Below, in pieces: positions 1 to 64,000 of a DNA stretch of 64,000 nt. How positions within the stretch are numbered: position 1 is the stretch's first letter; each line of letters starts with the position of its first letter. The stretch spans positions 2,356,001 through 2,420,000 of the forward strand of contig NZ_CP032627.1 of assembly GCF_003627095.1 (NCBI RefSeq), in the 5' to 3' direction. The position numbers and the translations under genes are program-made. The DNA is from Lactococcus allomyrinae. Lineage in GTDB: Bacteria > Bacillota > Bacilli > Lactobacillales > Streptococcaceae. Under the pieces are notes generated by a model. The model did not search any database and had not been told where the DNA came from. It worked only from the letters and a program-made list of their open reading frames with translations.

Positions 1-2
1 AT

Positions 3-311
3 GAGTATCATGGAGAGTTTGATAAAGCTTCTGCTTTTAAATTTAGAAATATAAATGGCATAGATGATTGGTTTATTAGATTGTATTCATTGTGTAGTGG
101 AAACTTTGTTCCTAAGAATATGTACAGATTTGGACGCTTTTTTAAGTTGAACAAGCAGTCAAATATCAATAAAATTGTAAATTCAAAATTGAAACTTGTT
201 TGCTTAAATGACAATGAAGCGCTTGATGATGATGAACTCAATGAAATGACAGTGAAAATTCAGACGGCACTGGGAAATAAATTTCCTCAAAAGTCAGAAT
301 TTGAAGTGTAA
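3..311 (+). CDS. Stealth-family sugar-phosphate transferase, C-terminal part
   Basis: The frame is open from the left edge, so the start lies outside the window and only about 102 residues are visible. The tail carries CLNDNEALDDDELNEM and ends in KFPQKSEFE, which fits conserved region 4 of Stealth proteins (a cysteine-asparagine-aspartate segment followed by an FPxKSxFE end). That family transfers hexose-1-phosphate to build phosphodiester-linked surface polysaccharides. The neighbours (LicD, flippase, glycosyltransferase) agree with this. The function is family knowledge applied to a fragment; the catalytic regions 1-3 are not in view. Confidence 0.6.
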   Translation, partial: EYHGEFDKASAFKFRNINGIDDWFIRLYSLCSGNFVPKNMYRFGRFFKLNKQSNINKIVNSKLKLVCLNDNEALDDDELNEMTVKIQTALGNKFPQKSEFEV

Positions 312-346
312 AATTTAAACGTATAGTTTAAGCGAGAAAGAGGCTA

Positions 347-1228
347 ATGGTTTATCAACAGTTGGAGTACCAAAGGTTACTTCAAAAGAGAAGTTTGGAA
401 ATTTTAATAGCGATAGATGCTTTTTGTAAAAATAACGATATCAGGTATTTCCTAATCGGAGGAAGCTTACTTGGAGCTGTTAGACACAAAGGCTTCATAC
501 CATGGGATGATGACATAGACGTAGGAATGTTACGAAAAGATTATTTAAAGTTTATAGAGCTTTGGAATAATAAAAATGAGAAATTCGATCTTTTAGTAGC
601 AAATGACCATAATGATTATCCATATCCTCTGGCGAAAGTATCGGATAGGAATTCAAGGATTGAAGAATGGATAACAGATAAGTCTGATAAGTACCATTTA
701 GGGATATATGTAGATATTTTTCCTTTTGATTTTGTTGATGATAACGAGAAGGATAGAAAGAAAAGACTTCAAAAGATAAGATTTTGGAATGTGTTGCAGT
801 GGCATTCTAAATTTGCTAACGTAAAAAATCCTAAAGGAACCTCAAAAGTAAAAAATGGAATACTTTTGATAGAGAAATTTGCTATATATTTGGTCCAAAA
901 AACTCTCGGAAGAAAAAAAGTAATAAACGGAGTTTACAATGCTGTTCCAAAGGTTGCTACAGAAAAAGTAGGAAATTATGTTTCACGTTACGGTCTCGTG
1001 CGAGAAACATATCCCGTGGAATTTGCTAAGAACCTAGTTGACCAGAACTTTGAAAAAAGTAAGTTCCCGATTTTTTCTGAATTTGACAAAGCGTTGGTGA
1101 TCCAGTATGGTTCAGACTATATGACTCCGCCAGAAGACATTATGGCGAATCAACATCATGGATTTATTAGCTTAGAAATAGATGGGAAAGTATATATTAA
1201 AGATGGAAAAATTTTAGGAGAAAACTGA
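347..1228 (+). CDS. LicD-family phosphotransferase
   Basis: A 293-residue protein. The family signature GSLLGAVRHKGFIPWDDD is near residues 39-57, preceded by a typical helix (LEILIAIDAFCKNNDIRYF). LicD proteins are nucleotidyltransferase-fold enzymes that attach phosphocholine, glycerol phosphate or similar groups to surface glycans. With a TagD-like cytidylyltransferase in the same cluster, glycerol phosphate from CDP-glycerol is a reasonable donor, but this is inference. A GAAAGAGG ribosome site precedes the ATG. It follows the Stealth gene by 35 bp and precedes the GT2 gene by 11 bp, so they are probably co-transcribed. Confidence 0.85.
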   Translation: MVYQQLEYQRLLQKRSLEILIAIDAFCKNNDIRYFLIGGSLLGAVRHKGFIPWDDDIDVGMLRKDYLKFIELWNNKNEKFDLLVANDHNDYPYPLAKVSDRNSRIEEWITDKSDKYHLGIYVDIFPFDFVDDNEKDRKKRLQKIRFWNVLQWHSKFANVKNPKGTSKVKNGILLIEKFAIYLVQKTLGRKKVINGVYNAVPKVATEKVGNYVSRYGLVRETYPVEFAKNLVDQNFEKSKFPIFSEFDKALVIQYGSDYMTPPEDIMANQHHGFISLEIDGKVYIKDGKILGEN

Positions 1229-1239
1229 CAGAAATAAAA

Positions 1240-2181
1240 ATGAAAAAAACAATAGTGCTTATAGCGACATATAATGGTCAGAAATATTTGACGAATCAAC
1301 TTGATTCAATTCGTCAGCAAGAAATTCAACCTGATTATGTTTTGTTGAGAGATGATGGTTCGACTGATCTAACAGTTGAACTGATAAAAAATTATATTGA
1401 GAAATATCAGTTATTGAATTGGACGATAGCTCAAAATGAAGCCAATATTGGCTGGCAGAAAAATTTTAGACAACTTTTGATAGATGCTTTATCATTAGAA
1501 GCTGACTACATTTTTTTCTCAGATCAGGATGATGAGTGGGCTTTAGATAAAATTAAAAATCAGCTAGACTTTATGGAAAATCATAGTAAATGTCAACTAT
1601 TATCTGGAGACATTGAAATTAAAAATATCGGAGAAGGAGATTACCATAAGCTCCCTTTCCAATTTGTGGACGGTAATAAGATTGCCTCAAAATTCCCAGC
1701 CAGTATTGAATATTTTACCTATAGACTGGGGTGGACCTTTGCCATAAAACGTCAACTGGCAGAAAAAACTATTGAATTTTGGAAGGCAGATTATTTTATA
1801 GCTCATGATGTCATTTTTTCTTGTCTGTCAAGTTTGCTTGGCGTAGGTTATAATCTTAATCGGAGCGTGGGTTACCATGTTGTACATGGAGAGAATGCTA
1901 GTGTAAAGCCATCAATCACAATATCCAGTAATAAAGCACAGCACGTTAGACATTTATTGAAAGAAGTTCAGTTTTATGAACTGCTTAATCAGATTTTAAG
2001 CAAAGATGAAAATCGTTATTCAGTTGAAGTTCAGAAAAAATTAAAATTTTGTAAAAAGAGATATGAGTTAGCTAGGGAGAATAAAGTTTTTCCAGTATTT
2101 CTGCAAATATTGCAGGAAGGTAGAATGTACTCAGGAATAAAAAGTAAACTTCGAGATGTTATTTTTGCTTTTAAAAAATAA
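1240..2181 (+). CDS. GT-A family 2 glycosyltransferase
   Basis: A 313-residue cytoplasmic glycosyltransferase. The N-terminus has the nucleotide-binding strand IVLIATYNGQKYL, then RDDGSTD (nucleotide site) and FFSDQDDEW around residue 90, which is the DxD-like metal site of the rhamnosyl/galactosyl family 2 type. RgpB-like rhamnosyltransferases have the same FxSDQDDxW pattern, so a deoxyhexose or galactose transfer is possible; the sugar cannot be read from sequence. No transmembrane segment is seen. It probably builds the repeat unit exported by the flippase encoded next. Confidence 0.85.
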   Translation: MKKTIVLIATYNGQKYLTNQLDSIRQQEIQPDYVLLRDDGSTDLTVELIKNYIEKYQLLNWTIAQNEANIGWQKNFRQLLIDALSLEADYIFFSDQDDEWALDKIKNQLDFMENHSKCQLLSGDIEIKNIGEGDYHKLPFQFVDGNKIASKFPASIEYFTYRLGWTFAIKRQLAEKTIEFWKADYFIAHDVIFSCLSSLLGVGYNLNRSVGYHVVHGENASVKPSITISSNKAQHVRHLLKEVQFYELLNQILSKDENRYSVEVQKKLKFCKKRYELARENKVFPVFLQILQEGRMYSGIKSKLRDVIFAFKK

Positions 2182-2232
2182 ATTCAAATACGAGTCTCGC
2201 AAGTCTACGAGTATTAGATTCAGGAATAATAA

Positions 2233-3669
2233 ATGAAAATAATAAAAAATATGTTCTATAGCACAGCTTATCAGATGATTGCTGTGGCTATTCCACTTAT
2301 AACAATGCCGTATATTTCGCGAGTGTTAGGAACATCGGGAATAGGTATTAATTCATTTACACTTTCTTTAGTGAGCTATTTTACTTTAATAGGAGCATTA
2401 GGAATACAGACATATGGAAATCGAGAAATAGCATATTATCAGAAAGATTTATATCAACGTAGTAAAGTTTTTTTTGAATTAATTATTTTGCAGTTCACAG
2501 CTGTTTTTGTTACAATAGGCTCATTTTTACTTTTTGTATCTTTTTATCATAATCCTCAAGTGCAGTTTTATCTTCTCCTTCAAGGAGTTGTTCTATTTTC
2601 AACATTATTTAATATTTCTTGGTTTTTCATGGGAATAGAAAATTTTAGAATTATTGTTGTAAGAAACTCTATTATTAATATCGTAGTGGTGGTGCTTACG
2701 TTTCTATTAGTCCAACATAAAGAAGATTTGTGGATTTATATTTTATTAACCTCTGCAGCACCTGTTCTTGCAAATATAACCGTTTGGCCCTTTTTACGTC
2801 ACGAAATTTTGAAAATACCATTAAAGGATTTAAATGTAATCCATCATTTGAAACCAACATTGGTATTATTTATACCACAAGTTTCTGTAAGTATTTATTT
2901 GTCGCTTAATAAAAGTATGCTTGGATTTTTAGATGGTTATGAAAGCTCAGGCTATTTCAGTCAAGCGGATTCAATTGTTCGTGTAGCCTTTACAGCGGTC
3001 TCTAGTTTTGGAGCTGCTTTTCTTCCTAGGCTTTCGAATTTATTTTCTGAGAATAGAGAGGATGAAGTAAAAAATTTAACCTTAAAGTCGGTTGATTTAA
3101 TGAATGCAATATCAATTTTTGCTATTGCTGGCTTAATGGGAACCTCTCAGACTTTTGCAGTTTTCTTTTTCGGTAAAAATTTTTATAAAGTTGGGAACTT
3201 AATATTAGTTGAAGCCTTGGTAATTATTTTTTTCTCTTGGGCTACAGTTTTTGGGTCACAATATTTATTAGCAGCAAAAAGGAACAAGGATTTTACGATA
3301 TCTTCAATAGCTGCCTTGGTTGTGAATATAATAGCTAATTTAGCATTGATTCCATTATTGGGAGTTATGGGAGCTGTAATTGCAACATTGTTATCAGAAT
3401 TTACGGTGGCTTTCTATCGTATTTATGTTGTTCGAGGAGTCTTTCCATTGTCTCAGATATTAAGGGGATTCTGGAAGTATCTACTTGGTGGCGGCGGAGT
3501 ATTTATAGTTTTGTATATCATAAATTTTTATAATTCTCCTTCAATAATTAGTTACGTACTTCAGGTGATTGTTGCCTGTATGATTTATGGAGTTACTATT
3601 TTTTTTACAAATGCTCCAGTACTCAGTGTTGTGCAACCTGTTTTTAAAAATATTTTTAAGAGAAAGTGA
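2233..3669 (+). CDS. Wzx-type polysaccharide flippase
   Basis: A 478-residue, highly hydrophobic protein with about 12-14 predicted membrane segments. The PST/MATE-like start is typical (NMFYSTAYQMIAVAIPLITM, then PYISRVLGTSGIG). Proteins of this type move the lipid-linked repeat unit of a surface polysaccharide to the outer face of the membrane. No separate Wzy polymerase was recognised in the visible part; the DUF2142 protein further on is a multi-pass protein of unknown role. A 51-bp gap separates it from the GT2 gene. Confidence 0.88.
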   Translation: MKIIKNMFYSTAYQMIAVAIPLITMPYISRVLGTSGIGINSFTLSLVSYFTLIGALGIQTYGNREIAYYQKDLYQRSKVFFELIILQFTAVFVTIGSFLLFVSFYHNPQVQFYLLLQGVVLFSTLFNISWFFMGIENFRIIVVRNSIINIVVVVLTFLLVQHKEDLWIYILLTSAAPVLANITVWPFLRHEILKIPLKDLNVIHHLKPTLVLFIPQVSVSIYLSLNKSMLGFLDGYESSGYFSQADSIVRVAFTAVSSFGAAFLPRLSNLFSENREDEVKNLTLKSVDLMNAISIFAIAGLMGTSQTFAVFFFGKNFYKVGNLILVEALVIIFFSWATVFGSQYLLAAKRNKDFTISSIAALVVNIIANLALIPLLGVMGAVIATLLSEFTVAFYRIYVVRGVFPLSQILRGFWKYLLGGGGVFIVLYIINFYNSPSIISYVLQVIVACMIYGVTIFFTNAPVLSVVQPVFKNIFKRK

Positions 3670-3675
3670 GTAGGT

Positions 3676-4095
3676 ATGTCTAGTTCAGAAAAAGTGGTTC
3701 TTGTGGCAGGAACATTTGATATTTTACACGAAAGTCACATAAATATGCTTCGAAATGCGCGGAATCTTGGGGAAAGACTAATTGTAATGCTTTCAACAGA
3801 TGAATTCAATGCAGAAAAAGGGAAAAAGTCTTACCAGGATTATGATACACGAAAATATGTATTGGAAGCGGTAAGATATGTTGATTTAGTCATTCCAGAA
3901 CAATCGTGGGATGATAAAGCTTTATATGTTGATATGTTCGATGTTGATATTTTCGCCATGGGAGATGATTGGAAAGGAAAATTTGATTTTCTCAAAGACC
4001 AATTTCCAGAGCTAAAAATTATGTATTTTCCTCGCGGAAAGACATCATCTTCTAAAATAAAAGAGGAACTAGGTAGCTTAAATTTAAATAAGTAA
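3676..4095 (+). CDS. TagD-like glycerol-3-phosphate cytidylyltransferase
   Basis: A 139-residue protein matching the usual size of TagD. It has GTFDILHESH at the N-terminus (family consensus GTFDxLHxGH), RYVDLVIPEQSWDDK in the middle and MGDDWKGKFD towards the end. These mark the CTP:glycerol-3-phosphate cytidylyltransferase fold, which makes CDP-glycerol. Two departures: the second conserved position of the HxGH motif is Ser instead of Gly, and the usual RTxGISTT loop reads RGKTSSSK. Substrate or activity may therefore differ from standard TagD. It starts 6 bp after the flippase gene. Confidence 0.75.
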   Translation: MSSSEKVVLVAGTFDILHESHINMLRNARNLGERLIVMLSTDEFNAEKGKKSYQDYDTRKYVLEAVRYVDLVIPEQSWDDKALYVDMFDVDIFAMGDDWKGKFDFLKDQFPELKIMYFPRGKTSSSKIKEELGSLNLNK

Positions 4096-4161
4096 TAATA
4101 GTAAGTGAATTTATCGCAAATGTAGTAATATAAGGTATCATATGACCATACTACTTGCAGT

Positions 4162-5580
4162 ATGAGGAAAAGCATGACGTTTAGTAGAACGATGCAAAAA
4201 GCATCATTTTTCAATAAAATTGACAGAAAAATCCATAAAATTTATTTAGTTTTAGCTATTTTAATAGGGGTATCTCTTTCTATTTTTATGCCCCTTTTTA
4301 ATGAACCAGATGGTCAATATCATTATACAGTTGCTACAAATATGGTTGGTTTGTCCAATGACATATCTGCTTATGGTGAAGAATCAATAAGTACTGGGAT
4401 GACACCTCAGATCATTGAGTATCAATCTGGAAATTATTTTGAAAAATATTTTAAAAATAAAATAGTTAAAATGCCAATGAAAAATTTACCTCGAACTCAA
4501 GTTCAACAGCTGCCATCTAAAGAAAGCTATAATTTTTGGGGTCATATTGTTCCTGCGCTTGGTGTATGGATAGGATATCATATTTATCCCTCTATTGGTG
4601 TAATGATTGTAACTGCGAGATTATTGTCCACCTTTGTTTTTAGTTTATCCTTGTTCTTTATTATTCGTTTTATAAAACGGGGAAAGTTATTTCTTTTAAT
4701 TTTATCTTTATCCCCTGTTATTACTAATAGTATAGCTAGTCTATCCTATGATGCGCTAACTTATGTTCTTGCGGCTGCCACATTTTTGATAGTTGTTAAC
4801 ACGCTGATATCGAATAAAATAAGAATCAATACAGTTATTCAGATGTTGATTGGTTCGGTATTTCTATACTTTGGAGCAAAAACCAATGTTAAATTATTGA
4901 TTGTATTATTCCCTATGGTTCTCTTTGTCGTTTTTTTTAATAAACAAATAGAAAAAGTAACTGTTTGGTGTCATGATCTTTTTAAAAGAAAATGGGTGCT
5001 AGTAATTTCCATTTTTTTAACATTATTAGTGGTTACAGGAATGATTTTTTTAGTTTATATTAAGTATCCCAATCAGCTATTTTCACTTTATCGGTTTGTT
5101 CTTAATTTTTCTATAAATATGAATCCACTACCAAATACACAGCAAATTTTTACAGGGTTACTTGTTGTCCCAAATGGTCGTTATAATAATATGCCGCTTT
5201 GGATTTCAGGTATTTGGTATATTTTACTGGTTCTGGTAATACTCTCGGAGGAAAAAATAACAGATTCTCGTCTTTTTAGTTGGGGAAGTTTAATCCTCTT
5301 CTTTATTGGTGTGGCGGGGGTATATTATTCTTATATGCCATACTATATTCCATCATCTTTGTCATCTTTGGATTCCTTGGGGAGAATTGGAGGACTTCAG
5401 GGACGTTATTTTACCCCAACATTATTGCTTCTTCCATTATTTGGGGGAAATACAAGATTTAAAACTAAAATTGCTTCGGAAAACTCTATATGGATTTTTT
5501 CGGTAGTGATTATTGTAATTTCAAATGCACTTCTGCTTTTTGGAACATTGTTTGGAATGATGTATAATGTGCATTACTAG
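4162..5580 (+). CDS. DUF2142 multi-pass membrane protein
   Basis: A 472-residue polytopic protein with roughly ten hydrophobic segments. Just after the first membrane helix it has FNEPDGQYHY, which fits the P-DE-H pattern of DUF2142 proteins. These are found in polysaccharide clusters and resemble membrane glycosyltransferases of the GT-C type. In this cluster it could add a lipid-linked sugar on the outer face or act in polymerisation; neither is shown by the sequence. It lies 66 bp after the TagD-like gene and 15 bp before glf. Confidence 0.7.
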   Translation: MRKSMTFSRTMQKASFFNKIDRKIHKIYLVLAILIGVSLSIFMPLFNEPDGQYHYTVATNMVGLSNDISAYGEESISTGMTPQIIEYQSGNYFEKYFKNKIVKMPMKNLPRTQVQQLPSKESYNFWGHIVPALGVWIGYHIYPSIGVMIVTARLLSTFVFSLSLFFIIRFIKRGKLFLLILSLSPVITNSIASLSYDALTYVLAAATFLIVVNTLISNKIRINTVIQMLIGSVFLYFGAKTNVKLLIVLFPMVLFVVFFNKQIEKVTVWCHDLFKRKWVLVISIFLTLLVVTGMIFLVYIKYPNQLFSLYRFVLNFSINMNPLPNTQQIFTGLLVVPNGRYNNMPLWISGIWYILLVLVILSEEKITDSRLFSWGSLILFFIGVAGVYYSYMPYYIPSSLSSLDSLGRIGGLQGRYFTPTLLLLPLFGGNTRFKTKIASENSIWIFSVVIIVISNALLLFGTLFGMMYNVHY

Positions 5581-5595
5581 TAGCAGGGAGAAAAA

Positions 5596-6725
5596 ATGAA
5601 GTATAACACGAAAAATTATGATTACTTGATAGTTGGTTCGGGACCTTATGGAGCAGTTTTTGCTTATGAGGCCGCCAAACGAGGCAAACGCGTCTTAGTC
5701 ATTGAGAGGCGAGAGCATGTCGGTGGTAATATGTATACACATAAAGAAGAAGGAATTAATATTCATGACTATGGGGCACATATTTTTCATACGGATAATA
5801 AGAAGGTTTGGGATTATATCAATCAATTTACAGAATTCAATGGTTATATTAATCAGGTTATTGCTAACTACAAAGGTGAGTTGTATAATCTCCCTTTTAA
5901 CATGAATACTTTTTACCAGATATGGGGAGTAAAAACACCTGAAGCAGCAGCAGCTAAGATTGCTGAACAAAAGAAAAGTGCTGGCATCATGTCTCCACCT
6001 AGAAATCTTGAAGAACAGGCTATTAGCTTGATTGGAACAGATATTTATGCTAAGTTAATTAAAGGTTATACCGAAAAACAATGGGGACGGAAGGCTACAG
6101 ATCTTCCTGCATTTATCATTCGTCGTCTACCTGTACGTTATACTTTTGATAACAATTACTTCAATCATCGTTATCAAGGGGTACCTGTCGATGGTTATAC
6201 GATTATCTTTGAAAAAATGCTTGATTCTGAATTGATAGACGTCAAGGTAAATACGAATTTCTTTAGTGATAAGGAAGCTTATCTTGAAGAGTTTCCACGG
6301 ATTATTTACACTGGTATGATTGATCAGTTTTTTGATTATCAATTTGGTGAATTAGAATATCGTTCTGTTCGTTTTGAATCTGAAACTTTTGATTCAAATA
6401 ATGTGCAGGGGAATGCGGTGATTAACTATACTGATGCAGAAACGCCTTTCACACGCGTGATGGAATGGAGACATTTTGATAAAAAAGCCAGTGACGGGAA
6501 GTCCATTTTAACAAAAGAATATCCGCAGGATTGGGAGCGAACTAAAGAAGCTTATTATCCCGTGAATGATGAAAAAAATTCTTCTCTATTTCGTAGGTAT
6601 AAAAAGGAAGCTGAAAAAATAGATAAAGTATTATTTGGGGACGTCTGGGAAACTATCAATACTACGATATGGATCAGGTTTTTGGTGCTGCTTTAAAAGC
6701 AGTAGATAAAGAGTTTGACAAATAA
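5596..6725 (+). CDS. glf: UDP-galactopyranose mutase, broken by a one-base deletion near its end
   Basis: Converts UDP-galactopyranose to UDP-galactofuranose, using FAD. The Rossmann start YLIVGSGPYGAVFAYEAA and the family block GAHIFHTDNKKVWDYI are present. Read without correction the frame stops at 6696 with a nonsense tail (GDVWETINTTIWIRFLVLL). Adding one G to the G4 run at 6637-6640 restores GGRLGNYQYYDMDQVFGAAL and a stop at 6725, giving 376 residues, the normal family length and end. This is one of several one-base homopolymer losses in the window, so it is more likely a sequence error than a real mutation. A good ribosome site (GGGAG) precedes the ATG. Confidence 0.9.
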
Positions 6726-6765
6726 ATCTTGTTGAAACTGAGAGTGAGAGTGGTAATTAAGTAGA

Positions 6766-8444
6766 ATGAAAAAAATAGATTTGTTAAAAAAAGTTGCTCT
6801 TCTTTGTGGCTTGCTTGTGACAATTGTCAATTTTAGGATAATTAGTGCCTCTACGATAGCAGAAAAAGTAGCAGTTGATTTACACGTTACTAATAATGGA
6901 GTACCAATTGTGGGGGGGCATATACCGCTTATAATTTAGACAATGCTTATCAAAAAATTATTTCGGGAGATATAACAAGTAAGATTACTCAAAGTTCAAA
7001 TTGGAAGACTTTGCAGTCTGAAGTCCAAGTGGATCCTACAAAGGTCAATCCAGATATAATTGAGTTTTCTAATGGTTTTTCTATAGGTCCTGGAATTAGG
7101 CATAGTGCAGAAGAAGCATTTTCTATAATGGGTTATATGCTTCAGATGAAGGGTCTTCCATTATTAACAGATCTTAATGGGAAGGAGACGGAAAGTATTG
7201 TATTCCACCAACCTGATAGAGGGAGAGCTGCTCTTACTTTTACCAATTTCTCAGGGGAGGCTATTGCTGAACTACCATTAGGACCAGTAGCAATAACAAC
7301 AAGAAGTGGAACTTTTCAAAAATTAGTTACAATATCAAAGGAAAAACAGAAGATAGATTTAGATATTGCTAATTTGGATAATCGGTTAAAGATTTCTTTT
7401 GAGGCTAGTAAAGGTGACAGTTTAACGGATTTTGGAAGATATGTAGTAGAGTCGGGACAGAGAAATTTTTTGAGTTTCAAAGTTATTATTTCTAAAAATT
7501 TCAATCGATTAGGAGGTGCGTTTGTTTTGACACCCTCTCCTAATTTGGTTATTGACTCTGTAACTCCAGATTCTAATATTGAAGGTTTTGATGTTTCGGC
7601 TATTACAGGATCAGGAACAAACCCATCAGAAAGTTTGAGCCAACAACTCATTGTTCCAGCTTTGTCCAATAATTTGGTGCTTACGGTGAAAGCGCATGTT
7701 ATTTCGACTCCTGTTGGAAGCATTTCGCCAGGTGGATCAACTATTTCTATTTCGGGAACAGATGATAATGCTTTGGCAGCAAGTGCAAAATCTCCAGCCG
7801 TTGTCCTTACTGGCATTAATTTTGCAATGGCAAATGAGCAAGGAAATAAATTAGTAACGAACAGGCAATATCTTTTGGGGAGATATGTGAAAAATGGGTA
7901 TGAGATATATTCTGCGACTCAAGGTTGGGTCAAAGAGGAAAGTTTGAAAGAAGTCAATTTGGAAAAAGTGACGGTTTTGAGAGGTGGATTACAATATATG
8001 ATTGGTAATTCGGAAATCCTTCCAATTCCTAAAGCTACAAGTCGATTTAACTTTAATGCTAAAGAAAACGGTAAGATTAACCAGTCGTTAATTCAGATTA
8101 TAGGACTTGCTGAAGGAAGTAACTATTTCATGTATCCTGTGGAAAATTCAACAGATAAAGAATTATTACTAAAACCGATTAATTTCTCTGTCTTTGCCAG
8201 ATTTAGCATCACTAGAGATGGTGTATTAATTACTAAAAATTCAATTGGAGAAGCAAGAAACCAGAACTTTTCTTTTAACACGAGCATTCCAGATTTTCAA
8301 AGTGGGGTTAATGAGTATAACGTCTTATCAATAGGGCAAAAAAAGTCTAACGAGTTTAATGCTCAGATAAAAATCATCTTACCGATAGTATTATTGACCT
8401 TGTTGATTGTTGTCATTGGTATCATTGCGGCAATAATTTTATAG
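6766..8444 (+). CDS. Pilin-like secreted surface protein, frameshifted in a G7 tract
   Basis: The ATG at 6766 starts a signal-peptide-like segment (MKKIDLLKKVALLCGLLVTI). The frame breaks at the G7 run 6912-6918; one more G would join it to the long downstream frame (PIVGG then AYTAYNLDNAYQKI), giving 559 residues. The body is rich in Thr, Ser, Gly and Asn, with segments resembling SpaA-like isopeptide pilin domains. The C-terminus is a hydrophobic anchor (IILPIVLLTLLIVVIGIIAA) with no LPxTG motif and no positive tail, so sortase attachment is not supported. The next internal ATG (7011) lacks a signal peptide and is an unlikely start. Function unknown beyond surface location. Confidence 0.6.
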
Positions 8445-8455
8445 TGTTAAGAACA

Positions 8456-8490
8456 AACCACCCATAATTATGGGTGGTTACTATTTTTTG
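8456..8490. terminator. Intrinsic terminator between convergent genes
   Basis: A perfect 24-nt palindrome (8456-8479, two 12-nt arms built on AACCACCCATAA) is followed by a T-rich run. It lies between the pilin-like gene and the convergent GH25 gene. Confidence 0.85.
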
Positions 8491-8510
8491 CTTATAATGG
8501 TTTATTCTTA

Positions 8511-9401
8511 TAATTAAGGTGCAGGATTAGCTTTAGGAATAATCTTTATCTCCAAAGCCTCCATCCGAAGTCCTTTTCCTACTGTTCCAGCGGTTGCCCC
8601 ATTAGATACCCACGCTTGCCAACCGATACTTTGAACATGAGCACGGTAATAAACATTGAAATAGTTTGAGAGTCCACCTGTAAGTTTTATCTCTATGGCT
8701 TCATCTCTCAGTCCCTGTCCTGTCGTTCCAGAAATACTATTGTCAGATACCCATGCTTGCCAACCAATTTTTTGAGATTGACTCCGATAGGTTATTCCAC
8801 CTGTTACTCCTGAAGCAATATTTTGAAGTTCTACCTTCAAGGCTTCCATCCTAAGTGACTTCCCTGTTGTTCCTGATAAAGCACCATTCACAACGGGGGC
8901 TTGCCAGCCGATATTTTGAACATGAGTACTATAACTTACTGTTGGAAGAGTCAAATAAGGGAAAGTGACAGAACCGTTAGACGGTGCGGCGCTTCCTTTG
9001 GCAACGAGTTGGACTTGCACCGCTTCTATGCGGTAAGCCATTCCAGAAGTCCCTGCAGTCTGCCAATTCTTGGTCCAACCGAGCCAGCCGATATTTTGGA
9101 CGTAGGCGCGGTAATAAACGTCGTATTGACTAGCGATAGATCCAGTGAGCTGCATTCTAAATGCTTCCATGCGCTTGGCTTGTCCTACTGTTCCAGCGAT
9201 TGCTCCATCTGTGGCGGTCGTGCTTTGCCAGCCTATTCCTTGAACATAGGCTTGATATTGAATATTACCTGAGAGGTTGGAGGGAAGATTAAGAAGAGAG
9301 GCTTTAAGCGCTTCAACCCTAAGCGCAAGACCAGTTGTTCCATTGGTTTGACCATTGTAAGTGGGAGAGACCCAGCCATAATTTTGCACTTGAGTTTGAT
9401 A
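8511..9401 (-). repeat. 891-bp inverted repeat, left copy (ChW cassette)
   Basis: On the minus strand this segment matches 23691-24581 on the plus strand. Both are 891 bp, the encoded 297 residues are identical, and the same 123-codon antisense frame is open in both. Identity stops 5 bp after the stop codon at one end and at the start of the first ChW repeat at the other, where substitutions begin immediately. Confidence 0.93.
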
Positions 9402-10382
9402 AGAAATACTTGGGGAAACGCTAGGAGTCGGAGAACTTGGCGTAAAAGTATTACTGTAATCAATAGAAGTATCAAGGCTATTATTTTTTAGATTGGTTGT
9501 ACCTTGAAAGCGCATTTGGCTGGTGTATTGCCAAGCGCCGAATTTGGAGTTGTTGGTTTGGGCGGTTGCCCAGCCGGAGTTGTTTGCAGGGGTGTCATAA
9601 AGGTATTGGGCTATCCACATGTTTTTCGCACCGCCTAGTGTGTTGTAGTTCATTTGGACGGTTGCGGTATTTGTGCCTACCCAAGATAGTGAGGAATAAA
9701 ATTTGGTATTGGCATAGCCTAATGATTTTAGTTCATTTGCGAATTGAGCTGCGGCCGTGGCCCAGTCCATATTGTTTGGGTTGGGACCGATGATTGTCCC
9801 GCTACTGTTTTTATAGGGTTGTTCACAATCCATAACCATTACTGTGTTGGCAGGAAGTCCAAGATTTTTGGCAGTGGTTGCAAAATATTGAGCTTCTTTT
9901 ATAGCTTGGCTATTTCCTGCACTTTGAGAATTTGCACCAGTCAAGGTTGCATAGTGATAGACAGCAATATTTAGACCAGCAGCTTTTGCCATTTGTATAT
10001 GAGATTTTGCGTAAGGATTGGTGTAAGTTGTCCCTTCGGTCAACTTAATCACTACAGTTTTCACTCCTGAGGATTTGAGACTATTAAAATCTGCTTGGGT
10101 TAGCCAACTTTGATAACTTGAAATATCTACAACATCAGGCGCAGGTATTCCAGTGGTTGAGGGTGTAAGGTTAACAGTCGTTTGTGCCATGGCTGGAGTA
10201 GCTGCAGCGAAGGAACGGAGCAAAGGGGATTCTGATGTGGAAGTGACTGAGGAGGTAGGTTCAGTCCCGCCTGCTGCATAGGTTCCCATTGCAGTATCCG
10301 CTTTTGCATATGAGACTATATTAATTATTCCGAGGAGCAAAAGAGCTGTGACGAAGGTTTTAATTTTTATTCTGCATTTCAT
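8514..10382 (-). CDS. Secreted GH25 muramidase with six ChW repeats
   Basis: The ATG at 10382 gives 622 residues starting with a signal peptide (MKCRIKIKTFVTALLLLGI, cleavage near AKA-DT). An upstream TTG would place extra residues before the signal and is rejected. The GH25 lysozyme domain (about residues 80-290) carries DISSYQ and the catalytic MDCEQ (DxE pair). Six ChW repeats follow, each with a conserved Gly-Trp (VQNYGW, VQGIGW, VQNIGW, VQNIGW, SQKIGW, VQSIGW), presumably binding cell wall or other surface ligands. These 297 residues are identical to the end of the protease at 21939. A TACAAT box lies six bases before the ATG, with no ribosome site, so the message may be leaderless. Confidence 0.88.
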   Translation of the reverse strand: MKCRIKIKTFVTALLLLGIINIVSYAKADTAMGTYAAGGTEPTSSVTSTSESPLLRSFAAATPAMAQTTVNLTPSTTGIPAPDVVDISSYQSWLTQADFNSLKSSGVKTVVIKLTEGTTYTNPYAKSHIQMAKAAGLNIAVYHYATLTGANSQSAGNSQAIKEAQYFATTAKNLGLPANTVMVMDCEQPYKNSSGTIIGPNPNNMDWATAAAQFANELKSLGYANTKFYSSLSWVGTNTATVQMNYNTLGGAKNMWIAQYLYDTPANNSGWATAQTNNSKFGAWQYTSQMRFQGTTNLKNNSLDTSIDYSNTFTPSSPTPSVSPSISYQTQVQNYGWVSPTYNGQTNGTTGLALRVEALKASLLNLPSNLSGNIQYQAYVQGIGWQSTTATDGAIAGTVGQAKRMEAFRMQLTGSIASQYDVYYRAYVQNIGWLGWTKNWQTAGTSGMAYRIEAVQVQLVAKGSAAPSNGSVTFPYLTLPTVSYSTHVQNIGWQAPVVNGALSGTTGKSLRMEALKVELQNIASGVTGGITYRSQSQKIGWQAWVSDNSISGTTGQGLRDEAIEIKLTGGLSNYFNVYYRAHVQSIGWQAWVSNGATAGTVGKGLRMEALEIKIIPKANPAP

Positions 10383-10523
10383 GGTTATATTGTAACACAA
10401 AATAATAAGAGACAAAAATTAGATAAAAGCTGATTGGAATGTCTTTAATTAATGGGCTATCATTGTAGTTTTTATATTTCTTAAGAAATGTTGTTTTGTC
10501 AGTGCTTACACATATTTAATAGG

Positions 10524-10552
10524 TTGAAAAGCTTATGAAATCGTGGTAGAAT
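10524..10552 (+). promoter_or_regulatory. guaB promoter
   Basis: TTGAAA at 10524-10529 and TAGAAT at 10547-10552 are separated by 17 bp. A GGAGG ribosome site follows before the guaB ATG. No purine riboswitch fold was recognised in the leader. Confidence 0.6.
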
Positions 10553-10563
10553 GGTAAAAATAA

Positions 10564-12090
<1,527 letters not shown>

Positions 12091-12101
12091 TAATGAAAAT
12101 G

Positions 12102-12127
12102 CCTGTCAGTACTGACAGGTTTTTTTG
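12102..12127 (+). terminator. guaB terminator made of the dispersed palindrome
   Basis: A palindrome of two CCTGTCAGT/ACTGACAGG arms (12102-12119) is followed by a run of T. This is the clearest example in the window of the CTGTCAGT repeat serving as an intrinsic terminator. Confidence 0.88.
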
Positions 12128-12206
12128 TTTACTGACAGAAAGTTATCAGTAGTTTTTGGCAAAAAATTGTCTAGAAATGCCTGCAAATTGTGGTATAATT
12201 AGGCTT

Positions 12207-13325
12207 ATGATTGAAAATGAAAATATGATGGAAGAACTGCACTGTATTGGTTGCGGAGCTGTGATTCAAACTGAAGATAAAGATGGACTGGGCTATTTGC
12301 CTGCGGGTGCGTTGAAGAAAAAGCTGGAAAATGGGGATGAATTGTATTGTCAGCGTTGTTTCCGCTTGCGTCATTACAATGAAATTGCTCCAACAAGCTT
12401 GACTGATGAGGACTTTTTGGCACTTTTGCGTGAGATTGGGCAGCATGATGCATTGATTGTCAATGTGGTGGATATTTTTGATTTTAATGGTTCGCTGATT
12501 TCATCGTTGCACCGTTTGACGGGGAATAATGATGTGTTGATGGTAGCAAATAAGCGTGATGTGTTGCCAAAATCTTTGAAAGTTGGTAAGTTGACGGCTT
12601 GGCTAAGAGAGCAGGCAGCAAATTATGGCTTGAAACCGAAGGATATTTTGGTGACTTCTGCTAAAAATCAGGACGATGTAGAGCAGCTGATGGAGGCGAT
12701 TGAGCATTACCGTCGTGGGCGCGATGTCTATGTGGTCGGTGTGACGAATGTCGGTAAATCAACGCTGATTAATGCGATTATCAAGAATGCTTCAGGCGCT
12801 GATGATGAGGTCATTACGACGAGTCGTTTTCCTGGGACGACTTTGGATAAGATTGAGATTCCGCTGGATAGAGATACGGCTTTGATTGACACGCCGGGGA
12901 TTATTCATCGTGGGCAAATGGCGCATTATTTAGCGCCTGAGGATTTGAAATATGTGTCGCCAAGAAAGGAAATCAAGCCAAAAACGTATCAGCTCAATCC
13001 AGAGCAGACCTTATTTTTCGGTGGTTTGGGACGCTTTGACTTTATTTCTGGTGAACGGCAGGGGATGACGGCTTATTTTGACAATGAGCTGAATATTCAT
13101 CGGACGAAGCTTGAGGGTGCGACGGAATTTTATGAGAAGCACAAGGGGGAGCTGCTTGCTCCTGCGCTCGTCAATGCAAAATTGGTGCGCAAAGAATTTT
13201 CAGTCAAGGAGAAATCTGATATTGTCTTTAACGGCTTAGGCTGGGTGCGCGTGCCTGAGCGTGCAGTGGTCGCAGCTTGGGTGCCTGAGGGTGTGGATAT
13301 TGTGATGCGTAAAGCGCTGATTTAG
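12207..13325 (+). CDS. yqeH: Ribosome biogenesis GTPase YqeH
   Basis: A 372-residue circularly permuted GTPase for 30S assembly. Order of motifs: zinc finger CIGC...CQRC near the N-terminus, then NKRD (G4), SAK (G5), GVTNVGKST (G1), a threonine-rich switch region, and DTPG (G3). The ATG at 12207 is chosen because an extended -10 (TGGTATAAT) ends 7 bp before it, so transcription probably begins at or beside this codon. An in-frame ATG at 12156 would place the promoter inside the gene. The rest of the yqe cluster follows, interrupted by unrelated genes. Confidence 0.93.
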   Translation: MIENENMMEELHCIGCGAVIQTEDKDGLGYLPAGALKKKLENGDELYCQRCFRLRHYNEIAPTSLTDEDFLALLREIGQHDALIVNVVDIFDFNGSLISSLHRLTGNNDVLMVANKRDVLPKSLKVGKLTAWLREQAANYGLKPKDILVTSAKNQDDVEQLMEAIEHYRRGRDVYVVGVTNVGKSTLINAIIKNASGADDEVITTSRFPGTTLDKIEIPLDRDTALIDTPGIIHRGQMAHYLAPEDLKYVSPRKEIKPKTYQLNPEQTLFFGGLGRFDFISGERQGMTAYFDNELNIHRTKLEGATEFYEKHKGELLAPALVNAKLVRKEFSVKEKSDIVFNGLGWVRVPERAVVAAWVPEGVDIVMRKALI

Positions 13326-13326
13326 G

Positions 13327-13342
13327 CTGTCAGAGCTGACAG
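13327..13342. repeat. Dispersed CTGTCAG palindrome
   Basis: CTGTCAGAGCTGACAG, a perfect palindrome lying directly downstream of yqeH and just before the RpiB-like frame. There is no T run, so it is not a clear terminator. Confidence 0.7.
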
Positions 13343-13359
13343 AAATGGTGGAGGTGCAG

Positions 13360-14049
13360 ATGAAAATTGCGGTCATTCAAGCCAGCACGCAAATCGCGCG
13401 CAATCACTTGCTTTTTGAAGAAACGAAGCGAGCGACAGAGCATTTGGGCGCTGAGGTGTTCAACTTTGGTGCAGTTGAAAATGAAGAAAATTTTTCTTAT
13501 CTCCAGATTTCGCTTTGTGTTGGACTTTTGTTGAATTCTGGGAGTGTGGATTTTGTTGTGACGGGCTGCCCAAGTGGCAATGGCTTTAACAGTCCAGTGG
13601 ACTGTTAAAGGTTGCGGATAGGAAAAGCGGAGCTTTTCTCATTCGTAGAGATTGCAGCAAATGCTTTGCCAAACGTGATTTGCGGTTATTTGCCGACACC
13701 GTCTGACGCGTTTTTGTTTGGACGGATTAATCAAGGAAATTGTGCTTCGTTGCCATTAGGCCTGAATTTTGGCTGGAGTGGTGAGGTAAACTTACGATTT
13801 ACACTTGAAAAATTGTTTGAAACACCCATGGATACGGGCTACCCCGTAGCATCTGCTGAACGGAAAAAACGGGATGCTGTGCAGTTTAAGGCAATTAAAA
13901 AATTGGCACAGACTGATATGGTTTCTGTTTTGACAGGCTTGTCAGAGACGTTTGTCAGTTCGATTTTCAGGAAACGAGAGTTGGTAGACTTTATCTTAGA
14001 AAATGGGGTAGATAGTGAGCTGACAGCATTTTTGAAAGGAAAACGATGA
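13360..14049 (+). pseudogene. RpiB/LacAB-family sugar-phosphate isomerase gene, interrupted by a small palindromic insertion
   Basis: The first 80 or so residues (MKIAVIQAS..., VVTGCPSGNG) and the later part (ALPNVICGYLPTPSDAFLFG, then GLNFGWSGEVNLRFTLEKLF) fit RpiB/LacA/LacB-type isomerases. Between GNG and AANALPNV, where the family has about three residues, there are 23 codons including a TAA stop at 13606-13608. The extra DNA consists of a 27-nt palindrome (13584-13610) and a second small hairpin (GAAAAGC/GCTTTTC, 13622-13638). So a small repeat seems to have inserted in frame and ended the protein. The GGAGG before the ATG at 13360 supports that start. A shortened N-terminal product is possible. 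Confidence 0.75.
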
Positions 14050-14621
14050 TGGCGATGTTTGCACTTTTATCCATTTTTGGCAGCAGTGCTTTTCTGATTT
14101 TGTTGACGCTTCTGCATTTCTTGAAGCCTGAGATTTCTCCGTGGTGGCGCTTGATTAGCGAGTACGCGATTGGTAGATACGGCTTACTCATGCGGCTTGC
14201 TTTTTGGGGCTTGGCATTGGGTGTGCTCAGCTTTGTTATGGCGAGAGTGGAATCTGGCGGTGGACAGTTTAGCCTTATCGCGCTTAGTGTTATTGGGCTT
14301 GTGCTGATTGCAGCAGGATATTTTGTGTCAAATCCTATAACCGTGGCTGATGATGATAAAACGCTTACAGGAAAAATTCACGATTTCTGTGGTGGAATTG
14401 TCATTGTAGGCTTTCCGCTCACGATTTGCTTTGTCAAAGGTAATGTTTTACCACTGACTATGCTGGTTTGGTTGGGCTTTCTGTATTTTATTGGCAGTGT
14501 GATTTTCTATCTGTCAAAAACAAAAACTTTTGGTCCAAAAGCTAAAGTTGGACCTGCCAACCGACTGATGATGTTGACTTATGCACTCTGGCTGATTGTC
14601 CATGCTGCGCTTTTGCTTTGA
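14046..14621 (+). CDS. DUF998 membrane protein
   Basis: 191 residues with about six hydrophobic segments. The first loop, ISEYAIGRYGLLMR, is typical of DUF998 proteins, whose function is unknown. It overlaps the end of the interrupted isomerase frame by 4 bp (ATGATGG), which suggests translational coupling in the original operon. Confidence 0.7.
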   Translation: MMAMFALLSIFGSSAFLILLTLLHFLKPEISPWWRLISEYAIGRYGLLMRLAFWGLALGVLSFVMARVESGGGQFSLIALSVIGLVLIAAGYFVSNPITVADDDKTLTGKIHDFCGGIVIVGFPLTICFVKGNVLPLTMLVWLGFLYFIGSVIFYLSKTKTFGPKAKVGPANRLMMLTYALWLIVHAALLL

Positions 14622-14673
14622 ACAGGACTGGTCAGGGCTGTCAGCGCCTGACAGTATTTTTGAAAGGAAAACA

Positions 14674-14961
14674 ATGATTACAATTTTACTTTACACAATC
14701 GGCGAAAATGTAACACGTGAGCAAATTATGTCCGTGTTTCCGCGCCACAAGGCTTGGGTAGATCAGTTCGTCGATGAGCAAAAAATTATGGGCATCGGCA
14801 CTTTTGCTGATCCGCTTAAAGATGGCGCTATGGGACTATTTCCCAACATGGAGCTGGCTGAAGAGTTTGTCGCCAGAGACCCATTTGTCAAGGAAGGGAT
14901 TGTCACAAAAGTCAAGCTGAAAGAATGGGCGGGACAGTTTTTCACATCAATCGTGCGCTGA
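14674..14961 (+). CDS. YciI-family small protein
   Basis: 95 residues from an ATG with GAAAGGA upstream. The fold pattern (ITILLYTIG..., FPRHKAWVDQFVDEQKIMG, GLFPNMELAEEFVARDPF) fits the YciI-like domain, a small ferredoxin-fold protein with a conserved His-Asp pair; here the His is in RHKAW and an acidic residue in DPF. No substrate is known. It lies between DUF998 and NUDIX genes that all read the same way. Confidence 0.7.
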   Translation: MITILLYTIGENVTREQIMSVFPRHKAWVDQFVDEQKIMGIGTFADPLKDGAMGLFPNMELAEEFVARDPFVKEGIVTKVKLKEWAGQFFTSIVR

Positions 14962-15011
14962 CAGGCTGTCAGTACGCTGACGGAAGTTTTGCCAGGATAG
15001 AAAGAGATAAA

Positions 15012-15566
15012 ATGGGCAAAGATATTGCGCTGACAAGTGGAAACGAATATTTTCGCTATCGTGCTTGTGGCATTATTATTGAAAATGACACGGTGCTGAT
15101 GGTAAGCAATGATCGCGATGATTACTTTTACAGTATCGGTGGTGCGGTGAAAATTGGTGAAACTGCTGAAGAGGCTTGTGTCAGAGAAGTTTTCGAGGAA
15201 ACGGGTGTGTATTTTGAGATTGACAGATTGATGTTCATTCATGAAAATTTCGTTACATTTTCTGAGACTGAACAACGAACGGAGAAAAATGCGCACGAAT
15301 TGGCTTTTTATTTTCTGATGAAACCACAAGAGCATGGTGATTTTAAACCCGATATAACAAATGATGGATTTCCGGAACACCTCACATGGATTTCTATCAG
15401 CACTTATAGAGGGCACAAGGCCTATCCTTTATTTTTCGCTGATGAATTACCAAAGCTGCGACTCGACTTGCGACTTCAGTCGCTTAGCGAGAGTGGACAA
15501 GCGAGCGGAAAAAGTGCGAAGCTGTCAGTGCTGACAGAAGTGAAAAGAATTGTGACTCACGAGTAA
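15012..15566 (+). CDS. NUDIX hydrolase
   Basis: 184 residues. The Nudix box GGAVKIGETAEEACVREVF continues to EETG, matching GX5EX7REUXEEXGU. It hydrolyses a nucleoside diphosphate linked to another group; the substrate is not evident. The ATG at 15012 has GAAAGAG upstream; the longer open frame from 14925 overlaps the YciI gene and is not used. Near the C-terminus the dispersed palindrome CTGTCAGTGCTGACAG (15522-15537) is read as LSVLTE within the coding frame. Confidence 0.87.
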   Translation: MGKDIALTSGNEYFRYRACGIIIENDTVLMVSNDRDDYFYSIGGAVKIGETAEEACVREVFEETGVYFEIDRLMFIHENFVTFSETEQRTEKNAHELAFYFLMKPQEHGDFKPDITNDGFPEHLTWISISTYRGHKAYPLFFADELPKLRLDLRLQSLSESGQASGKSAKLSVLTEVKRIVTHE

Positions 15567-15629
15567 AAGTGTCCAAATTTATCACGATGTATTTGAACAG
15601 ATATAAATAATGAAAGAACAACTTAGAAT

Positions 15630-16874
15630 TTGATAGAAAACGAAGAAAAACAAGAACGCATCTTACTGGCAGGAGTTGAGCTGCAAAGCAACACGGACAG
15701 TTTTGAAAGCTCGATGGCAGAGCTGTCAGATTTGACAAAAACTGCAGGCGGTTTGGTGATTGACCAATTTACGCAGAAACGTGAGAAGCCTGACGGGCGC
15801 ACGATGATTGGCTCTGGCAAGCTGGAGCAGATGCGCTGGGCGATTGAGGTTGGCGCGATTGACACGGTAATTTTCAATGAGCGACTGACACCACGACAAA
15901 ATGTCAATCTGGAGGCTGCGCTTGGTGTCAAGGTGATTGACCGAATGCAGCTGATTTTGGACATTTTTGCCATGCGCGCGCGCAGTCATGAGGGGATGCT
16001 GCAAGTTGAGCAGGCGCAGTTGAGTTATTTGCTCCCAAGACTTGTGGGGCAAGGGATTATGCTGTCGCGTCAAGGCGGCGGAATTGGCTCAAAAGGACCA
16101 GGTGAATCTAAGCTGGAGATGGATCGCAGGCACATTCGCACGCGGATTGAGGACATTGACAAACAACTTAAAAAAGTCGAACAAACGCGAGAAAATATTC
16201 GTAAAAAACGCAATCAGAGCGGAATTTTCAGGATTGGCTTGATTGGCTACACCAATGCAGGAAAATCAAGTATCATGAATGCCCTAGTCGGAGCGCAAAA
16301 AACTCAATATGAGCAAGATGAACTCTTTGCTACGCTTGATGCTACAACGAAAATGGTCAAGCTTCACGAAGATTTTACTGTCAGCTTGACTGATACTGTT
16401 GGATTTATTCAAAATTTACCGACAGAGCTGATTAAAGCGTTCAAATCAACACTGGAGGAGAGCGCCAACGTTGATTTGCTCATTCATGTGATTGATGCGA
16501 GTAATCCTCACCATGAAATTCATGAGCAGACGGTCTTGAAAATCATGAAAGAATTGAAACTGATGGGGATTCCCGTACTTAATGTTTATAACAAAATGGA
16601 TATTGCACCGAGCGATTTTCTGCCAACACTGAGTCCCGCAATTCAGCTCTCCATCAAGTCTCTAGACGGCAGCCAATGGCTGAAAACGGCGATTTTAGAA
16701 AAATTGCACGAGCTTTTCCATCATTTTGAGTTAAATTTACCTTATGAAAAAGCCTATCAACTCCCCGAACTGCGCAAGGTTGCGCTGGTGCAAGAACTTG
16801 AAGAAGGAGAGACAGGTTACCTTGTCAAAGGATTGATTTCACCCAACTTGCTTTGGAAATTAGAGCAGTATTAA
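15630..16874 (+). CDS. hflX: GTPase HflX
   Basis: 414 residues. The glycine-rich HflX domain (GSGKLEQM..., RQGGGIGSKGPGESKLE) precedes a coiled region and a GTPase domain with GYTNAGKSS (G1), DTVGF (G3) and NKMD (G4). HflX binds ribosomes and splits stalled or hibernating 70S. The start is unclear: the frame opens with TTG, while an ATG at 15610 opens a 7-codon frame that overlaps it. One extra T at 15629-15631 would fuse the two into MKEQLRILIENEEK. Given other missing bases in this window, the true start may be 15610. Confidence 0.93.
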   Translation: MIENEEKQERILLAGVELQSNTDSFESSMAELSDLTKTAGGLVIDQFTQKREKPDGRTMIGSGKLEQMRWAIEVGAIDTVIFNERLTPRQNVNLEAALGVKVIDRMQLILDIFAMRARSHEGMLQVEQAQLSYLLPRLVGQGIMLSRQGGGIGSKGPGESKLEMDRRHIRTRIEDIDKQLKKVEQTRENIRKKRNQSGIFRIGLIGYTNAGKSSIMNALVGAQKTQYEQDELFATLDATTKMVKLHEDFTVSLTDTVGFIQNLPTELIKAFKSTLEESANVDLLIHVIDASNPHHEIHEQTVLKIMKELKLMGIPVLNVYNKMDIAPSDFLPTLSPAIQLSIKSLDGSQWLKTAILEKLHELFHHFELNLPYEKAYQLPELRKVALVQELEEGETGYLVKGLISPNLLWKLEQY

Positions 16875-16898
16875 TTAAGTTAGAAAAGAAAGAAAAAA

Positions 16899-17213
16899 AT
16901 GGAATTAAACGGAAAACAGAAACGCTATCTCCGCAGTCTTGCGGTCAATATTCGCCCGATTGTACAAATCGGCAAAGCTGGGCTGACCAATGAGATTTTG
17001 ACCAGCATTCGCAACGCTTGCGACGCGCGTGAGTTGATTAAGGTCAATATTTTGCAGAACTCGGATGAAGTGGCAGCAGATGTGGCAAGCAGTATTGAAG
17101 ACATGGGACTTGATGTTGTGCAGATTATTGGGCGAAACATTGTCGTTTTCAAGGTCTCAGATCGTAAAGAAAACCGCAAAATTTCAACAGATGTAAAAAA
17201 TATTGTGAAATGA
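16899..17213 (+). CDS. yhbY: CRM-domain RNA-binding protein YhbY
   Basis: 104 residues, a single CRM domain with LRSLAVNIRPIVQIGKAGLT and the GxxG-like loop. YhbY associates with pre-50S particles. In this group of bacteria it lies between yqeH and nadD; here hflX and others have been inserted upstream. The ATG follows a GAAAGAAAG stretch. Confidence 0.93.
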   Translation: MELNGKQKRYLRSLAVNIRPIVQIGKAGLTNEILTSIRNACDARELIKVNILQNSDEVAADVASSIEDMGLDVVQIIGRNIVVFKVSDRKENRKISTDVKNIVK

Positions 17214-17363
17214 CACGCAAAAAGTGTACTGACATGGGACAACTAAGTTCGCTGTAAGTCAGCAAGCTAGCAACGCTCACTTACGAGAAGCCTACTGCGC
17301 TTCGCTATGCTGTCCATTTGGCAGCCTGTCAGCACGACATGAGCAACGTAATAAGGAAACAAA
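17214..17363. other. Hairpin-rich intergenic leader before nadD
   Basis: No gene. The stretch contains copies of the TACTGACA/CTGTCAG half-repeat and short G/C-rich blocks (GCGCTTCGCTATGC) like those before the exporter gene near 41.1 kb. The last 20 bases carry AAGGAA, the nadD ribosome site. Confidence 0.5.
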
Positions 17364-17963
17364 ATGGCAATAGAACTCCTAACACCTTTCACAAAGGTAA
17401 AATTAAAAACTGAAGAAGGTGAGAAACGGCGAGCAATCGGGCTTTTTTGGGGTAATTTTAATCCTGTGCATATTGCGCATATGGTAATTGCTGATCAGGT
17501 GCGTCAGCAACTTCATCTGGAAAAAGTCGTTTTCTTGCCTGAGCATAATACTGACGGTCACGTTGCTAGTATGCTCACTGCTGCGATTGATGGAAGAGAG
17601 GGACTTGAGGTAGATGCTTGCCGTTTGCGTGCTAAAAATGGAGACGATATTTACCGTACGGTACTCGATTTGCGTGAAGAAAATCCTGAATGTGATTTCT
17701 ACTTCATTGTTGGCGGTGATATGATTTCTGGACTTTCTGCTTGGCCGCACATTGATGAATTGATTGACATGGTGCAATTTGTTGGGGTTAGACGTCCGAG
17801 ATACCGAGCGGGAACTTCCTATCCGATTTTGTGGGTGGATGTGCCTGCGATGGATGTTTCTGGAAATTTGATTCGTGAGCAACTTCACCGTGGGATTATT
17901 CCTCATTTTTTGTTGGCACCAAAAGTGTTGAATTATATTTTGAAAGAAGGCTTGTATGTTTGA
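17364..17963 (+). CDS. nadD: Nicotinate-nucleotide adenylyltransferase
   Basis: 199 residues. It adenylates nicotinate mononucleotide in NAD synthesis. The nucleotide-binding start GLFWGNFNPVHIAH corresponds to the usual GxFxPxHxGH loop with Ala for the last Gly. FYFIVGGDMISGLSAWPHID is the family core, and the ISSTxIR end is altered to VSGNLIRE. Position and length fit NadD: it overlaps yqeK by 8 bp, as in related genomes. Confidence 0.92.
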   Translation: MAIELLTPFTKVKLKTEEGEKRRAIGLFWGNFNPVHIAHMVIADQVRQQLHLEKVVFLPEHNTDGHVASMLTAAIDGREGLEVDACRLRAKNGDDIYRTVLDLREENPECDFYFIVGGDMISGLSAWPHIDELIDMVQFVGVRRPRYRAGTSYPILWVDVPAMDVSGNLIREQLHRGIIPHFLLAPKVLNYILKEGLYV

Positions 17964-18546
17964 TTTTTATGAGGAAGTAGGGCTTTCAAGGTCTGCGCTC
18001 TTGGAACGGATTTCTGAAAATGTGAAAGCATCGCGTTTTAAGCATATTTTAGGTGTGGAGAAAGCAGCAATAAAATTGGCAGAGAAATATGGTGTAAATC
18101 CTCATAAAGCAAGTTTAGCAGCTCTTTTGCATGATTATTGTAAAGAAGAATATGACGCAACTTTTCTTGCTTTGATTGACAAATATCATCTTGATGAAGA
18201 ACTCAAAAACTGGGACAATAATATCTGGCACGGCAAAGTCGGTATTTGGAAAATGCGTGAAGACTTTGGCTTGCAGGATGATGAAATTTTGCGGGCGATT
18301 GAGATTCACACGGTGGGGAGTCAAGAGATGTCTGAGCTTGCCAAAGTGCTTTATGTGGCGGATTATATTGAAGAGGGACGTGATTTTCCAGGTGTGGTCG
18401 AGGCCAGGTGTGTGGCTTGGGATGATCTGAACAAGGCGGTAGCCTTTGAAACGATGCGACTCGTTAGCTATCTGGCAGAGCGGAGATTGACGATTTATCC
18501 TGAGACTTTTGAGGCTTACAATGCTTTTATTAGTTATTTAAGATGA
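17956..18546 (+). CDS. yqeK: HD-domain hydrolase YqeK (diadenosine tetraphosphatase type)
   Basis: 196 residues with the HD signature: HILGVEKAA, LLHDYCKE, then AIEIHTVGSQEMSELAKVLY and VADYIEEGRDFPGV. YqeK-type HD proteins are symmetrical Ap4A hydrolases. The gene begins inside the end of nadD. Confidence 0.9.
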   Translation: MFDFYEEVGLSRSALLERISENVKASRFKHILGVEKAAIKLAEKYGVNPHKASLAALLHDYCKEEYDATFLALIDKYHLDEELKNWDNNIWHGKVGIWKMREDFGLQDDEILRAIEIHTVGSQEMSELAKVLYVADYIEEGRDFPGVVEARCVAWDDLNKAVAFETMRLVSYLAERRLTIYPETFEAYNAFISYLR

Positions 18547-18592
18547 AAAATGAGTCTGTCAGTATGCTGACGAAAAATTTGGAGGTCATAAA

Positions 18593-19018
18593 ATGATTCG
18601 GAAAGCTGAAATGAAGGATGTAGTGGATATTACACGGTTGTCAGCAGTCCTTGGTTATCCTGTCAGTCAATCAGTGATTAAGCAAAATCTTTCACGGCTC
18701 TTGCTGGATGAAAGGCACGAATTTTGGGTTTATGAGCTGGATGACACTGTTATCGGTTTCATTGAGGCGGAAACTTATGAGGCGGTTTACTCTGCGGATA
18801 TTATGTTAAATGTTTTGGGGCTGGTTGTGGATACCGCTTGTCAAGGAAAATCTATCGGTGGTCAATTGCTGACAGAGTTAGAGCGACGTGCGAAGGCGCG
18901 TGGAATTTCTGTCATTCGCTTAAATTCTGGCGAGCAACGTTATGAAGCACACCGTTTTTATGAGAAACAAGGTTATCACTCAAATCATTCGCAAAAGCGC
19001 TTTTTGAAGTTTTTGTAA
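18593..19018 (+). CDS. GNAT acetyltransferase
   Basis: 141 residues. The acetyl-CoA loop is QGKSIGGQLL (Q/RxxGxG/A), followed by a beta strand and RFYEKQGYHSN at the end. GGAGG precedes the ATG. The substrate is unknown. It sits inside the yqe cluster between yqeK and rsfS. Confidence 0.88.
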   Translation: MIRKAEMKDVVDITRLSAVLGYPVSQSVIKQNLSRLLLDERHEFWVYELDDTVIGFIEAETYEAVYSADIMLNVLGLVVDTACQGKSIGGQLLTELERRAKARGISVIRLNSGEQRYEAHRFYEKQGYHSNHSQKRFLKFL

Positions 19019-19020
19019 TT

Positions 19021-19112
19021 CTGTCAGTTCAATGCGATTACCGTGAGCATTGAATCAGCGAATGGAGGGACTTATCAGCTTAGCTGAGAAGTCCGTCAGT
19101 ATACTGACAGAG
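19021..19112. repeat. Composite three-hairpin repeat, copy 1
   Basis: Three successive hairpins: TCAATGC...GCATTGA, a GACTT/AAGTC stem with an AGCTTAGCT-type inner palindrome, and the dispersed palindrome GTCAGTATACTGAC. The same order and spacing recur at 45207-45300. This copy has no T run at its end. Confidence 0.7.
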
Positions 19113-19195
19113 TGAAACTTACGAGCTGTCAGTAGATATTTATTGTGTAGATGAACGGGTTTGTTTATCTAGCAAGTTTTATGTTAAAATAAGTG

Positions 19196-19243
19196 GTCTA
19201 GGTTTTGAAAAGTAGAGATGAGCTCCGCTTTTCAAAGCCTATA
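19196..19243. repeat. Imperfect hairpin upstream of rsfS
   Basis: AGGTTTTGAAAAG and CTTTTCAAAGCCT pair across a 15-nt loop, followed by the CGAGTTCG motif found in several leaders here. The rest of the gap up to rsfS is AT-rich with no gene. Confidence 0.5.
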
Positions 19244-19337
19244 CGAGTTCGTCCCAAATTATTGATAATGAGGGGGAGTTGTGGTTATATTGTTTTATAA
19301 TTTATTTTTTTAAGTAAAATAATATTAGAAATAGAAA

Positions 19338-19715
19338 ATGAGAGAGAAATTAAATTTGGATTCAAAAAAATTACTTGAAGTTGTAGTGAAAGCTGCCGAT
19401 GACAAAAAGGCATTGGATATTATTGCATTGGATGTTGCAGAAGTGTCGGGGATTGCTGATTATTTTGTGATTATGGAAGCGATGAATGCCCGTCAATTAG
19501 ATGCAATTGCTGATAATATCGCAGACCAAGCAGAACTTGCTGGCGTACAAGCAGCAGGGCATATCGAAGGCGATGCACGCACAGGTTGGGTATTGATTGA
19601 CCTTGGAGATATTGTTGTTAGCGTTTTTGGACATGATGAACGTAGTCATTTTAATCTTGAAAAACTCTGGTCTGATGCACCATTAGTAGATGTATCTGCT
19701 TATATTTCAGAATAG
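19338..19715 (+). CDS. rsfS: Ribosome silencing factor RsfS
   Basis: 125 residues, normal size. VSGIADYFVIMEAMNARQLDAI and GWVLIDLGDIVVSVF are hallmark segments. RsfS binds L14 (uL14) and blocks subunit joining when nutrients are low. AGAAATAGAAA precedes the ATG, so the ribosome site is weak. It is followed by a 270-bp gap and the methyltransferase gene. Confidence 0.95.
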   Translation: MREKLNLDSKKLLEVVVKAADDKKALDIIALDVAEVSGIADYFVIMEAMNARQLDAIADNIADQAELAGVQAAGHIEGDARTGWVLIDLGDIVVSVFGHDERSHFNLEKLWSDAPLVDVSAYISE

Positions 19716-19988
19716 ACGTGTTCCGAGACAGCCTTGCATTCACAAATTCGGTAGGACTAGGCAAAAAAAGCTGGATTTAATATTAGAATGAGCTTAAAAT
19801 CAGCTTGCTCATTTTATTAGTCATTCTGAAATTGGTGGGTTATGGTGCGAAGCACCGTAAATCATTGTATCTTTTTACAATGGGTTAGCGATAGAATAGA
19901 TTCAATCTGTGAAAAAGTCTTACTGACCGCTTTGTCAGTAATATTTTTTGTATTTGTCAGTACTGACAGAAGGAATGGTGAGATAAAA

Positions 19989-20723
19989 ATGAGTTTTTAT
20001 GAAGATTTTTCTAAAGTCTACGACCAAGTGATGGACCAAGAGTTGTACGACCAATGGTTGGCTTTTACATTGCGCCATCTTCCGAAACAAACACAGTCCA
20101 TTTTTGAATTAGCCTGCGGTTCAGGAGCTTTGTCCGTCCGTTTGGCAAAGCAAGGCTATGCTGTTACGGGCCTTGACATTTCAAAGGAAATGCTGACTCT
20201 TGCGAGTAATAAGGCACATGATGCGGGTGTAAAAATTAGTTTTACGGCGGGAGATATGCGAAAACTTTCAAGTTCAGCAAAATTTGATGCGGTGACATGT
20301 TATTCAGATTCGCTCTGTTATTTGGTGGATTTAGATGAGATACAACAGACTTTTGACGGTGTTTATGACCTTCTTTGTGACGGTGGGACATTCATCTTTG
20401 ATGTGCATTCAACTTATCAAGTTGATGAAGTTTTTCCAGGTTATTCTTATCATGAAAATGCAGAAGACTTTGCATTTCTTTGGGACTCTTTTGAAGGAGA
20501 GGTGCCACATTCAATTGTGCATGAACTTAGTTTTTTCATTCAGGATAAAGCTGGGAAGTTTATCAGGCGTGATGAGGTGCATGAAGAACGAACATATCCC
20601 ATAGAAGATTATCTATCACGTCTTGCTACAGCTGGATTTTCTGAAGTAATGGTTTGTGCAGATTTTGAAGATAAGGCACCAGTAGAGGATAGTAGACGCT
20701 GGTTTTTTGTGTGTAAAAAATGA
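19989..20723 (+). CDS. Class I SAM-dependent methyltransferase (YqeM position)
   Basis: 244 residues from the ATG at 19989, which has AAGGAATGG upstream. The SAM loop [17 protein letters not shown] and later [11 protein letters not shown]-like segment ([10 protein letters not shown]) are clear; [13 protein letters not shown] is motif II. The gene occupies the yqeM place of the cluster, ending with a 4-bp overlap (ATGA) with tmcAL. The substrate is unknown. The palindrome TGTCAGTACTGACA (19955-19968) lies just upstream of the ribosome site. Confidence 0.88.
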
Positions 20724-21808
20724 CTAAAATAACAGGTATCATTGCAGAGTTTAATCCTTTTCATAATGGACATCAATATCTACTAGAACAAGCTTCCGGA
20801 ATAAAAATCGTTGCTATGTCTGGAAATTGGGTTCAGCGTGGAGAGCCTGCGATTTTTGATAAATGGACACGTGCAGAAATGGCGCTGCGCTGCGGTGCAG
20901 ATTTGGTAGTGGAGTTGCCGACAACGGTATCTGTTCAAGCAGCTGATTTTTTTGCTGCAGGGAGTGTCAAAATTTTGGCAAATTTAGGAATTGACACACT
21001 TTTATTTGGTAGCGAATCAGATACGGATTATAACCTAATTTCCAAAATTTATGCTGAAAAATCAGTAGAAATGCAAAAATTTTTGGAAAATTTACCCCAG
21101 CACCTCTCTTATCCAGAAAAAACGCAGATGATGTGGGAAAAATTTTCTAATGTAAAGTTTGATGGCAATACACCTAATCATGTTTTAGCGCTTGCTTATG
21201 CTAAAGCTTGTGCTAGGTGTCAGATTGTACTTCAGCCAGTTCGTCGTTTAGGAGAATTTCATTCGTTGTCACTTTCAGCATCTTTTGTAAGTGCGACAGC
21301 CATCAGAAAGGGCTTGCTGACAGGTCTGTCAGTAGACAACGGATTTCCATCAGTACTGACCGGCTTGTATGAGCACCCTAAAACAAGTTGGTCAGTTTAC
21401 TTTCCGCTTTTGAAATACAAAATTATTTCGTCAGTACTGACAGATATTCATCAGATGAATCAGGAGTTAGAAATCCGAATCAAGTTAGCTGCAAAACAAG
21501 CTCAAAGCTTTGAGGAATTAGTCGAACTTACCTCTACAAAACGTTATACAAAAGCTAGAATTAGGCGTTTATTCACTTATATTTTACTGGATATTCCAAG
21601 AGATTTTGCTGGACCTGAACGAATCCATGTCTTAGGATTTACAAAGCAAGGTCAGAAAATATTGGCGCAAGCAAAAGATAGAGTGCTGACAAAGATTGGT
21701 CAGCAACCGTGGGACACCGTTACACAAAAGTCGGATGAAATTTACCGCTTAGGAAATTCAGAACTTCAAGAGCAAAATTATGGACGTAAACCGATAATCC
21801 TTCCCTGA
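20720..21808 (+). CDS. tmcAL: tRNA(Met) cytidine acetate ligase TmcAL
   Basis: 362 residues. The nucleotidyltransferase start is [13 protein letters not shown] (HxGH), then [17 protein letters not shown] and [11 protein letters not shown]. TmcAL makes N4-acetylcytidine at the wobble base of elongator tRNA-Met using acetate and ATP. The dispersed palindrome is read twice within the frame (PSVLTGLYE near 21352, SSVLTDIHQ near 21430). Confidence 0.93.
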
Positions 21809-21838
21809 AAACTTCAGAGCAAACGCTTTGAAGTTTTT
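21808..21838 (+). terminator. tmcAL terminator
   Basis: The stem AAAACTTCAGAGC / GCTTTGAAGTTTT has a 4-nt loop, one mismatch and a short T run, starting at the stop codon. Confidence 0.8.
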
Positions 21839-21849
21839 ATTATAAATGG

Positions 21850-21863
21850 CGCAAACGTTTGCA
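21850..21863. promoter_or_regulatory. cre-like catabolite control site
   Basis: CGCAAACGTTTGCA contains the perfect palindrome GCAAACGTTTGC and differs from the cre consensus TGWAANCGNTNWCA mainly at the first base. It lies about 75 bp upstream of the ChW protease gene, at the edge of its likely promoter. CcpA control is an inference. Confidence 0.5.
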
Positions 21864-21938
21864 TAACAATTGCTATTTTATCAAAAATAGTATATTTTGG
21901 AAGTAACAAAAAATCAATAATAAAGCTAAGGGAGAGTG

Positions 21939-24578
21939 ATGAAAAATAAAAAGTGGATTATTTCATTAATCATTTGTTGCTTGTTGGGTTCTCTTGTTTA
22001 CTCCGAACCTGTATTGTCGCAGATGAACGGAGCACCCCAAAAAGCTGCACAAATCAAACCATCCATACGAAAAGTTGGAAAAGACGGTCAAACAGGAGGT
22101 TTGCTTCAAACCTTGCTGCCCCACGCGCTTCCTTCCAATCAACTGCAATCCACGGCAACTCAAGATTCTTTAGGGTCTTCTGGAACGACAGATAATCTTC
22201 CAGAAACAACAACATCCAGCTCAAGCCCCATTGTGAGTAGTGGCGCTTTGCCAGCACTGTGGAATCCTCTGAATCCATCATCCACAAATTATCAAAAAGT
22301 AACTCCTGTTTTGAATCAAGGAATCCAGAATATCTGCTGGAGCTTCACAGGAACAGACACCATTGCCACAAGCAGTCTTTCACAACTGGGAACAGCACCT
22401 AGCTTATCTCCTGTTTATTATGATTATTTATCTGCTTATAATGCTTTTACGAATAATACGATAAATCCTTTATCCATCATGCTCTACAATACAACAGGTC
22501 AGCTTGTGCCACGGCAGCTTTCAACGGATGGAAATACCTTAGACTATGTTCCAGTGATGAGCGTACAAGGCTACGACCCAGTAACTGCTACAAGTTTGCC
22601 TCAACCTCAGCCTGTAACCACTGCACTTGACACACCAATGAATCAAACGGCTTTTAACAACCTAACCAAAGCAAACGTCCATGTCAGTGATAGCTACAAA
22701 CTGACAGGCTTTGCGCCAAATCAATTGCCGGCAAGTTCGAGTGCAATAATGAATCGCGTCAATCAAATCAAACAACTGGTTTATCAATATGGCGCAGTAC
22801 AGTTTGGTCTTGAAGCAGGCATTTCACTTGTTGCTCCTTATTACAATTCACAGACGAATGCTTCTTATGTCCCTTATTCAGCGGCTACAGCAGGAGGTGC
22901 ATTGGTCACAACTTATGATAATCAAGAATACCTCAATCAAGACCATGAACTACAGATTGTTGGTTATGATGACAATTATTCTGCTAACAATTTTACTCAA
23001 AATCCAGGAATGAATGGTGCTTTTGTAGTGAAAAACACATGGGGAACTAGTTTTGGGATTGGAGGATATTTTTATCTGTCTTATGCCGATGTCTATGTTG
23101 CAGGTTCTGAAATCTATGCGGACGAAGTTGTGACAACGCAATCTGGAGAAAAAACATACAGTGCAACCAATATTTCGCCCGAAGCATCGGGTTATTATTA
23201 TCCACTCTCAGGAAGTTCAAATATTGTTAACACTATTTTTGCAAACACTTATACGAGTCAAACTGTTAGTACCAATCAAGTAGAACAACTGAATTCTATC
23301 TCAGCTTATATAGATCAAGCTGGTGTGAGTGTTGAACTACTCTACAAAACAGGCACGGCTAATTCTGGTACTTATACACAATTAGGAACTTATACCTTTA
23401 CAGATGCAGGCTATCAGACGATTCCATTAAGCAATGCCATCGTACTCCCAAGCAACAGCTCCTATACAGTTGCTATCCAGATTCTTAGTTTACCTTCAGC
23501 TTGTAAAGCGCTTAATGTGCCAGTACAGCGTAAAAGCGATGGTTCAACGGGGATATATCCTGTCATGACAACAGGAAATTCGTGGTCTAAATATAGCGGA
23601 AGTTGGACGAACTTGAGTAGCACAGAGAGTGCGAATTTGTATTTGGGAGCGAATACGGAGGTGATGCCATTACAATCCCCAAGCATCTCATATCAAACTC
23701 AAGTGCAAAATTATGGCTGGGTCTCTCCCACTTACAATGGTCAAACCAATGGAACAACTGGTCTTGCGCTTAGGGTTGAAGCGCTTAAAGCCTCTCTTCT
23801 TAATCTTCCCTCCAACCTCTCAGGTAATATTCAATATCAAGCCTATGTTCAAGGAATAGGCTGGCAAAGCACGACCGCCACAGATGGAGCAATCGCTGGA
23901 ACAGTAGGACAAGCCAAGCGCATGGAAGCATTTAGAATGCAGCTCACTGGATCTATCGCTAGTCAATACGACGTTTATTACCGCGCCTACGTCCAAAATA
24001 TCGGCTGGCTCGGTTGGACCAAGAATTGGCAGACTGCAGGGACTTCTGGAATGGCTTACCGCATAGAAGCGGTGCAAGTCCAACTCGTTGCCAAAGGAAG
24101 CGCCGCACCGTCTAACGGTTCTGTCACTTTCCCTTATTTGACTCTTCCAACAGTAAGTTATAGTACTCATGTTCAAAATATCGGCTGGCAAGCCCCCGTT
24201 GTGAATGGTGCTTTATCAGGAACAACAGGGAAGTCACTTAGGATGGAAGCCTTGAAGGTAGAACTTCAAAATATTGCTTCAGGAGTAACAGGTGGAATAA
24301 CCTATCGGAGTCAATCTCAAAAAATTGGTTGGCAAGCATGGGTATCTGACAATAGTATTTCTGGAACGACAGGACAGGGACTGAGAGATGAAGCCATAGA
24401 GATAAAACTTACAGGTGGACTCTCAAACTATTTCAATGTTTATTACCGTGCTCATGTTCAAAGTATCGGTTGGCAAGCGTGGGTATCTAATGGGGCAACC
24501 GCTGGAACAGTAGGAAAAGGACTTCGGATGGAGGCTTTGGAGATAAAGATTATTCCTAAAGCTAATCCTGCACCTTAA
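21939..24578 (+). CDS. Secreted papain-like (C1) protease with six ChW repeats
   Basis: 879 residues. The N-terminal signal is KWIISLIICCLLGSLVYS. The C1 domain (about 110-390) has QGIQNICWSF (Gln and catalytic Cys), DHELQIVGYDD (His) and KNTWGTSFGIGGYFYLSY (Asn), so the full triad is present. A lectin-like beta domain follows (about 405-560). The last 297 residues are six ChW repeats identical to those of the GH25 protein. ATG 21939 is chosen over the preceding GTG because GGGAG has better spacing. A cre-like site lies upstream. Likely acts on surface or environmental protein; the substrate is unknown. Confidence 0.88.
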   Translation: MKNKKWIISLIICCLLGSLVYSEPVLSQMNGAPQKAAQIKPSIRKVGKDGQTGGLLQTLLPHALPSNQLQSTATQDSLGSSGTTDNLPETTTSSSSPIVSSGALPALWNPLNPSSTNYQKVTPVLNQGIQNICWSFTGTDTIATSSLSQLGTAPSLSPVYYDYLSAYNAFTNNTINPLSIMLYNTTGQLVPRQLSTDGNTLDYVPVMSVQGYDPVTATSLPQPQPVTTALDTPMNQTAFNNLTKANVHVSDSYKLTGFAPNQLPASSSAIMNRVNQIKQLVYQYGAVQFGLEAGISLVAPYYNSQTNASYVPYSAATAGGALVTTYDNQEYLNQDHELQIVGYDDNYSANNFTQNPGMNGAFVVKNTWGTSFGIGGYFYLSYADVYVAGSEIYADEVVTTQSGEKTYSATNISPEASGYYYPLSGSSNIVNTIFANTYTSQTVSTNQVEQLNSISAYIDQAGVSVELLYKTGTANSGTYTQLGTYTFTDAGYQTIPLSNAIVLPSNSSYTVAIQILSLPSACKALNVPVQRKSDGSTGIYPVMTTGNSWSKYSGSWTNLSSTESANLYLGANTEVMPLQSPSISYQTQVQNYGWVSPTYNGQTNGTTGLALRVEALKASLLNLPSNLSGNIQYQAYVQGIGWQSTTATDGAIAGTVGQAKRMEAFRMQLTGSIASQYDVYYRAYVQNIGWLGWTKNWQTAGTSGMAYRIEAVQVQLVAKGSAAPSNGSVTFPYLTLPTVSYSTHVQNIGWQAPVVNGALSGTTGKSLRMEALKVELQNIASGVTGGITYRSQSQKIGWQAWVSDNSISGTTGQGLRDEAIEIKLTGGLSNYFNVYYRAHVQSIGWQAWVSNGATAGTVGKGLRMEALEIKIIPKANPAP

Positions 24579-24581
24579 TTA
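23691..24581 (+). repeat. 891-bp inverted repeat, right copy (ChW cassette)
   Basis: The inverted partner of 8511-9401. The bases just outside differ: four to five substitutions within 15 bp at the upstream end, and divergence from the sixth base after the stop codon. Confidence 0.93.
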
Positions 24582-24717
24582 GTGAGATTCTATTAAGTGG
24601 GAGGTGCTGGAGAGCTATACAATAATATTGCTTTTATGATATAATATTAGAGAAAAAATCAAGACAAGCAAGTATGGCTTGCCATTAATTATAAAAAATT
24701 CTAAGGAGAAATTTCCA

Positions 24718-25437
24718 ATGGGACGTAAATGGGCAAATATTGTTGCTAAAAAAACCGCTAAAGACGGTGCAACTTCTAAAGTATATGCAAAATTCGGTGT
24801 TGAAATCTATGCCGCTGCAAAACAAGGTGAACCAGATCCAGAATCAAATTCATCATTAAAATTCGTTATTGAACGGGCAAAACAGGCGCAAGTTCCAAAA
24901 CACGTCATTGATAAAGCGATTGATAAAGCAAAAGGTGGGGGCGATGAAACTTTCGTTCAAGGACGTTATGAAGGATTTGGACCAAACGGCTCAATGGTTA
25001 TCGCTGAAACGCTAACTTCAAATGTCAATCGTACGATTGCTAATGTTCGTACCACTTTCCATAAAAATGGTGGGAACATTGGTGCTGCAGGTTCTGTTAG
25101 CTATATGTTTGATAACACGGGGGTTATCGTATTCGCTGGAAATGATGCAGACAGCATCTTTGAAATCTTGCTTGATGCTGAGGTGGATGTGCGCGATGTG
25201 ACTGAAGAAGAAGGAACAATCGTGGTTTATACTGAACCAACGGACCTTCACAAAGGGATTGAAGCCTTAAAAGAAGCTGGTATCACTGAATTTTCAACAA
25301 CTGAACTTGAATTGATTGCTCAGTCAGAAGTTGAACTTTCACCAGCGGACCTTGAAATTTTTGCGGGTCTTATTGATGCCCTTGAAGATGATGATGATGT
25401 TCAACGCGTCTATCATAATGTTGCTAATATGGATTAA
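24718..25437 (+). CDS. yebC: YebC/PmpR-family protein
   Basis: 239 residues from the ATG at 24718 (AAGGAG upstream). The start [20 protein letters not shown] and the segments [19 protein letters not shown] and [11 protein letters not shown] are typical. Members regulate transcription or relieve ribosome stalling at proline stretches, depending on paralogue; which applies here cannot be told. A palindromic terminator follows. Confidence 0.93.
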
Positions 25438-25450
25438 AAAATTATTCTTG

Positions 25451-25475
25451 CTGTCAGTATACTGACAGTTTTTTT
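25451..25475 (+). terminator. yebC terminator made of the dispersed palindrome
   Basis: CTGTCAGTATACTGACAG (25451-25468) followed directly by seven T. Confidence 0.87.
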
Positions 25476-25564
25476 ATTACTGACAAAGTGATTTGTAAGC
25501 AAATGAAACTGACGAAGCGCTGTCATCAAAATTTTGAAAGAAAATCTATGTTATAATGAAAAGT

Positions 25565-26202
25565 ATGAGAACACTTTCGAAAATTGATTTTAAAAAATTG
25601 GATAAAAATATTATTACCCTAAACATATTGAAATCATTGATGTTCCACAGATGAGCTTCATTACGATTTCGGGTGCAGGAGCACCAGCAGATGTGGAATT
25701 TCAGGAAGCAATTCAGAAGCTTTATCCTGTGGCTTATGCGATTTCGATGAGTTATAAGCGGCAAGATGTGGAAATTGCTGACTTTCAGCCTTTTGTGGTT
25801 CCTCCTCTTGAAGGATTGTGGACAAGTAAAGAAGCACCAGAAAATGGTGTGCTTGATAAATCAAATTTTATTTGGAAAATCATGCTTCGAATGCCCGATT
25901 TTGTTACAAGAGATACAGTTGAATGGGCGAAGTCTGTCAGTACTGACAAAAAGAAAATGAACTTTTCGGAAGTCAGATTTGAAGAAATAACTGATGGAAA
26001 GTGTGTTCAGGCGATACATATTGGATCATTTGACACTGAAACAGAAACTTTTGAAGAAATGGTAAACTTCGCTGCTCATGCAGGATATCGACCTGTTCAT
26101 AAAAATTTTCATCATCGCGAAATCTACCTCAGTGATTTTCGAAAAACAGCAGCTGAAAAATTAAAAACGGTATTACGCTTATATTTGGAAAAAACAGACT
26201 AA
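25565..26202 (+). CDS. GyrI-like small-molecule-binding protein, frameshifted in an A5 run
   Basis: The uncorrected frame starts only at 25651, without a ribosome site. One extra A in the A5 run 25604-25608 joins an upstream ATG at 25565 (MRTLSKIDFKKLDKKYYYPK) to IDVPQMSFITISGAGAP, giving 212 residues with the usual start of GyrI-like proteins. LYPVAYAISMSYK and the later GYRPVHKNFHHREIYLSD also fit this family, which binds amphipathic drugs or peptides. TATAAT ends 7 bp before the ATG, suggesting a leaderless message. The palindrome TGTCAGTACTGACA is read in frame as VSTDK. Confidence 0.8.
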
Positions 26203-26483
26203 GTTAATAACTTACACTAGCTCACCTCTGAATCTAGGCTAGCGGATTTAGTAGTTGAATCGTAGATATACTGCCTGTTGCTCTTGTTAGTGTAGTGAAC
26301 CATTTCGCCTTGCTGTTGTGGTGTGAAACGAACGTAGAGTACTCACAGAACGATGTACGAAGTGCGTACCTTGCGCTTGCGCAAACTTTAAAGATAAGAC
26401 AATTTACACAGAAGTGTTATGTATAGAAAGGACTTGAGCCATAATTTGCAAGCATTAAAACTTGTGTGAAGCTCATATTTTGT
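26203..26483. other. Hairpin-rich intergenic stretch before ung
   Basis: No gene seen. Contains short hairpins (TTGCGCTTGCGCAA, GTACGAAGTGCGTAC-like) and ACCATTTCGCC, the reverse of GGCGAAATGGT found in the leaders near 41.2 and 49.3 kb. It seems to be a decayed member of the same mosaic family. Confidence 0.4.
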
Positions 26484-27143
26484 ATGAAGAAAACAGACTG
26501 GTCACAACCCCTACGCAGCAGACTGCCGCAAGAATATTTCCCTAATATGATTCATTTCATTAACGAAGTTTACTCAAATGGTAAGATTTATCCGGAAGAG
26601 TCTCAGATTTTTAGAGCGATTGAGTTGACAGAGTTGCGTGATACAAAAGTGATTATCGTTGGGCAAGATCCTTATCCGCAGCCTGGCAAAGCACAAGGAC
26701 TTGCTTTTTCCTATCCTGCAACTTTTAAGGTGAACCGTCCAGATTCCATTGTTAATATTCAGAAAGAACTTGCTGACGAAGGTTTTGCCAAAACTGACAG
26801 CGACTTGACTGCTTGGGCAGAGCAAGGGGTGCTTTTGTTAAATGCAGTGTTAACAGTACCAGCGTTTTCTTCTAATGCTCATGCAGGAAAAATCTGGGAA
26901 CCATTGACTGATGAGCTGATAAAAATTGCATCAGATGATGACAGACCAAAAGTATTTATTCTTTGGGGTGGCTTTGCGCGTAAAAAAGCACAATTGATTG
27001 ATGCGGATAAACATTTGATTTTAGAGGCACCGCATCCCTCTCCTTTGTCAGCTAGTCGTGGCTTTTTCGGTTCAAAACCGTTTAGTAAAGCTAATGAATT
27101 TTTGATACAAACAGGTCAGGTGCCTATTGACTGGAGCAAATAG
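26484..27143 (+). CDS. ung: Uracil-DNA glycosylase
   Basis: 219 residues from the ATG at 26484 (a GTG 18 bp earlier is possible). It removes uracil from DNA. The water-activating motif is [26 protein letters not shown] and [13 protein letters not shown] (the DNA-intercalation loop) are also complete. Confidence 0.95.
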
Positions 27144-27362
27144 AACTTATAAAAGAACGTAAAGCAAGTTTTTGAAGCATTGGCAAGTTATACTAGATTC
27201 ACTTCAAAATCTGATAGGTTGCGCAATTGTCTAGCTAGATAAAACGGATGCACAGTGAGTGATAATCGTTTGAATACATATTATGGTGTTGTTTCAGTGC
27301 CATGAAGTTGCGCGGCGATGGCACTTGTGTTGTTATTTTTTACAAGGAATTGGTGATAGAAT
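27144..27362. other. Gap between ung and the hydrolase gene
   Basis: No gene and no clear terminator with a T run. A GTGCCATGAAG...GATGGCAC hairpin lies near 27297-27329. A weak ribosome site (AAGGAA) precedes the hydrolase ATG. Confidence 0.35.
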
Positions 27363-28190
27363 ATGGAAATTTTGTACCTCGATACTGCGGATAGACATAA
27401 GATTAGAATGACTTGCTTTGCGCCAGATACAAAACCAAAAGGAGTGATTCAGTTTGTGCATGGTTTTGGGGAAGGCTTAGAACACTTTGCTGATTTAGCA
27501 GGATTTCTAATTGCAAAAGGCTATGCATTTGTGGTGCATGACCAACGCGGTTTTGGGAAAGAAGCCCACCGCAGAGGAGTTCATGGTTCCTATGAAAATT
27601 TTTTGAATGATATTGAAATTGTGCGCGAGTGGATTGGTCAGAAATTTCCGCAAGTTCCTGTCGTGCTCTTTGGTTTTTCAATGGGTGGAAATATCTCAAG
27701 CAATTATATTTTAAAACGTGGAAGCAAGTCCTACCAAGCATTAGTTTTAGAGAGCCCTTGGCTCAGTCTTGATAAAAATCCAAAAAAAGCTACGATTGCT
27801 TTAGCAAAATTCTTAGGAAATTTAAATAAAAACTTGCGTATCAAATCAGGTTTAAATGTTCAGGCGATTATGAGAGATAAAGCTCGTTTGAGTGAAATTT
27901 TGACGGATGGCATTTATCACGATACAATCTCCATGAGACTTTTTAGTGAAGTTCGTGAGCATGGTGAGTATGCTTTAGAGAATGCGAATAAAATAAAAAT
28001 TCCGACCTTGCTCTTAGGAGCAGAGCAGGATAAAATTGTTAGCATCAGAGCGATTCGGACATTTGCAGAACGTGCAGATAAGAATATGAAGTATCATGAG
28101 GTAGCAGGGGGCTACCATTGTCTACATTATGACTTAGGCTATGATCAAACACGACATCTACTGGTTGGATTTTTAGATGGAATATTTTAA
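27363..28190 (+). CDS. Alpha/beta hydrolase, monoacylglycerol lipase/lysophospholipase type
   Basis: 275 residues. HGFGEGLEHFADLAGFL is the oxyanion region, VHDQRGFGKEA the family loop, GFSMGG the nucleophile elbow with Ser, LLGAEQDKIVS holds the Asp, and GGYHCLH the catalytic His. This is the Hydrolase_4 (PldB-like) pattern acting on lysophospholipids or monoglycerides. No signal peptide, so it is intracellular. Confidence 0.88.
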   Translation: MEILYLDTADRHKIRMTCFAPDTKPKGVIQFVHGFGEGLEHFADLAGFLIAKGYAFVVHDQRGFGKEAHRRGVHGSYENFLNDIEIVREWIGQKFPQVPVVLFGFSMGGNISSNYILKRGSKSYQALVLESPWLSLDKNPKKATIALAKFLGNLNKNLRIKSGLNVQAIMRDKARLSEILTDGIYHDTISMRLFSEVREHGEYALENANKIKIPTLLLGAEQDKIVSIRAIRTFAERADKNMKYHEVAGGYHCLHYDLGYDQTRHLLVGFLDGIF

Positions 28191-28240
28191 AAATAAGCAT
28201 CATCACCGCAGATTAGCTAAGATGTGAGAAGAGCTCGATT

Positions 28241-28318
28241 TGAAATCATGAAAATTAGGAAATTGCAGTTTCGCGCAACAGCATGGTTCTGGAATTTCTC
28301 TATTTTCACTGATTTCAA
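28241..28318. repeat. Long imperfect hairpin repeat, copy A
   Basis: The arm TGAAATCATGAAAATTAGG continues to AAATT at 28264 and pairs with 28292-28318 (GAATTTCTCTATTTTCACTG and onward). The arms match at about 22 of 26 positions with one bulge. The same arm words (TCAT, AAAAT, TAGG, AAAAT) recur at 49335-49408 and in part at 31301-31355. Confidence 0.65.
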
Positions 28319-28357
28319 GCATTCTAAACTCAGTTTAAATTATGAACCTTAAAGTAT

Positions 28358-28387
28358 TTGACAAACTCTCCCTCTTTTTGATAGAAT
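28358..28387 (+). promoter_or_regulatory. rpsU promoter
   Basis: TTGACA at 28358-28363 and TAGAAT at 28382-28387, 18 bp apart. The leader before the ATG carries a small CGTG/CACG hairpin. Confidence 0.7.
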
Positions 28388-28443
28388 GGAAGTGTCGTGT
28401 GAAAGACCACGAAATCTTCTGCTTAGAAATGGGGTGAAATTAA

Positions 28444-28620
28444 ATGTCAAAAACTGTTGTACGTAAAAACGAATCGCTTGACGATGCACTCCGTCGTTTC
28501 AAACGTTCTGTAACAAAAGCTGGAACTCTTCAAGAACTCCGCAAACGTGAACACTACGAAAAACCTTCTGTAAAACGCAAACGCAAATCAGAAGCAGCTC
28601 GTAAACGTAAAAAATACTAA
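28444..28620 (+). CDS. rpsU: Ribosomal protein bS21
   Basis: 58 residues, strongly basic: [20 protein letters not shown], then an Arg/Lys-rich end ([14 protein letters not shown]). The normal length and sequence of lactococcal/streptococcal S21. A GGGGTG ribosome site lies upstream. Codon choice is of the highly expressed type (CGT, AAA, GAA). Confidence 0.97.
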
Positions 28621-28635
28621 TTTTGGTAAATAAAA

Positions 28636-28666
28636 GTTACTGACAATGTCTGTCAGTAACTTTTTG
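28636..28666 (+). terminator. rpsU terminator
   Basis: GTTACTGACA / TGTCAGTAAC with a 5-nt loop and a T run; another form of the dispersed CTGTCAGT repeat. Confidence 0.85.
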
Positions 28667-28726
28667 TTTCTGTCAGTATATTTTACCAGTATCTTGCTAT
28701 AATAGGGCTATAGAATGGAAGAGGCT

Positions 28727-29521
28727 ATGTCTAAGATTAAACATATATTTTCTGATTTAGATGGTACATTGCTGGATGATAGTGGGAAAATTTCTGTGCG
28801 GACTCAAGCCGTTGTGAAAAGTTGTGGTATTCCGTTTACATTAGTTTCTGCGCGTACGCCACAAGCGATGGCGGCTATGATTGAAGAGTTGAGCTTATAT
28901 ACACCACAAATTGCTTTTAATGGCGGTTTGATTTTTAATCGTGAGCAGATTTTGGCGCAATATCCATTAGAATTTTCCACCGCTAAACAGTTGATTCAAA
29001 AGCTCAAAATACAATATCCTGAAATCAATCTTAGCATTTACACTTTGGAGAACTGGTATATTGAGCGCCGCGATAAAGATATTGAGCAGGAAATGCAGTA
29101 TACACCTCAAAAACCAGTATTGATAGATTTTGAGGTATTACTAGTAGAACCTCTTAAAATTTTTAAAATTCTTCTGATTATTCCTGACACTCAACGTTTG
29201 ATGGAGATTCAAAAAAGTATGAAGTATTTAGAAAAACAGGATGTTATTGTCCAAAAAACATGGGAATCTTATCTTGAGATTACCTCAATTTTTGCTCAAA
29301 AATCTTTCGCCATCAAGAAAATTGCAGATGATGAACACTTGAGAAATCATGAATTAGCAGCCTTTGGTGATAATTATAATGACTTAGCAATGCTAAAAGA
29401 GGTGGGTATGCCTATTGTCATGGGAAATGCATCAGAGGAAATTAAGAAAGTTGGCAAATTTATTACAAAAAGCAATGAGGAAGATGGAGTTGCAGTTGGT
29501 ATTGAGCGTTATATTCTCTGA
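28727..29521 (+). CDS. HAD-superfamily Cof-type phosphatase
   Basis: 264 residues. FSDLDGTLLDD holds the nucleophile Asp; VSARTPQAMAAMI is motif II; the C-terminal FGDNYNDLAML is motif IV. Cof-type HADs dephosphorylate sugar phosphates or flavin nucleotides; the substrate is not evident. The ATG at 28727 is preferred to 28715 because GGAAGAGG lies just before it. An extended -10 (TGCTATAAT) lies at 28696-28703. Confidence 0.9.
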   Translation: MSKIKHIFSDLDGTLLDDSGKISVRTQAVVKSCGIPFTLVSARTPQAMAAMIEELSLYTPQIAFNGGLIFNREQILAQYPLEFSTAKQLIQKLKIQYPEINLSIYTLENWYIERRDKDIEQEMQYTPQKPVLIDFEVLLVEPLKIFKILLIIPDTQRLMEIQKSMKYLEKQDVIVQKTWESYLEITSIFAQKSFAIKKIADDEHLRNHELAAFGDNYNDLAMLKEVGMPIVMGNASEEIKKVGKFITKSNEEDGVAVGIERYIL

Positions 29522-29635
29522 CAAATCAGCGGATAAAAGAATGGTCAGATTGACCATTCTGTCAGTTTGTCACGATTGAATAATGAGTGACAAATCGGTG
29601 GATAAAAGAATGGTCAGATTGACCATTCTGTCAGT
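29521..29635. repeat. Tandem duplication downstream of the HAD gene
   Basis: A 46-bp unit at 29521-29566 recurs at 29590-29635 with two mismatches. Each copy holds the palindrome TGGTCAGATTGACCA and ends in CTGTCAGT. The second runs into TGTCAGTATACTGACA (29629-29644), so the duplication probably arose around the dispersed repeat. Confidence 0.8.
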
Positions 29636-29735
29636 ATACTGACAAAAATAAAATTAAAACGTTACCATAAAATTTTCAAAAACAAAATCAAAAATTTTGT
29701 GATATAATTAGCTTATTAAAAATAATCAAAAGAAT

Positions 29736-29808
29736 CGAGTTCGACATTCGCTGAAGTTGTAAGCCTAATGGTGTTTTTATGACTTCTGGGCGGTTGGACT
29801 CACATCTT
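29736..29808 (+). other. pgk leader bounded by CGAGTTCG and ACTCACATCTT
   Basis: An upstream TATAAT (29702-29707 region) is followed by a leader that opens with CGAGTTCG and closes with ACTCACATCTT just before the ribosome site AAGGAGAG. The same two boundary words occur before the exporter gene (40861 and 41468). The role is unknown. Confidence 0.45.
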
Positions 29809-29826
29809 GAAGGAGAGTTTTCCAAA

Positions 29827-31023
29827 ATGGCAAAATTGACTGTTAAAGACGTTGAACTTAAAGGTAAAAAAGTTCTTGTACGTGTGGACTTCAATGTTCC
29901 ACTTAAAGATGGCGTAATTACTAATGATAACCGTATTACAGCTGCCCTTCCAACAATCAAGTATATCCTTGAGGCAGGTGGACGTGCAATCCTCTTCTCT
30001 CACCTCGGACGTGTAAAAGAAGAAGCTGATAAAGCTGGTAAATCACTTGCTCCAGTAGCAAAAGCTCTTTCTGAAAAATTGGGACAAGAAGTTGTATTCC
30101 CAGGTGTAACACGTGGCGCCGAACTTGAAGCAGCAATCGCTGAACTTAAAGACGGTGAAATCCTGCTCGTTGAAAACACTCGTTTTGAAGATGTTGACGG
30201 TAAAAAAGAATCTAAAAATGATCCTGAACTTGGTAAATACTGGGCTTCACTCGGTGATGGTATCTTCGTCAATGACGCATTTGGTACAGCTCACCGTGCG
30301 CACGCTTCAAACGTTGGTATCTCAGCAAATGTCGAAAAAGCTGTTGCAGGATTCCTTCTTGAAAACGAAATTGCTTATATCCAAGAAGCAGTTGAAAATC
30401 CAGTTCGTCCATTCGTAGCCATCCTTGGTGGTTCAAAAGTTTCTGATAAGATTGGTGTTATTGAAAACTTGCTTGGTAAAGCTGACAAAGTCATCATTGG
30501 TGGTGGTATGGCTTACACATTCTTCAAAGCACAAGGTATCGAAATCGGTAATTCACTTGTTGAAGAAGACAAGCTTGATCTTGCAAAAGAATTGCTTGAA
30601 AAAGCGCAAGGTAAATTGATTTTGCCAGTTGACTCAAAAGAAGCTGATGCATTTGCAGGTTACACAGTTGTTAAAGATACAGAGGGTGAAGCTGTTGATG
30701 CAGGTTTCCTTGGACTTGACGCTGGACCTAAATCAGTAGCAAAATTTGCTAAAGAACTTGAAGGTGCTAAAACAGTCGTTTGGAATGGTCCTATGGGTGT
30801 CTTTGAAAATCCTGACTTCCAAGCAGGTACAATCGGCGTAATGGATGCTATCATTGCTCAACCAGGTGTAAAATCAATCATTGGTGGTGGTGACTCAGCA
30901 GCAGCCGCTATCAACCTCGGTCGTGCAGATAAATTCTCATGGATTTCAACAGGCGGCGGTGCTTCAATGGAGCTTCTTGAAGGTAAAACACTCCCAGGGC
31001 TTGCAGCATTGACTGATAAATAA
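29827..31023 (+). CDS. pgk: Phosphoglycerate kinase
   Basis: 398 residues. [24 protein letters not shown] (substrate site), [12 protein letters not shown] and GGGDSAAAA (nucleotide site) are present. It makes ATP from 1,3-bisphosphoglycerate in glycolysis. Strong codon bias of a highly expressed gene. ATG 29827 with AAGGAGAG upstream. Confidence 0.97.
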
Positions 31024-31031
31024 GATTTGAG

Positions 31032-31059
31032 ACTCTGTCAGTACTGACAGAGTTTTTTT
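31032..31059 (+). terminator. pgk terminator made of the dispersed palindrome
   Basis: A 22-nt perfect palindrome (31032-31053) with CTGTCAGTACTGACAG at its centre, followed by seven T. Confidence 0.9.
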
Positions 31060-31258
31060 GTTTGGTTATCCTTGTTGCATATAGGTTAGAACCTGTTTTT
31101 GAGTGGAAGGCACATTTTGTAGTTGAGCCTGCTTGCTTAGAACGTGGGAAAAGTGTATTTATTTTTCTTTTTCCATGCCTATGGTGCTCCGCTGTCTGTT
31201 GGCTTATGTTTTTAGTGCAAAGAGTCAAGTCATTTTTTATCATTTCGTGCTAATCGTA

Positions 31259-31395
31259 CTCATATCTTGATATAATTGAGTTCGCAACACCAGAAACTCT
31301 GAGAAAAGATAAAATGGAACCTGCTCTACGAGCAGAACCACATTTTTCTATTTCTCTCCGCTTCTTGACGGTGTTGCTCATATCTTGATATAATG
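31259..31395. repeat. 18-bp direct repeats around a hairpin-forming unit
   Basis: CTCATATCTTGATATAAT occurs at 31259-31276 and again at 31378-31395, without mismatch. The DNA between begins GAGTTCGCAACACC, ends GGTGTTGCTC, and holds the inner hairpins CTGCTC-TAC-GAGCAG and GAGAAA...TTTCTC. Each direct repeat contains a TATAAT, the second 5 bp before the methyltransferase ATG. Confidence 0.75.
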
Positions 31396-31400
31396 AAATC

Positions 31401-32585
31401 ATGGAAAAAATTACAGTAACAAAGCAAGCGGTAAAGAAGTTACGAGCGGGTTATCCATTGCTTGTAAAAGAGGATTTGACGCTTGATATAGAAGAAGATC
31501 GTTTTGTGCAATTTTTTGATGGGCAACAACATTTTCTTGGAACAGGATATTTATCAAAGCAAAATAAGGGTGTAGGGTGGCTTTTAACCGCCGATAATAT
31601 CAAGATTGATCATCATTTCTATGTAGAAAAATTTGTAGCAGCACGTAGTTTAAGAGCAACATTTTTTCAAGACGAGTTGACGACTGCTTTTCGTTTGTTC
31701 AATGGTGAGGGAGATGGCATTGGTGGTGTGACTGTTGATTTTTATGCGGGTTACGCTGTTTTTTCTTGGTACAATGCCTTCATTTTTGCCCAAAAAAAAG
31801 CAATTTTATCTGCTTTTAAAGTTGTTTTCCCTGAGATAATAGGAATTTATGAAAAAATAAGATTTGTCAGTACTGACAAAAATTCTGTCAGTAAAGAAAG
31901 TAGCTTTGTTAGTGGGAAAGAAGCGTCAGAGCCTCTGCTTGTCAAAGAAAATGGGGTAATGTATGCGACTTATCTCAATGAAGGGCTGATGACAGGGATT
32001 TTCCTTGACCAGAAAAATGTTCGGGCCGAACTTGTAAATGGTTTGGCCGCAGGTAAAACTCTACTCAATATGTTTAGTTATACTGGTGCGTTTTCCGTAG
32101 CGGCGGCTTTTGGAGGGAGTGCCCAGACGACTTCTGTGGATTTGGCGAAGCGTTCGCTTGAAAAGACCCGTGAGCAATTTTTAGTCAATGGAATTGAGCC
32201 GGAAACGCAGAAAATCTATGTGATGGACGTGTTTGGCTATTTCAACTACGCGAAGAAAAAACAGCTTTCTTATGATGTTATCGTCCTCGACCCACCTAGC
32301 TTTGCAAGGAATGGGAAGAAAACTTTTTCGGTTGCCAAAAACTATGGCGAATTGGTGGCATCATCTGTGGAGATTTTGGCGACAAATGGGCTACTCATTG
32401 CCTCAACCAACGCTGCTAATGTAACAGACAAGAAATTTCGTCAAATGGTAGAGCAGGCGCTAAAAAATAAGGGCGTGAGTTTCACGATTTTTCAGGAAGA
32501 AAAACTTCCTTCTGATTTCCATGTTGCAAAGGAGTTTCCAGAGGGAAATTATTTGAAAGTTCTGTTTATTAATATAAAAAAATAA
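31401..32585 (+). CDS. RlmI-type class I rRNA methyltransferase
   Basis: 394 residues. A PUA-like N-terminus, then FRLFNGEGDGIGGVTVDFYA, NEGLMTGIFLDQKNVRAEL, the SAM loop LLNMFSYTGAFSVAAA and DPPSFAR. This is the RlmI/YwbD family, which methylates cytosine C5 in 23S rRNA. Between the N-terminal domain and the SAM domain, residues encoded by the dispersed palindrome (TGTCAGTACTGACA, 31865-31878) read as VSTDKN and form part of a Ser-rich insertion. TATAAT lies 5 bp before the ATG, so the message is probably leaderless. Confidence 0.87.
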   Translation: MEKITVTKQAVKKLRAGYPLLVKEDLTLDIEEDRFVQFFDGQQHFLGTGYLSKQNKGVGWLLTADNIKIDHHFYVEKFVAARSLRATFFQDELTTAFRLFNGEGDGIGGVTVDFYAGYAVFSWYNAFIFAQKKAILSAFKVVFPEIIGIYEKIRFVSTDKNSVSKESSFVSGKEASEPLLVKENGVMYATYLNEGLMTGIFLDQKNVRAELVNGLAAGKTLLNMFSYTGAFSVAAAFGGSAQTTSVDLAKRSLEKTREQFLVNGIEPETQKIYVMDVFGYFNYAKKKQLSYDVIVLDPPSFARNGKKTFSVAKNYGELVASSVEILATNGLLIASTNAANVTDKKFRQMVEQALKNKGVSFTIFQEEKLPSDFHVAKEFPEGNYLKVLFINIKK

Positions 32586-32612
32586 TCTTTTACGATTTAT
32601 ATCACGATAAAG

Positions 32613-32641
32613 AAAACTTGTCAGCATACTGACAGGTTTTT
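32613..32641 (+). terminator. Terminator of the rRNA methyltransferase gene
   Basis: AAAACTTGTCAG / CTGACAGGTTTT around a 4-nt loop, with a T run. The rest of the gap to fbp (32642-32952) is AT-rich with one small AATGAGT...ACTCATT hairpin and no gene. Confidence 0.8.
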
Positions 32642-32930
32642 ATTTACTGATAGAATAGTTTCTCTTGAATTTAGAGGATATCTATTTTAATTTCTCCCAA
32701 AAAATGAGTAGAAAACTCATTTTGACAGGAATTGAGCTTAATCTTTAAAAAATTTGTCCACAAATAAATATTGTATGTACCAATTTTTATTGTAAAATCA
32801 ACATTGTAACCGCTTTACTATATGTTTTAGATGTGATAAAATGCAAAGATAGTCTTAAAAATGAGTCTGAAATAGTCTATCTCTAATTTTTCTATAAAAT
32901 TAAAGATAAACAAGTATAAGAATAGGAGAA

Positions 32931-32960
32931 ATGAGCAATATCTTGCTTTGTTATGGATGA
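32931..32960 (+). CDS. Nine-codon leader frame overlapping the fbp start
   Basis: ATG at 32931 with a strong AGGAG site opens MSNILLCYG and stops with TGA at 32958-32960, six bases beyond the fbp ATG at 32953. fbp itself has no ribosome site of its own, so translation may be coupled through this leader. The peptide's own sequence suggests no function. Confidence 0.4.
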   Translation: MSNILLCYG

Positions 32961-34875
32961 AAAATATTATAAACTATTGAAACAACAATTTTCCTCAAAA
33001 GAAGCGGTGCTGACAGAAATCATTAATTTGAATGCAATTTGCGAATTACCAAAAGCAACAGAGCATTTTGTTAGTGATTTACATGGCGAATACGATGCAT
33101 TTAATCATGTTTTGCGTAATGGTTCAGGAAGTATCAAGGAAAAATTAAGAGAAAGTTTCCCAACATTCACTTCCAAACAAATCTCTGAACTTGCAACCCT
33201 GATTTATTATCCACAAGAAAAACTTGACTGTGAACAAGCAAAGCATTCAAAGGCATCCTTTGCAGAATATTGTCAGCAAAATCTTCTCTACTTACTAAAA
33301 ACAGCAAAATTTGTAGGAAGGAAATATACGCGTTCTAAAGTTCGTAAAGCATTACCAGAAAAATTTCGGTATATTTTAGAAGAACTTGTGAGCGAAGTCG
33401 ACTCAACGACAGATAAACAAGAATATTTTGATTCTATTGTTCAAAAGCTACAGGATTTAGGTGAGTTGCCAAACTTGATTGTTGCTTTAGCAGATACAAT
33501 TCGCAGATTAACAGTTGACCATCTTCACGTCGTAGGAGATATTTATGACAGAGGCCCTTACCCTGATAAAATCATTGACAGACTGATGAAAATGCCATCA
33601 GTAGATGTTCAATGGGGAAATCATGATATTGTCTGGATGGCAGCTTTTGCAGGCTCTCCTCTTGCGATGATGAATGTGATTCGGATTTGCGCGCGCTATG
33701 GCAATCTGGACATTCTTGAAGAGCGCTATGGCATAAGTTTGAGAAGTTTGCTAGAGTATGCTGATTATTATTACCAACCAAGTGAGGCCTTCCATCCACG
33801 ACTCACAGACGGTGTGCGACTCTCTCATGAAGAAAATGATTTACTTAATAAACTACAACAAGCCACAGCAATCTTACAGTTCAAACTCGAAAGTCAACTG
33901 ATTGCCCGCAGACCTGACTTCAATCTTGACCATCGTAATGTGCTTCATTTCATCAATTTTGAACAAAAAAGTATTCAAATAAATGGTAAAAAATACAATT
34001 TGATAGATTTTCAAGCCCCGACAATCAACCTAGAAAATCCGTCAGTACTGACAGAAGAAGAAAAATCAATTTTAAATCACTTGTTGAAAAATTTTCAATC
34101 CTCAGACAAGCTCAAACGTCATGTTGATTTTCTTCAAGAAAAAGGTTCAATGTACCTACGTTATAATGGCAACTTACTCATTCATGGCTGTTTGCCTCTC
34201 CATGAAAATGGGGATTTTAAATCTTTTCGAGTTGAACAACAATCCTACTCAGGACAATCTTTGTTGGATTTCTTTGATAAACACGTAAGAAATTGTCTTG
34301 CCCACCCAGAAGAATCAGAAGACTTATCCACAGACTTGATGTGGTATTTATGGATAGGAGAATGCTCATCTCTTTTTGGAAAAGTAGCAATGACAACCTT
34401 TGAACGCTATTATATCGCAGATAAAACAACACACATTGAGAAGAAAAATCCCTATTATCAACTTCGTGAAAATCCAGAGATTATCTCAAGAATCTTAGAA
34501 AATTTTGACCTCCATCAAGAAGGACACCTTATCAATGGGCATACTCCGATTAAAGAAAAAAATGGTGAGAATCCGATTAAAGCAGGAGGAAAACTAATTG
34601 TCATTGATGGTGGATTTTCAAAACCCTATCAAAAAGAAACAGGAATTGCTGGCTACACTTTGCTTTATAACAGTTATGGTATCCAGCTTGTCGCCCATCA
34701 ACCCTTTTCAACAATAAAGGCCGCTGTAGAGCAAGGGAGTGACATCATGAGCGTAAAGCGATTAGTTGAACAAGTTGCCAAACGAAAAAGAGTAAAAGAC
34801 ACCAATATCGGTCAACAGCTCTTGAAAAATATTGAAGATTTAGAATATCTATTTGAACACTATGAAAAATATTAA
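32953..34875 (+). CDS. fbp: Class III fructose-1,6-bisphosphatase
   Basis: 640 residues, the usual size. SDLHGEYDAFNHVL, GDIYDRGPYPDK, WGNHD and INGHTP form the calcineurin-like metal site. The gluconeogenic enzyme of Firmicutes, hydrolysing fructose-1,6-bisphosphate. The palindrome GTCAGTACTGAC (34041-34052) is read as PSVLTEEE in the frame. Confidence 0.95.
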   Translation: MDEKYYKLLKQQFSSKEAVLTEIINLNAICELPKATEHFVSDLHGEYDAFNHVLRNGSGSIKEKLRESFPTFTSKQISELATLIYYPQEKLDCEQAKHSKASFAEYCQQNLLYLLKTAKFVGRKYTRSKVRKALPEKFRYILEELVSEVDSTTDKQEYFDSIVQKLQDLGELPNLIVALADTIRRLTVDHLHVVGDIYDRGPYPDKIIDRLMKMPSVDVQWGNHDIVWMAAFAGSPLAMMNVIRICARYGNLDILEERYGISLRSLLEYADYYYQPSEAFHPRLTDGVRLSHEENDLLNKLQQATAILQFKLESQLIARRPDFNLDHRNVLHFINFEQKSIQINGKKYNLIDFQAPTINLENPSVLTEEEKSILNHLLKNFQSSDKLKRHVDFLQEKGSMYLRYNGNLLIHGCLPLHENGDFKSFRVEQQSYSGQSLLDFFDKHVRNCLAHPEESEDLSTDLMWYLWIGECSSLFGKVAMTTFERYYIADKTTHIEKKNPYYQLRENPEIISRILENFDLHQEGHLINGHTPIKEKNGENPIKAGGKLIVIDGGFSKPYQKETGIAGYTLLYNSYGIQLVAHQPFSTIKAAVEQGSDIMSVKRLVEQVAKRKRVKDTNIGQQLLKNIEDLEYLFEHYEKY

Positions 34876-34955
34876 ATAAAAAGCAAACAACTAAGAATAT
34901 TGACTAATGTTATTCTTTGTGATAGGATTAGATAAAAAGATGATAAGGAGAAATC

Positions 34956-35279
34956 ATGACCCTATTTGAAAGAATAAAACTCCTAGCAGAGCAAAAAAGA
35001 ATCAGTTTACGTACAGTTGCGATTGAGCTTGGTTTAGGAGAAAACTATCTCTATTCATTAAAAAACAAAAAGCCAAATGCAGATAATCTTGAAAAGATTG
35101 CAGATTACTTTAATACAACGACAGATTATCTTTTAGGAAGAGAGTCAGTCACTGATGAGGATTTAGAAACAAAAATTGATCATGCAGTTATGTTTGGTGG
35201 CAAGCCCCTTGATGATAGTGACAGAAAGATGTTTAAAGAACTTTTACACACCTATCTTAATAATAAACCTCAGAAATAA
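34956..35279 (+). CDS. XRE-family repressor-like protein (prophage relic)
   Basis: 107 residues. HTH at about residues 6-62 (LAEQKRISLRTVAIELGLGE, then FNTTTDYLLGR, typical of Cro/CI). The ATG is preceded by AAGGAG. It is followed at once by an ImmA-like metallopeptidase gene, the usual phage or ICE pairing of repressor and anti-repressor. It reads with the tail genes rather than divergently from them, so the original lysogeny module is incomplete. Confidence 0.85.
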   Translation: MTLFERIKLLAEQKRISLRTVAIELGLGENYLYSLKNKKPNADNLEKIADYFNTTTDYLLGRESVTDEDLETKIDHAVMFGGKPLDDSDRKMFKELLHTYLNNKPQK

Positions 35280-35291
35280 GTGGGGAACGCG

Positions 35292-35699
35292 ATGGAGTAT
35301 AACGCACTTATTAAAGAGTTAGGCGTAGAAGTCATCCTCTTTTATCCAACCAACCCCGAAAGCCAAACCGATGGGATATATTTTCCAGATGATAAGATTA
35401 TTTTTGTCAATGGAATGTTAGCGGAAATTGAACGTGAAAATATTATTTTACATGAGTTGGGACACTTGATAAGCGGGCATTACCGTTATGACTGCCAGCC
35501 TGACATGATTCATGTCGGAGAAGAAAATCAGGCTGACCGATATATGGTAAAATCTAGAGCAGAGCAATATCTTGAAAGTTTTGACGACAAACCTGATTAT
35601 GTTGACATTCATGGTTTTCTCACTCTTTTTCATATCAAACCAAGCCTTTATGATATGGCAGACTCAGTTTTTCGACAACTCCTAAATTATTCTAATTAA
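35292..35699 (+). CDS. ImmA/IrrE-type metallopeptidase
   Basis: 135 residues from the ATG; a GTG at 35280 is an alternative. The zinc motif is HELGHLISGHYRY (HExxH), with ENQADRYM downstream (third ligand). ImmA proteases cleave the partner repressor to induce the element. With no integrase or lytic genes nearby, its target is probably the adjacent XRE protein. Confidence 0.87.
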   Translation: MEYNALIKELGVEVILFYPTNPESQTDGIYFPDDKIIFVNGMLAEIERENIILHELGHLISGHYRYDCQPDMIHVGEENQADRYMVKSRAEQYLESFDDKPDYVDIHGFLTLFHIKPSLYDMADSVFRQLLNYSN

Positions 35700-35706
35700 T
35701 AAAAAT

Positions 35707-35738
35707 AACGCTGATACTTCGATATTACAGCGTTTTTT
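35707..35738 (+). terminator. Terminator after the ImmA-like gene
   Basis: AACGCTG / CAGCGTT with a 14-nt loop and six T. The next 280 bp up to the tail gene are AT-rich with no gene. Confidence 0.8.
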
Positions 35739-36023
35739 CTATGATTTAAGATAAAAAATATAATTATTTTTATCAAAAAGAGTATTTTTCTCTTGACAAT
35801 AACTATTAAAAAGAGTAATATGAATTCATAAGTTAAAATAATTTAGAAAACAACGATATTTAACAAATCAAGGGTGAAGTCTACCTGCTATCTACTAATT
35901 AGAATAATTTATTAATAAAAAACGTTGCAAAAGAATAATTTTAACTTATTAAATAGTCAGAGTGACAGTGCGCACGACTCAGACGATGAATACTATAAAA
36001 AATACAAATAGGAGAAATAACAC

Positions 36024-36542
36024 ATGGCAGATACAACAACACCGGTACAAATTGAGGGAAAGCGCGTCGTTTATCTTTATCGTCTTTATTCAGATCGGTT
36101 GACAGTAGGCGCTTCTGCATTAGCTTTTCAAACAGAAAATGAACACACTATCTCAGCCGATAGTGACATTACTGCTACGAAAGATGGAAATCTTGTTAAA
36201 ACAAAACCAGTTTCAGAAGAAATTACAGCCACTTCTCTTCTTGCGACTCACAGTCCCTTGATTCAAAAATTTAAAGATGCTGTCCGTTCAGGAGAAACTG
36301 TTGAAATTTGGGAGATTAATCTTGATGAACCAACAGCAGACGGTGAAAAATATGAAGCAGAGTATTTCCAAGCAATCATGACAGAATTCACGCTCAAGAC
36401 AAATGCTGAAGATATTGCTGAAGTTGATACAAAATTTGCAGTCAATGGTGCTGGAAAATCAGGGGAGGCAACCCTATCAGCTGAAAACCAAGCTATTGTA
36501 GACTATATCTTCCAAGATACCACAGTAACAAATCCAGCTTAA
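36024..36542 (+). CDS. Phage major tail protein, TP901-1 type
   Basis: 172 residues. The start MADTTTPVQIEGKRVVYLYR and the pattern LLATHSPLIQKFKDAV...VEIWEINLDEP fit major tail (tube) proteins of lactococcal siphophages of the TP901-1 kind. GGAG lies upstream. It is one of three surviving structural genes. Confidence 0.85.
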   Translation: MADTTTPVQIEGKRVVYLYRLYSDRLTVGASALAFQTENEHTISADSDITATKDGNLVKTKPVSEEITATSLLATHSPLIQKFKDAVRSGETVEIWEINLDEPTADGEKYEAEYFQAIMTEFTLKTNAEDIAEVDTKFAVNGAGKSGEATLSAENQAIVDYIFQDTTVTNPA

Positions 36543-36550
36543 TATAAAAA

Positions 36551-36598
36551 CTTCCTCTGTATCTAGAACAGGAAAATACAGAGGAAGAATTATTTTTT
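36551..36598 (+). terminator. Hairpin between tail genes
   Basis: CTTCCTCTGTA / TACAGAGGAAG arms (36551-36561, 36577-36587) are followed by AATTATTTTTTAT. In phage tail operons such a partial terminator lowers expression of the chaperone relative to the major tail protein. Confidence 0.7.
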
Positions 36599-36620
36599 AT
36601 CACTCACAAAGGAGAAAAAA

Positions 36621-36995
36621 ATGGAACTCGAAATCAATAATAAAATGTATGAATTTAATTTTGGTATGGCATTTTTACGTGATATCAACAAAAAAATCGA
36701 AGCACCAATTGAAGCAGGTTCTGCTATCAAGCAGCAAATCGGTCTGAAATATTATCTTAGCTTACTCCTTGATGGTGACTTGACAGCATTAGTAGATGTC
36801 TTAGAGGTTGCCAATCGTGCTTGTAGTCCAAGATTATCAGTAAAGGATTTAGACAAATTTATTGATAATGAAGCAGATACAGAGCAACTTTTTGAACAGG
36901 TATTAGGGGGTTTAGGGACAGCGAATGCTACCAAGAAGGTAATGAATCAAGTACAGCAAGTGGTAGCCAAGGCTCAAAACAAATCGACAAACTAG
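36621..36995 (+). CDS. Tail assembly chaperone, short form (gpG-like)
   Basis: 124 residues following GGAG. MELEINNKMYEFNFGMAFLR is typical of phage tail assembly chaperones located between the major tail and tape-measure genes. The slippery heptamer GGGTTTA at 36908-36914 lies in the zero frame as G GGT TTA, and the -1 frame is open from there to 37354. The short form would be the main product. Confidence 0.8.
   Translation: MELEINNKMYEFNFGMAFLRDINKKIEAPIEAGSAIKQQIGLKYYLSLLLDGDLTALVDVLEVANRACSPRLSVKDLDKFIDNEADTEQLFEQVLGGLGTANATKKVMNQVQQVVAKAQNKSTN
36908..36914 (+). other. Likely -1 programmed frameshift site (GGGTTTA)
   Basis: GGGTTTA fits X XXY YYZ relative to the chaperone frame. Slipping by one base continues into the downstream frame with no stop. 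Confidence 0.65.
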
Positions 36996-37354
36996 AAGAT
37001 TTTTACGAAGCAGTCGCGAAAAACTGCTTTCGATTTTTTGGGATGACGGATTGGTCACAGATCAATCGTTTGACATTAAAGCAATATCGAATCATGACAG
37101 AGGCGCTAAAACTTAGACAAATTGATGAAGAATTTGCAGCACATCGTGAGGCTTATCTTGGATTTGTCGTAAAAGCTGAGCGTCAAGTTGGCAAATATAA
37201 AACTAAAGCTGTCTATGATAAGTTTGAAAAATTTTACGATTATAAAGCACAAATCGCTAAAGTGGGAGGAGAGTTTCAAAGTGAGGATAACTCACAAATG
37301 CAGACGATTAAAGAGCGTTTCAGAGAGTATATAAAAAAGAAAAAGACAGAATAA
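36914..37354 (+). CDS. Tail chaperone extension (T part of a gpGT-like fusion)
   Basis: Expressed as a -1 extension of the preceding gene, this gives a 244-residue fusion. The -1 frame runs through a polar linker, then DKLEDFYEAVAKNCFRFFGM and MTDWSQINRLTLKQYRIM. An ATG at 37043 exists but has no ribosome site. The G/GT arrangement is known in lambda and in lactococcal siphophages. The tape-measure gene that should follow is missing, so the product probably has no function now. Confidence 0.7.
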   Translation, partial: RDSECYQEGNESSTASGSQGSKQIDKLEDFYEAVAKNCFRFFGMTDWSQINRLTLKQYRIMTEALKLRQIDEEFAAHREAYLGFVVKAERQVGKYKTKAVYDKFEKFYDYKAQIAKVGGEFQSEDNSQMQTIKERFREYIKKKKTE

Positions 37355-37599
37355 AAAAGTTTAGTTCTTTTATCACTTATAGATAACTTTTATGTAAAAG
37401 TTATTATCAAAAAATTAGAAAATAAAATGAGCGTAAAGTGTTCAATGATGAATGAAATAACAATAAGAATGATGAGAATAGTGCAATCAAAGAAGCAACA
37501 AATGTATTAGAAGGATTTAATAAACAATATAGTAGCAATTTCATTAAAAAATGAGAAAAATCTTAAAGGGACAACATATTGGACAGGTGATTAGCTACT

Positions 37600-37632
37600 A
37601 AAAAGCACTTGGATAATTCCAAGTGCTTTTTT
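37600..37632 (+). terminator. Terminator at the end of the prophage relic
   Basis: A 14-nt stem (AAAAAGCACTTGGA and its complement) with loop TAA and a run of T. The preceding 37355-37599 contains only scraps (stop-rich frames) and no gene. Confidence 0.85.
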
Positions 37633-37639
37633 ATCTTAG

Positions 37640-37725
37640 TGCGGTGGGCGGGACTTGAACCCGCACCAAGAATTTTCTCGACAGGATCCTTAATCCTGCG
37701 CGTCTGCCAATTCCGCCACCACCGC
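37640..37725 (-). tRNA. tRNA-Leu, anticodon read as AAG
   Basis: The minus strand gives acceptor stem GCGGTGG/CCACCGC, D arm GGAATTGGCAGAC, anticodon stem CAGGA/TCCTG around the loop TTAAGGA, a long variable arm (class II tRNA) and T arm GCGGGTTCAAGTCCCGC. The discriminator is A; CCA is not encoded. The 7-base loop places AAG at positions 34-36, reading CUU/CUN leucine codons. Confidence 0.9.
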
Positions 37726-37850
37726 AAAACAGTACCTTAATATAGTACCATTTCCTCGCATATTGTGCAAGTGCCAGCTGTATGTGGGATTCATACATTT
37801 TATAAAAGTATACCTCGTTCACAAAAGAGTTTGCACGAATGCAATTTTCG

Positions 37851-39104
37851 CTAATCTATATTTTCTGCACTATGAAAGCCCGCAACCCAGCCAGTGACGA
37901 AGGCGCAGGTGATGTTATAGCCACCAGTATAACCATTGATATCAAGGAGTTCTCCTGTTAGGAATAAGCCTGCTGTGAGTTTACTTTCCATCGTTTTCGG
38001 ATTGATTTCTTTAAGACGAACACCACCACCAGTGACAAAGGATTTTTCGATGGGAAAAGTTTGAGCAATCTTAATCGATAAATTTTTGAAAAGGTCAACA
38101 AGTTTTTCGATTTGCTTTTCTGTCAGTATTCTGACAGGTAGTTCGGAGGATATTTCGGCTTTTTGGAGAATGAAAATTAGCATACGTTCTTGTGTCAATG
38201 CTGATAACGCATTTTTTATAGATTTATCAGATGTTGTAAGTAGCGATAGCTCGTGCTTTAGCTGGCTGGTACTTTTATTTGGAAATTGATCCAATTTTAC
38301 AGTAACAAAAGGCTCCTCTTTAGCTAAAAGTTGATTAATAAAGCTTGAACAACGTAAAGCTGCGGGACCACTTAAACCAAAATGAGTGAAAAGCAAGTCA
38401 TGTTGATGGCTTACAACAGTCTTTCCTTTGGCGTTGAGGACTGAAAGTGAAACTTCTCGTAAAGAAATCCCTTGAAGTGCCTTATCTAAAATAAATGTTT
38501 CATTAGAAATTAATGCAGATTCTGTGGCATAAAGATGAGAAATGCTATGTCTAGCAGATTTGGCTAAACGATAGCCATCTCCAGTTGAACCCGTGGAAGG
38601 ATAAGCCCGCCCACCTGTTGATAAGATAATATTTGGTGCAAAAAAATCATCAGAGATAGTAGAAACACCAGTAACAGCAGCATTGTCGAGCAAAAGCTGG
38701 GTCACCGTTTGGTTGGGGAAATAACTGATATGCAAACTAAGAATTTTGTTAAACAGGGCATCTACAATGGTTTTTGATTTGTCGGTTGTAGGGAACATTC
38801 GCCCATGGTCTTCTTCTTTTAATTTTACGCCAGTATTTTCGAAGAATTCAATGATGTTTTGATTAGAAAATTGAGAAAAGGCGGAATAGAGAAAACGCCC
38901 GTTCCCTGGAACATTGGACAAAATTTCTTCAACTGAGCGTGAGTTAGTGACATTACAACGTCCACCGCCCGTCATCAGCAGTTTTTTTCCGACTTTTTTA
39001 TTTTTGTCAATGAGCGCAACTTTACAACCTTTTTGTGCTGCAGAGATTGCTGCCATCATACCTGATGGGCCAGCGCCAACAACGATTACATCAAATTTTT
39101 TCAT
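37851..39104 (-). CDS. BaiN/HI0933-family FAD-dependent oxidoreductase
   Basis: 417 residues. The dinucleotide fold VIVVGAGPSGMMAAISAA is followed by KVGKKLLMTGGGRCNVTN, a family signature, and the C-terminal GELLDINGYTGGYNITCAF. Physiological substrate uncertain; some relatives reduce bile acid intermediates or RNA-linked flavins. The dispersed palindrome at 38120-38137 lies within the coding region, read as RILTEKQ. Confidence 0.88.
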   Translation of the reverse strand: MKKFDVIVVGAGPSGMMAAISAAQKGCKVALIDKNKKVGKKLLMTGGGRCNVTNSRSVEEILSNVPGNGRFLYSAFSQFSNQNIIEFFENTGVKLKEEDHGRMFPTTDKSKTIVDALFNKILSLHISYFPNQTVTQLLLDNAAVTGVSTISDDFFAPNIILSTGGRAYPSTGSTGDGYRLAKSARHSISHLYATESALISNETFILDKALQGISLREVSLSVLNAKGKTVVSHQHDLLFTHFGLSGPAALRCSSFINQLLAKEEPFVTVKLDQFPNKSTSQLKHELSLLTTSDKSIKNALSALTQERMLIFILQKAEISSELPVRILTEKQIEKLVDLFKNLSIKIAQTFPIEKSFVTGGGVRLKEINPKTMESKLTAGLFLTGELLDINGYTGGYNITCAFVTGWVAGFHSAENID

Positions 39105-39119
39105 GTTAAAATTATATCA

Positions 39120-39426
39120 TGAAAACTGATAAATTTGCTTAGAGATTAACGATATAAGTTTTTATAATATATTAATTCCATTTTAAAATCCAGTAAGATT
39201 TCATACGTCAGGTGCCCATTTGTTCTAAGTTGCTAAAGCAACAGGGAGAAATGGCTTGCTCTATCTCCAGTTTGATAGTGTATTAGGTGCTACTTTGCAT
39301 TACGAAGTTAGACTGTAATGTCAATCTGGTGGTGGTTTTTATAACGAACAAGCTATAGTTTTTGTTGAAAATATTTTTTGTCAGTGATGTCAAACTTTTG
39401 TTTGGATTTCATGATATAATGAAGAT
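39120..39426. other. Intergenic stretch before nnrD
   Basis: No gene. The hairpin GTTGCTAAAGCAAC sits near 39229-39242. The nnrD promoter ends with TATAAT at 39415-39420. Confidence 0.4.
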
Positions 39427-40254
39427 ATGATTGAACTGACAGAAAAAAGCTTGAGAAATGTGATTGTCAAAAGACCACGAAATTCGCATAAAGGTAGTTT
39501 TGGGCGCGTGGTGATTGTCGGTGGAAATGCTGAGTATGGTGGTGCTGCGATATTAGCAACGACAGCAGCTGTCTATGCAGGTAGCGGTTTGGTTACAGTA
39601 GCTTGCCACTTGTCCAATCATACGGCGTTGCACGCACGACTTCCGGAGGCGATGGTCGTTGATTTTGATGATTTACCAACGCTGACAGAGGCTCTGAGTA
39701 CTGCTGATGTGGTTGTCATTGGCTGTGGATTGGGCTTGGAACGTCTGGATTTACTGACAGAAGTTTTGTCAGCACTGACAGGCACTCAAAAGCTAGTCAT
39801 TGACGGGTCAGCAATCACACTTTTTTCTGAAAATAATCTAAAACTTAGATTTCCCCAGAATACAATTTTTACACCGCATGAGATGGAGTTACAACGGCTA
39901 TCAGGACTAAAAATTGGCTGTCAGTATGCTGACAGAGTGCAAAAGTTTGTTAATCAGCTCGGGGCAACGGTGGTCGCAAAATCATCAGAAACAAAAATTT
40001 TCTCGCCAAGTCAAGAAATATATTTTCTGACCATTGGAACGCCAGCTCAAGCGACAGGAGGAATGGGCGATACTTTAGCGGGAATGATTAGTGGTTTTTT
40101 GGCGCAATTTCATGGAGAAGTCCGTGAAACTGTAGCAGCAGCAACTTATTTGCACAGCTTCATTGCCCAGGACTTAGCGGCTTCACAATATGTCGTACTA
40201 CCAAGTCAAATTATTGAGCAATTGCCTAAAATGATGAAACGTTTTGAGTGCTGA
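39427..40254 (+). CDS. nnrD: ADP/ATP-dependent NAD(P)H-hydrate dehydratase
   Basis: 275 residues. HKGSFGRVVIVGGNAEYGGA at the start, VIDGSAITLFSE, FTPHEMELQRLSG and TGGMGDTLAGMI (the ATP site) are conserved. It repairs hydrated NADH/NADPH. The ATG follows TATAAT by 6 bp, so the message is probably leaderless. The palindrome CTGTCAGTATGCTGACAG (39918-39935) is read as CQYADR in a variable loop. Confidence 0.93.
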   Translation: MIELTEKSLRNVIVKRPRNSHKGSFGRVVIVGGNAEYGGAAILATTAAVYAGSGLVTVACHLSNHTALHARLPEAMVVDFDDLPTLTEALSTADVVVIGCGLGLERLDLLTEVLSALTGTQKLVIDGSAITLFSENNLKLRFPQNTIFTPHEMELQRLSGLKIGCQYADRVQKFVNQLGATVVAKSSETKIFSPSQEIYFLTIGTPAQATGGMGDTLAGMISGFLAQFHGEVRETVAAATYLHSFIAQDLAASQYVVLPSQIIEQLPKMMKRFEC

Positions 40255-40314
40255 GTGACTGTAAAAATTTAACAGTATATGAGCGACAAACTTCACATAT
40301 CAAAGGAGAAAAAT

Positions 40315-40728
40315 ATGAATGCAGTAGAATTGGTACAACAAGCGATGCAGAAAGCAGAAGCGATTCGTCCTAAAGTAGGTGGTTTTCCCTATTTAGCGGA
40401 GTGTTTGAGGCAAGCAGGTGTACTAAAAAATGTTTGGACTTTGCCTTGCGCGCAGAGTAGTTTTTGGACAGTAAAGGGTGCGATTGCGGTAACAGATGTG
40501 CCTTTGATTACAGGGGCTTACGAAGTTCCTCCTTTTGATGAAACGGCATTGATTAAAGCTTTGAGAATTGACCAAGCAGGGGAGACAACGCTTGGGGAAT
40601 TTTTGCGAGCAGCATGGGAAGCAGGAGTGACTTATTACGTTGTTGATTTTACACAACGTACAGTAACCTACCACGGTGCTTTTGGTGAGAGCTATACTGA
40701 AGCTTATCCAGAAGTAAACATTGAATAA
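40315..40728 (+). CDS. DUF1398-family protein
   Basis: 137 residues with a good AAGGAGAA site. The segments VGGFPYLAECLRQAGV, FWTVKGAIAVTD and GETTLGEFLRAAWEAGVTYY match DUF1398, a small soluble family of unknown function often seen in Firmicutes. It is 60 bp after nnrD and may share its transcript. Confidence 0.7.
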   Translation: MNAVELVQQAMQKAEAIRPKVGGFPYLAECLRQAGVLKNVWTLPCAQSSFWTVKGAIAVTDVPLITGAYEVPPFDETALIKALRIDQAGETTLGEFLRAAWEAGVTYYVVDFTQRTVTYHGAFGESYTEAYPEVNIE

Positions 40729-40731
40729 CAC

Positions 40732-40769
40732 AAAAAAGTTGTTGATGGAGTTTTGTCAGCAACTTTTTT
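40732..40769 (+). terminator. Terminator after the DUF1398 gene
   Basis: AAAAAAGTTGTTGA pairs with TCAGCAACTTTTTT across a 10-nt loop; the T run completes it. Confidence 0.8.
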
Positions 40770-40860
40770 AGCACTATTTTGCTCGAAAAATGCTATAATA
40801 TTTTTTATGAACTAATAATACTAGAAAAAATACTACTGAACGTAGTTTTGGAAGGAGAAT

Positions 40861-41478
40861 CGAGTTCGTTCTGCGATCATTAGTAGTGTTTGCAGCCTAT
40901 TTATAACATTTCATCATATATTTCGAGATATGAGGTCTAAAAAGACTCTGGGCCAGTCGCAAGTTTTGCGTAAGGGCTTGATACATTGCATCAAGGCTGT
41001 GGATAAGAAAAGGCTTCATTTTTTCCCGTTGCAAGGCACGCACTTTGTGCGCTGTTCTGCGAATGGTTTACATTCGTTTCATTCACTAACACTGTGCGCT
41101 TGTTTAGTAAGCGAGCTTGCATCTTCGCTTCGCTCCGCTGTCGATTTCACTAACCGACTAAAGTCGGAAGTTCAAATCGCAAGCCAGCAAAGCTGGCAAG
41201 ACGAAATGGTAAGAGCAAAAGGCAGTATTACCTGCGGTTCAATTACTGCATCTGTTAACGCAGATTTAGAGGTGAACTAATATGACTTTATCTTTTATGA
41301 TTTTACCATTTGGTAATGATGGATAACATAGCGAGTGGAATGAATGGAGAAAGTTTTCAAAATGGCGCATGAAATACGTGTTTTGGCGCTGTTTTTCCGA
41401 ATTAGTTGATAACTTTCTACAATGATAGGGTAGGACTGTTGTATGGGGAATAAAAATACTTGGACGAACTCACATCTT
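40861..41478 (+). repeat. Hairpin-mosaic leader before the exporter gene
   Basis: About 600 bp without a credible gene. It begins CGAGTTCG and ends GACGAACTCACATCTT, and holds a train of small hairpins: GCACGCACTTTGTGCGC, CGAATGGTTTACATTCG, CCGACTAAAGTCGG, GCCAGCAAAGCTGGC, GGCAGTATTACCTGC. The words TTGCATCAAGGCTG and CGAAATGGTAAG also occur in reverse at 49.2-49.3 kb. A 116-codon open frame here is composed of these repeats and is not taken as a gene. Confidence 0.6.
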
Positions 41479-41482
41479 AATT

Positions 41483-43287
41483 ATGCTTAATATTGGACGA
41501 CGGTATTTAAATTTTTGGCCGGTATTTTTGGCGCTTTTTTTGTTGGTTATTCAAGTGGTAACTAACCTTTGGCTGCCAACAATTACGGCGGATATCATTA
41601 ATTTGGGTATTGCAAAATCAGATATGCACTATATTTGGTCAATGGGAGGCGTGATGCTTGTGGTCGCGCTCTTGAGCTGGGTAACTGCGGTGGGCAATGT
41701 TTATTTTGCTTCAAAGGAATCGCAAGGCGCAGGTAAAAAATTACGTCAAGATTTGTTTAAAAAAGTTCTCTTTATGGATGAGCGAAATTTTCAAGAATTG
41801 GGTGATGCCACATTGATTACGCGAACAACAAATGACGTCACTCAGCTACAAAATGTCTTTCAGACCATGCTGCGTATGATGTTGATGGCACCTATGATGC
41901 TGATTGGCTCTATTTTTATGGCTTGGAAATTATCACATGATTTGATGCTTGTTTTCTTGATTTCATTGCCAATCTTGACTTTAGCCGTGGTAGTAAATAT
42001 GGCAATTGCTGTGCCACGTTTCAGGACAATGCAAAAGAAAATTGATAAAATCAATTTAATTTTCCAACAAGGACTGACTGGGGTACGTGTTATTCGTGCT
42101 TTTAATCGAGATGATTATGAAGTTGAAAAATTTGATACTGCCAATCGTGATTTGACACATACCAGTCGTGTTGTTTTGACGACGATTGCGATGTTATCAC
42201 CCATTATGACGGTCATTCTGAGTTTCACAAACATTGGGATTGTCTGGTTTGGCGCACAATTGCTTGGCCAAAATAGGATGGAGATGGGGTCCTTAGTTGC
42301 ATTTTTGACCTATGCCACCCAAATTTTGATGAGCTTTATGCAACTCTCAGCGGTAGCTGTCATGGTACCGCGTGCTCAGGTTTCTGCTACGCGTGTTCGG
42401 GAAGTTTTGGAACTTTTTGATCGTATTAATGACCCTGTCAGTACTGACAAAAATGTTAGCAGTACTGATAGAAGTCTAAAACTGGAAAAAGTAAGTTTTA
42501 AATTTGATGAGGCAGAACGAAATGCATTGACAGACCTATCTGTAAATGTGACAGAAGGTCAGACGCTTGCAATCATTGGTGGTACGGGTCTGGTAAATCA
42601 ACCTTGTTAAATTTGATTGCAAGATTGATTGATGTGACGAAAGGAGCGATTCGCCTTGATGACATTGATATTCGAGAAATGCCTCAACACGAACTTCATA
42701 GCAAAGTCGCAATGACACAACAAAAAGCAGTGCTATTTTCAGGAACTGTGCGTTCAAACCTGTATTTTGGAAAGTCAGATGCAACAGAGTCAGAAATGTG
42801 GCAAGCACTTGAAATTGCACAGGCTGCTGATTTTGTGCGCGAACAAGGCGGTCTTGATATGACCGTTGAGCAAAATGGTGCAAACTTTAGTGGAGGTCAG
42901 CGTCAACGCTTGTCTATCGCTAGAAGTTTAATCAAAAATGCAGAAGTTTATCTATTTGATGATTCTTTTTCAGCGCTGGATTTTGCGACGGATAGCAAGT
43001 TACGACAAGCCATTAATCAATCGGAACGACATAAAAATAAAATTAAAATCATCGTTGCACAGCGGATTGCGACGGTAATGAATGCAGAGCAAATTTTAGT
43101 TTTGGAAAACGGGCGTGCTGTAGGATTGGGTACACATGAAAGTTTGTCAAAAAGTTGTTCACAATATCAGGAAATTATGCGTTCCCAATTATCTGACCAA
43201 GACCTCGAAAAAATGGGTATCCAATTGCAAGGCTGGGGGCAACAAGAGATGTCTATTGAATCAGCGAAAGGAGGGGATAGCCTATGA
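41483..43287 (+). CDS. ABC exporter half-transporter (LmrC-like), frameshifted at Walker A
   Basis: Six-helix ABC-type exporter plus nucleotide-binding domain, 601 residues after correction. Uncorrected, the frame stops at 42610 with IIGGTGLVNQPC; one more G in the G3 run 42586-42588 restores GGTGSGKST and joins the second part. Signature SGGQRQRLS; the Walker B end reads LFDDSFSALD, with Asp in place of the catalytic Glu, as in the degenerate site of LmrC. It pairs with the next gene (4-bp overlap) as a heterodimeric multidrug or peptide exporter. No ribosome site is seen before ATG 41483. The palindrome at 42436-42449 is read as VSTDKN. Confidence 0.87.
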
Positions 43288-45194
43288 TGCGTGGAAATTA
43301 TATGAATCGTGGTGGAGGTGGAGCAGAGCGGTTCAAAAAAGTAAGACGAGCTGAAAATTTCTGGCCGACAATCGTTCGTTTATTCAAATATATGCGTCGT
43401 GATATGTGGGGCGTGATTTTCTCTATGGTGATTGCTGCCGTCTCGGTGATTTTGTCTGTTCAGGCGCCAAAAATTCTTGGGAATGCGACAACCGTCATCT
43501 TTAACGGAGTGACAACGAGTTTAAAGCTCGATCAATCTATCCATATTGATATGGCAAAGGTTGAGTCTATCTTGCTTTATGTTGCTGTGATTTATGTGAT
43601 TAGTTTTATTTCGGGTGTTTTGCAACAGAGCATTATGACAAGGATTTCTCAACGGACGGTTTATGCGCTCAGACGTGAGTTTAAGGAAAAAATGAGAAAA
43701 TTGCCAGTGAGTTATTATGATACGCATAATAATGGTGATATCATGAGTCGGATGATTAATGATATGGACAATATCTCAGGAACTTTAAATCAGACACTGA
43801 TTCAGCTTGTGACTTCAGTTTTACAATTTGTCGGAACGATTTATTTTATGTTGACCATTTCTTGGCAGTTGGCTTTGGTTGCTTTCATCACGGTTCCACT
43901 GGCAATGATTACTGTAAGAATCGTCGCTCCAATGTCACAAAAATATTTTGCTGAACAACAAAAAAATCTTGGACTTTTGAATGACCAAATCGAAGAAAAT
44001 TATGCTGGACATACCGTCGTCAAAACTTTTAATCATGAAGAAGAAACTTTGGCGCGTTTTGCTAAACAAAATGATGATTTTTATCAAACGGCTTGGCGCG
44101 CACAATTTGTTTCGACTTTGATTTATCCAACGATGAGGTTTATTAATAACTTGGATTATTTGGCGATGGCTGTCATTGGTGGGGTTAAGGTGGTTTCAGG
44201 TACGGTAAATTTGGGAGATGTCCAAGCCATGCTTCAATATACCAATCAATTTTCACAACCTATCACAAATATTTCAAATATGCTTAATACAATTCAGGCA
44301 ACAGTAGCTTCTGCCGAGCGTATTTTTGAAGTCTTGGACGAAGAAGAACTGACAGAAAACGTAGATTCTCTTGTCATCTCCACTGACGCTTCGAATGTCG
44401 ATACTCGCTATACCGCTGAATCGATAAGTCGTAGTCGCAGTACGCTGACAGAGTCAAAAAATGCTGACAGTTTTATCAGTTTTGACAAAGTAGCATTTTC
44501 TTATAATGAAAATCAACCTTTGATGACTAATGTCAATATTGAAGTAAAAAATGGTGAAATGGTGGCTATCGTTGGACCTACGGGTGCGGGTAAAACCACA
44601 ATGATTAATTTACTTGAGCGTTTTTACGATACGACATCTGGAGAAATTTTACTTGAAGGCAGAAATATCCGTGAGATGAAGCGAGAAAATCTAAGAAATC
44701 GAATGGCAATGGTACTTCAGGAAACTTGGTTATTCAATGGGACAATCATGGATAATCTGCGTTATGGTAGGCTTGATGCGACTGATAAAGAAGTGATTGC
44801 TGCTTCCAAGATGGCTTATGCAGATGAATTTATTACTACTCTTCCTCAAGGTTATCAGACCGTTTTAAACGAAGAAGCGACAAATATTTCGCAAGGTCAA
44901 CGGCAGCTCTTGACGATTGCACGTGCATTTCTGGCTAATCCTGAAATATTGATTCTTGATGAGGCGACGAGTTCAGTTGATACGCGGACAGAACGTTTGA
45001 TTCAAAACGCCATGAATCGCCTGCTCAAAGGGCGTACAAGCTTTGTTGTTGCTCACCGTTTATCGACCATTCGAGATAGCGACCAGATCTTAGTCATGAA
45101 TCATGGAAATATCGTAGAAAAGGGCAATCACGAGCAACTTCTTAACCGCGGAGGCATGTATGCTGACTTATATAACTCACAATTTGCTCAATAA
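43284..45194 (+). CDS. ABC exporter half-transporter (LmrD-like)
   Basis: 636 residues. A Gly/Arg-rich start, six membrane helices (about 30-330) and an ATPase domain with GPTGAGKTT (Walker A), a diverged signature SQGQRQLL, and ILILDEATSSVD with the catalytic Glu. This complementary arrangement, with one consensus site shared between two subunits, is typical of LmrCD-type pairs. It starts inside the end of the preceding gene. A Ser-rich linker (residues 370-395) carries partial CTGTCAGT words. Confidence 0.92.
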   Translation: MMRGNYMNRGGGGAERFKKVRRAENFWPTIVRLFKYMRRDMWGVIFSMVIAAVSVILSVQAPKILGNATTVIFNGVTTSLKLDQSIHIDMAKVESILLYVAVIYVISFISGVLQQSIMTRISQRTVYALRREFKEKMRKLPVSYYDTHNNGDIMSRMINDMDNISGTLNQTLIQLVTSVLQFVGTIYFMLTISWQLALVAFITVPLAMITVRIVAPMSQKYFAEQQKNLGLLNDQIEENYAGHTVVKTFNHEEETLARFAKQNDDFYQTAWRAQFVSTLIYPTMRFINNLDYLAMAVIGGVKVVSGTVNLGDVQAMLQYTNQFSQPITNISNMLNTIQATVASAERIFEVLDEEELTENVDSLVISTDASNVDTRYTAESISRSRSTLTESKNADSFISFDKVAFSYNENQPLMTNVNIEVKNGEMVAIVGPTGAGKTTMINLLERFYDTTSGEILLEGRNIREMKRENLRNRMAMVLQETWLFNGTIMDNLRYGRLDATDKEVIAASKMAYADEFITTLPQGYQTVLNEEATNISQGQRQLLTIARAFLANPEILILDEATSSVDTRTERLIQNAMNRLLKGRTSFVVAHRLSTIRDSDQILVMNHGNIVEKGNHEQLLNRGGMYADLYNSQFAQ

Positions 45195-45206
45195 TGAAAA
45201 ATGAAA

Positions 45207-45310
45207 GCCTGTCAACTCAATGCACCTAAGCGAAGCATTGAATCGGCGAACGAAAGACTTGTCAGCGTAGCTGAAAAGTCTGTCAGTATACTGACAGACT
45301 TTTTTTCATA
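45207..45310 (+). repeat. Composite three-hairpin repeat, copy 2, with terminator
   Basis: The same order as 19021-19112: TCAATGC...GCATTGA, a GACTT...AAGTC stem with the inner AGCGTAGCT, then a 24-nt palindrome (45277-45300) centred on TGTCAGTATACTGACA. Here a T7 run follows, so the last hairpin ends the exporter transcript. Confidence 0.8.
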
Positions 45311-45423
45311 TGATTTCTTTCCAAAAGTGAAACATAGTATAATATAATTATGAGATTTATATTAAAATAAAATTAAGGACTCATCATTATATGAGTTCAA
45401 CTCTTGAATGAAAGGAGAAACGA

Positions 45424-45930
45424 ATGTTTGCAGGTTCTTACAAAATTATTGACGGAAAAACTCAGCTGACAAGACTTGGTATTTTTGGTTCAATCGTTAG
45501 TTTCATGATGTTGAGCTTGATGATTCAATGGCCTTTACTACAGGCAGAAAGTCAATTTTCAGCTTTTAGCCAATTTATGCTCTGGACGGCGCCAGTGTTG
45601 GTTCCATTGCTTTTGTCAGGTATTTACTTTGTGATTGCAAAATGGCGCTCAACTCATAATAAAACGAGCTATAGTTATGGTGTAGCTTATCATTGGACGT
45701 TAGCCAGTCTTTTACCTGTCGCTGCACTTGTCTCGCTCGCAGAATATTTTGCAATTGAAGCCCTTCCTACGGCGGTCGTTCATGCCACTGGACTCATCGT
45801 TGCCTTAACCGTTTATGGAATGTTACTTTTGAGTCGTAGAGCAATGATGAAGCACAGTCGAGTATTACTCTTTACCTATGGTTTCTATGCTTTAGCCGCA
45901 GCACTACAAGTTGTACTATTTGTAGCTTAA
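45424..45930 (+). CDS. Small integral membrane protein, unknown function
   Basis: 168 residues with about five hydrophobic helices (for example IVSFMMLSLMIQWPLL, APVLVPLLLSGIYFVIA, ATGLIVALTVYGMLLL). No recognised domain. GAAAGGAG precedes the ATG, and it has its own palindromic terminator, so it is a single-gene unit. Confidence 0.75.
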   Translation: MFAGSYKIIDGKTQLTRLGIFGSIVSFMMLSLMIQWPLLQAESQFSAFSQFMLWTAPVLVPLLLSGIYFVIAKWRSTHNKTSYSYGVAYHWTLASLLPVAALVSLAEYFAIEALPTAVVHATGLIVALTVYGMLLLSRRAMMKHSRVLLFTYGFYALAAALQVVLFVA

Positions 45931-45941
45931 AAAATGTCATA

Positions 45942-45971
45942 AAAACTCTGTCAGTATACTGACAGAGTTTT
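45942..45971. terminator. Bidirectional terminator made of the dispersed palindrome
   Basis: AAAACTCTGTCAGTA and its complement form a 30-nt hairpin with A and T runs on either side, between two convergent genes. Confidence 0.88.
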
Positions 45972-46002
45972 TATTTGCTGACAAAGGTTAATAATTTTTC
46001 AT

Positions 46003-47955
46003 TTATGAAACGGTACGAATTACGGTACCAGGATAATTAAATACTTGTTTCCAAGTCATTTTGAAACTGGGATGGTAATCACTTAAGCGATTAATACCAA
46101 CCCCACCAGTGGGAGATGAGGGAGAATCATGCAGAAAGAATCCATCACCTAAATAAATCACGACATGACTATCATCTGGGCGGAAAAGAATAATTAAATC
46201 GCCACGTTTGATTTTTGCCCAAGTACTTGAGTATCCTTTAGTAGCAAGAGACCAAGTGTTTGTCCAGGCTTGATTATCAATTGTTTTTCCTCCAAGATGA
46301 TACATCCAGGAAGTAAAACTAGAGCAGTCAAAATGATTTCCAGCAATAGAGGATGCGGTTCTTCCGCCACCCCAGCAATAAGAGCTTTTTCCTATCAAAG
46401 AAATTCCATGTGAAATTGTAGATTCAATGATTCGATTTGTTCCTTTTAATTTTGGAGAATAATTATTCATATAATCAAAATAGGCAGTTGAAGCATCAGC
46501 ATTGGTAAGGTATGCTTTTGTGGTTTTTCCAGGAGCAGTGCTTCCTTTTCGAACGAGTTGAATCTTAATAGATTCCATACGTGCAGAAATTGCTGAAGTT
46601 CCAGCATTTTCACCATTATGCGTCCAGTCCAGCCAACCAAAAGATTGAACTTGTGTTTGATAATAAACATCAAAATATTTGGATATATCCCCAGTTAAAG
46701 AAATGGAAATAGCCTCAATCCGTAACGCTTTCCCAGTTGTTCCAGCAGTAGCACCGTTTGAAACCATGCTTTGCCAACCGATCCTTTGTACGTGTGCTTT
46801 ATATTGAATGCTTCCAGATAATCCTTGAGGAACGTTAGAAAGAGAAACCCTAATTCCTTCCATACGCAACGCTTTTCCCACAGTTCCAGAGATAGTTCCA
46901 TTAGTTACAGAATTTTGCCAACCAATATTCTGTATATGTGCTTGATAGTTTACCGAAGGTTGGTATAAATAAGGAAAATTAACTGCCTTTAAGTTGGAAG
47001 GTGCAGGAGCAGTATTTTTCACAAGTACTATCTCAATAGCCTCAATTCTTAAAGACATACCAGTACTACCAGAGACGGCACCGTTTTTAGCCCATGCCAT
47101 CCAGCCAATGTTTTGAACATGAACACGATAGTAGACATCATACTGCTCAGCGATAGGTCCAGTCAGATGCATTTTTATCGCTTCCATTCGTAGACTTTTC
47201 CCAGTAGTTCCAGATTGCTGTCCGTTACTTACTTCATTTTGCCAACCGGAGTTTTGGACATAGACGTTGTATGAGATTCCTCCTTGAAGTCCTGTATTAG
47301 TTGTACTCAGTGTAGCTTTCAAAGCTTCGGCACGAAGGGAGCGACCAGTAGTTCCGGCAAGAGTGCCATTTGATACGGGAGATTGCCAGCCGATACTTTG
47401 TATTTGAGCTTGATAATTGATATTTGGAGCTAGAGCAGTCACTGTAATTGTAGCTGTTTTGCTTAGATTACCATTGGTTACTGTTAAAGTATAAGTTCCT
47501 GGATTAGAAGTATCAACGTTTTCTGAATACTGTACTTGATCAGCTGAAAGAGTATTTCCTGAAGCATCTGTAGCTGATACGAATACTTGCTCAGGTAAAA
47601 AAGAACTTCCTGCATTGCAGCTAACGTCTTGGACTACTAGGCTTGTTTCGTCTTGTGATTGAGGAGTCGTTGTACTTTCATCCGATGATGAACTACCAGC
47701 TAATGAAGGTGTTGTAGCTCCACTATCTGTAGCACTTGAACTTTCTTCGGTTGGAGCGTTTTGTGTGGATGCTAGACTACTAGAATGGTTTGTTGAGTCA
47801 GGAGTGGCGTTTGTACCTATGTTTGTTACTGAAGTAACTGTATCCGCACTATTGTTTGATATAGAATCTGTTGTTATAGTGCCTGCAAACGTTTGGAATG
47901 GAATTATTAAAAGCACTATTAACATAAAAAATAAAAATATTTTTCTTTGACTCAT
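46003..47955 (-). CDS. Secreted NlpC/P60 hydrolase with Ig-like domain and six ChW repeats
   Basis: 650 residues. A signal peptide (FLFFMLIVLLIIPFQTFAG) is followed by a Ser/Thr-rich stretch (25-110) and a bacterial Ig-like domain (about 108-175, ending KTATITVTA). Six ChW repeats follow (IQSIGW, VQNSGW, VQNIGW, IQNIGW, VQRIGW, VQSFGW). The C-terminal NlpC/P60 domain has HFDCSSF (Cys), DSHVVIYLG (His) and FFLHDS. It probably cleaves peptidoglycan peptides. The repeats match the other two ChW proteins in architecture but clearly differ in sequence, so this copy has not been homogenised. Confidence 0.9.
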   Translation of the reverse strand: MSQRKIFLFFMLIVLLIIPFQTFAGTITTDSISNNSADTVTSVTNIGTNATPDSTNHSSSLASTQNAPTEESSSATDSGATTPSLAGSSSSDESTTTPQSQDETSLVVQDVSCNAGSSFLPEQVFVSATDASGNTLSADQVQYSENVDTSNPGTYTLTVTNGNLSKTATITVTALAPNINYQAQIQSIGWQSPVSNGTLAGTTGRSLRAEALKATLSTTNTGLQGGISYNVYVQNSGWQNEVSNGQQSGTTGKSLRMEAIKMHLTGPIAEQYDVYYRVHVQNIGWMAWAKNGAVSGSTGMSLRIEAIEIVLVKNTAPAPSNLKAVNFPYLYQPSVNYQAHIQNIGWQNSVTNGTISGTVGKALRMEGIRVSLSNVPQGLSGSIQYKAHVQRIGWQSMVSNGATAGTTGKALRIEAISISLTGDISKYFDVYYQTQVQSFGWLDWTHNGENAGTSAISARMESIKIQLVRKGSTAPGKTTKAYLTNADASTAYFDYMNNYSPKLKGTNRIIESTISHGISLIGKSSYCWGGGRTASSIAGNHFDCSSFTSWMYHLGGKTIDNQAWTNTWSLATKGYSSTWAKIKRGDLIILFRPDDSHVVIYLGDGFFLHDSPSSPTGGVGINRLSDYHPSFKMTWKQVFNYPGTVIRTVS

Positions 47956-48080
47956 TGAAATTCCTCTCTATTAAGTTTTGATTAAGTTTATATATACGAT
48001 TTTATCATACTTTCTTTAATAGCACATATAAAAAGAAGCGATTAACTTGAAATCCCTTCTTTTTGTATTAATATTTTTAT

Positions 48081-49099
48081 TTATTTTTTAAACCCATTTT
48101 CCAGCGTGGCGATAACTGACAAGATTTGTTCATCGCTGACTAATTTGTCAGCACCATTGATAATGCTCTCATAAGCAGTGTCGTAAACACGTCCATAATC
48201 ACCAGTAACAGTTGGAATATGTTTTACGATACGGTCACCATTAGTATTATAATAAGTCAGTAATCCAAAATCAGCTGGAGTATCACAACCAAAACCGTCA
48301 ACTCCTGGCATTATACCAACCTTAAGGTCATTTTCTTGTTGGTCAACATCATTTTTAACAAAAGTTCCGCGTGTGCCGTAAACAATCCATTTTGGATGTG
48401 AGAGAGCTGCAACTTCAGTTGCAGCAACGGTTGCACGAAGTTTAGGATACATAAGATTGACAGAAAAATAGTCATCTACACTGTCATAATCTCTGGTTGC
48501 TCTAATGTCGTATTGCACAGATTCAGGAGTGCCAAAAAGTGAAATCATTTGGTCAACCATATGAACGCCATGACCATACCAAGCACCATCAAAATTTTCA
48601 CCTTCACTAAAATCATTAGGGCGGTAATGGTCCATATTGACCGTGATATCTACTAAATCACCTAAGTAACCTGTTTCAATCACTTTTTTAACTGTCAAAA
48701 AATCACTATCGAAACGACGGTTTTGAAAAGGCATGAAGAAAAGATTTTTCTCATTAGCAATATTAATCAGTTCCTTAGCTTCTTCAACTGTTTCCACCAA
48801 AGGTTTATCACACAATACATTTTTTCCACCAAGCAAAAGTTGTTTTGCTGTGTCATAATGTGCAAAAGCAGGCGTTACAACAACAGCGAGGTCAATAGAC
48901 TCATCATTGATAATATCATTGATATCTGTGCTAAAGATAGTTCCTGTGGCTTCTAGTTCAGCTTGTTCAGGACGTTTTCCGAGTGTTCGATTGACGACAC
49001 GAGCGATAGTCATGTTATCACGCGTTTTTACATAAGGGATATGATAGCGATTTGTTGACTTTCCAAAGCCGACATAGGCAATATTAAGCTTTTTTTCAT
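48081..49099 (-). CDS. Gfo/Idh/MocA-family oxidoreductase, start frameshifted in an A7 run
   Basis: The NAD-binding start is KLNIAYVGFGKSTNRYHIPY; CDKPLVETVEEAKELI holds the family Lys-Pro motif; WYGHGVHMVDQM the active-site His. The frame as written runs upstream into repeat DNA with no proper start. An ATG at 49099 followed by A7 (49090-49096) would be in frame with one more A, giving MKKKLNIAYVGFG and 339 residues. The substrate (sugar or inositol type) is unknown. There is no clear ribosome site; ACATCTT lies just before the ATG. Confidence 0.82.
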
Positions 49100-49119
49100 A
49101 ATAAGATGTGAGATGTGGG

Positions 49120-49334
49120 TGCCCATACGAGTTCACCTTCATTCTACTTAGTAGAATGAAGGTGAAGTGCAATACTGCCTTGCGACGAAAGAGAAAAGCG
49201 TAGCCTTTCTTATTCGCAGCCTTGATGCAATGCCTCATCTTCCGTTATCCATTCGCTCCAAACCAGCAGAGCTGTCAAGGCGAAATGGTAAGCGCAAGAG
49301 ATGGTTTGCGTCTTACGCAAACTTTAACAGTATT
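49120..49334 (-). repeat. Hairpin-mosaic leader before the oxidoreductase gene
   Basis: Small hairpins in series: ATTCTACTTAGTAGAAT, GAGAAAAGCGTAGCCTTTC, GTTTGCGTCTTACGCAAAC. On the minus strand the words TTGCATCAAGGCTG and ATAAGAAAGGCT match the leader near 40.99 kb. No gene is seen. Confidence 0.6.
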
Positions 49335-49408
49335 AGAAGTCATTAAAATTAGGAAAATGTAGTTCTGAGCAGAACTCAGATTCCATTTTATCTATTTTTA
49401 TGATTTCT
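49335..49408. repeat. Long imperfect hairpin repeat, copy B
   Basis: Arms 49335-49359 (AGAAGTCATTAAAATTAGG onward) and 49383-49408 pair at about 20 positions; the loop holds GTTCTGAGCAGAAC, itself a hairpin. Shares its words with 28241-28318 and 31301-31355. Confidence 0.65.
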
Positions 49409-49419
49409 AACCCTCAAAC

Positions 49420-49581
49420 TCAATTCCTTTCTTTCTTGGACTCTATTTTTTTACGTAATGCTTCGATTTTTGCTTGAGTGGCGTTTTGAGTATTAATCCC
49501 TTTTCCACCCTCTGTCGAGTATTTTTCATGAAACTTTCCGACAGCTTTTTGACCTTTATAGTCAAGTTGATATTTTCCCAT
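49420..49581 (-). CDS. Small basic protein, 53 residues
   Basis: MGKYQLDYKGQKAVGKFHEK is followed by a Gly/Asn stretch and a charged helix (IEALRKKIESKKERN). GAGAGGAC lies about 9 bp before the ATG. No function recognised. The arrangement of a clean ribosome site and sensible composition makes a real gene more likely than not. Confidence 0.6.
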   Translation of the reverse strand: MGKYQLDYKGQKAVGKFHEKYSTEGGKGINTQNATQAKIEALRKKIESKKERN

Positions 49582-49956
49582 TTAATAAAAGTCCTCTCAC
49601 TTCCAAAAACTTAATGAATAATTTTGTGACCAATTTTGCTGAATAATTTTCATTATAAATTGGACGTTTAGAGTCGTATGCCACATCAAAACTTGCGGAA
49701 GGTTTCCCATTGATTGCGTGCCTGCAAGTTTTTTCCCTACAAAATGAAAACGTTGGAGTGGCGACTTTGAAACTGTTTCTCAAAATTGAATTTTTCCAAA
49801 CTGTGACTATGGATTTTCAGTTAAAAAATCAATTTCGGAAGGGCTCAGACTAATGTAGACATCCTCAGCTTATGCTCAGTAAAGCTGTGCGGTCAATGTA
49901 CCGACTATTTTAACTGTGGAGCGTAGTCTTAAACTGTTCATATACTTCTTGAGTGG
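49582..49956. other. Gap downstream of luxS
   Basis: A 73-codon minus-strand frame (49562-49783) overlaps the small-protein gene and lacks a ribosome site; it is not called. Short inverted words (TCAGCTTATGCTCAGTAAAGC) are present. No terminator with a T run was found for luxS. Confidence 0.35.
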
Positions 49957-50433
49957 TTAGATCACTTTACGCTCAAATGGATTTGTTGAAATTCCTTCAG
50001 CGAGTATTTTTTTTGCCCATTCTTGTGCACCGAAAAGTGAATGATTTTTGTAATTTCCACATTCTTTCTCAGCTACGCCTGGGACATTATCCCAACCAAA
50101 TTCAGGACTTGCAAGTTCTTCAAGAGAGGACTTGATGACAACAGCGATTTCTTCTGTTGAATGTTCTCCCCACATAATCATGTGAAAACCAGTTTGACAA
50201 CCAAAAGGTGAAAAGTCAATCATACCATCAATGCGGTCGCGAATTAAACTTGCCATGCTGTGTTCGATTGTATGCAGAGCTGCCATACCAATGACGTTGG
50301 CATTGGGTTGAACGAAACGGACGTCAAAGTTAGTAATGATATCACCCTTAGGTCCTGTCTCGCTGCCGATGAGGCGCACATAAGGTGCGAGTACTTTTGT
50401 GTGGTCGAGTTGAAAAGATTCTACTTCTGCCAT
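49957..50433 (-). CDS. luxS: S-ribosylhomocysteine lyase LuxS
   Basis: 158 residues, full length. The metal site HTIEHSMAS (HxxEH) and FGCQTGF (catalytic Cys) are present. LuxS recycles S-adenosylhomocysteine and makes the AI-2 precursor. The first six codons lie in the left attachment site of the element described below. The promoter (TTGATA, 17 bp, TATAAT) and ribosome site (GGAGA) lie on the element side of that site. Confidence 0.97.
50415..50433. other. Left attachment site (attL) within luxS codons 1-6
   Basis: AAGATTCTACTTCTGCCAT matches 63802-63820 at 18 of 19 positions, in direct orientation. The 13-bp core AAGATTCTACTTC is identical. The site lies 150 bp from the integrase stop codon. 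Confidence 0.8.
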
Positions 50434-50460
50434 TTAAAATTCTCCATTTCTTTATTTTAC

Positions 50461-50489
50461 ATTATACTTCATAAAGCTTATAATATCAA
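50461..50489 (-). promoter_or_regulatory. Promoter for luxS, inside the element end
   Basis: On the minus strand TTGATA (50489-50484) and TATAAT (50466-50461) are 17 bp apart. It lies between attL and the integrase gene. Confidence 0.7.
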
Positions 50490-50551
50490 GCTTTATAAGT
50501 GTTTTTGTTAGTTTTATATTTCATCAAAAATCATCATTTTTAACTGAAAAA

Positions 50552-50569
50552 TTGTGCTTTTTATTGTGC
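50552..50569 (+). other. Integrase arm-type repeat, left
   Basis: Two TTGTGC words 12 bp apart. The identical arrangement is found at 63733-63750 near the other end, matching at 17 of 18 positions and in the same orientation. Confidence 0.6.
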
Positions 50570-50582
50570 CTAGAATATACTT

Positions 50583-51737
50583 TTAAGCAATTCGGGGTAA
50601 ATTATTTAAAACCTTTACAGCTTGTTGTTTTTGAGATGAAATTAAGTGGGTATAAATCTCACTTGTAGTTCGTGGACTAGAATGTCCAACTCTATCCATG
50701 ATTACTTTTTGGGGAACACCTGCAAGAACAAGAAGTGTGATGTGAGAATGTCGCAACATATGGGTTGAGAAGTATTTTGGATTCTTTGCCATTCCACCAT
50801 AATCTCCAACTTTTTTCATGAACTTATTTAGTGCACTATTTGGAAAAGGTTGCTTATGGATAGTTGGAAATACGAAATTACAATCTGATTTGGTTTTCAT
50901 CTCTTCCAAAATTTCTGCAGTACGTTCATCTATTGCAATATGACGAACAGATTGAATATTTTTGGTTGGACCGACTTTTCCAAGATTTATTTGCCAACTT
51001 TGACGAATATAAACGTCACGCATTAGAATGTCTACGTTTTTCCATTCAAGTGCTGCCGCTTCTCCATATCTACAACCAGTCAAAAAGATAAATTGTAATA
51101 AGAGTAAACGTCTGAGTCCCATTTCCCGATGATAAGAAGAACGTAAATTCTGTATATAACATTTTGCTGAATCTACAAATTCATTAAATTCATCAACTGT
51201 AAAGAATTTTAAATCATGTTTTTCTTTCTGTTCAATAGTTTGTTTAATTTTTGGTATTCTAATACGTTGCGCTTCATTTACATCAATATATCGCATAGCA
51301 AAAGCAAAGTCAAAGAATTGTATCAAGTGACGTTTGAACTCTCTTCGAGTATGTGGCTTATCAAAGAAATTCACAAACTTTTGAAGTTCAATGCTAGTCA
51401 CTGATTTTATTCTTTTTCCTCCAAAATCAAAATCATTTAAAAATGTGTCAAACTTTTGTTTTTCACGTAAAGCATAGCTATCAGCAATTTCTTGCTTTCT
51501 TGTATTCCAATAAATTTCAAAAACTTGAGATACAGTTGCATTGTGAAAAATGTCAAGTGCTTCACGTTCAGCAGCAAGTTTTTTCTCAATCCTCTGAGTG
51601 ATTAAATTTTTAGCTTGTCTTTGACTTTGTGCGCTAGCAGTTTCTAATGTTACAGTTACTTGCTTGCGTTTTCCACTTAAAGTTTTATAAGTATCGAAAA
51701 ATTTAACCTTTCCATTTGGTAATTTTTTATTATACAT
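50583..51737 (-). CDS. int: Tyrosine integrase of the element
   Basis: 384 residues. An N-terminal arm-binding domain (KLPNGKVKFFDTYKTLSGKR), a SAM-like core-binding domain (about 65-165) and a catalytic domain with GCRYGEA (Arg), HMLRHSHITLL (HxxR), GHSSPRTT and TSEIYTHL (Tyr). Phage/ICE type. It lies next to attL and reads towards luxS. Confidence 0.95.
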   Translation of the reverse strand: MYNKKLPNGKVKFFDTYKTLSGKRKQVTVTLETASAQSQRQAKNLITQRIEKKLAAEREALDIFHNATVSQVFEIYWNTRKQEIADSYALREKQKFDTFLNDFDFGGKRIKSVTSIELQKFVNFFDKPHTRREFKRHLIQFFDFAFAMRYIDVNEAQRIRIPKIKQTIEQKEKHDLKFFTVDEFNEFVDSAKCYIQNLRSSYHREMGLRRLLLLQFIFLTGCRYGEAAALEWKNVDILMRDVYIRQSWQINLGKVGPTKNIQSVRHIAIDERTAEILEEMKTKSDCNFVFPTIHKQPFPNSALNKFMKKVGDYGGMAKNPKYFSTHMLRHSHITLLVLAGVPQKVIMDRVGHSSPRTTSEIYTHLISSQKQQAVKVLNNLPRIA

Positions 51738-51809
51738 TTTGTTTAATCCTTCATATAGTAAAAGGCAAAACAGGTAGTTTTATTATACCATATTCCGCCT
51801 TAGCTGCTT

Positions 51810-52007
51810 TTAACGTTGTTCTTGTTTCCAACGAAGATATTTCTCATAACCTATCGGGTCAATCAGAACACGTTTTACCGTTGGGTTGATAATATAGTTA
51901 GAAAACTTGGACAAACGTCGCATAGCTGTTAAATCATTTCCAAGTGTTCCTTTATTTACGGAAAAGTACTCAGAAATCTCATCTTTAGTCATAAATTTTT
52001 TTATCAA
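51810..52007 (-). CDS. Xis-like small DNA-binding protein
   Basis: 65 residues. MTKDEISEYFSVNKGTLGND looks like a winged-helix/MerR-type start, followed by a basic end (RWKQEQR). The position between rep and int suggests an excisionase or directionality factor. It starts 11 bp after the rep stop, so it is co-transcribed. Assignment by context and pattern only. Confidence 0.6.
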   Translation of the reverse strand: MIKKFMTKDEISEYFSVNKGTLGNDLTAMRRLSKFSNYIINPTVKRVLIDPIGYEKYLRWKQEQR

Positions 52008-52017
52008 TTATTATCCC

Positions 52018-52623
52018 CTATTTATCTGTGATATTTTTTGAAGCTTTTCGTCTTGGATTATAACGGCGGGAGTCAAGAAATTTTGCAAAAAAATAGGTTT
52101 TATCTATTACCAAGTTTAGTAGCAAGTAGTTGTTTGCTCTTGCAAAATAAATCAACTCTTCAAATTCTGTAATGTCATTCTTTTCAATAAGATCAATGAC
52201 TTCGTTCAGAAATTCATCTGAAGCTTGCTCGCAAAGAAATTTATCTAATTCAAATCCTGCTCCAGATTCCATGTCTTCAATGTTATAGGGTGTTTTATCT
52301 GGGTTCTCTGCATGTGTGAAGTAATCAAACATGCCTTTTGGGCTCATGACCACCTCGATGTGTGATGGGCTATTTAATTTATCTTGTAAAAGTTCCGAGA
52401 CTTGACTATAACTTTTCAAAGTTTCAAAGAATAGTGCCCCGTGCTTATGAGACTTTTTGAACTCGCCAGTGGAGCGATTCACGTCTTTGTCATGCCATGG
52501 GCTGAGGACAAAAGGAACATGTAATTCTTCAAGTATATCAAGATAATCTTTAGGCGCAGATTCTTGGTAGATGAGAAACGCCCATTTATTAGTACGCTGT
52601 TCTTTTTTGATTTTTTTTGTCAT
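52018..52623 (-). CDS. Rolling-circle replication initiator, Rep_2 (pMV158 RepB) type
   Basis: 201 residues. The HUH motif is SHKHGALFF. The catalytic Tyr block YFTHAENPDKTPYN fits the RepB pattern Y-(L/F)-TH-nnPdK-Y. The start has WAFLIYQESAP and SPWHDKDVN. It nicks and rejoins DNA at the origin. In integrative mobilizable elements such proteins act as relaxases or drive replication after excision. A matching nick motif lies in the hairpin 80 bp upstream. GAAAGG precedes the ATG. Confidence 0.87.
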   Translation of the reverse strand: MTKKIKKEQRTNKWAFLIYQESAPKDYLDILEELHVPFVLSPWHDKDVNRSTGEFKKSHKHGALFFETLKSYSQVSELLQDKLNSPSHIEVVMSPKGMFDYFTHAENPDKTPYNIEDMESGAGFELDKFLCEQASDEFLNEVIDLIEKNDITEFEELIYFARANNYLLLNLVIDKTYFFAKFLDSRRYNPRRKASKNITDK

Positions 52624-52637
52624 ATTTTATTACCTTT

Positions 52638-52684
52638 CTATCTATCAGGAGGATTTATTGAGATTTTCGGAGTTTTTATTTCAT
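52638..52684. repeat. Duplicated leader motif, copy 1 (before rep)
   Basis: TCTATCTATCAGGAGGATTT continues to a TTCGGAG core. A related stretch lies at 54877-54923. Both sit in the 5' leaders of minus-strand transcripts of the element. Confidence 0.55.
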
Positions 52685-52701
52685 TGATGTGATTATTGAT
52701 T

Positions 52702-52741
52702 ATTGAACTAATGGGGGTCGTAGTCACCCCATTAGTTCAAT
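52702..52741 (-). other. Rolling-circle origin hairpin with a pMV158-type nick motif
   Basis: 15-nt perfect arms (52702-52716 and 52727-52741; ATTGAACTAATGGGG) frame a 10-nt loop. The minus strand reads GACTACGACCCCC across loop and stem; the known pMV158-family nick sequence is TACTACG/ACCCCC, 12 of 13 identical. It lies directly upstream of the Rep_2 gene. Likely double-strand origin and/or oriT. Confidence 0.8.
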
Positions 52742-52749
52742 AATGTAAA

Positions 52750-52809
52750 ATAATATAAAAGTGGTGCTTCGCCTCTTGCGTTGCAAGGCGAGCACCACTT
52801 TTATATTAT
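52750..52809 (-). terminator. Strong terminator at the end of the transfer operon
   Basis: A stem of 23 bp with one bulge (GTGGTGCTTCGCC / GGCGAGCACCAC extended by AT pairs) starts in the stop codon of the membrane protein gene and is followed by a T-rich tract on the minus strand. Confidence 0.75.
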
Positions 52810-53408
52810 CTTTTAGTACCAGTAAACCAAAGCTGATTTTTAGCACGTTCAGGGGTTGAGAAGATGTAATCAGGATTACGACTTGAAATTTCTTCTCTCA
52901 GTAATTCTTCCATTTCTTTTAGGATTTTTTGAGCTTGCTGCGAGTGTGGAATTTTGAAAAACACAAGTACTCGATCTTCTGTAATATCTACCACTGATTT
53001 TTTTACTGCTCGGTTAAAATCATGATAAATTGGATTGACAGTTATTTTTGACTGTGGTTCACGAAATGTTTTATCAATGCGTTCACTTTGTGAGGCAAAT
53101 CGTCTTAAGCTGAAAGTTTCGATGATAGATTTAAAATAATTTGATAATGCATCTTTTTTTAAACGTGAGATGATTTCAAATACTATGGAAAACATAAGTA
53201 AAAGAATCAAGGGAACGGTTGCCATGACAATTGAATCATGAAGTTTTTCAAAATAATCAGGAATCTTGCTCAATGGAGAAAAATTTCTTAAAGTTCCCAT
53301 TTTTGAAGCGAATACTCCAGATAATAAAACAAGGAATAAACCCAAAATTGAGCACATAAACAGATTTAAGTTAAAATTGAATGTTTTGATGAAGTACGTT
53401 TTTTTCAT
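52806..53408 (-). CDS. Element membrane protein beside the TcpA-like ATPase
   Basis: 200 residues with two membrane segments (about 15-35 and 62-80), followed by a cytoplasmic alpha/beta region ending in NQLWFTGTKR. No family recognised. It overlaps the ATPase gene by 4 bp (ATGA), so a partner in a coupling complex at the membrane is a fair inference. Confidence 0.65.
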   Translation of the reverse strand: MKKTYFIKTFNFNLNLFMCSILGLFLVLLSGVFASKMGTLRNFSPLSKIPDYFEKLHDSIVMATVPLILLLMFSIVFEIISRLKKDALSNYFKSIIETFSLRRFASQSERIDKTFREPQSKITVNPIYHDFNRAVKKSVVDITEDRVLVFFKIPHSQQAQKILKEMEELLREEISSRNPDYIFSTPERAKNQLWFTGTKR

Positions 53409-54481
53409 AAGATACCTTTTCTAGTATAATAGGTGGGAATCAAAAGAGGTAACACCTGGTAGGGATGCTCATTATCAATGATTTGAATGAGGCCTGTACC
53501 TTTGCCATTGGGGATAACGATACCTTCGGTATTTAAATCAGGAAATAAGAATTGAACGGTCTTACTATTGATGTTTCCGATTTGCATAAGTACGTTTAAC
53601 TGCTCACGTACACTGACAGGTATTGAGTGATAATCAAATCGTTGGCTGACAAGTAACATATGAACTTTTGTAGCTCTACCTAGAAGGGCAATTTGAGAAA
53701 GAAGTGAGAAGAAGGACTCTTTAATTGCTTTATTCACACCCTCAGAAATAGAGAGAACTTCATCAATAACTATTGTTAAATGAGTGAAATGATGTTCAGG
53801 ATTCTCGTATAGAATCGCTTGGCGTTGATTGATGAGATTCAAACTTTTGGAAAGTGCTTCATTGAGTTCAGAAACAAAGTCGGATTTACTGCGATTCATT
53901 TCTGGGTGTATTACTTTCACATCATTGACTTTTGCCCAACGCGAGGGAGTGTCAAACTTTGGGTCAATTACAATCAAATCTGAGATGGGTTTGAGCACTG
54001 TTAGAAAGTACGTCAAAGCATAAGATTTTCCACTTCCAGAATTCCCCGCAATTGCAATGCTAGTTACCTTATCGTAATCAATGGAGAGATTTTCCATGAG
54101 GGGGATTCTTGTTCCACTTTGTGAAGAGGCGAATTGTTCTAAATTTGAAATAATGAGCCGTTTTGAAATTCCTATTTTCCACGGAAAGAACAAGGCACGT
54201 TGAACGTGAATATCATCGGTATTAAGTGGGACAAAATAAGCGGAGGTTTGCTTTAACAAAGTGTAGCGTGGATAAAGAGATGCACTGGCGATTAGGAAAA
54301 TCTTCTGATACAATTCGTCATCAATGACGTAGCCTGCTGGCAAGCGAGGGATAAAATAAAATCCCTCTGTCTTTATCTTAACATCGAAAGAATTCGTATA
54401 GCTTGTTTCTCCTTGCATTTGTGATCCGAGCGCCATGTTTAAACTTTGGAGAATGTAGAGATTGAGTTGTGAGTCTGTCAT
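53405..54481 (-). CDS. FtsK/TcpA-type DNA translocase (coupling protein)
   Basis: 358 residues. Walker A GNSGSGKS (about 150), DLIVIDPKFD, Walker B HLTIVIDEV and LLVSQRF are typical of the FtsK/SpoIIIE-related TcpA coupling ATPases of Gram-positive conjugative and mobilizable elements. It has no membrane segment of its own; the next gene encodes one. It would deliver the nicked element DNA to a helper conjugation pore. Confidence 0.85.
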   Translation of the reverse strand: MTDSQLNLYILQSLNMALGSQMQGETSYTNSFDVKIKTEGFYFIPRLPAGYVIDDELYQKIFLIASASLYPRYTLLKQTSAYFVPLNTDDIHVQRALFFPWKIGISKRLIISNLEQFASSQSGTRIPLMENLSIDYDKVTSIAIAGNSGSGKSYALTYFLTVLKPISDLIVIDPKFDTPSRWAKVNDVKVIHPEMNRSKSDFVSELNEALSKSLNLINQRQAILYENPEHHFTHLTIVIDEVLSISEGVNKAIKESFFSLLSQIALLGRATKVHMLLVSQRFDYHSIPVSVREQLNVLMQIGNINSKTVQFLFPDLNTEGIVIPNGKGTGLIQIIDNEHPYQVLPLLIPTYYTRKGIL

Positions 54482-54798
54482 TATTTGAACTCTTTTATTC
54501 CATCTGCCTTGAAATAGACATTATAAGATACTTCCACAGCTTGAAGGTTAATAAACTCCACCACTGACAAATAGGGTGGAAGTTGAACTTCATTAGAAAA
54601 TTTGACTTCAAAAGGAGGCAAACCAACCTGTGTAAACCACGCTTTATAAGCGATAATTTCCCCTGTTGGCTTCTTATCCTCAAATTTTTGTTGGGGAGTA
54701 AGTGAATCAGAAATAGAATGAACAGGCTTGCTCTTATCTAAGATGGAATGAGCGAGTGATGATGAGTAACCATCTTGACGACGTGTATTAAATTTCAT
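54481..54798 (-). CDS. Small element protein, possibly DUF961-like
   Basis: 105 residues. The C-terminal half (VEFINLQAVEVSYNVYFKAD) weakly resembles DUF961 proteins of Tn916-type elements, which have VELINP...WYIKADDI near the end. It precedes the ATPase gene with a 1-base overlap, as DUF961 genes do in such modules. This family link is tentative. Confidence 0.45.
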   Translation of the reverse strand: MKFNTRRQDGYSSSLAHSILDKSKPVHSISDSLTPQQKFEDKKPTGEIIAYKAWFTQVGLPPFEVKFSNEVQLPPYLSVVEFINLQAVEVSYNVYFKADGIKEFK

Positions 54799-54876
54799 GT
54801 GTAGGATTCCTTTCTAGAATCTAAATAGTAGTGTGTGACTGCTCGATTTATATCCTGAGCTGGATTTATTTTACTT

Positions 54877-54923
54877 TCTTATCTATCAGGAGAAATAAAT
54901 CGAAATTTCGGAGATTTTTATAA
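54877..54923. repeat. Duplicated leader motif, copy 2 (before the transfer operon)
   Basis: TTATCTATCAGGAGAAATAA then a TTTCGGAG core, matching 52638-52684 at most positions. It lies about 80 bp upstream of the first gene of the minus-strand transfer operon. Confidence 0.55.
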
Positions 54924-55000
54924 AAGAACTTCCTTTGACATATTTTTCTAAACTATTTTATGTTAAAATGATCAAATAAAAGGCAGAAACGCTCCATACG

Positions 55001-55038
55001 TAAAAAAGCCAATTAAGAGGTGAGTCCTAATTGGCTTT
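55001..55038 (-). terminator. Terminator of the sigma-like gene
   Basis: AAAGCCAATTA / TAATTGGCTTT with a 12-nt loop; on the minus strand a T6 run follows. Confidence 0.8.
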
Positions 55039-55042
55039 AGTT

Positions 55043-55504
55043 TTATTTTACAAGTGATTGAAGATGTGTAAATATCTTCACAAAGTGTTTCTTAACTGTT
55101 TTATCACTCATTTGAATCCCTTTGGTAAGGAGAGTCTCGGATAATTCTTTCCAATTTTGATGATTGGGATAAAATCCAGATTCTTGATACGTTGTAAAGA
55201 TAATGAAATCAATAGGTTTCAGAGTCTCTAAAGCTGCTTCTAACCTATCCTTATGCTCATTCTGCTTTTCCTTAGCCATCAAAGCCTCCTCTGGATTTAA
55301 GTCGCTACTGGTTAGAAAATCTTCTAGCTCGTTCGATTTGGTTATTCCGACTTTGTAGTTTGTACTATGTACATGATGATAGCGAAGCTTACGCTGATGA
55401 TTTGCTTCAATTTTTTTAGCTAATGCTTCAGAAGCTTTTGTATTAACATTTTGTGCGGTTTCAACAATTTCTTTGTAAAGCTTCTCTAAAGCTTTAGCAT
55501 CCAA
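55043..55504 (-). CDS. Sigma-70 region 4-like or ArpU-like regulator, start uncertain
   Basis: 153 residues from a TTG. LEAALETLKPIDFIIFTTYQ and LLTKGIQMSDKTVKKHFVKI form a C-terminal helix-turn-helix of sigma-region-4 appearance. The TTG lies inside the end of the small frame at 55494-55613. Removing one A from the A6 run (minus strand, 55513-55518) would fuse the two into one protein of about 190 residues beginning MTKIEERHDKELIEA, with a continuous helix across the join. It may be a regulator of element transfer. Confidence 0.55.
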   Translation of the reverse strand: MDAKALEKLYKEIVETAQNVNTKASEALAKKIEANHQRKLRYHHVHSTNYKVGITKSNELEDFLTSSDLNPEEALMAKEKQNEHKDRLEAALETLKPIDFIIFTTYQESGFYPNHQNWKELSETLLTKGIQMSDKTVKKHFVKIFTHLQSLVK

Positions 55505-55613
55505 GAGTTGCGTTTTTTAATAAATCATGATATTTATTTTCTAAAGCTTTCAAATTTCCGCGATTGATCGCTTCGATGAGTTCTTTATCATGACGTTCTT
55601 CAATTTTAGTCAT
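55494..55613 (-). CDS. Short frame upstream of the sigma-like gene (possible N-terminus)
   Basis: 39 residues from an ATG: MTKIEERHDKELIEAINRGN then LKALENKYHDLLK. Charged and helical. It is probably the true start of the next gene if the A6 run has one base too many; otherwise a small regulator with overlapping stop and start. Confidence 0.45.
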   Translation of the reverse strand: MTKIEERHDKELIEAINRGNLKALENKYHDLLKNATLGC

Positions 55614-55882
55614 TGGGCTTCTTCCCGCCAAAAGGAAGGAAAGAAACAATCTCTAATTTTGATAAAAGGTGTCAAAACTTTGGAGAAAATCAGAATTGGC
55701 AAATATTTATTCACTTCTTCTGTGTTTCAATCCGTCCGTTTTGATGGCGCCACCATTTTTGGACTTTTAGAATTTATCAAGACTTACTATTTCTTGATAT
55801 ACTTATCATCTCAAAATATAAAATCAACAAAAAGGCAAAATGCAAGAAACAATATCTTTGTGAAAAAAGGAGCAAAAAGTAG

Positions 55883-57502
55883 ATGGGGAATTTTATAAAT
55901 GAACTTTTGAATAACTTGAGTAAAATGGGATTTACCTACAATAAGATTCATGAAAGAACAGGAATAGCAAAACTTAATCTGTCAAAGTGGAGAAATGGAG
56001 AGAGTAAGCCCAATCAAGACAACTTGTTAAAATTACGGGATTTTGCTTTGGAACTCCTCACCGAAAATGGATTTAATTTTCCCCTAAAAAAGGAATATAG
56101 GGAACCACTTGAAAAATTTTATAGATATGCGGAAGAAGTTTTACAAGAAATGCCAAAAAAGAACCATAAGGAAGCAACTATTCTGTCAGACCATGTAGAT
56201 AATCAAGAAGCACTGCAATTTTTAAAACCAGCATTGGATTTTGGACTGTTTGATTCATACATAAACTTTAATAGCAGGAGTGGCTTTAATCTTGAGCATA
56301 AAGGACAGATTGAGCGGAAAATTGAAAAACAGTATCAATCCATGTTTATTTTAAACTTTAATTTATTGATTGATTTTATTGATAATAACTCAGATAAAGA
56401 TGTTAAAGCTTTACTTTGTAAAAACTGGACGAGAGAACGAGCTGAGCAATTTTATAATAATCTTCCGCATGAAGAAGACTATGAAGAGCTTGAGAATGTT
56501 TCTTTCATCCCATCTATTGCGGAATTTTGGCTTGCACAGAAATTAAAAGTAAGCAAAACTCAAATTAGAAACTGGAAAATTGGAAAAGACTTTCCAACAG
56601 AAGAAAACCTATCTAAATTGAAGAAGCTATTACATTTGAATGGTAAGATGGCGTTTTTAGGCTATGAATTTCCAAAATGGCAACTTGAAAGTATGTTTTT
56701 ACCAGACATAGATGAAAAATTAAGAAAAAAAGATGAAGATTTTCTCTATTACGAAACTCTAGAATTTTTTATTCAGGTTCTGTTTTTCTACTGTGGTGAG
56801 ACTTTGCTTATCAAGCAATTAAAAGATGATATGGAAAATAGCTTGACCGAGGAAGTGCAGGAAAATGTAGTAACTGAATTTTTTAGAGAATTCCATAATC
56901 TGAAAGTAGTACGTGAAATTATTCCAAATGAGGAGACTTATAAAAATTTGCCAAATTTAGCTTCTTATTTTGATATGAGTGATCAACAGGTTGATTACAT
57001 ACTTAGAAAAGATGAATCATTGTTAAGACAAGTCTTTAAGAAAGAGCATGTGAACTTACTAAAAGAAGTAAGTGAAAATAGATGCTTCGTTGAAGAGCAG
57101 AAAGAACAGCTAGATGAGCTTGTTTCTCTTCTTGAAAATAGGAAAGGCGTAAATTTTCCTTATTTCAAATTTAGATTCTTGTATTTCCCAGATAATCATA
57201 GTGTAGATGATGTTGAAGAAATAACACAAGGGTTGGCGTTATTTTTAACAATTCCAAGTATATTCAAGTGGTTTCATTCAGACTATTCTTTTGAAAATTT
57301 ATCAGATAAAGAGCAAAGTGAGGTTATGGGCTTTGCCAATTTGGCTCTTCTGAATAATAACCAAGAGTTAAAAGAAAAGGTAAAAAGGTATGCGATTAAA
57401 AAGCTTAGAAGTGACACTGAGTTGCCCTATTACGATTTATTAGTTTTCTTTGAAGATTTAACAGTGCCGTCAGTAGTGCAAAAAATATTTGGTAAAAAGT
57501 AG
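55883..57502 (+). CDS. Large protein of unknown function with an XRE-like start and internal HTH-like segments
   Basis: 539 residues, AAGGAG upstream. Residues 12-50 look like an XRE helix-turn-helix (YNKIHERTGIAKLNLSKWRN). A second similar segment is at about 208-245 (IAEFWLAQKLKVSKTQIRNW) and a weaker third at about 352-375 (LASYFDMSDQQVDYILRK). The rest is helical and acidic with no enzyme motif seen and no membrane segment. It is transcribed alone, divergent from the transfer module. No family recognised; regulator, phage-sensing or abortive-infection roles are all open. Confidence 0.7.
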   Translation: MGNFINELLNNLSKMGFTYNKIHERTGIAKLNLSKWRNGESKPNQDNLLKLRDFALELLTENGFNFPLKKEYREPLEKFYRYAEEVLQEMPKKNHKEATILSDHVDNQEALQFLKPALDFGLFDSYINFNSRSGFNLEHKGQIERKIEKQYQSMFILNFNLLIDFIDNNSDKDVKALLCKNWTRERAEQFYNNLPHEEDYEELENVSFIPSIAEFWLAQKLKVSKTQIRNWKIGKDFPTEENLSKLKKLLHLNGKMAFLGYEFPKWQLESMFLPDIDEKLRKKDEDFLYYETLEFFIQVLFFYCGETLLIKQLKDDMENSLTEEVQENVVTEFFREFHNLKVVREIIPNEETYKNLPNLASYFDMSDQQVDYILRKDESLLRQVFKKEHVNLLKEVSENRCFVEEQKEQLDELVSLLENRKGVNFPYFKFRFLYFPDNHSVDDVEEITQGLALFLTIPSIFKWFHSDYSFENLSDKEQSEVMGFANLALLNNNQELKEKVKRYAIKKLRSDTELPYYDLLVFFEDLTVPSVVQKIFGKK

Positions 57503-57964
57503 GATTTTATGCTATTTTTCTTTTTCGGAAATATAGAATGTTTTGATAAATTAGAGAAGCCCTGATAAGGTATCTAGTATCGCATCAAGATATAATATAA
57601 AAAATCTATAATTCTTGATCAGATAGTGATAAATTTTTATTTGATATAGTTTAGATGAAGTTCGTCATATCGCTAACAATGAATAAAAAAACTTGCAAAT
57701 TATTAATGATAAAACATAAATTGCATTTGGAGAGTTAACAATATAAAACGAGTTCGCAATTTAATAGTAAATTTGCAAAGTCGGTAAAAGGAGTTTCAAA
57801 GAGTTAGGTTAATGAAATTTTCCGACTTCCATACTTACAGAATGTTTTAAAGAGCTTATAAGATATAATGAGGAGAAATATGTAAATTTCTCTCAAAAGA
57901 TATCTGTATTAGCAATCGTTATATTGTTGAGTAAAAGTCATCTCTAAGGGTGATAAAAATAGTA
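57503..57964. other. AT-rich gap in the element
   Basis: About 460 bp with no gene. AACGAGTTCGCAA occurs near 57742, a word otherwise seen in the chromosomal leaders. TATAAT-like words are frequent because of the AT content and are not diagnostic. Confidence 0.35.
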
Positions 57965-58007
57965 AAAAAAACAGATAGATTGTAAATTATATCTGTTTTT
58001 TTCTTTA
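57965..58007. terminator. Bidirectional terminator
   Basis: AAAAAAACAGATA / TATCTGTTTTTTT around an 12-nt loop, just before the end of the minus-strand lipoprotein gene. Confidence 0.8.
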
Positions 58008-58015
58008 AGTAATAT

Positions 58016-59014
58016 TTATTTTGGAATAACAGATTGACGTTCTGCATGCATTCCGAGCTGGTCTTCTGAAACATCATAAATATAATCGCCATCTGTTGCA
58101 AAAATTTTATCAATAACAGAAGTAGAGTATTTAAATCCGAATTTTAATTTTTCTTTTGAATCTCTAGATATCTTATCAAAGTCTATAGAGTCAAGTTCTA
58201 TTGGTGTTAGAGCAACTAGTTTACTCACATTGATGTTATTCCTTCTTGAATAAAGTTGGTTTATAGTCGTTATAGGAAATGGCTTGTCATGAAGTAATAA
58301 AGGTTTGCTGTCAAGAAGATTTTCTAAATCAGAATTACCTGATTTTTTTATACCAGCTTCATCTGTTTCTTCATTGACAGAATTGAAGAATGATCCATTT
58401 TTAATGAAGCTGTATTCATTAAGTTTAGAGGTATCTTTCAGAAGGCTACTTATTTCATCTTTATCTTGTAGTGTATCACTAAAGACATAAGTTGCTTCAG
58501 CTTTATCATCAAGGTATAAATCACTTGAGTATGATAATGGAACTAGAAAATAGATTCCGTTTTTTTCCACAACTCGGCCTTGAGAAAGTGTGTTATATTC
58601 TCCATAATTAGCATAGAAGGGGTTTGTTTGCACCTCATTATTTTCATCAAAATAAAATTCTATTTTTGAGGAATGAGCGGCTTCCTCCATCGGTGCTTGA
58701 GATGCACGTAAAATACGAGTATACCGGCCATCAGCATATATCTTGATGGGAGTGTCAGGAGACCCAGGTAACTCGTAATATCCAACGATATCATTTATAT
58801 TCTGAGGTGCTTTGTAGTCAATATCCCAAAAGTCCACAAAATCATAGCTGTTTTCTTTCCCCTCTTCTAACTCATCAAAAGTTGGACTTGATGGGATGGA
58901 AGAAGACGTTTGTATGGCTTCATGATTCTTAGAAGTGGAGTTTTTTTCGGAAGTACATCCAATTAGCAATATTAAACTCATACCAAGGGTTAGAGCAAGA
59001 CTTAGTTTTTTCAA
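58016..59014 (-). CDS. Lipoprotein of unknown function, element cargo
   Basis: 332 residues. Signal MKKLSLALTLGMSLILLIGC with lipobox LIGC, so it is lipid-anchored outside the membrane. A Ser/Thr/Glu-rich linker (25-60) leads to a globular part beginning DIVGYYELPGSPDTPIKIYA, a lipocalin-like GxYEL/GRY pattern. No family recognised. It is divergent from an XRE repressor, an arrangement found for superinfection-exclusion lipoproteins of phages and elements (for example Ltp), so a surface exclusion role is possible but unproven. Confidence 0.7.
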   Translation of the reverse strand: MKKLSLALTLGMSLILLIGCTSEKNSTSKNHEAIQTSSSIPSSPTFDELEEGKENSYDFVDFWDIDYKAPQNINDIVGYYELPGSPDTPIKIYADGRYTRILRASQAPMEEAAHSSKIEFYFDENNEVQTNPFYANYGEYNTLSQGRVVEKNGIYFLVPLSYSSDLYLDDKAEATYVFSDTLQDKDEISSLLKDTSKLNEYSFIKNGSFFNSVNEETDEAGIKKSGNSDLENLLDSKPLLLHDKPFPITTINQLYSRRNNINVSKLVALTPIELDSIDFDKISRDSKEKLKFGFKYSTSVIDKIFATDGDYIYDVSEDQLGMHAERQSVIPK

Positions 59015-59038
59015 ATTTTCCTCCTAAAATAACATTAA

Positions 59039-59112
59039 AAATGATTGTTATGACATTTATTATACCATAAAACACAAAAAATGACATTAAAAATGTTTTT
59101 TGAGACATTTTA
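59039..59112. promoter_or_regulatory. Putative XRE operators between lipoprotein and repressor genes
   Basis: The word ACATTAAAAATG occurs at about 59032 and 59083, and a third related GACATTTTAAAA at about 59103. They flank promoter-like sequence for both divergent genes. Likely binding sites for the XRE protein. Confidence 0.5.
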
Positions 59113-59154
59113 AAAATACCTTTGTTTGTTATTCTTTAAAAAAGGATGAAAAAA

Positions 59155-59469
59155 ATGAATATTGAGTATTTAGGTGATAAGTTAAAAGCAGCTAGGAAAA
59201 GCAAAAATTTAACTCAAAAGAGTCTTGCCGAAAGGGTGGGAGTGAAGACAAGAACAGTTGCATCATATGAACAGGGGAGTGCCTATCCATCTCTAGAAAT
59301 CTTTGGAAAGTTATGTGATACACTGAATATATCTGCAGATTATCTTTTAGGGATATCTGATAAGATGCCATTAGAGATGGGGGGATTGACAGATGAACAA
59401 ATGCAGTTGTTTTTTCAACTCATCTCTATCGTGGAGCAATTCAATAATCATAATGAATCGAAAAAATAA
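59155..59469 (+). CDS. XRE-family repressor of the element
   Basis: 104 residues from the ATG at 59155, which has better ribosome-site spacing than the ATG at 59146. LKAARKSKNLTQKSLAERVG and VKTRTVASYEQGSAYPSLEIF form the HTH; LNISADYLLG is typical of this family. It probably controls itself and the divergent lipoprotein gene. Confidence 0.88.
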   Translation: MNIEYLGDKLKAARKSKNLTQKSLAERVGVKTRTVASYEQGSAYPSLEIFGKLCDTLNISADYLLGISDKMPLEMGGLTDEQMQLFFQLISIVEQFNNHNESKK

Positions 59470-59749
59470 TATTGTCTCTGATTGTTTTATAAAAAAAGGA
59501 TGAAATATATTTTTAAGATTATTTGGTTGAAAGCAAATGAAGTTACAATTGTAAGTAAATCTGAAAAATGATGTTATCCTTAGACTAGGGAATTATTTAT
59601 AAATAAATACTAATTAAAAAATATTGATTTATACATATATTGACTAGCATGTATAAGCCATGCTAGAATTATCATTATAAATTACTATTTTATACTAAAA
59701 AGCTAATCAAGAACAGGATAGCTGTAAGGATTTTTTTCTAGGAGATTTT
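59470..59749. other. Gap before the restriction gene
   Basis: AT-rich, about 280 bp, no gene. It should hold the promoter of the restriction endonuclease; no confident boxes chosen. TAGGAG lies before the ATG at 59750. Confidence 0.35.
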
Positions 59750-60805
59750 ATGCTTTATTACACAGGACTAGAGGATATTATATTCTCTAAACATGAACTG
59801 TTATCTGCCCCCCCTGATGAACTCATAATTATAAGTGGATATTTAGGGCCCGCTCCAGTTGAGCGATTATCTGAGTTACCAAATATAAAAATTACAGTTA
59901 TAGGTGGAATGTACTCTTCAGGGATAGACGCAAGACTATTAAACTCGTTGAATAATAGTAAAAATAATAATTCAAGCTTAACTATTAAGTATGCACGACA
60001 AGAAATTCATTCCAAAATTTATATTTGGAAAAAAAATGGTAAAATTCTTTCTGCATTAATCGGTTCAGCTAATTTTTCTTCAAAGGGACTTCGTACAGAT
60101 TATCGTGAATCACTAGCAGATGCAACGAGAGATACGTTCAATCCACTAAATATTTATTTTAATTTTATAAACGAACATTCTGAAGAAGAACCTATTATAA
60201 ATAAAAAACAGGAAATAATTGAGTTTACTCAAGATAACCATAAAGTTACAGATGTGGCAGCGACAATGTTAAACAAAAAATTTAGTTTTGAGATCCCCCT
60301 GTATTCATCTACTAAAGAAAAAGGAAAGTTTGTTCCTCTAGCTAGTGGACTAAATTGGGGAAGAGCACGTTTAACAAGTAACGCACATGTTGCTAAGGGG
60401 GATGCATATATTCGTCTTCCTAAAAGCATACTAAAGCAAGAACAACAATTAATAAAACCATTTGATTCAGGTTTTACTACTCCAGAAGGAGAAAGAAAAC
60501 GAAATTCAGATCCAATTGAACTTATTTGGGATGACGGTACAACTATGGAAGCTTCATTAGAAGGTGTTCAGAAGTTTAATGGTAGGACCTATCCTAAGCA
60601 ACTCGCTTCATATACGAGTAAACGACCATTTCAAAATGGTAAACCAATATCTAAAAAAAGTATTTTAGGACGATATATTCGTAAGAGATTAGGGGTAAAT
60701 ATAGATGATGAAATCACCATGAAAACCCTTGAACTTTATGGTAGAGATACCATCACTCTTTCTTTAATTGAAGAAGGTGTCTATTACGCTGATTTTTCTG
60801 TATAA
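59750..60805 (+). CDS. PLD-fold restriction endonuclease, NgoFVII-like
   Basis: 351 residues. The N-terminal half is a phospholipase-D fold: HSKIYIWKKNGKIL and later GSANFSS (HxK...GSxNFS), with ARQEIHSK preceding. The start LIIISGYLGPAPVERLSELP fits the NgoFVII group of type II enzymes. The C-terminal half (about 185-351) has no membrane segment and probably recognises DNA. It converges on two cytosine methyltransferase genes with only 28 bp between. Site specificity cannot be read; NgoFVII itself cuts at GCSGC. Confidence 0.8.
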   Translation: MLYYTGLEDIIFSKHELLSAPPDELIIISGYLGPAPVERLSELPNIKITVIGGMYSSGIDARLLNSLNNSKNNNSSLTIKYARQEIHSKIYIWKKNGKILSALIGSANFSSKGLRTDYRESLADATRDTFNPLNIYFNFINEHSEEEPIINKKQEIIEFTQDNHKVTDVAATMLNKKFSFEIPLYSSTKEKGKFVPLASGLNWGRARLTSNAHVAKGDAYIRLPKSILKQEQQLIKPFDSGFTTPEGERKRNSDPIELIWDDGTTMEASLEGVQKFNGRTYPKQLASYTSKRPFQNGKPISKKSILGRYIRKRLGVNIDDEITMKTLELYGRDTITLSLIEEGVYYADFSV

Positions 60806-60810
60806 GTAAT

Positions 60811-60840
60811 AAAAATAGATGTGAAATCACATCTATTTTT
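60811..60840. terminator. Shared terminator of the R and M genes
   Basis: A 30-nt palindrome with 14-nt arms (AAAAATAGATGTGA and complement) flanked by A and T runs. The end of the methyltransferase gene, including its stop, lies in the palindrome. Confidence 0.85.
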
Positions 60841-62059
60841 CTAAGTCAGATAAATTATTGAATAAAATATTAACTGCCGATCCTAATTTTTTCCCAAATA
60901 GAGGTGGGACAGCGTTACCAATCATTTCAAAGTTTGATAATTGTGATTCAGTAAATTCAAAATCATCATCAAAAGTTTGTAACTTTGCTGCTTCTCTCAC
61001 TGTGATAGATCTTCTCTGTTTAGGATCAGGATGAATATGCCTTAAACCATCTTTTTTTAAATGAGCAGGTATGGTATTACTTGGTTCATCCCATTTTAAT
61101 ACATGATACTTATGAATATTTGTTCGTTTTCCAGTTTTTTGATAGTACAAATCAATCAGCGAGTTTGTAGAACTATACATATTGGTGCCATCTTCAATAT
61201 CTTTTGCTAGTATATGAAAAATTTCTTGATCACGTAAGTTATGGTATCTTGCAACATGACCATTAATTTTATTATCGTTTGTATATGCATTCCGTTTGTC
61301 TTGCTTAACTAATGGATAAATAGGCGGTAGACTAGAAATTGCATCTCGTACTGTTTTCTTAGTTTTTACTTTTTCTTTACCAAGAATATCGATATAAAAA
61401 TTATGTAGTATATGTTGATAGTCGATACTTGTTATGTCTCTTCTTATTCCGATAATAATGACACGTTTTCTTTTTTGAGGTACACCAAATTCAGATAAAT
61501 CAATAAGAGCATATTTACGTAAATCATCAACTATTTCATAACCCACTTCATCGAAAGCTTTTCGTATCAAATCAGTTATTTTTTCTCCGGTTGGTATTGC
61601 AGACAATATACCTTCAACATTCTCAAATACAACAACTTTGGGACGATAATGTTTTACTATTCGGATATAAGCTTCAAATAAAAAATTACGATAATCATCT
61701 TTCATACCATTATTATCCCGTATCCTTCCTGCAAGTGAATACGCTTGACAAGGAGGACCACCAGAAATTACATGAACTTCCTGATCCTTTACTAAATTGT
61801 CTAATCCCTTGGAAGTTCCAAATTCAACATCTTCACTCCAACCATTTATTAACTCAGAAGTCCTCTGGATATCAAAGTTTAAAACTCTATCATCCGCATT
61901 AGAAAAATTATATTTTGTCTCCAACCTATTAACAAGAGTTCTGACTTGAGGTTTTAACCACTCAACTGCACCTAATAAATTGTATTTCCCAGTTTGTTCA
62001 AAACCATCTAATAAACCACCTGCTCCTGCAAAAAGTTCAATATTATTTAATTTGTTCAT
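60833..62059 (-). CDS. DNA cytosine-C5 methyltransferase, second of the pair
   Basis: 408 residues. Motif I ELFAGAGGLLDGF, IV GPPCQAYSLAGR with the catalytic Cys, VI FENVEGIL, VIII region KKRKRVIIIGIR, IX REAAKLQTFDDDF and X MIGNAVPPLFG: complete and in order. It overlaps the first methyltransferase by 4 bp (ATGA). The target-recognition region between VIII and IX is about 110 residues and differs from the partner's. Confidence 0.93.
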   Translation of the reverse strand: MNKLNNIELFAGAGGLLDGFEQTGKYNLLGAVEWLKPQVRTLVNRLETKYNFSNADDRVLNFDIQRTSELINGWSEDVEFGTSKGLDNLVKDQEVHVISGGPPCQAYSLAGRIRDNNGMKDDYRNFLFEAYIRIVKHYRPKVVVFENVEGILSAIPTGEKITDLIRKAFDEVGYEIVDDLRKYALIDLSEFGVPQKRKRVIIIGIRRDITSIDYQHILHNFYIDILGKEKVKTKKTVRDAISSLPPIYPLVKQDKRNAYTNDNKINGHVARYHNLRDQEIFHILAKDIEDGTNMYSSTNSLIDLYYQKTGKRTNIHKYHVLKWDEPSNTIPAHLKKDGLRHIHPDPKQRRSITVREAAKLQTFDDDFEFTESQLSNFEMIGNAVPPLFGKKLGSAVNILFNNLSDLEK

Positions 62060-63167
62060 TTTATCTCCTTAGAGGGATTTTTTTTATAATTATCTAAATA
62101 ATATTTCATTTGCTCCCCTATAGCTTGAGCTAGTAAAGGAGGAACTGCGTTACCTACTTGTTTGTTTTGTTGAGTTTTTGTTCCTAAAAATTCAAAATGA
62201 TCAGGAAAAGATTGAAGACGTGCATTTTCTCGAACAGTAGGTACACGATTCCATTTATAGTGAAAATGATTCCTATGGCCAGTATCTATAGTTTTAGATG
62301 GCTTTTGACTGTGATAACGAGTCCATGCTTCATTAAATTTTCTTGATTCTCCAACTCCTGGTGGCAAATCTTTATGGTTACCTCCTTCTGGGACTTGACT
62401 GATAACCCACTTGACTTCATCAGTGTGCTTCGTTCCGACATGATTATAAAGTATATTAGATTTTGTTCTCATTAGTTTTTGATAATCACTTAGAGGCTCA
62501 GATGTATACTTTGCTATATTTTCCCCAAGTTCATCTCCTTCTAACGAAGGGAGATCAGAGATTGCAGCAGCTGTACCAATATAATGTTCTGAATCAAGCT
62601 TTGGATTAGGAAATTTAAACTTTTCAAGCCCTAAGTCTTTTCTAAAACCAACAAAAAACATACGCTTTCTGAATTGAGGAACACCATAATCTGCAGCAAG
62701 TAGTGGCTTGTCCGTGACACTAACAGAATATCCCAAATCTTCAAAAGTATTTATAATCTGCTCCTTTACCTTTCCATTGTATAAAGTTGCCATGCCAGGG
62801 ACGTTTTCTATCAGAAAAGCTTTAGGCTTAAAGTGTTTTACAGCATGCACCACTGCTACGTAAAGTTTGTTTCTAGAATCATTTATATCTCTTGATCCTG
62901 TTAAACTAAATCCTTGACAGGGGGGCCTGCAATAATTACATCTAGGTTTTGATTATTTATTTCTTTTTCTATATCTGCAATTGCTCTTTCTTCATCAAAT
63001 AAATCTTCTTTTAGAGCCTTGGCTCCTTGGATATTATGAGCGTAGGTTTTCAAAGCGGAGTCATCAAAGTCGATTCCCGCCAATAACTTAAAACCTGCTT
63101 GCACAAATCCTTGACTTAATCCACCAGCACCAGAAAATAAATCAATCGCTGTATATTTATTTTTCAT
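62056..63167 (-). CDS. DNA cytosine-C5 methyltransferase, first of the pair, frameshifted in a C6 run
   Basis: As written, the gene splits into 62901-63167 (motif I DLFSGAGGLSQGF, ending IIAGPPVKDLV) and 62056-62853. One more C in the C6 run (62920-62925) restores PPCQGFSLTGSRDINDSRNK and one frame of 370 residues. Motifs VI (ENVPGMAT), VIII (RKRMFFVGFRKD), IX (RENARLQSFPDHF) and X (QVGNAVPPLL) are intact. With the correction it is a normal enzyme. Since an unmethylated site would be lethal with an active nuclease, a working gene is likely. Confidence 0.9.
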
Positions 63168-63378
63168 TTATTTCACCTCTTTTTTTAAATTCAATTATTT
63201 CTCCAATATTGCACTCAAGGGCAATACAAATTCTTTCAAGTGCTTCTAGAGAAACGCCCTGATTCTTGCTAAGTCTTGCTAAAGTAGCTGAGGTTATTCC
63301 TGCACAATCTCTGAGTTGGGTTTTGTTTAAATTCTTATCAATTGCCAACTTCCAAAGCTTATCATAACAAATAGACAT
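63157..63378 (-). CDS. XRE-type controller protein of the restriction system
   Basis: 73 residues. A single HTH: LNKTQLRDCAGITSATLARL, then VSLEALERICIALECNIGEI, in the YozG/C-protein size class. It overlaps the start of the first methyltransferase by 11 bp, as regulators of type II systems often do. Likely keeps methyltransferase and nuclease levels in balance. Confidence 0.8.
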   Translation of the reverse strand: MSICYDKLWKLAIDKNLNKTQLRDCAGITSATLARLSKNQGVSLEALERICIALECNIGEIIEFKKRGEINEK

Positions 63379-63576
63379 AACTACCTCTTTCTCTATTTAT
63401 AAATAAAAATTCTTCATAAATAGAATTGTATCATAATTTTAACCTTGTTGTATAATAAATAGCATATCGTCCTACTGGAACTATACTATTATCTAAAACA
63501 ACGCGAAATCAACAGGAAAACTTTTCAATTCATTTAAGAAGTAAGATTATCTTGTTTTGAGTATATCGAACAATGT

Positions 63577-63714
63577 TATAATAACTATAACCCTCATCTA
63601 GCCCCTAATCAAAAAGAATTAGAATATTTTAAAAATAAAGTTCTATTTTTGTGTCTAATTATTTGTCATTAAGTCCAGAAAATCAGTCCATCTGTAGTTT
63701 GGACTGATTTTTTT
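63577..63714 (+). ncRNA. Candidate small RNA near the right end of the element
   Basis: An extended -10 (TGTTATAAT, 63574-63582) starts a stretch with no gene. It contains a stem AATTAGA/TCTAATT (63617-63623, 63654-63660) with an inner AAAAATA/TATTTTT, and ends in a strong terminator (AAAATCAGTCCA/TGGACTGATTTT, 63679-63711, T run). The predicted transcript is about 125 nt. The -35 is poor. Not recognised as a known RNA. Confidence 0.4.
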
Positions 63715-63732
63715 ACCTATTTCGCTCTTGAG

Positions 63733-63750
63733 TTGTGCTTTTTGTTGTGC
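63733..63750 (+). other. Integrase arm-type repeat, right
   Basis: Two TTGTGC words 12 bp apart, as at 50552-50569. Confidence 0.6.
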
Positions 63751-63801
63751 TTTTATTAACTGCAAATTTAGAAGCAGTAATATCTAGGCTTTGAAGTCAT
63801 T

Positions 63802-63820
63802 AAGATTCTACTTCAGCCAT
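63802..63820. other. Right attachment site (attR), a duplicate of the luxS start
   Basis: AAGATTCTACTTCAGCCAT; on the minus strand ATG GCT GAA GTA GAA TCT, then TAA. It encodes MAEVES, the first six residues of LuxS, with one silent change (GCT for GCA). No ribosome site precedes it. Confidence 0.8.
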
Positions 63821-64000
63821 AATATTTTAGATACTGAGGTCGATTGAAGATTTTGAGTCTAAAAACAAAAAGGCCCTGTCTCGGAATTCAGTATCATCCT
63901 CCTTTAATGTGTGATATGAGTTCGCTCTGGTTATTTTAATTTCAAGGAGGGCGAACCCAATTTTTATATGTTTTATATTATTTTAACATTTTTTGGTCGA
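63821..64000. other. Chromosomal flank to the right of the element
   Basis: No gene recognised. GTTCGCTCT and AGGGCGAAC form a hairpin near 63920-63956, and GAGTTCG occurs again, as in other chromosomal leaders here. Confidence 0.35.

Follow-up and report, generated by a model that had tools for sequence, protein, structure and literature searches.

In the 64,000-nucleotide stretch of Lactococcus allomyrinae DNA analyzed here (the window), comparison with empty sites delimits an element of 13,387 bp, including one core copy, at positions 50434-63820. Judging from empty sites with a 19-bp overlap in two hosts, its insertion into the start of luxS is site-specific. We consider it very probable that the element is an IME carrying a replacement luxS 5′ end inside its attP.

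The target gene is intact (49957-50433, minus strand, 158 aa, Pfam LuxS 2.8e-51) and 99% identical to luxS of G011, an empty-site relative in which luxS is continuous with the sequence found beyond the right repeat of the window. One empty-site relative was found for each of the two hosts. In the flank alignments to empty site L135, window positions 49941-50433 correspond to 7369-7861 and positions 63802-64125 to 7843-8166; both overlap at 7843-7861, which is the 19-bp core. The left core copy (attL, 50415-50433, minus strand) comprises the luxS start codon and first six codons, ATGGCAGAAGTAGAATCTT, and the right copy (attR, 63802-63820, minus strand), ATGGCTGAAGTAGAATCTT, holds the native start codon and is identical at 18 of the 19 positions. 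With W at the differing base, the core pattern occurred exactly twice in the 2.76-Mb genome and the backwards control not at all. The ends of the inserted DNA coincide with the 19-bp copies, which confirms the integration of a 13.4-kb element in the first luxS codons and the near-perfect repeat at 63802-63820 that an earlier note on this DNA had described. As also proposed there, the displaced copy ends after MAEVES, its sequence being ATG GCT GAA GTA GAA TCT TAA. The paired arm repeats reported at both ends, TTGTGC-6-TTGTGC at 50552-50569 and 63733-63750 (both plus strand), were the only two matches of a repeat search allowing up to two mismatches, against a mean of 0.02 in shuffled sequences. 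The gene adjoining luxS was correctly recognized as a tyrosine integrase (50583-51737, minus strand, Phage_integrase 6e-24). L. cremoris NBRC 100676 carries a related element inserted at the identical nucleotide, and here too the comparison with an empty site gives an overlap of 19 bp.

At the left end the arm repeats are followed by a predicted promoter, a ribosome binding site and the luxS start, up to the core. The outward promoter facing luxS, TTGATA-17-TATAAT from 50489 to 50461 on the minus strand, matches the consensus at 11 of 12 positions. Only two sites in the region are this good; the second falls within the same stretch but on the other strand. A consensus scan by itself was uninformative, with 62 promoter-like sites against 60.3 expected; the evidence for the promoter is its conservation between genomes. 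A 30-bp promoter pattern gave nine sites in 8 of 335 genomes of the family and no control matches; eight of these sites immediately precede luxS, and the ninth marks a junction between tandem elements. The pattern is absent from the empty sites of G011 and G007. The ribosome site GGAG (50442-50445, minus strand), which also lies on the element's side of attL, is kept in all eight aligned left ends. Both hexamers, the 17-bp spacing and GGAG are preserved in G044, where the backbone is only 70-73% identical to that of the window, and in G039, where the window integrase has no match in 19.5 kb. All three integrase-bearing copies at luxS have a near-consensus promoter and a ribosome site directly before the gene. 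What weighs against the element-borne origin is that the pattern also precedes luxS in five genomes in which no intact element was seen (G005, G039, G045, G046 and G047, the last on a contig of only 3.3 kb); G045 and G039 carry element remnants. The earlier claim that luxS stands under an element-borne promoter holds in that luxS directly follows element DNA, with its native promoter and leader on the far side of attR; the element promoter itself is a predicted one.

Near the right end, the alignment of right ends points to a hairpin terminator at 63679-63714 (strand not assigned), which three aligned right ends have in common along with the arm repeats. Its loop of 9 exceeds the limit of 8 in the scan for terminator-like sites, which for that reason did not report it. 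In our reading of the alignment G044 shows paired changes. The T-run following the hairpin in the luxS direction is short in the window (TTTTC), a point against the explanation proposed below. In an excised circle, transcription from the element promoter would be expected to end some 140 bp beyond the ATG of the core. Beyond attR, alignment to empty sites places the displaced native luxS leader at 63830-64000, with hairpin arms at 63830-63837 and 63888-63895, a Shine-Dalgarno sequence at 63897-63905 and the native promoter region at about 63975-64002 (all minus strand); the insertion thus removes this leader from luxS. In the lactis and cremoris types the native leader has a predicted hairpin between the Shine-Dalgarno sequence and AUG. 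Folding-energy z-scores were −2.6, −2.9 and −2.6 in three leaders, −1.3 in L064, −1.9 in L065, −0.3 in G011 and +0.3 in the window, and since they vary in this way the hairpin is unproven by energy alone. An Rfam search of seven loci gave no matches.

The gene content identifies the element, from its encoded proteins, as IME-like and not a prophage. Besides the integrase and the delimited attachment sites, it encodes a protein with Rep_OBD and RepB_C domains (52018-52623, minus strand; PF01719 1.7e-44, PF21861 2.6e-16, both above cut-off), a presumed relaxase or rolling-circle initiator. An FtsK/TcpA-like ATPase (53405-54481, minus strand) is the presumed coupling protein; its FtsK_SpoIIIE match (3.3e-4) is below the Pfam cut-off, which counts against the IME explanation, yet it is 77.7% identical to plasmid FtsK proteins. 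Conserved proteins of 200 aa (52806-53408) and 105 aa (54481-54798), both minus-strand ORFs recognized by comparison with L. cremoris, presumably belong to the transfer module. A small ORF in the position of an excisionase, after which it is tentatively named (51810-52007, minus strand), is 98% identical in L. cremoris and had no match in Pfam or NCBIfam. Further inward lie a weakly sigma-like protein (55043-55504, minus strand, NCBIfam match far below cut-off), a large HTH regulator-like protein (55883-57502, plus strand, HTH_3 2.9e-7), a protein of unknown family whose start reads as lipoprotein-like (58016-59014, minus strand, 86% identical in L. cremoris, no Pfam match) and, by profile search, a Cro/C1-type repressor-like protein (59146-59469, plus strand). 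The cargo consists of an NgoFVII-like restriction endonuclease (59750-60805, plus strand; PF09565 3.3e-34, PF20731 3e-30) and a C5 cytosine DNA methyltransferase (60833-62059, minus strand, profile search). A second C5 methyltransferase, detected by ORFs and profile search, is split over two frames (62056-63167, minus strand; 62056-62853 and 62901-63167) and adjoined by an HTH protein (63157-63378, minus strand, profile search). A link between the cargo methyltransferases and luxS was dropped, as the four scanned L. cremoris cargo ORFs showed no methyltransferase. A Pfam scan of 15 proteins of the element gave no match to a type IV secretion apparatus, no VirB4-like match of the kind that an ICE would show, and none to the phage-like replication or packaging genes of a SpyCI or phage-inducible island. 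The element is probably transferable. Three TraG-type matches occur elsewhere in G000 and hint at possible mobilization helpers.

Over 7.6 kb (including 0.5 kb of luxS) the window element is 91.5% identical to the L. cremoris element, whereas the host flanks are 71-80% identical in the three longest alignments, with short ones reaching 84%; horizontal acquisition of the element is therefore likely. A diverged third element adjoins luxS in G044. At E ≤ 1e-60, a search for relatives beyond the family in 395 genomes of the order, a sample drawn evenly from a larger group, retrieved one genome, the window's own. Seven integrase queries matched 3 of 80 luxS loci (kept from 101, several with short flanks), namely L048, L072 and L116, the last at 23% identity and about 2.7 kb from luxS. 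In L. termiticola a related integrase adjoins a galE-like gene; no second core was found there in two 20-kb stretches with 4-5 substitutions allowed, and that element is therefore not delimited. The luxS tree requires at least four changes of promoter type; it groups the window with G011 and L. cremoris with G007, both partners being of native type. All five members of the piscium/plantarum clade in the tree have the element-like type, with weak node support (83/76). Because the type is clade-wide and no displaced promoter of the other type was present in the six loci of this clade scanned, it may be native there. In L. hircilactis no displaced promoter of the lactococcal type was found.

We propose that recombination by the tyrosine integrase joins attP to the 19 bp at the beginning of luxS. 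Since this crossover lies in the luxS start, the element would carry a replacement 5′ end within attP, in which the arm repeats and promoter are followed by a ribosome site and a start codon. In the integrated state luxS would be read from the element promoter, presumably strong enough for this, and the protein would be unchanged; the native promoter and leader would be separated from the gene, lying beyond the opposite end of the element, which the conserved terminator would insulate. In the excised circle, if excision occurs, the same promoter would traverse the core and stop at the terminator, and for that reason we infer that the promoter most likely exists to keep luxS expressed while the element is integrated.

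The promoter sequence could instead be incidental, with luxS read mainly from int read-through or another element promoter. The integrase gene is directed towards luxS, the gap of 149 bp contains no reported terminator-like site, and outward read-through could also transcribe luxS; in decayed SpyCIM5 a promoter within int drives mutL (PMC3430984). The preservation of hexamers, spacing and GGAG in the diverged G044 element and in G039 makes this account unlikely. We likewise doubt that the insertion works as a switch, altering or silencing luxS until growth-phase excision restores native control. SpyCIM1, inserted in the mutL 5′ end, behaves in this way, blocking transcription and excising in exponential growth (PMC4689407, PMC4701971), but the luxS copies with an integrase all provide a promoter and ribosome site.

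Promoter capture deserves more consideration, although we hold it to be a lesser possibility: an ancestral piscium/plantarum luxS promoter would have been taken into attP and carried to L. lactis-like hosts, L. cremoris and perhaps L. hircilactis. The uniform promoter type of that clade and the lack of the relatives' type in the six loci agree with this. The node is weakly supported, however, and element arms or integrase sequence are present next to luxS in G039, G044 and G045, so that the pattern is equally explained by an old insertion in the ancestor of the clade. A prophage or phage-inducible island is highly improbable. The integrase is distantly related to phage integrases, but its best placements are all below 60% identity, the 15 proteins scanned with Pfam include no structural or packaging family, phages gave no near DNA match, and IMG/VR, searched by a method restricted to close relatives, gave no confirmed relative; prophage origin was ruled out on these comparisons. 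Among the top matches listed for Rep and the ATPase, plasmid proteins are about 67-78% identical. Plasmid origin of the whole element was rejected, as 50434-57502 has no near DNA match in plasmids.

An element that inserts at a gene start either damages that gene or has to supply a substitute. With the IME explanation, the luxS substitute would lie inside the attachment site, conserved and paired with a far-end terminator, and empty-site relatives exist. This opens to testing whether promoters that protect a host gene arise through selection on mobile elements, and how the loss of the native luxS leader alters control of AI-2 and the methyl cycle; in other respects luxS would be one more 5′-end integration site. 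More tentatively, the luxS promoter, ribosome site and start codon in attP may form a mobile gene-start cassette that travels between lactococcal genera, replaces the host leader by one fixed promoter and persists after element decay (G039, G045, perhaps L. plantarum and L. hircilactis). The galE-adjacent integrase of L. termiticola suggests that genes other than luxS are open to the same design.

The transfer genes resemble those of lactococcal rep/ftsK plasmids such as pUCCL628C, in identity (ATPase 77.7%, Rep 71.8%) and in the order 105-aa protein, FtsK, hypothetical, Rep; unlike the element, these replicons are plasmids, and plasmid integrase relatives are all below 60% identity. In the survey of Coluzzi et al. 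2017 (PMC5357655), tyrosine IMEs of streptococci target 11 genes, mostly at 3′ ends. The Rel_PF01719/TcpA members share with our element the outward tyrosine integrase at one end, the PF01719 Rep-type relaxase and the FtsK/TcpA-like ATPase, with secretion genes unseen; luxS does not occur in that main text. ICEs insert in the 5′ ends of ebfC, rbgA and ftsK (Ambroset et al. 2016, PMC4701971, section on these sites); one of the ebfC insertions and two of those in rbgA have an entirely different upstream sequence, promoter included. There too a conserved gene start is hit and the N-terminus stays unchanged, but the genes are others, luxS is absent from the main text, and that section describes no conserved attP promoter or insulating terminator.

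We found no description of an element in luxS in the literature searched, of which subscription journals were mostly outside coverage. The luxS passages seen in PMC9652813, PMC8401462, PMC9008345 and PMC5383145 concern AI-2 biology or acid stress only, and luxS does not occur in the main text of PMC5704250, PMC7563491, PMC12479173 and PMC13335696. Targeting of 5′ ends with promoter replacement is already known from ebfC, rbgA and SpyCI/mutL; the combination of a promoter in attP with a terminator, and the luxS target, are new as far as we found. SpyCI islands insert in the mutL 5′ end (Scott et al. 2012, PMC3430984, sections considered) and, as predicted for luxS, take over expression from the gene start. 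They are phage-like, and their rescue promoter is tied to a decayed island, whereas the luxS elements combine a complete integrase gene with a conserved promoter adjoining the core.

The two 19-bp core copies at 50415-50433 and 63802-63820 are identical at 18 of 19 positions, as the earlier note had claimed, and its description of the arm repeats (50552-50569 and 63733-63750) also holds. A core pattern tolerating the single mismatch matched twice genome-wide, and the reversed control gave no match. The empty-site check was performed: in the relative G011, whose LuxS protein is 99% identical to that of the window host, luxS directly adjoins the sequence that lies past attR in the window; beyond the site, both have an ORF that by reading of its sequence is aldo/keto-reductase-like. 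On the G011 locus (L135) the alignment of one window flank ends at 7861 and that of the other starts at 7843, leaving a 19-bp overlap that is the core. The related element of L. cremoris NBRC 100676 (L128) has its core copies at 5187 and 19049, and its flanks likewise overlap by 19 bp (7871-7889) on the empty locus of G007 (L136). The insertion is real and well delimited, and the earlier interpretation is correct.

The predicted element-side promoter of luxS was followed with a 30-bp block, TTGATATWATWRNNTTYATGRAGTATAATG, a query composed from known copies. Across 335 family genomes it was found at nine sites in eight genomes (control sites, 0); eight of the nine finish 24-27 bp upstream of the luxS ATG and the remaining one is a tandem junction in G044. 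Besides the window and L. cremoris, elements or remnants in G044, G045 and G039 carry the block, and the left ends remain similar as far as the arm repeats. For L. hircilactis and L. plantarum the similarity is restricted to the promoter and nearby bases; no recognizable arms were found in the left-end alignment, so a scar is only one possible reading there. Sequences upstream of luxS differ from the TTGATATWATWRNNTTYATGRAGTATAATG type in the empty-site relatives, and a displaced, promoter-like native region persists beyond attR in the window host and L. cremoris. The second luxS codon of the window is GCA at attL, whereas attR and G011 have GCT; should GCT also have been the host's codon, the start codon itself would be element-derived. 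In a phylogeny of 28 luxS genes, with promoter-type labels that we set, promoter type requires at least four changes; strong branches join the window host to G011 and L. cremoris to G007, and the pairing of L. hircilactis with L. fujiensis is weaker (91/88). The sequences support a putative promoter that is carried within attP and persists after loss of its element. On the opposite (+) strand from the luxS promoter, and overlapping it, lies a second near-consensus promoter (50456-50484), directed into the element and antisense to int.

The right ends of the window element, the L. cremoris element and the G044 tandem are alignable as core, ca. 50 bp, arm repeats, ca. 25 bp and a hairpin with T-runs, the stem of which shows paired changes in G044 by reading of the alignment. 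The terminator scan, with a loop limit of 8, did not list this hairpin, which has a loop of 9. The terminator ends 142 bp from the core ATG. In the excised circle the outward promoter would reach this terminator ahead of all element genes, which argues that it would serve luxS; the T-run of the window terminator is short in the direction of that promoter.

In the native leaders of G011, G007 and G012 and the displaced leaders of the window and L. cremoris, AAAGGAGG sits 50-78 nt upstream of the ATG, separated from it by a stem (GATAC.../...GTATC) that, if folded, would shorten this distance to ca. 10 nt. Insertion swaps this arrangement for a plain leader. The loops vary in length and sequence, and shuffled-energy z-scores favor the hairpin in three of the five leaders. 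A predicted hairpin separates the Shine-Dalgarno from the start codon in native luxS leaders of lactis/cremoris-type lactococci (63830-63905; L135, L136, L008, L128); the leaders of loci L064 and L065 may be similarly arranged. An Rfam search of seven loci gave no match.

The window and L. cremoris elements are 91.5% identical across 7.6 kb (0.5 kb of luxS included), whereas the host flanks are 71-80% identical in the three longest alignments and up to 84% in short ones, and the element has therefore probably moved horizontally. In G044 a third copy adjoins luxS, and a second left end lies in tandem behind it (L129, L133). Among the best matches listed from the search of 335 family genomes, integrases that are close to full length and at least 70% identical occur in three genomes, those of the window host, L. 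cremoris and G044; G045, whose remnant is integrase tails, contributes fragments of 81-86% identity. In G039 a left end bearing the arms remains, and 19.5 kb of sequence there gave no match to the integrase. L. termiticola (L131:9718-12011) has a 56% identical integrase ending ca. 150 bp before a galE-like gene, named by sequence reading. Arm-like repeats and an upstream block of similar type accompany it, which suggests a sister element aimed at another gene start.

The element encodes a tyrosine integrase, a small protein at the excisionase position, a PF01719/RepB_C protein, an FtsK-like ATPase and conserved small proteins. Plasmid-borne relatives of the Rep and ATPase, many of them lactococcal, are ca. 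67-78% identical. Cargo varies among copies: NgoFVII-like restriction-modification in the window, a SMODS cyclase with SLATT effector in L. cremoris, which we label CBASS-like, and IS plus arsenic-type genes between the tandem ends of G044 (L133:1-8501 and L129; assigned by reading the ORFs). A second C5 methyltransferase in the window (62056-63167) lies in two frames with a break near a six-G run (ca. 62920-62925), which may reflect a frame-shift, phase variation or sequencing error. The L. cremoris cargo (L128:5497-11431) also includes a DUF4062 protein and one protein with a sub-threshold match only.

This gene set fits the Rel_PF01719 class of IMEs as outlined in the consulted portion of PMC5357655. 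No description of luxS as an integration target was found in the literature searched. Insertion at the 5' end with changed upstream sequence is already known for other genes, the excerpted text of PMC4701971 describing it for ICEs in ebfC and rbgA, and luxS is a new target as far as found. The closest functional precedent, from the part of PMC3430984 seen, is SpyCI in mutL: these islands block mutL, and a promoter inside int of a decayed island rescues it.
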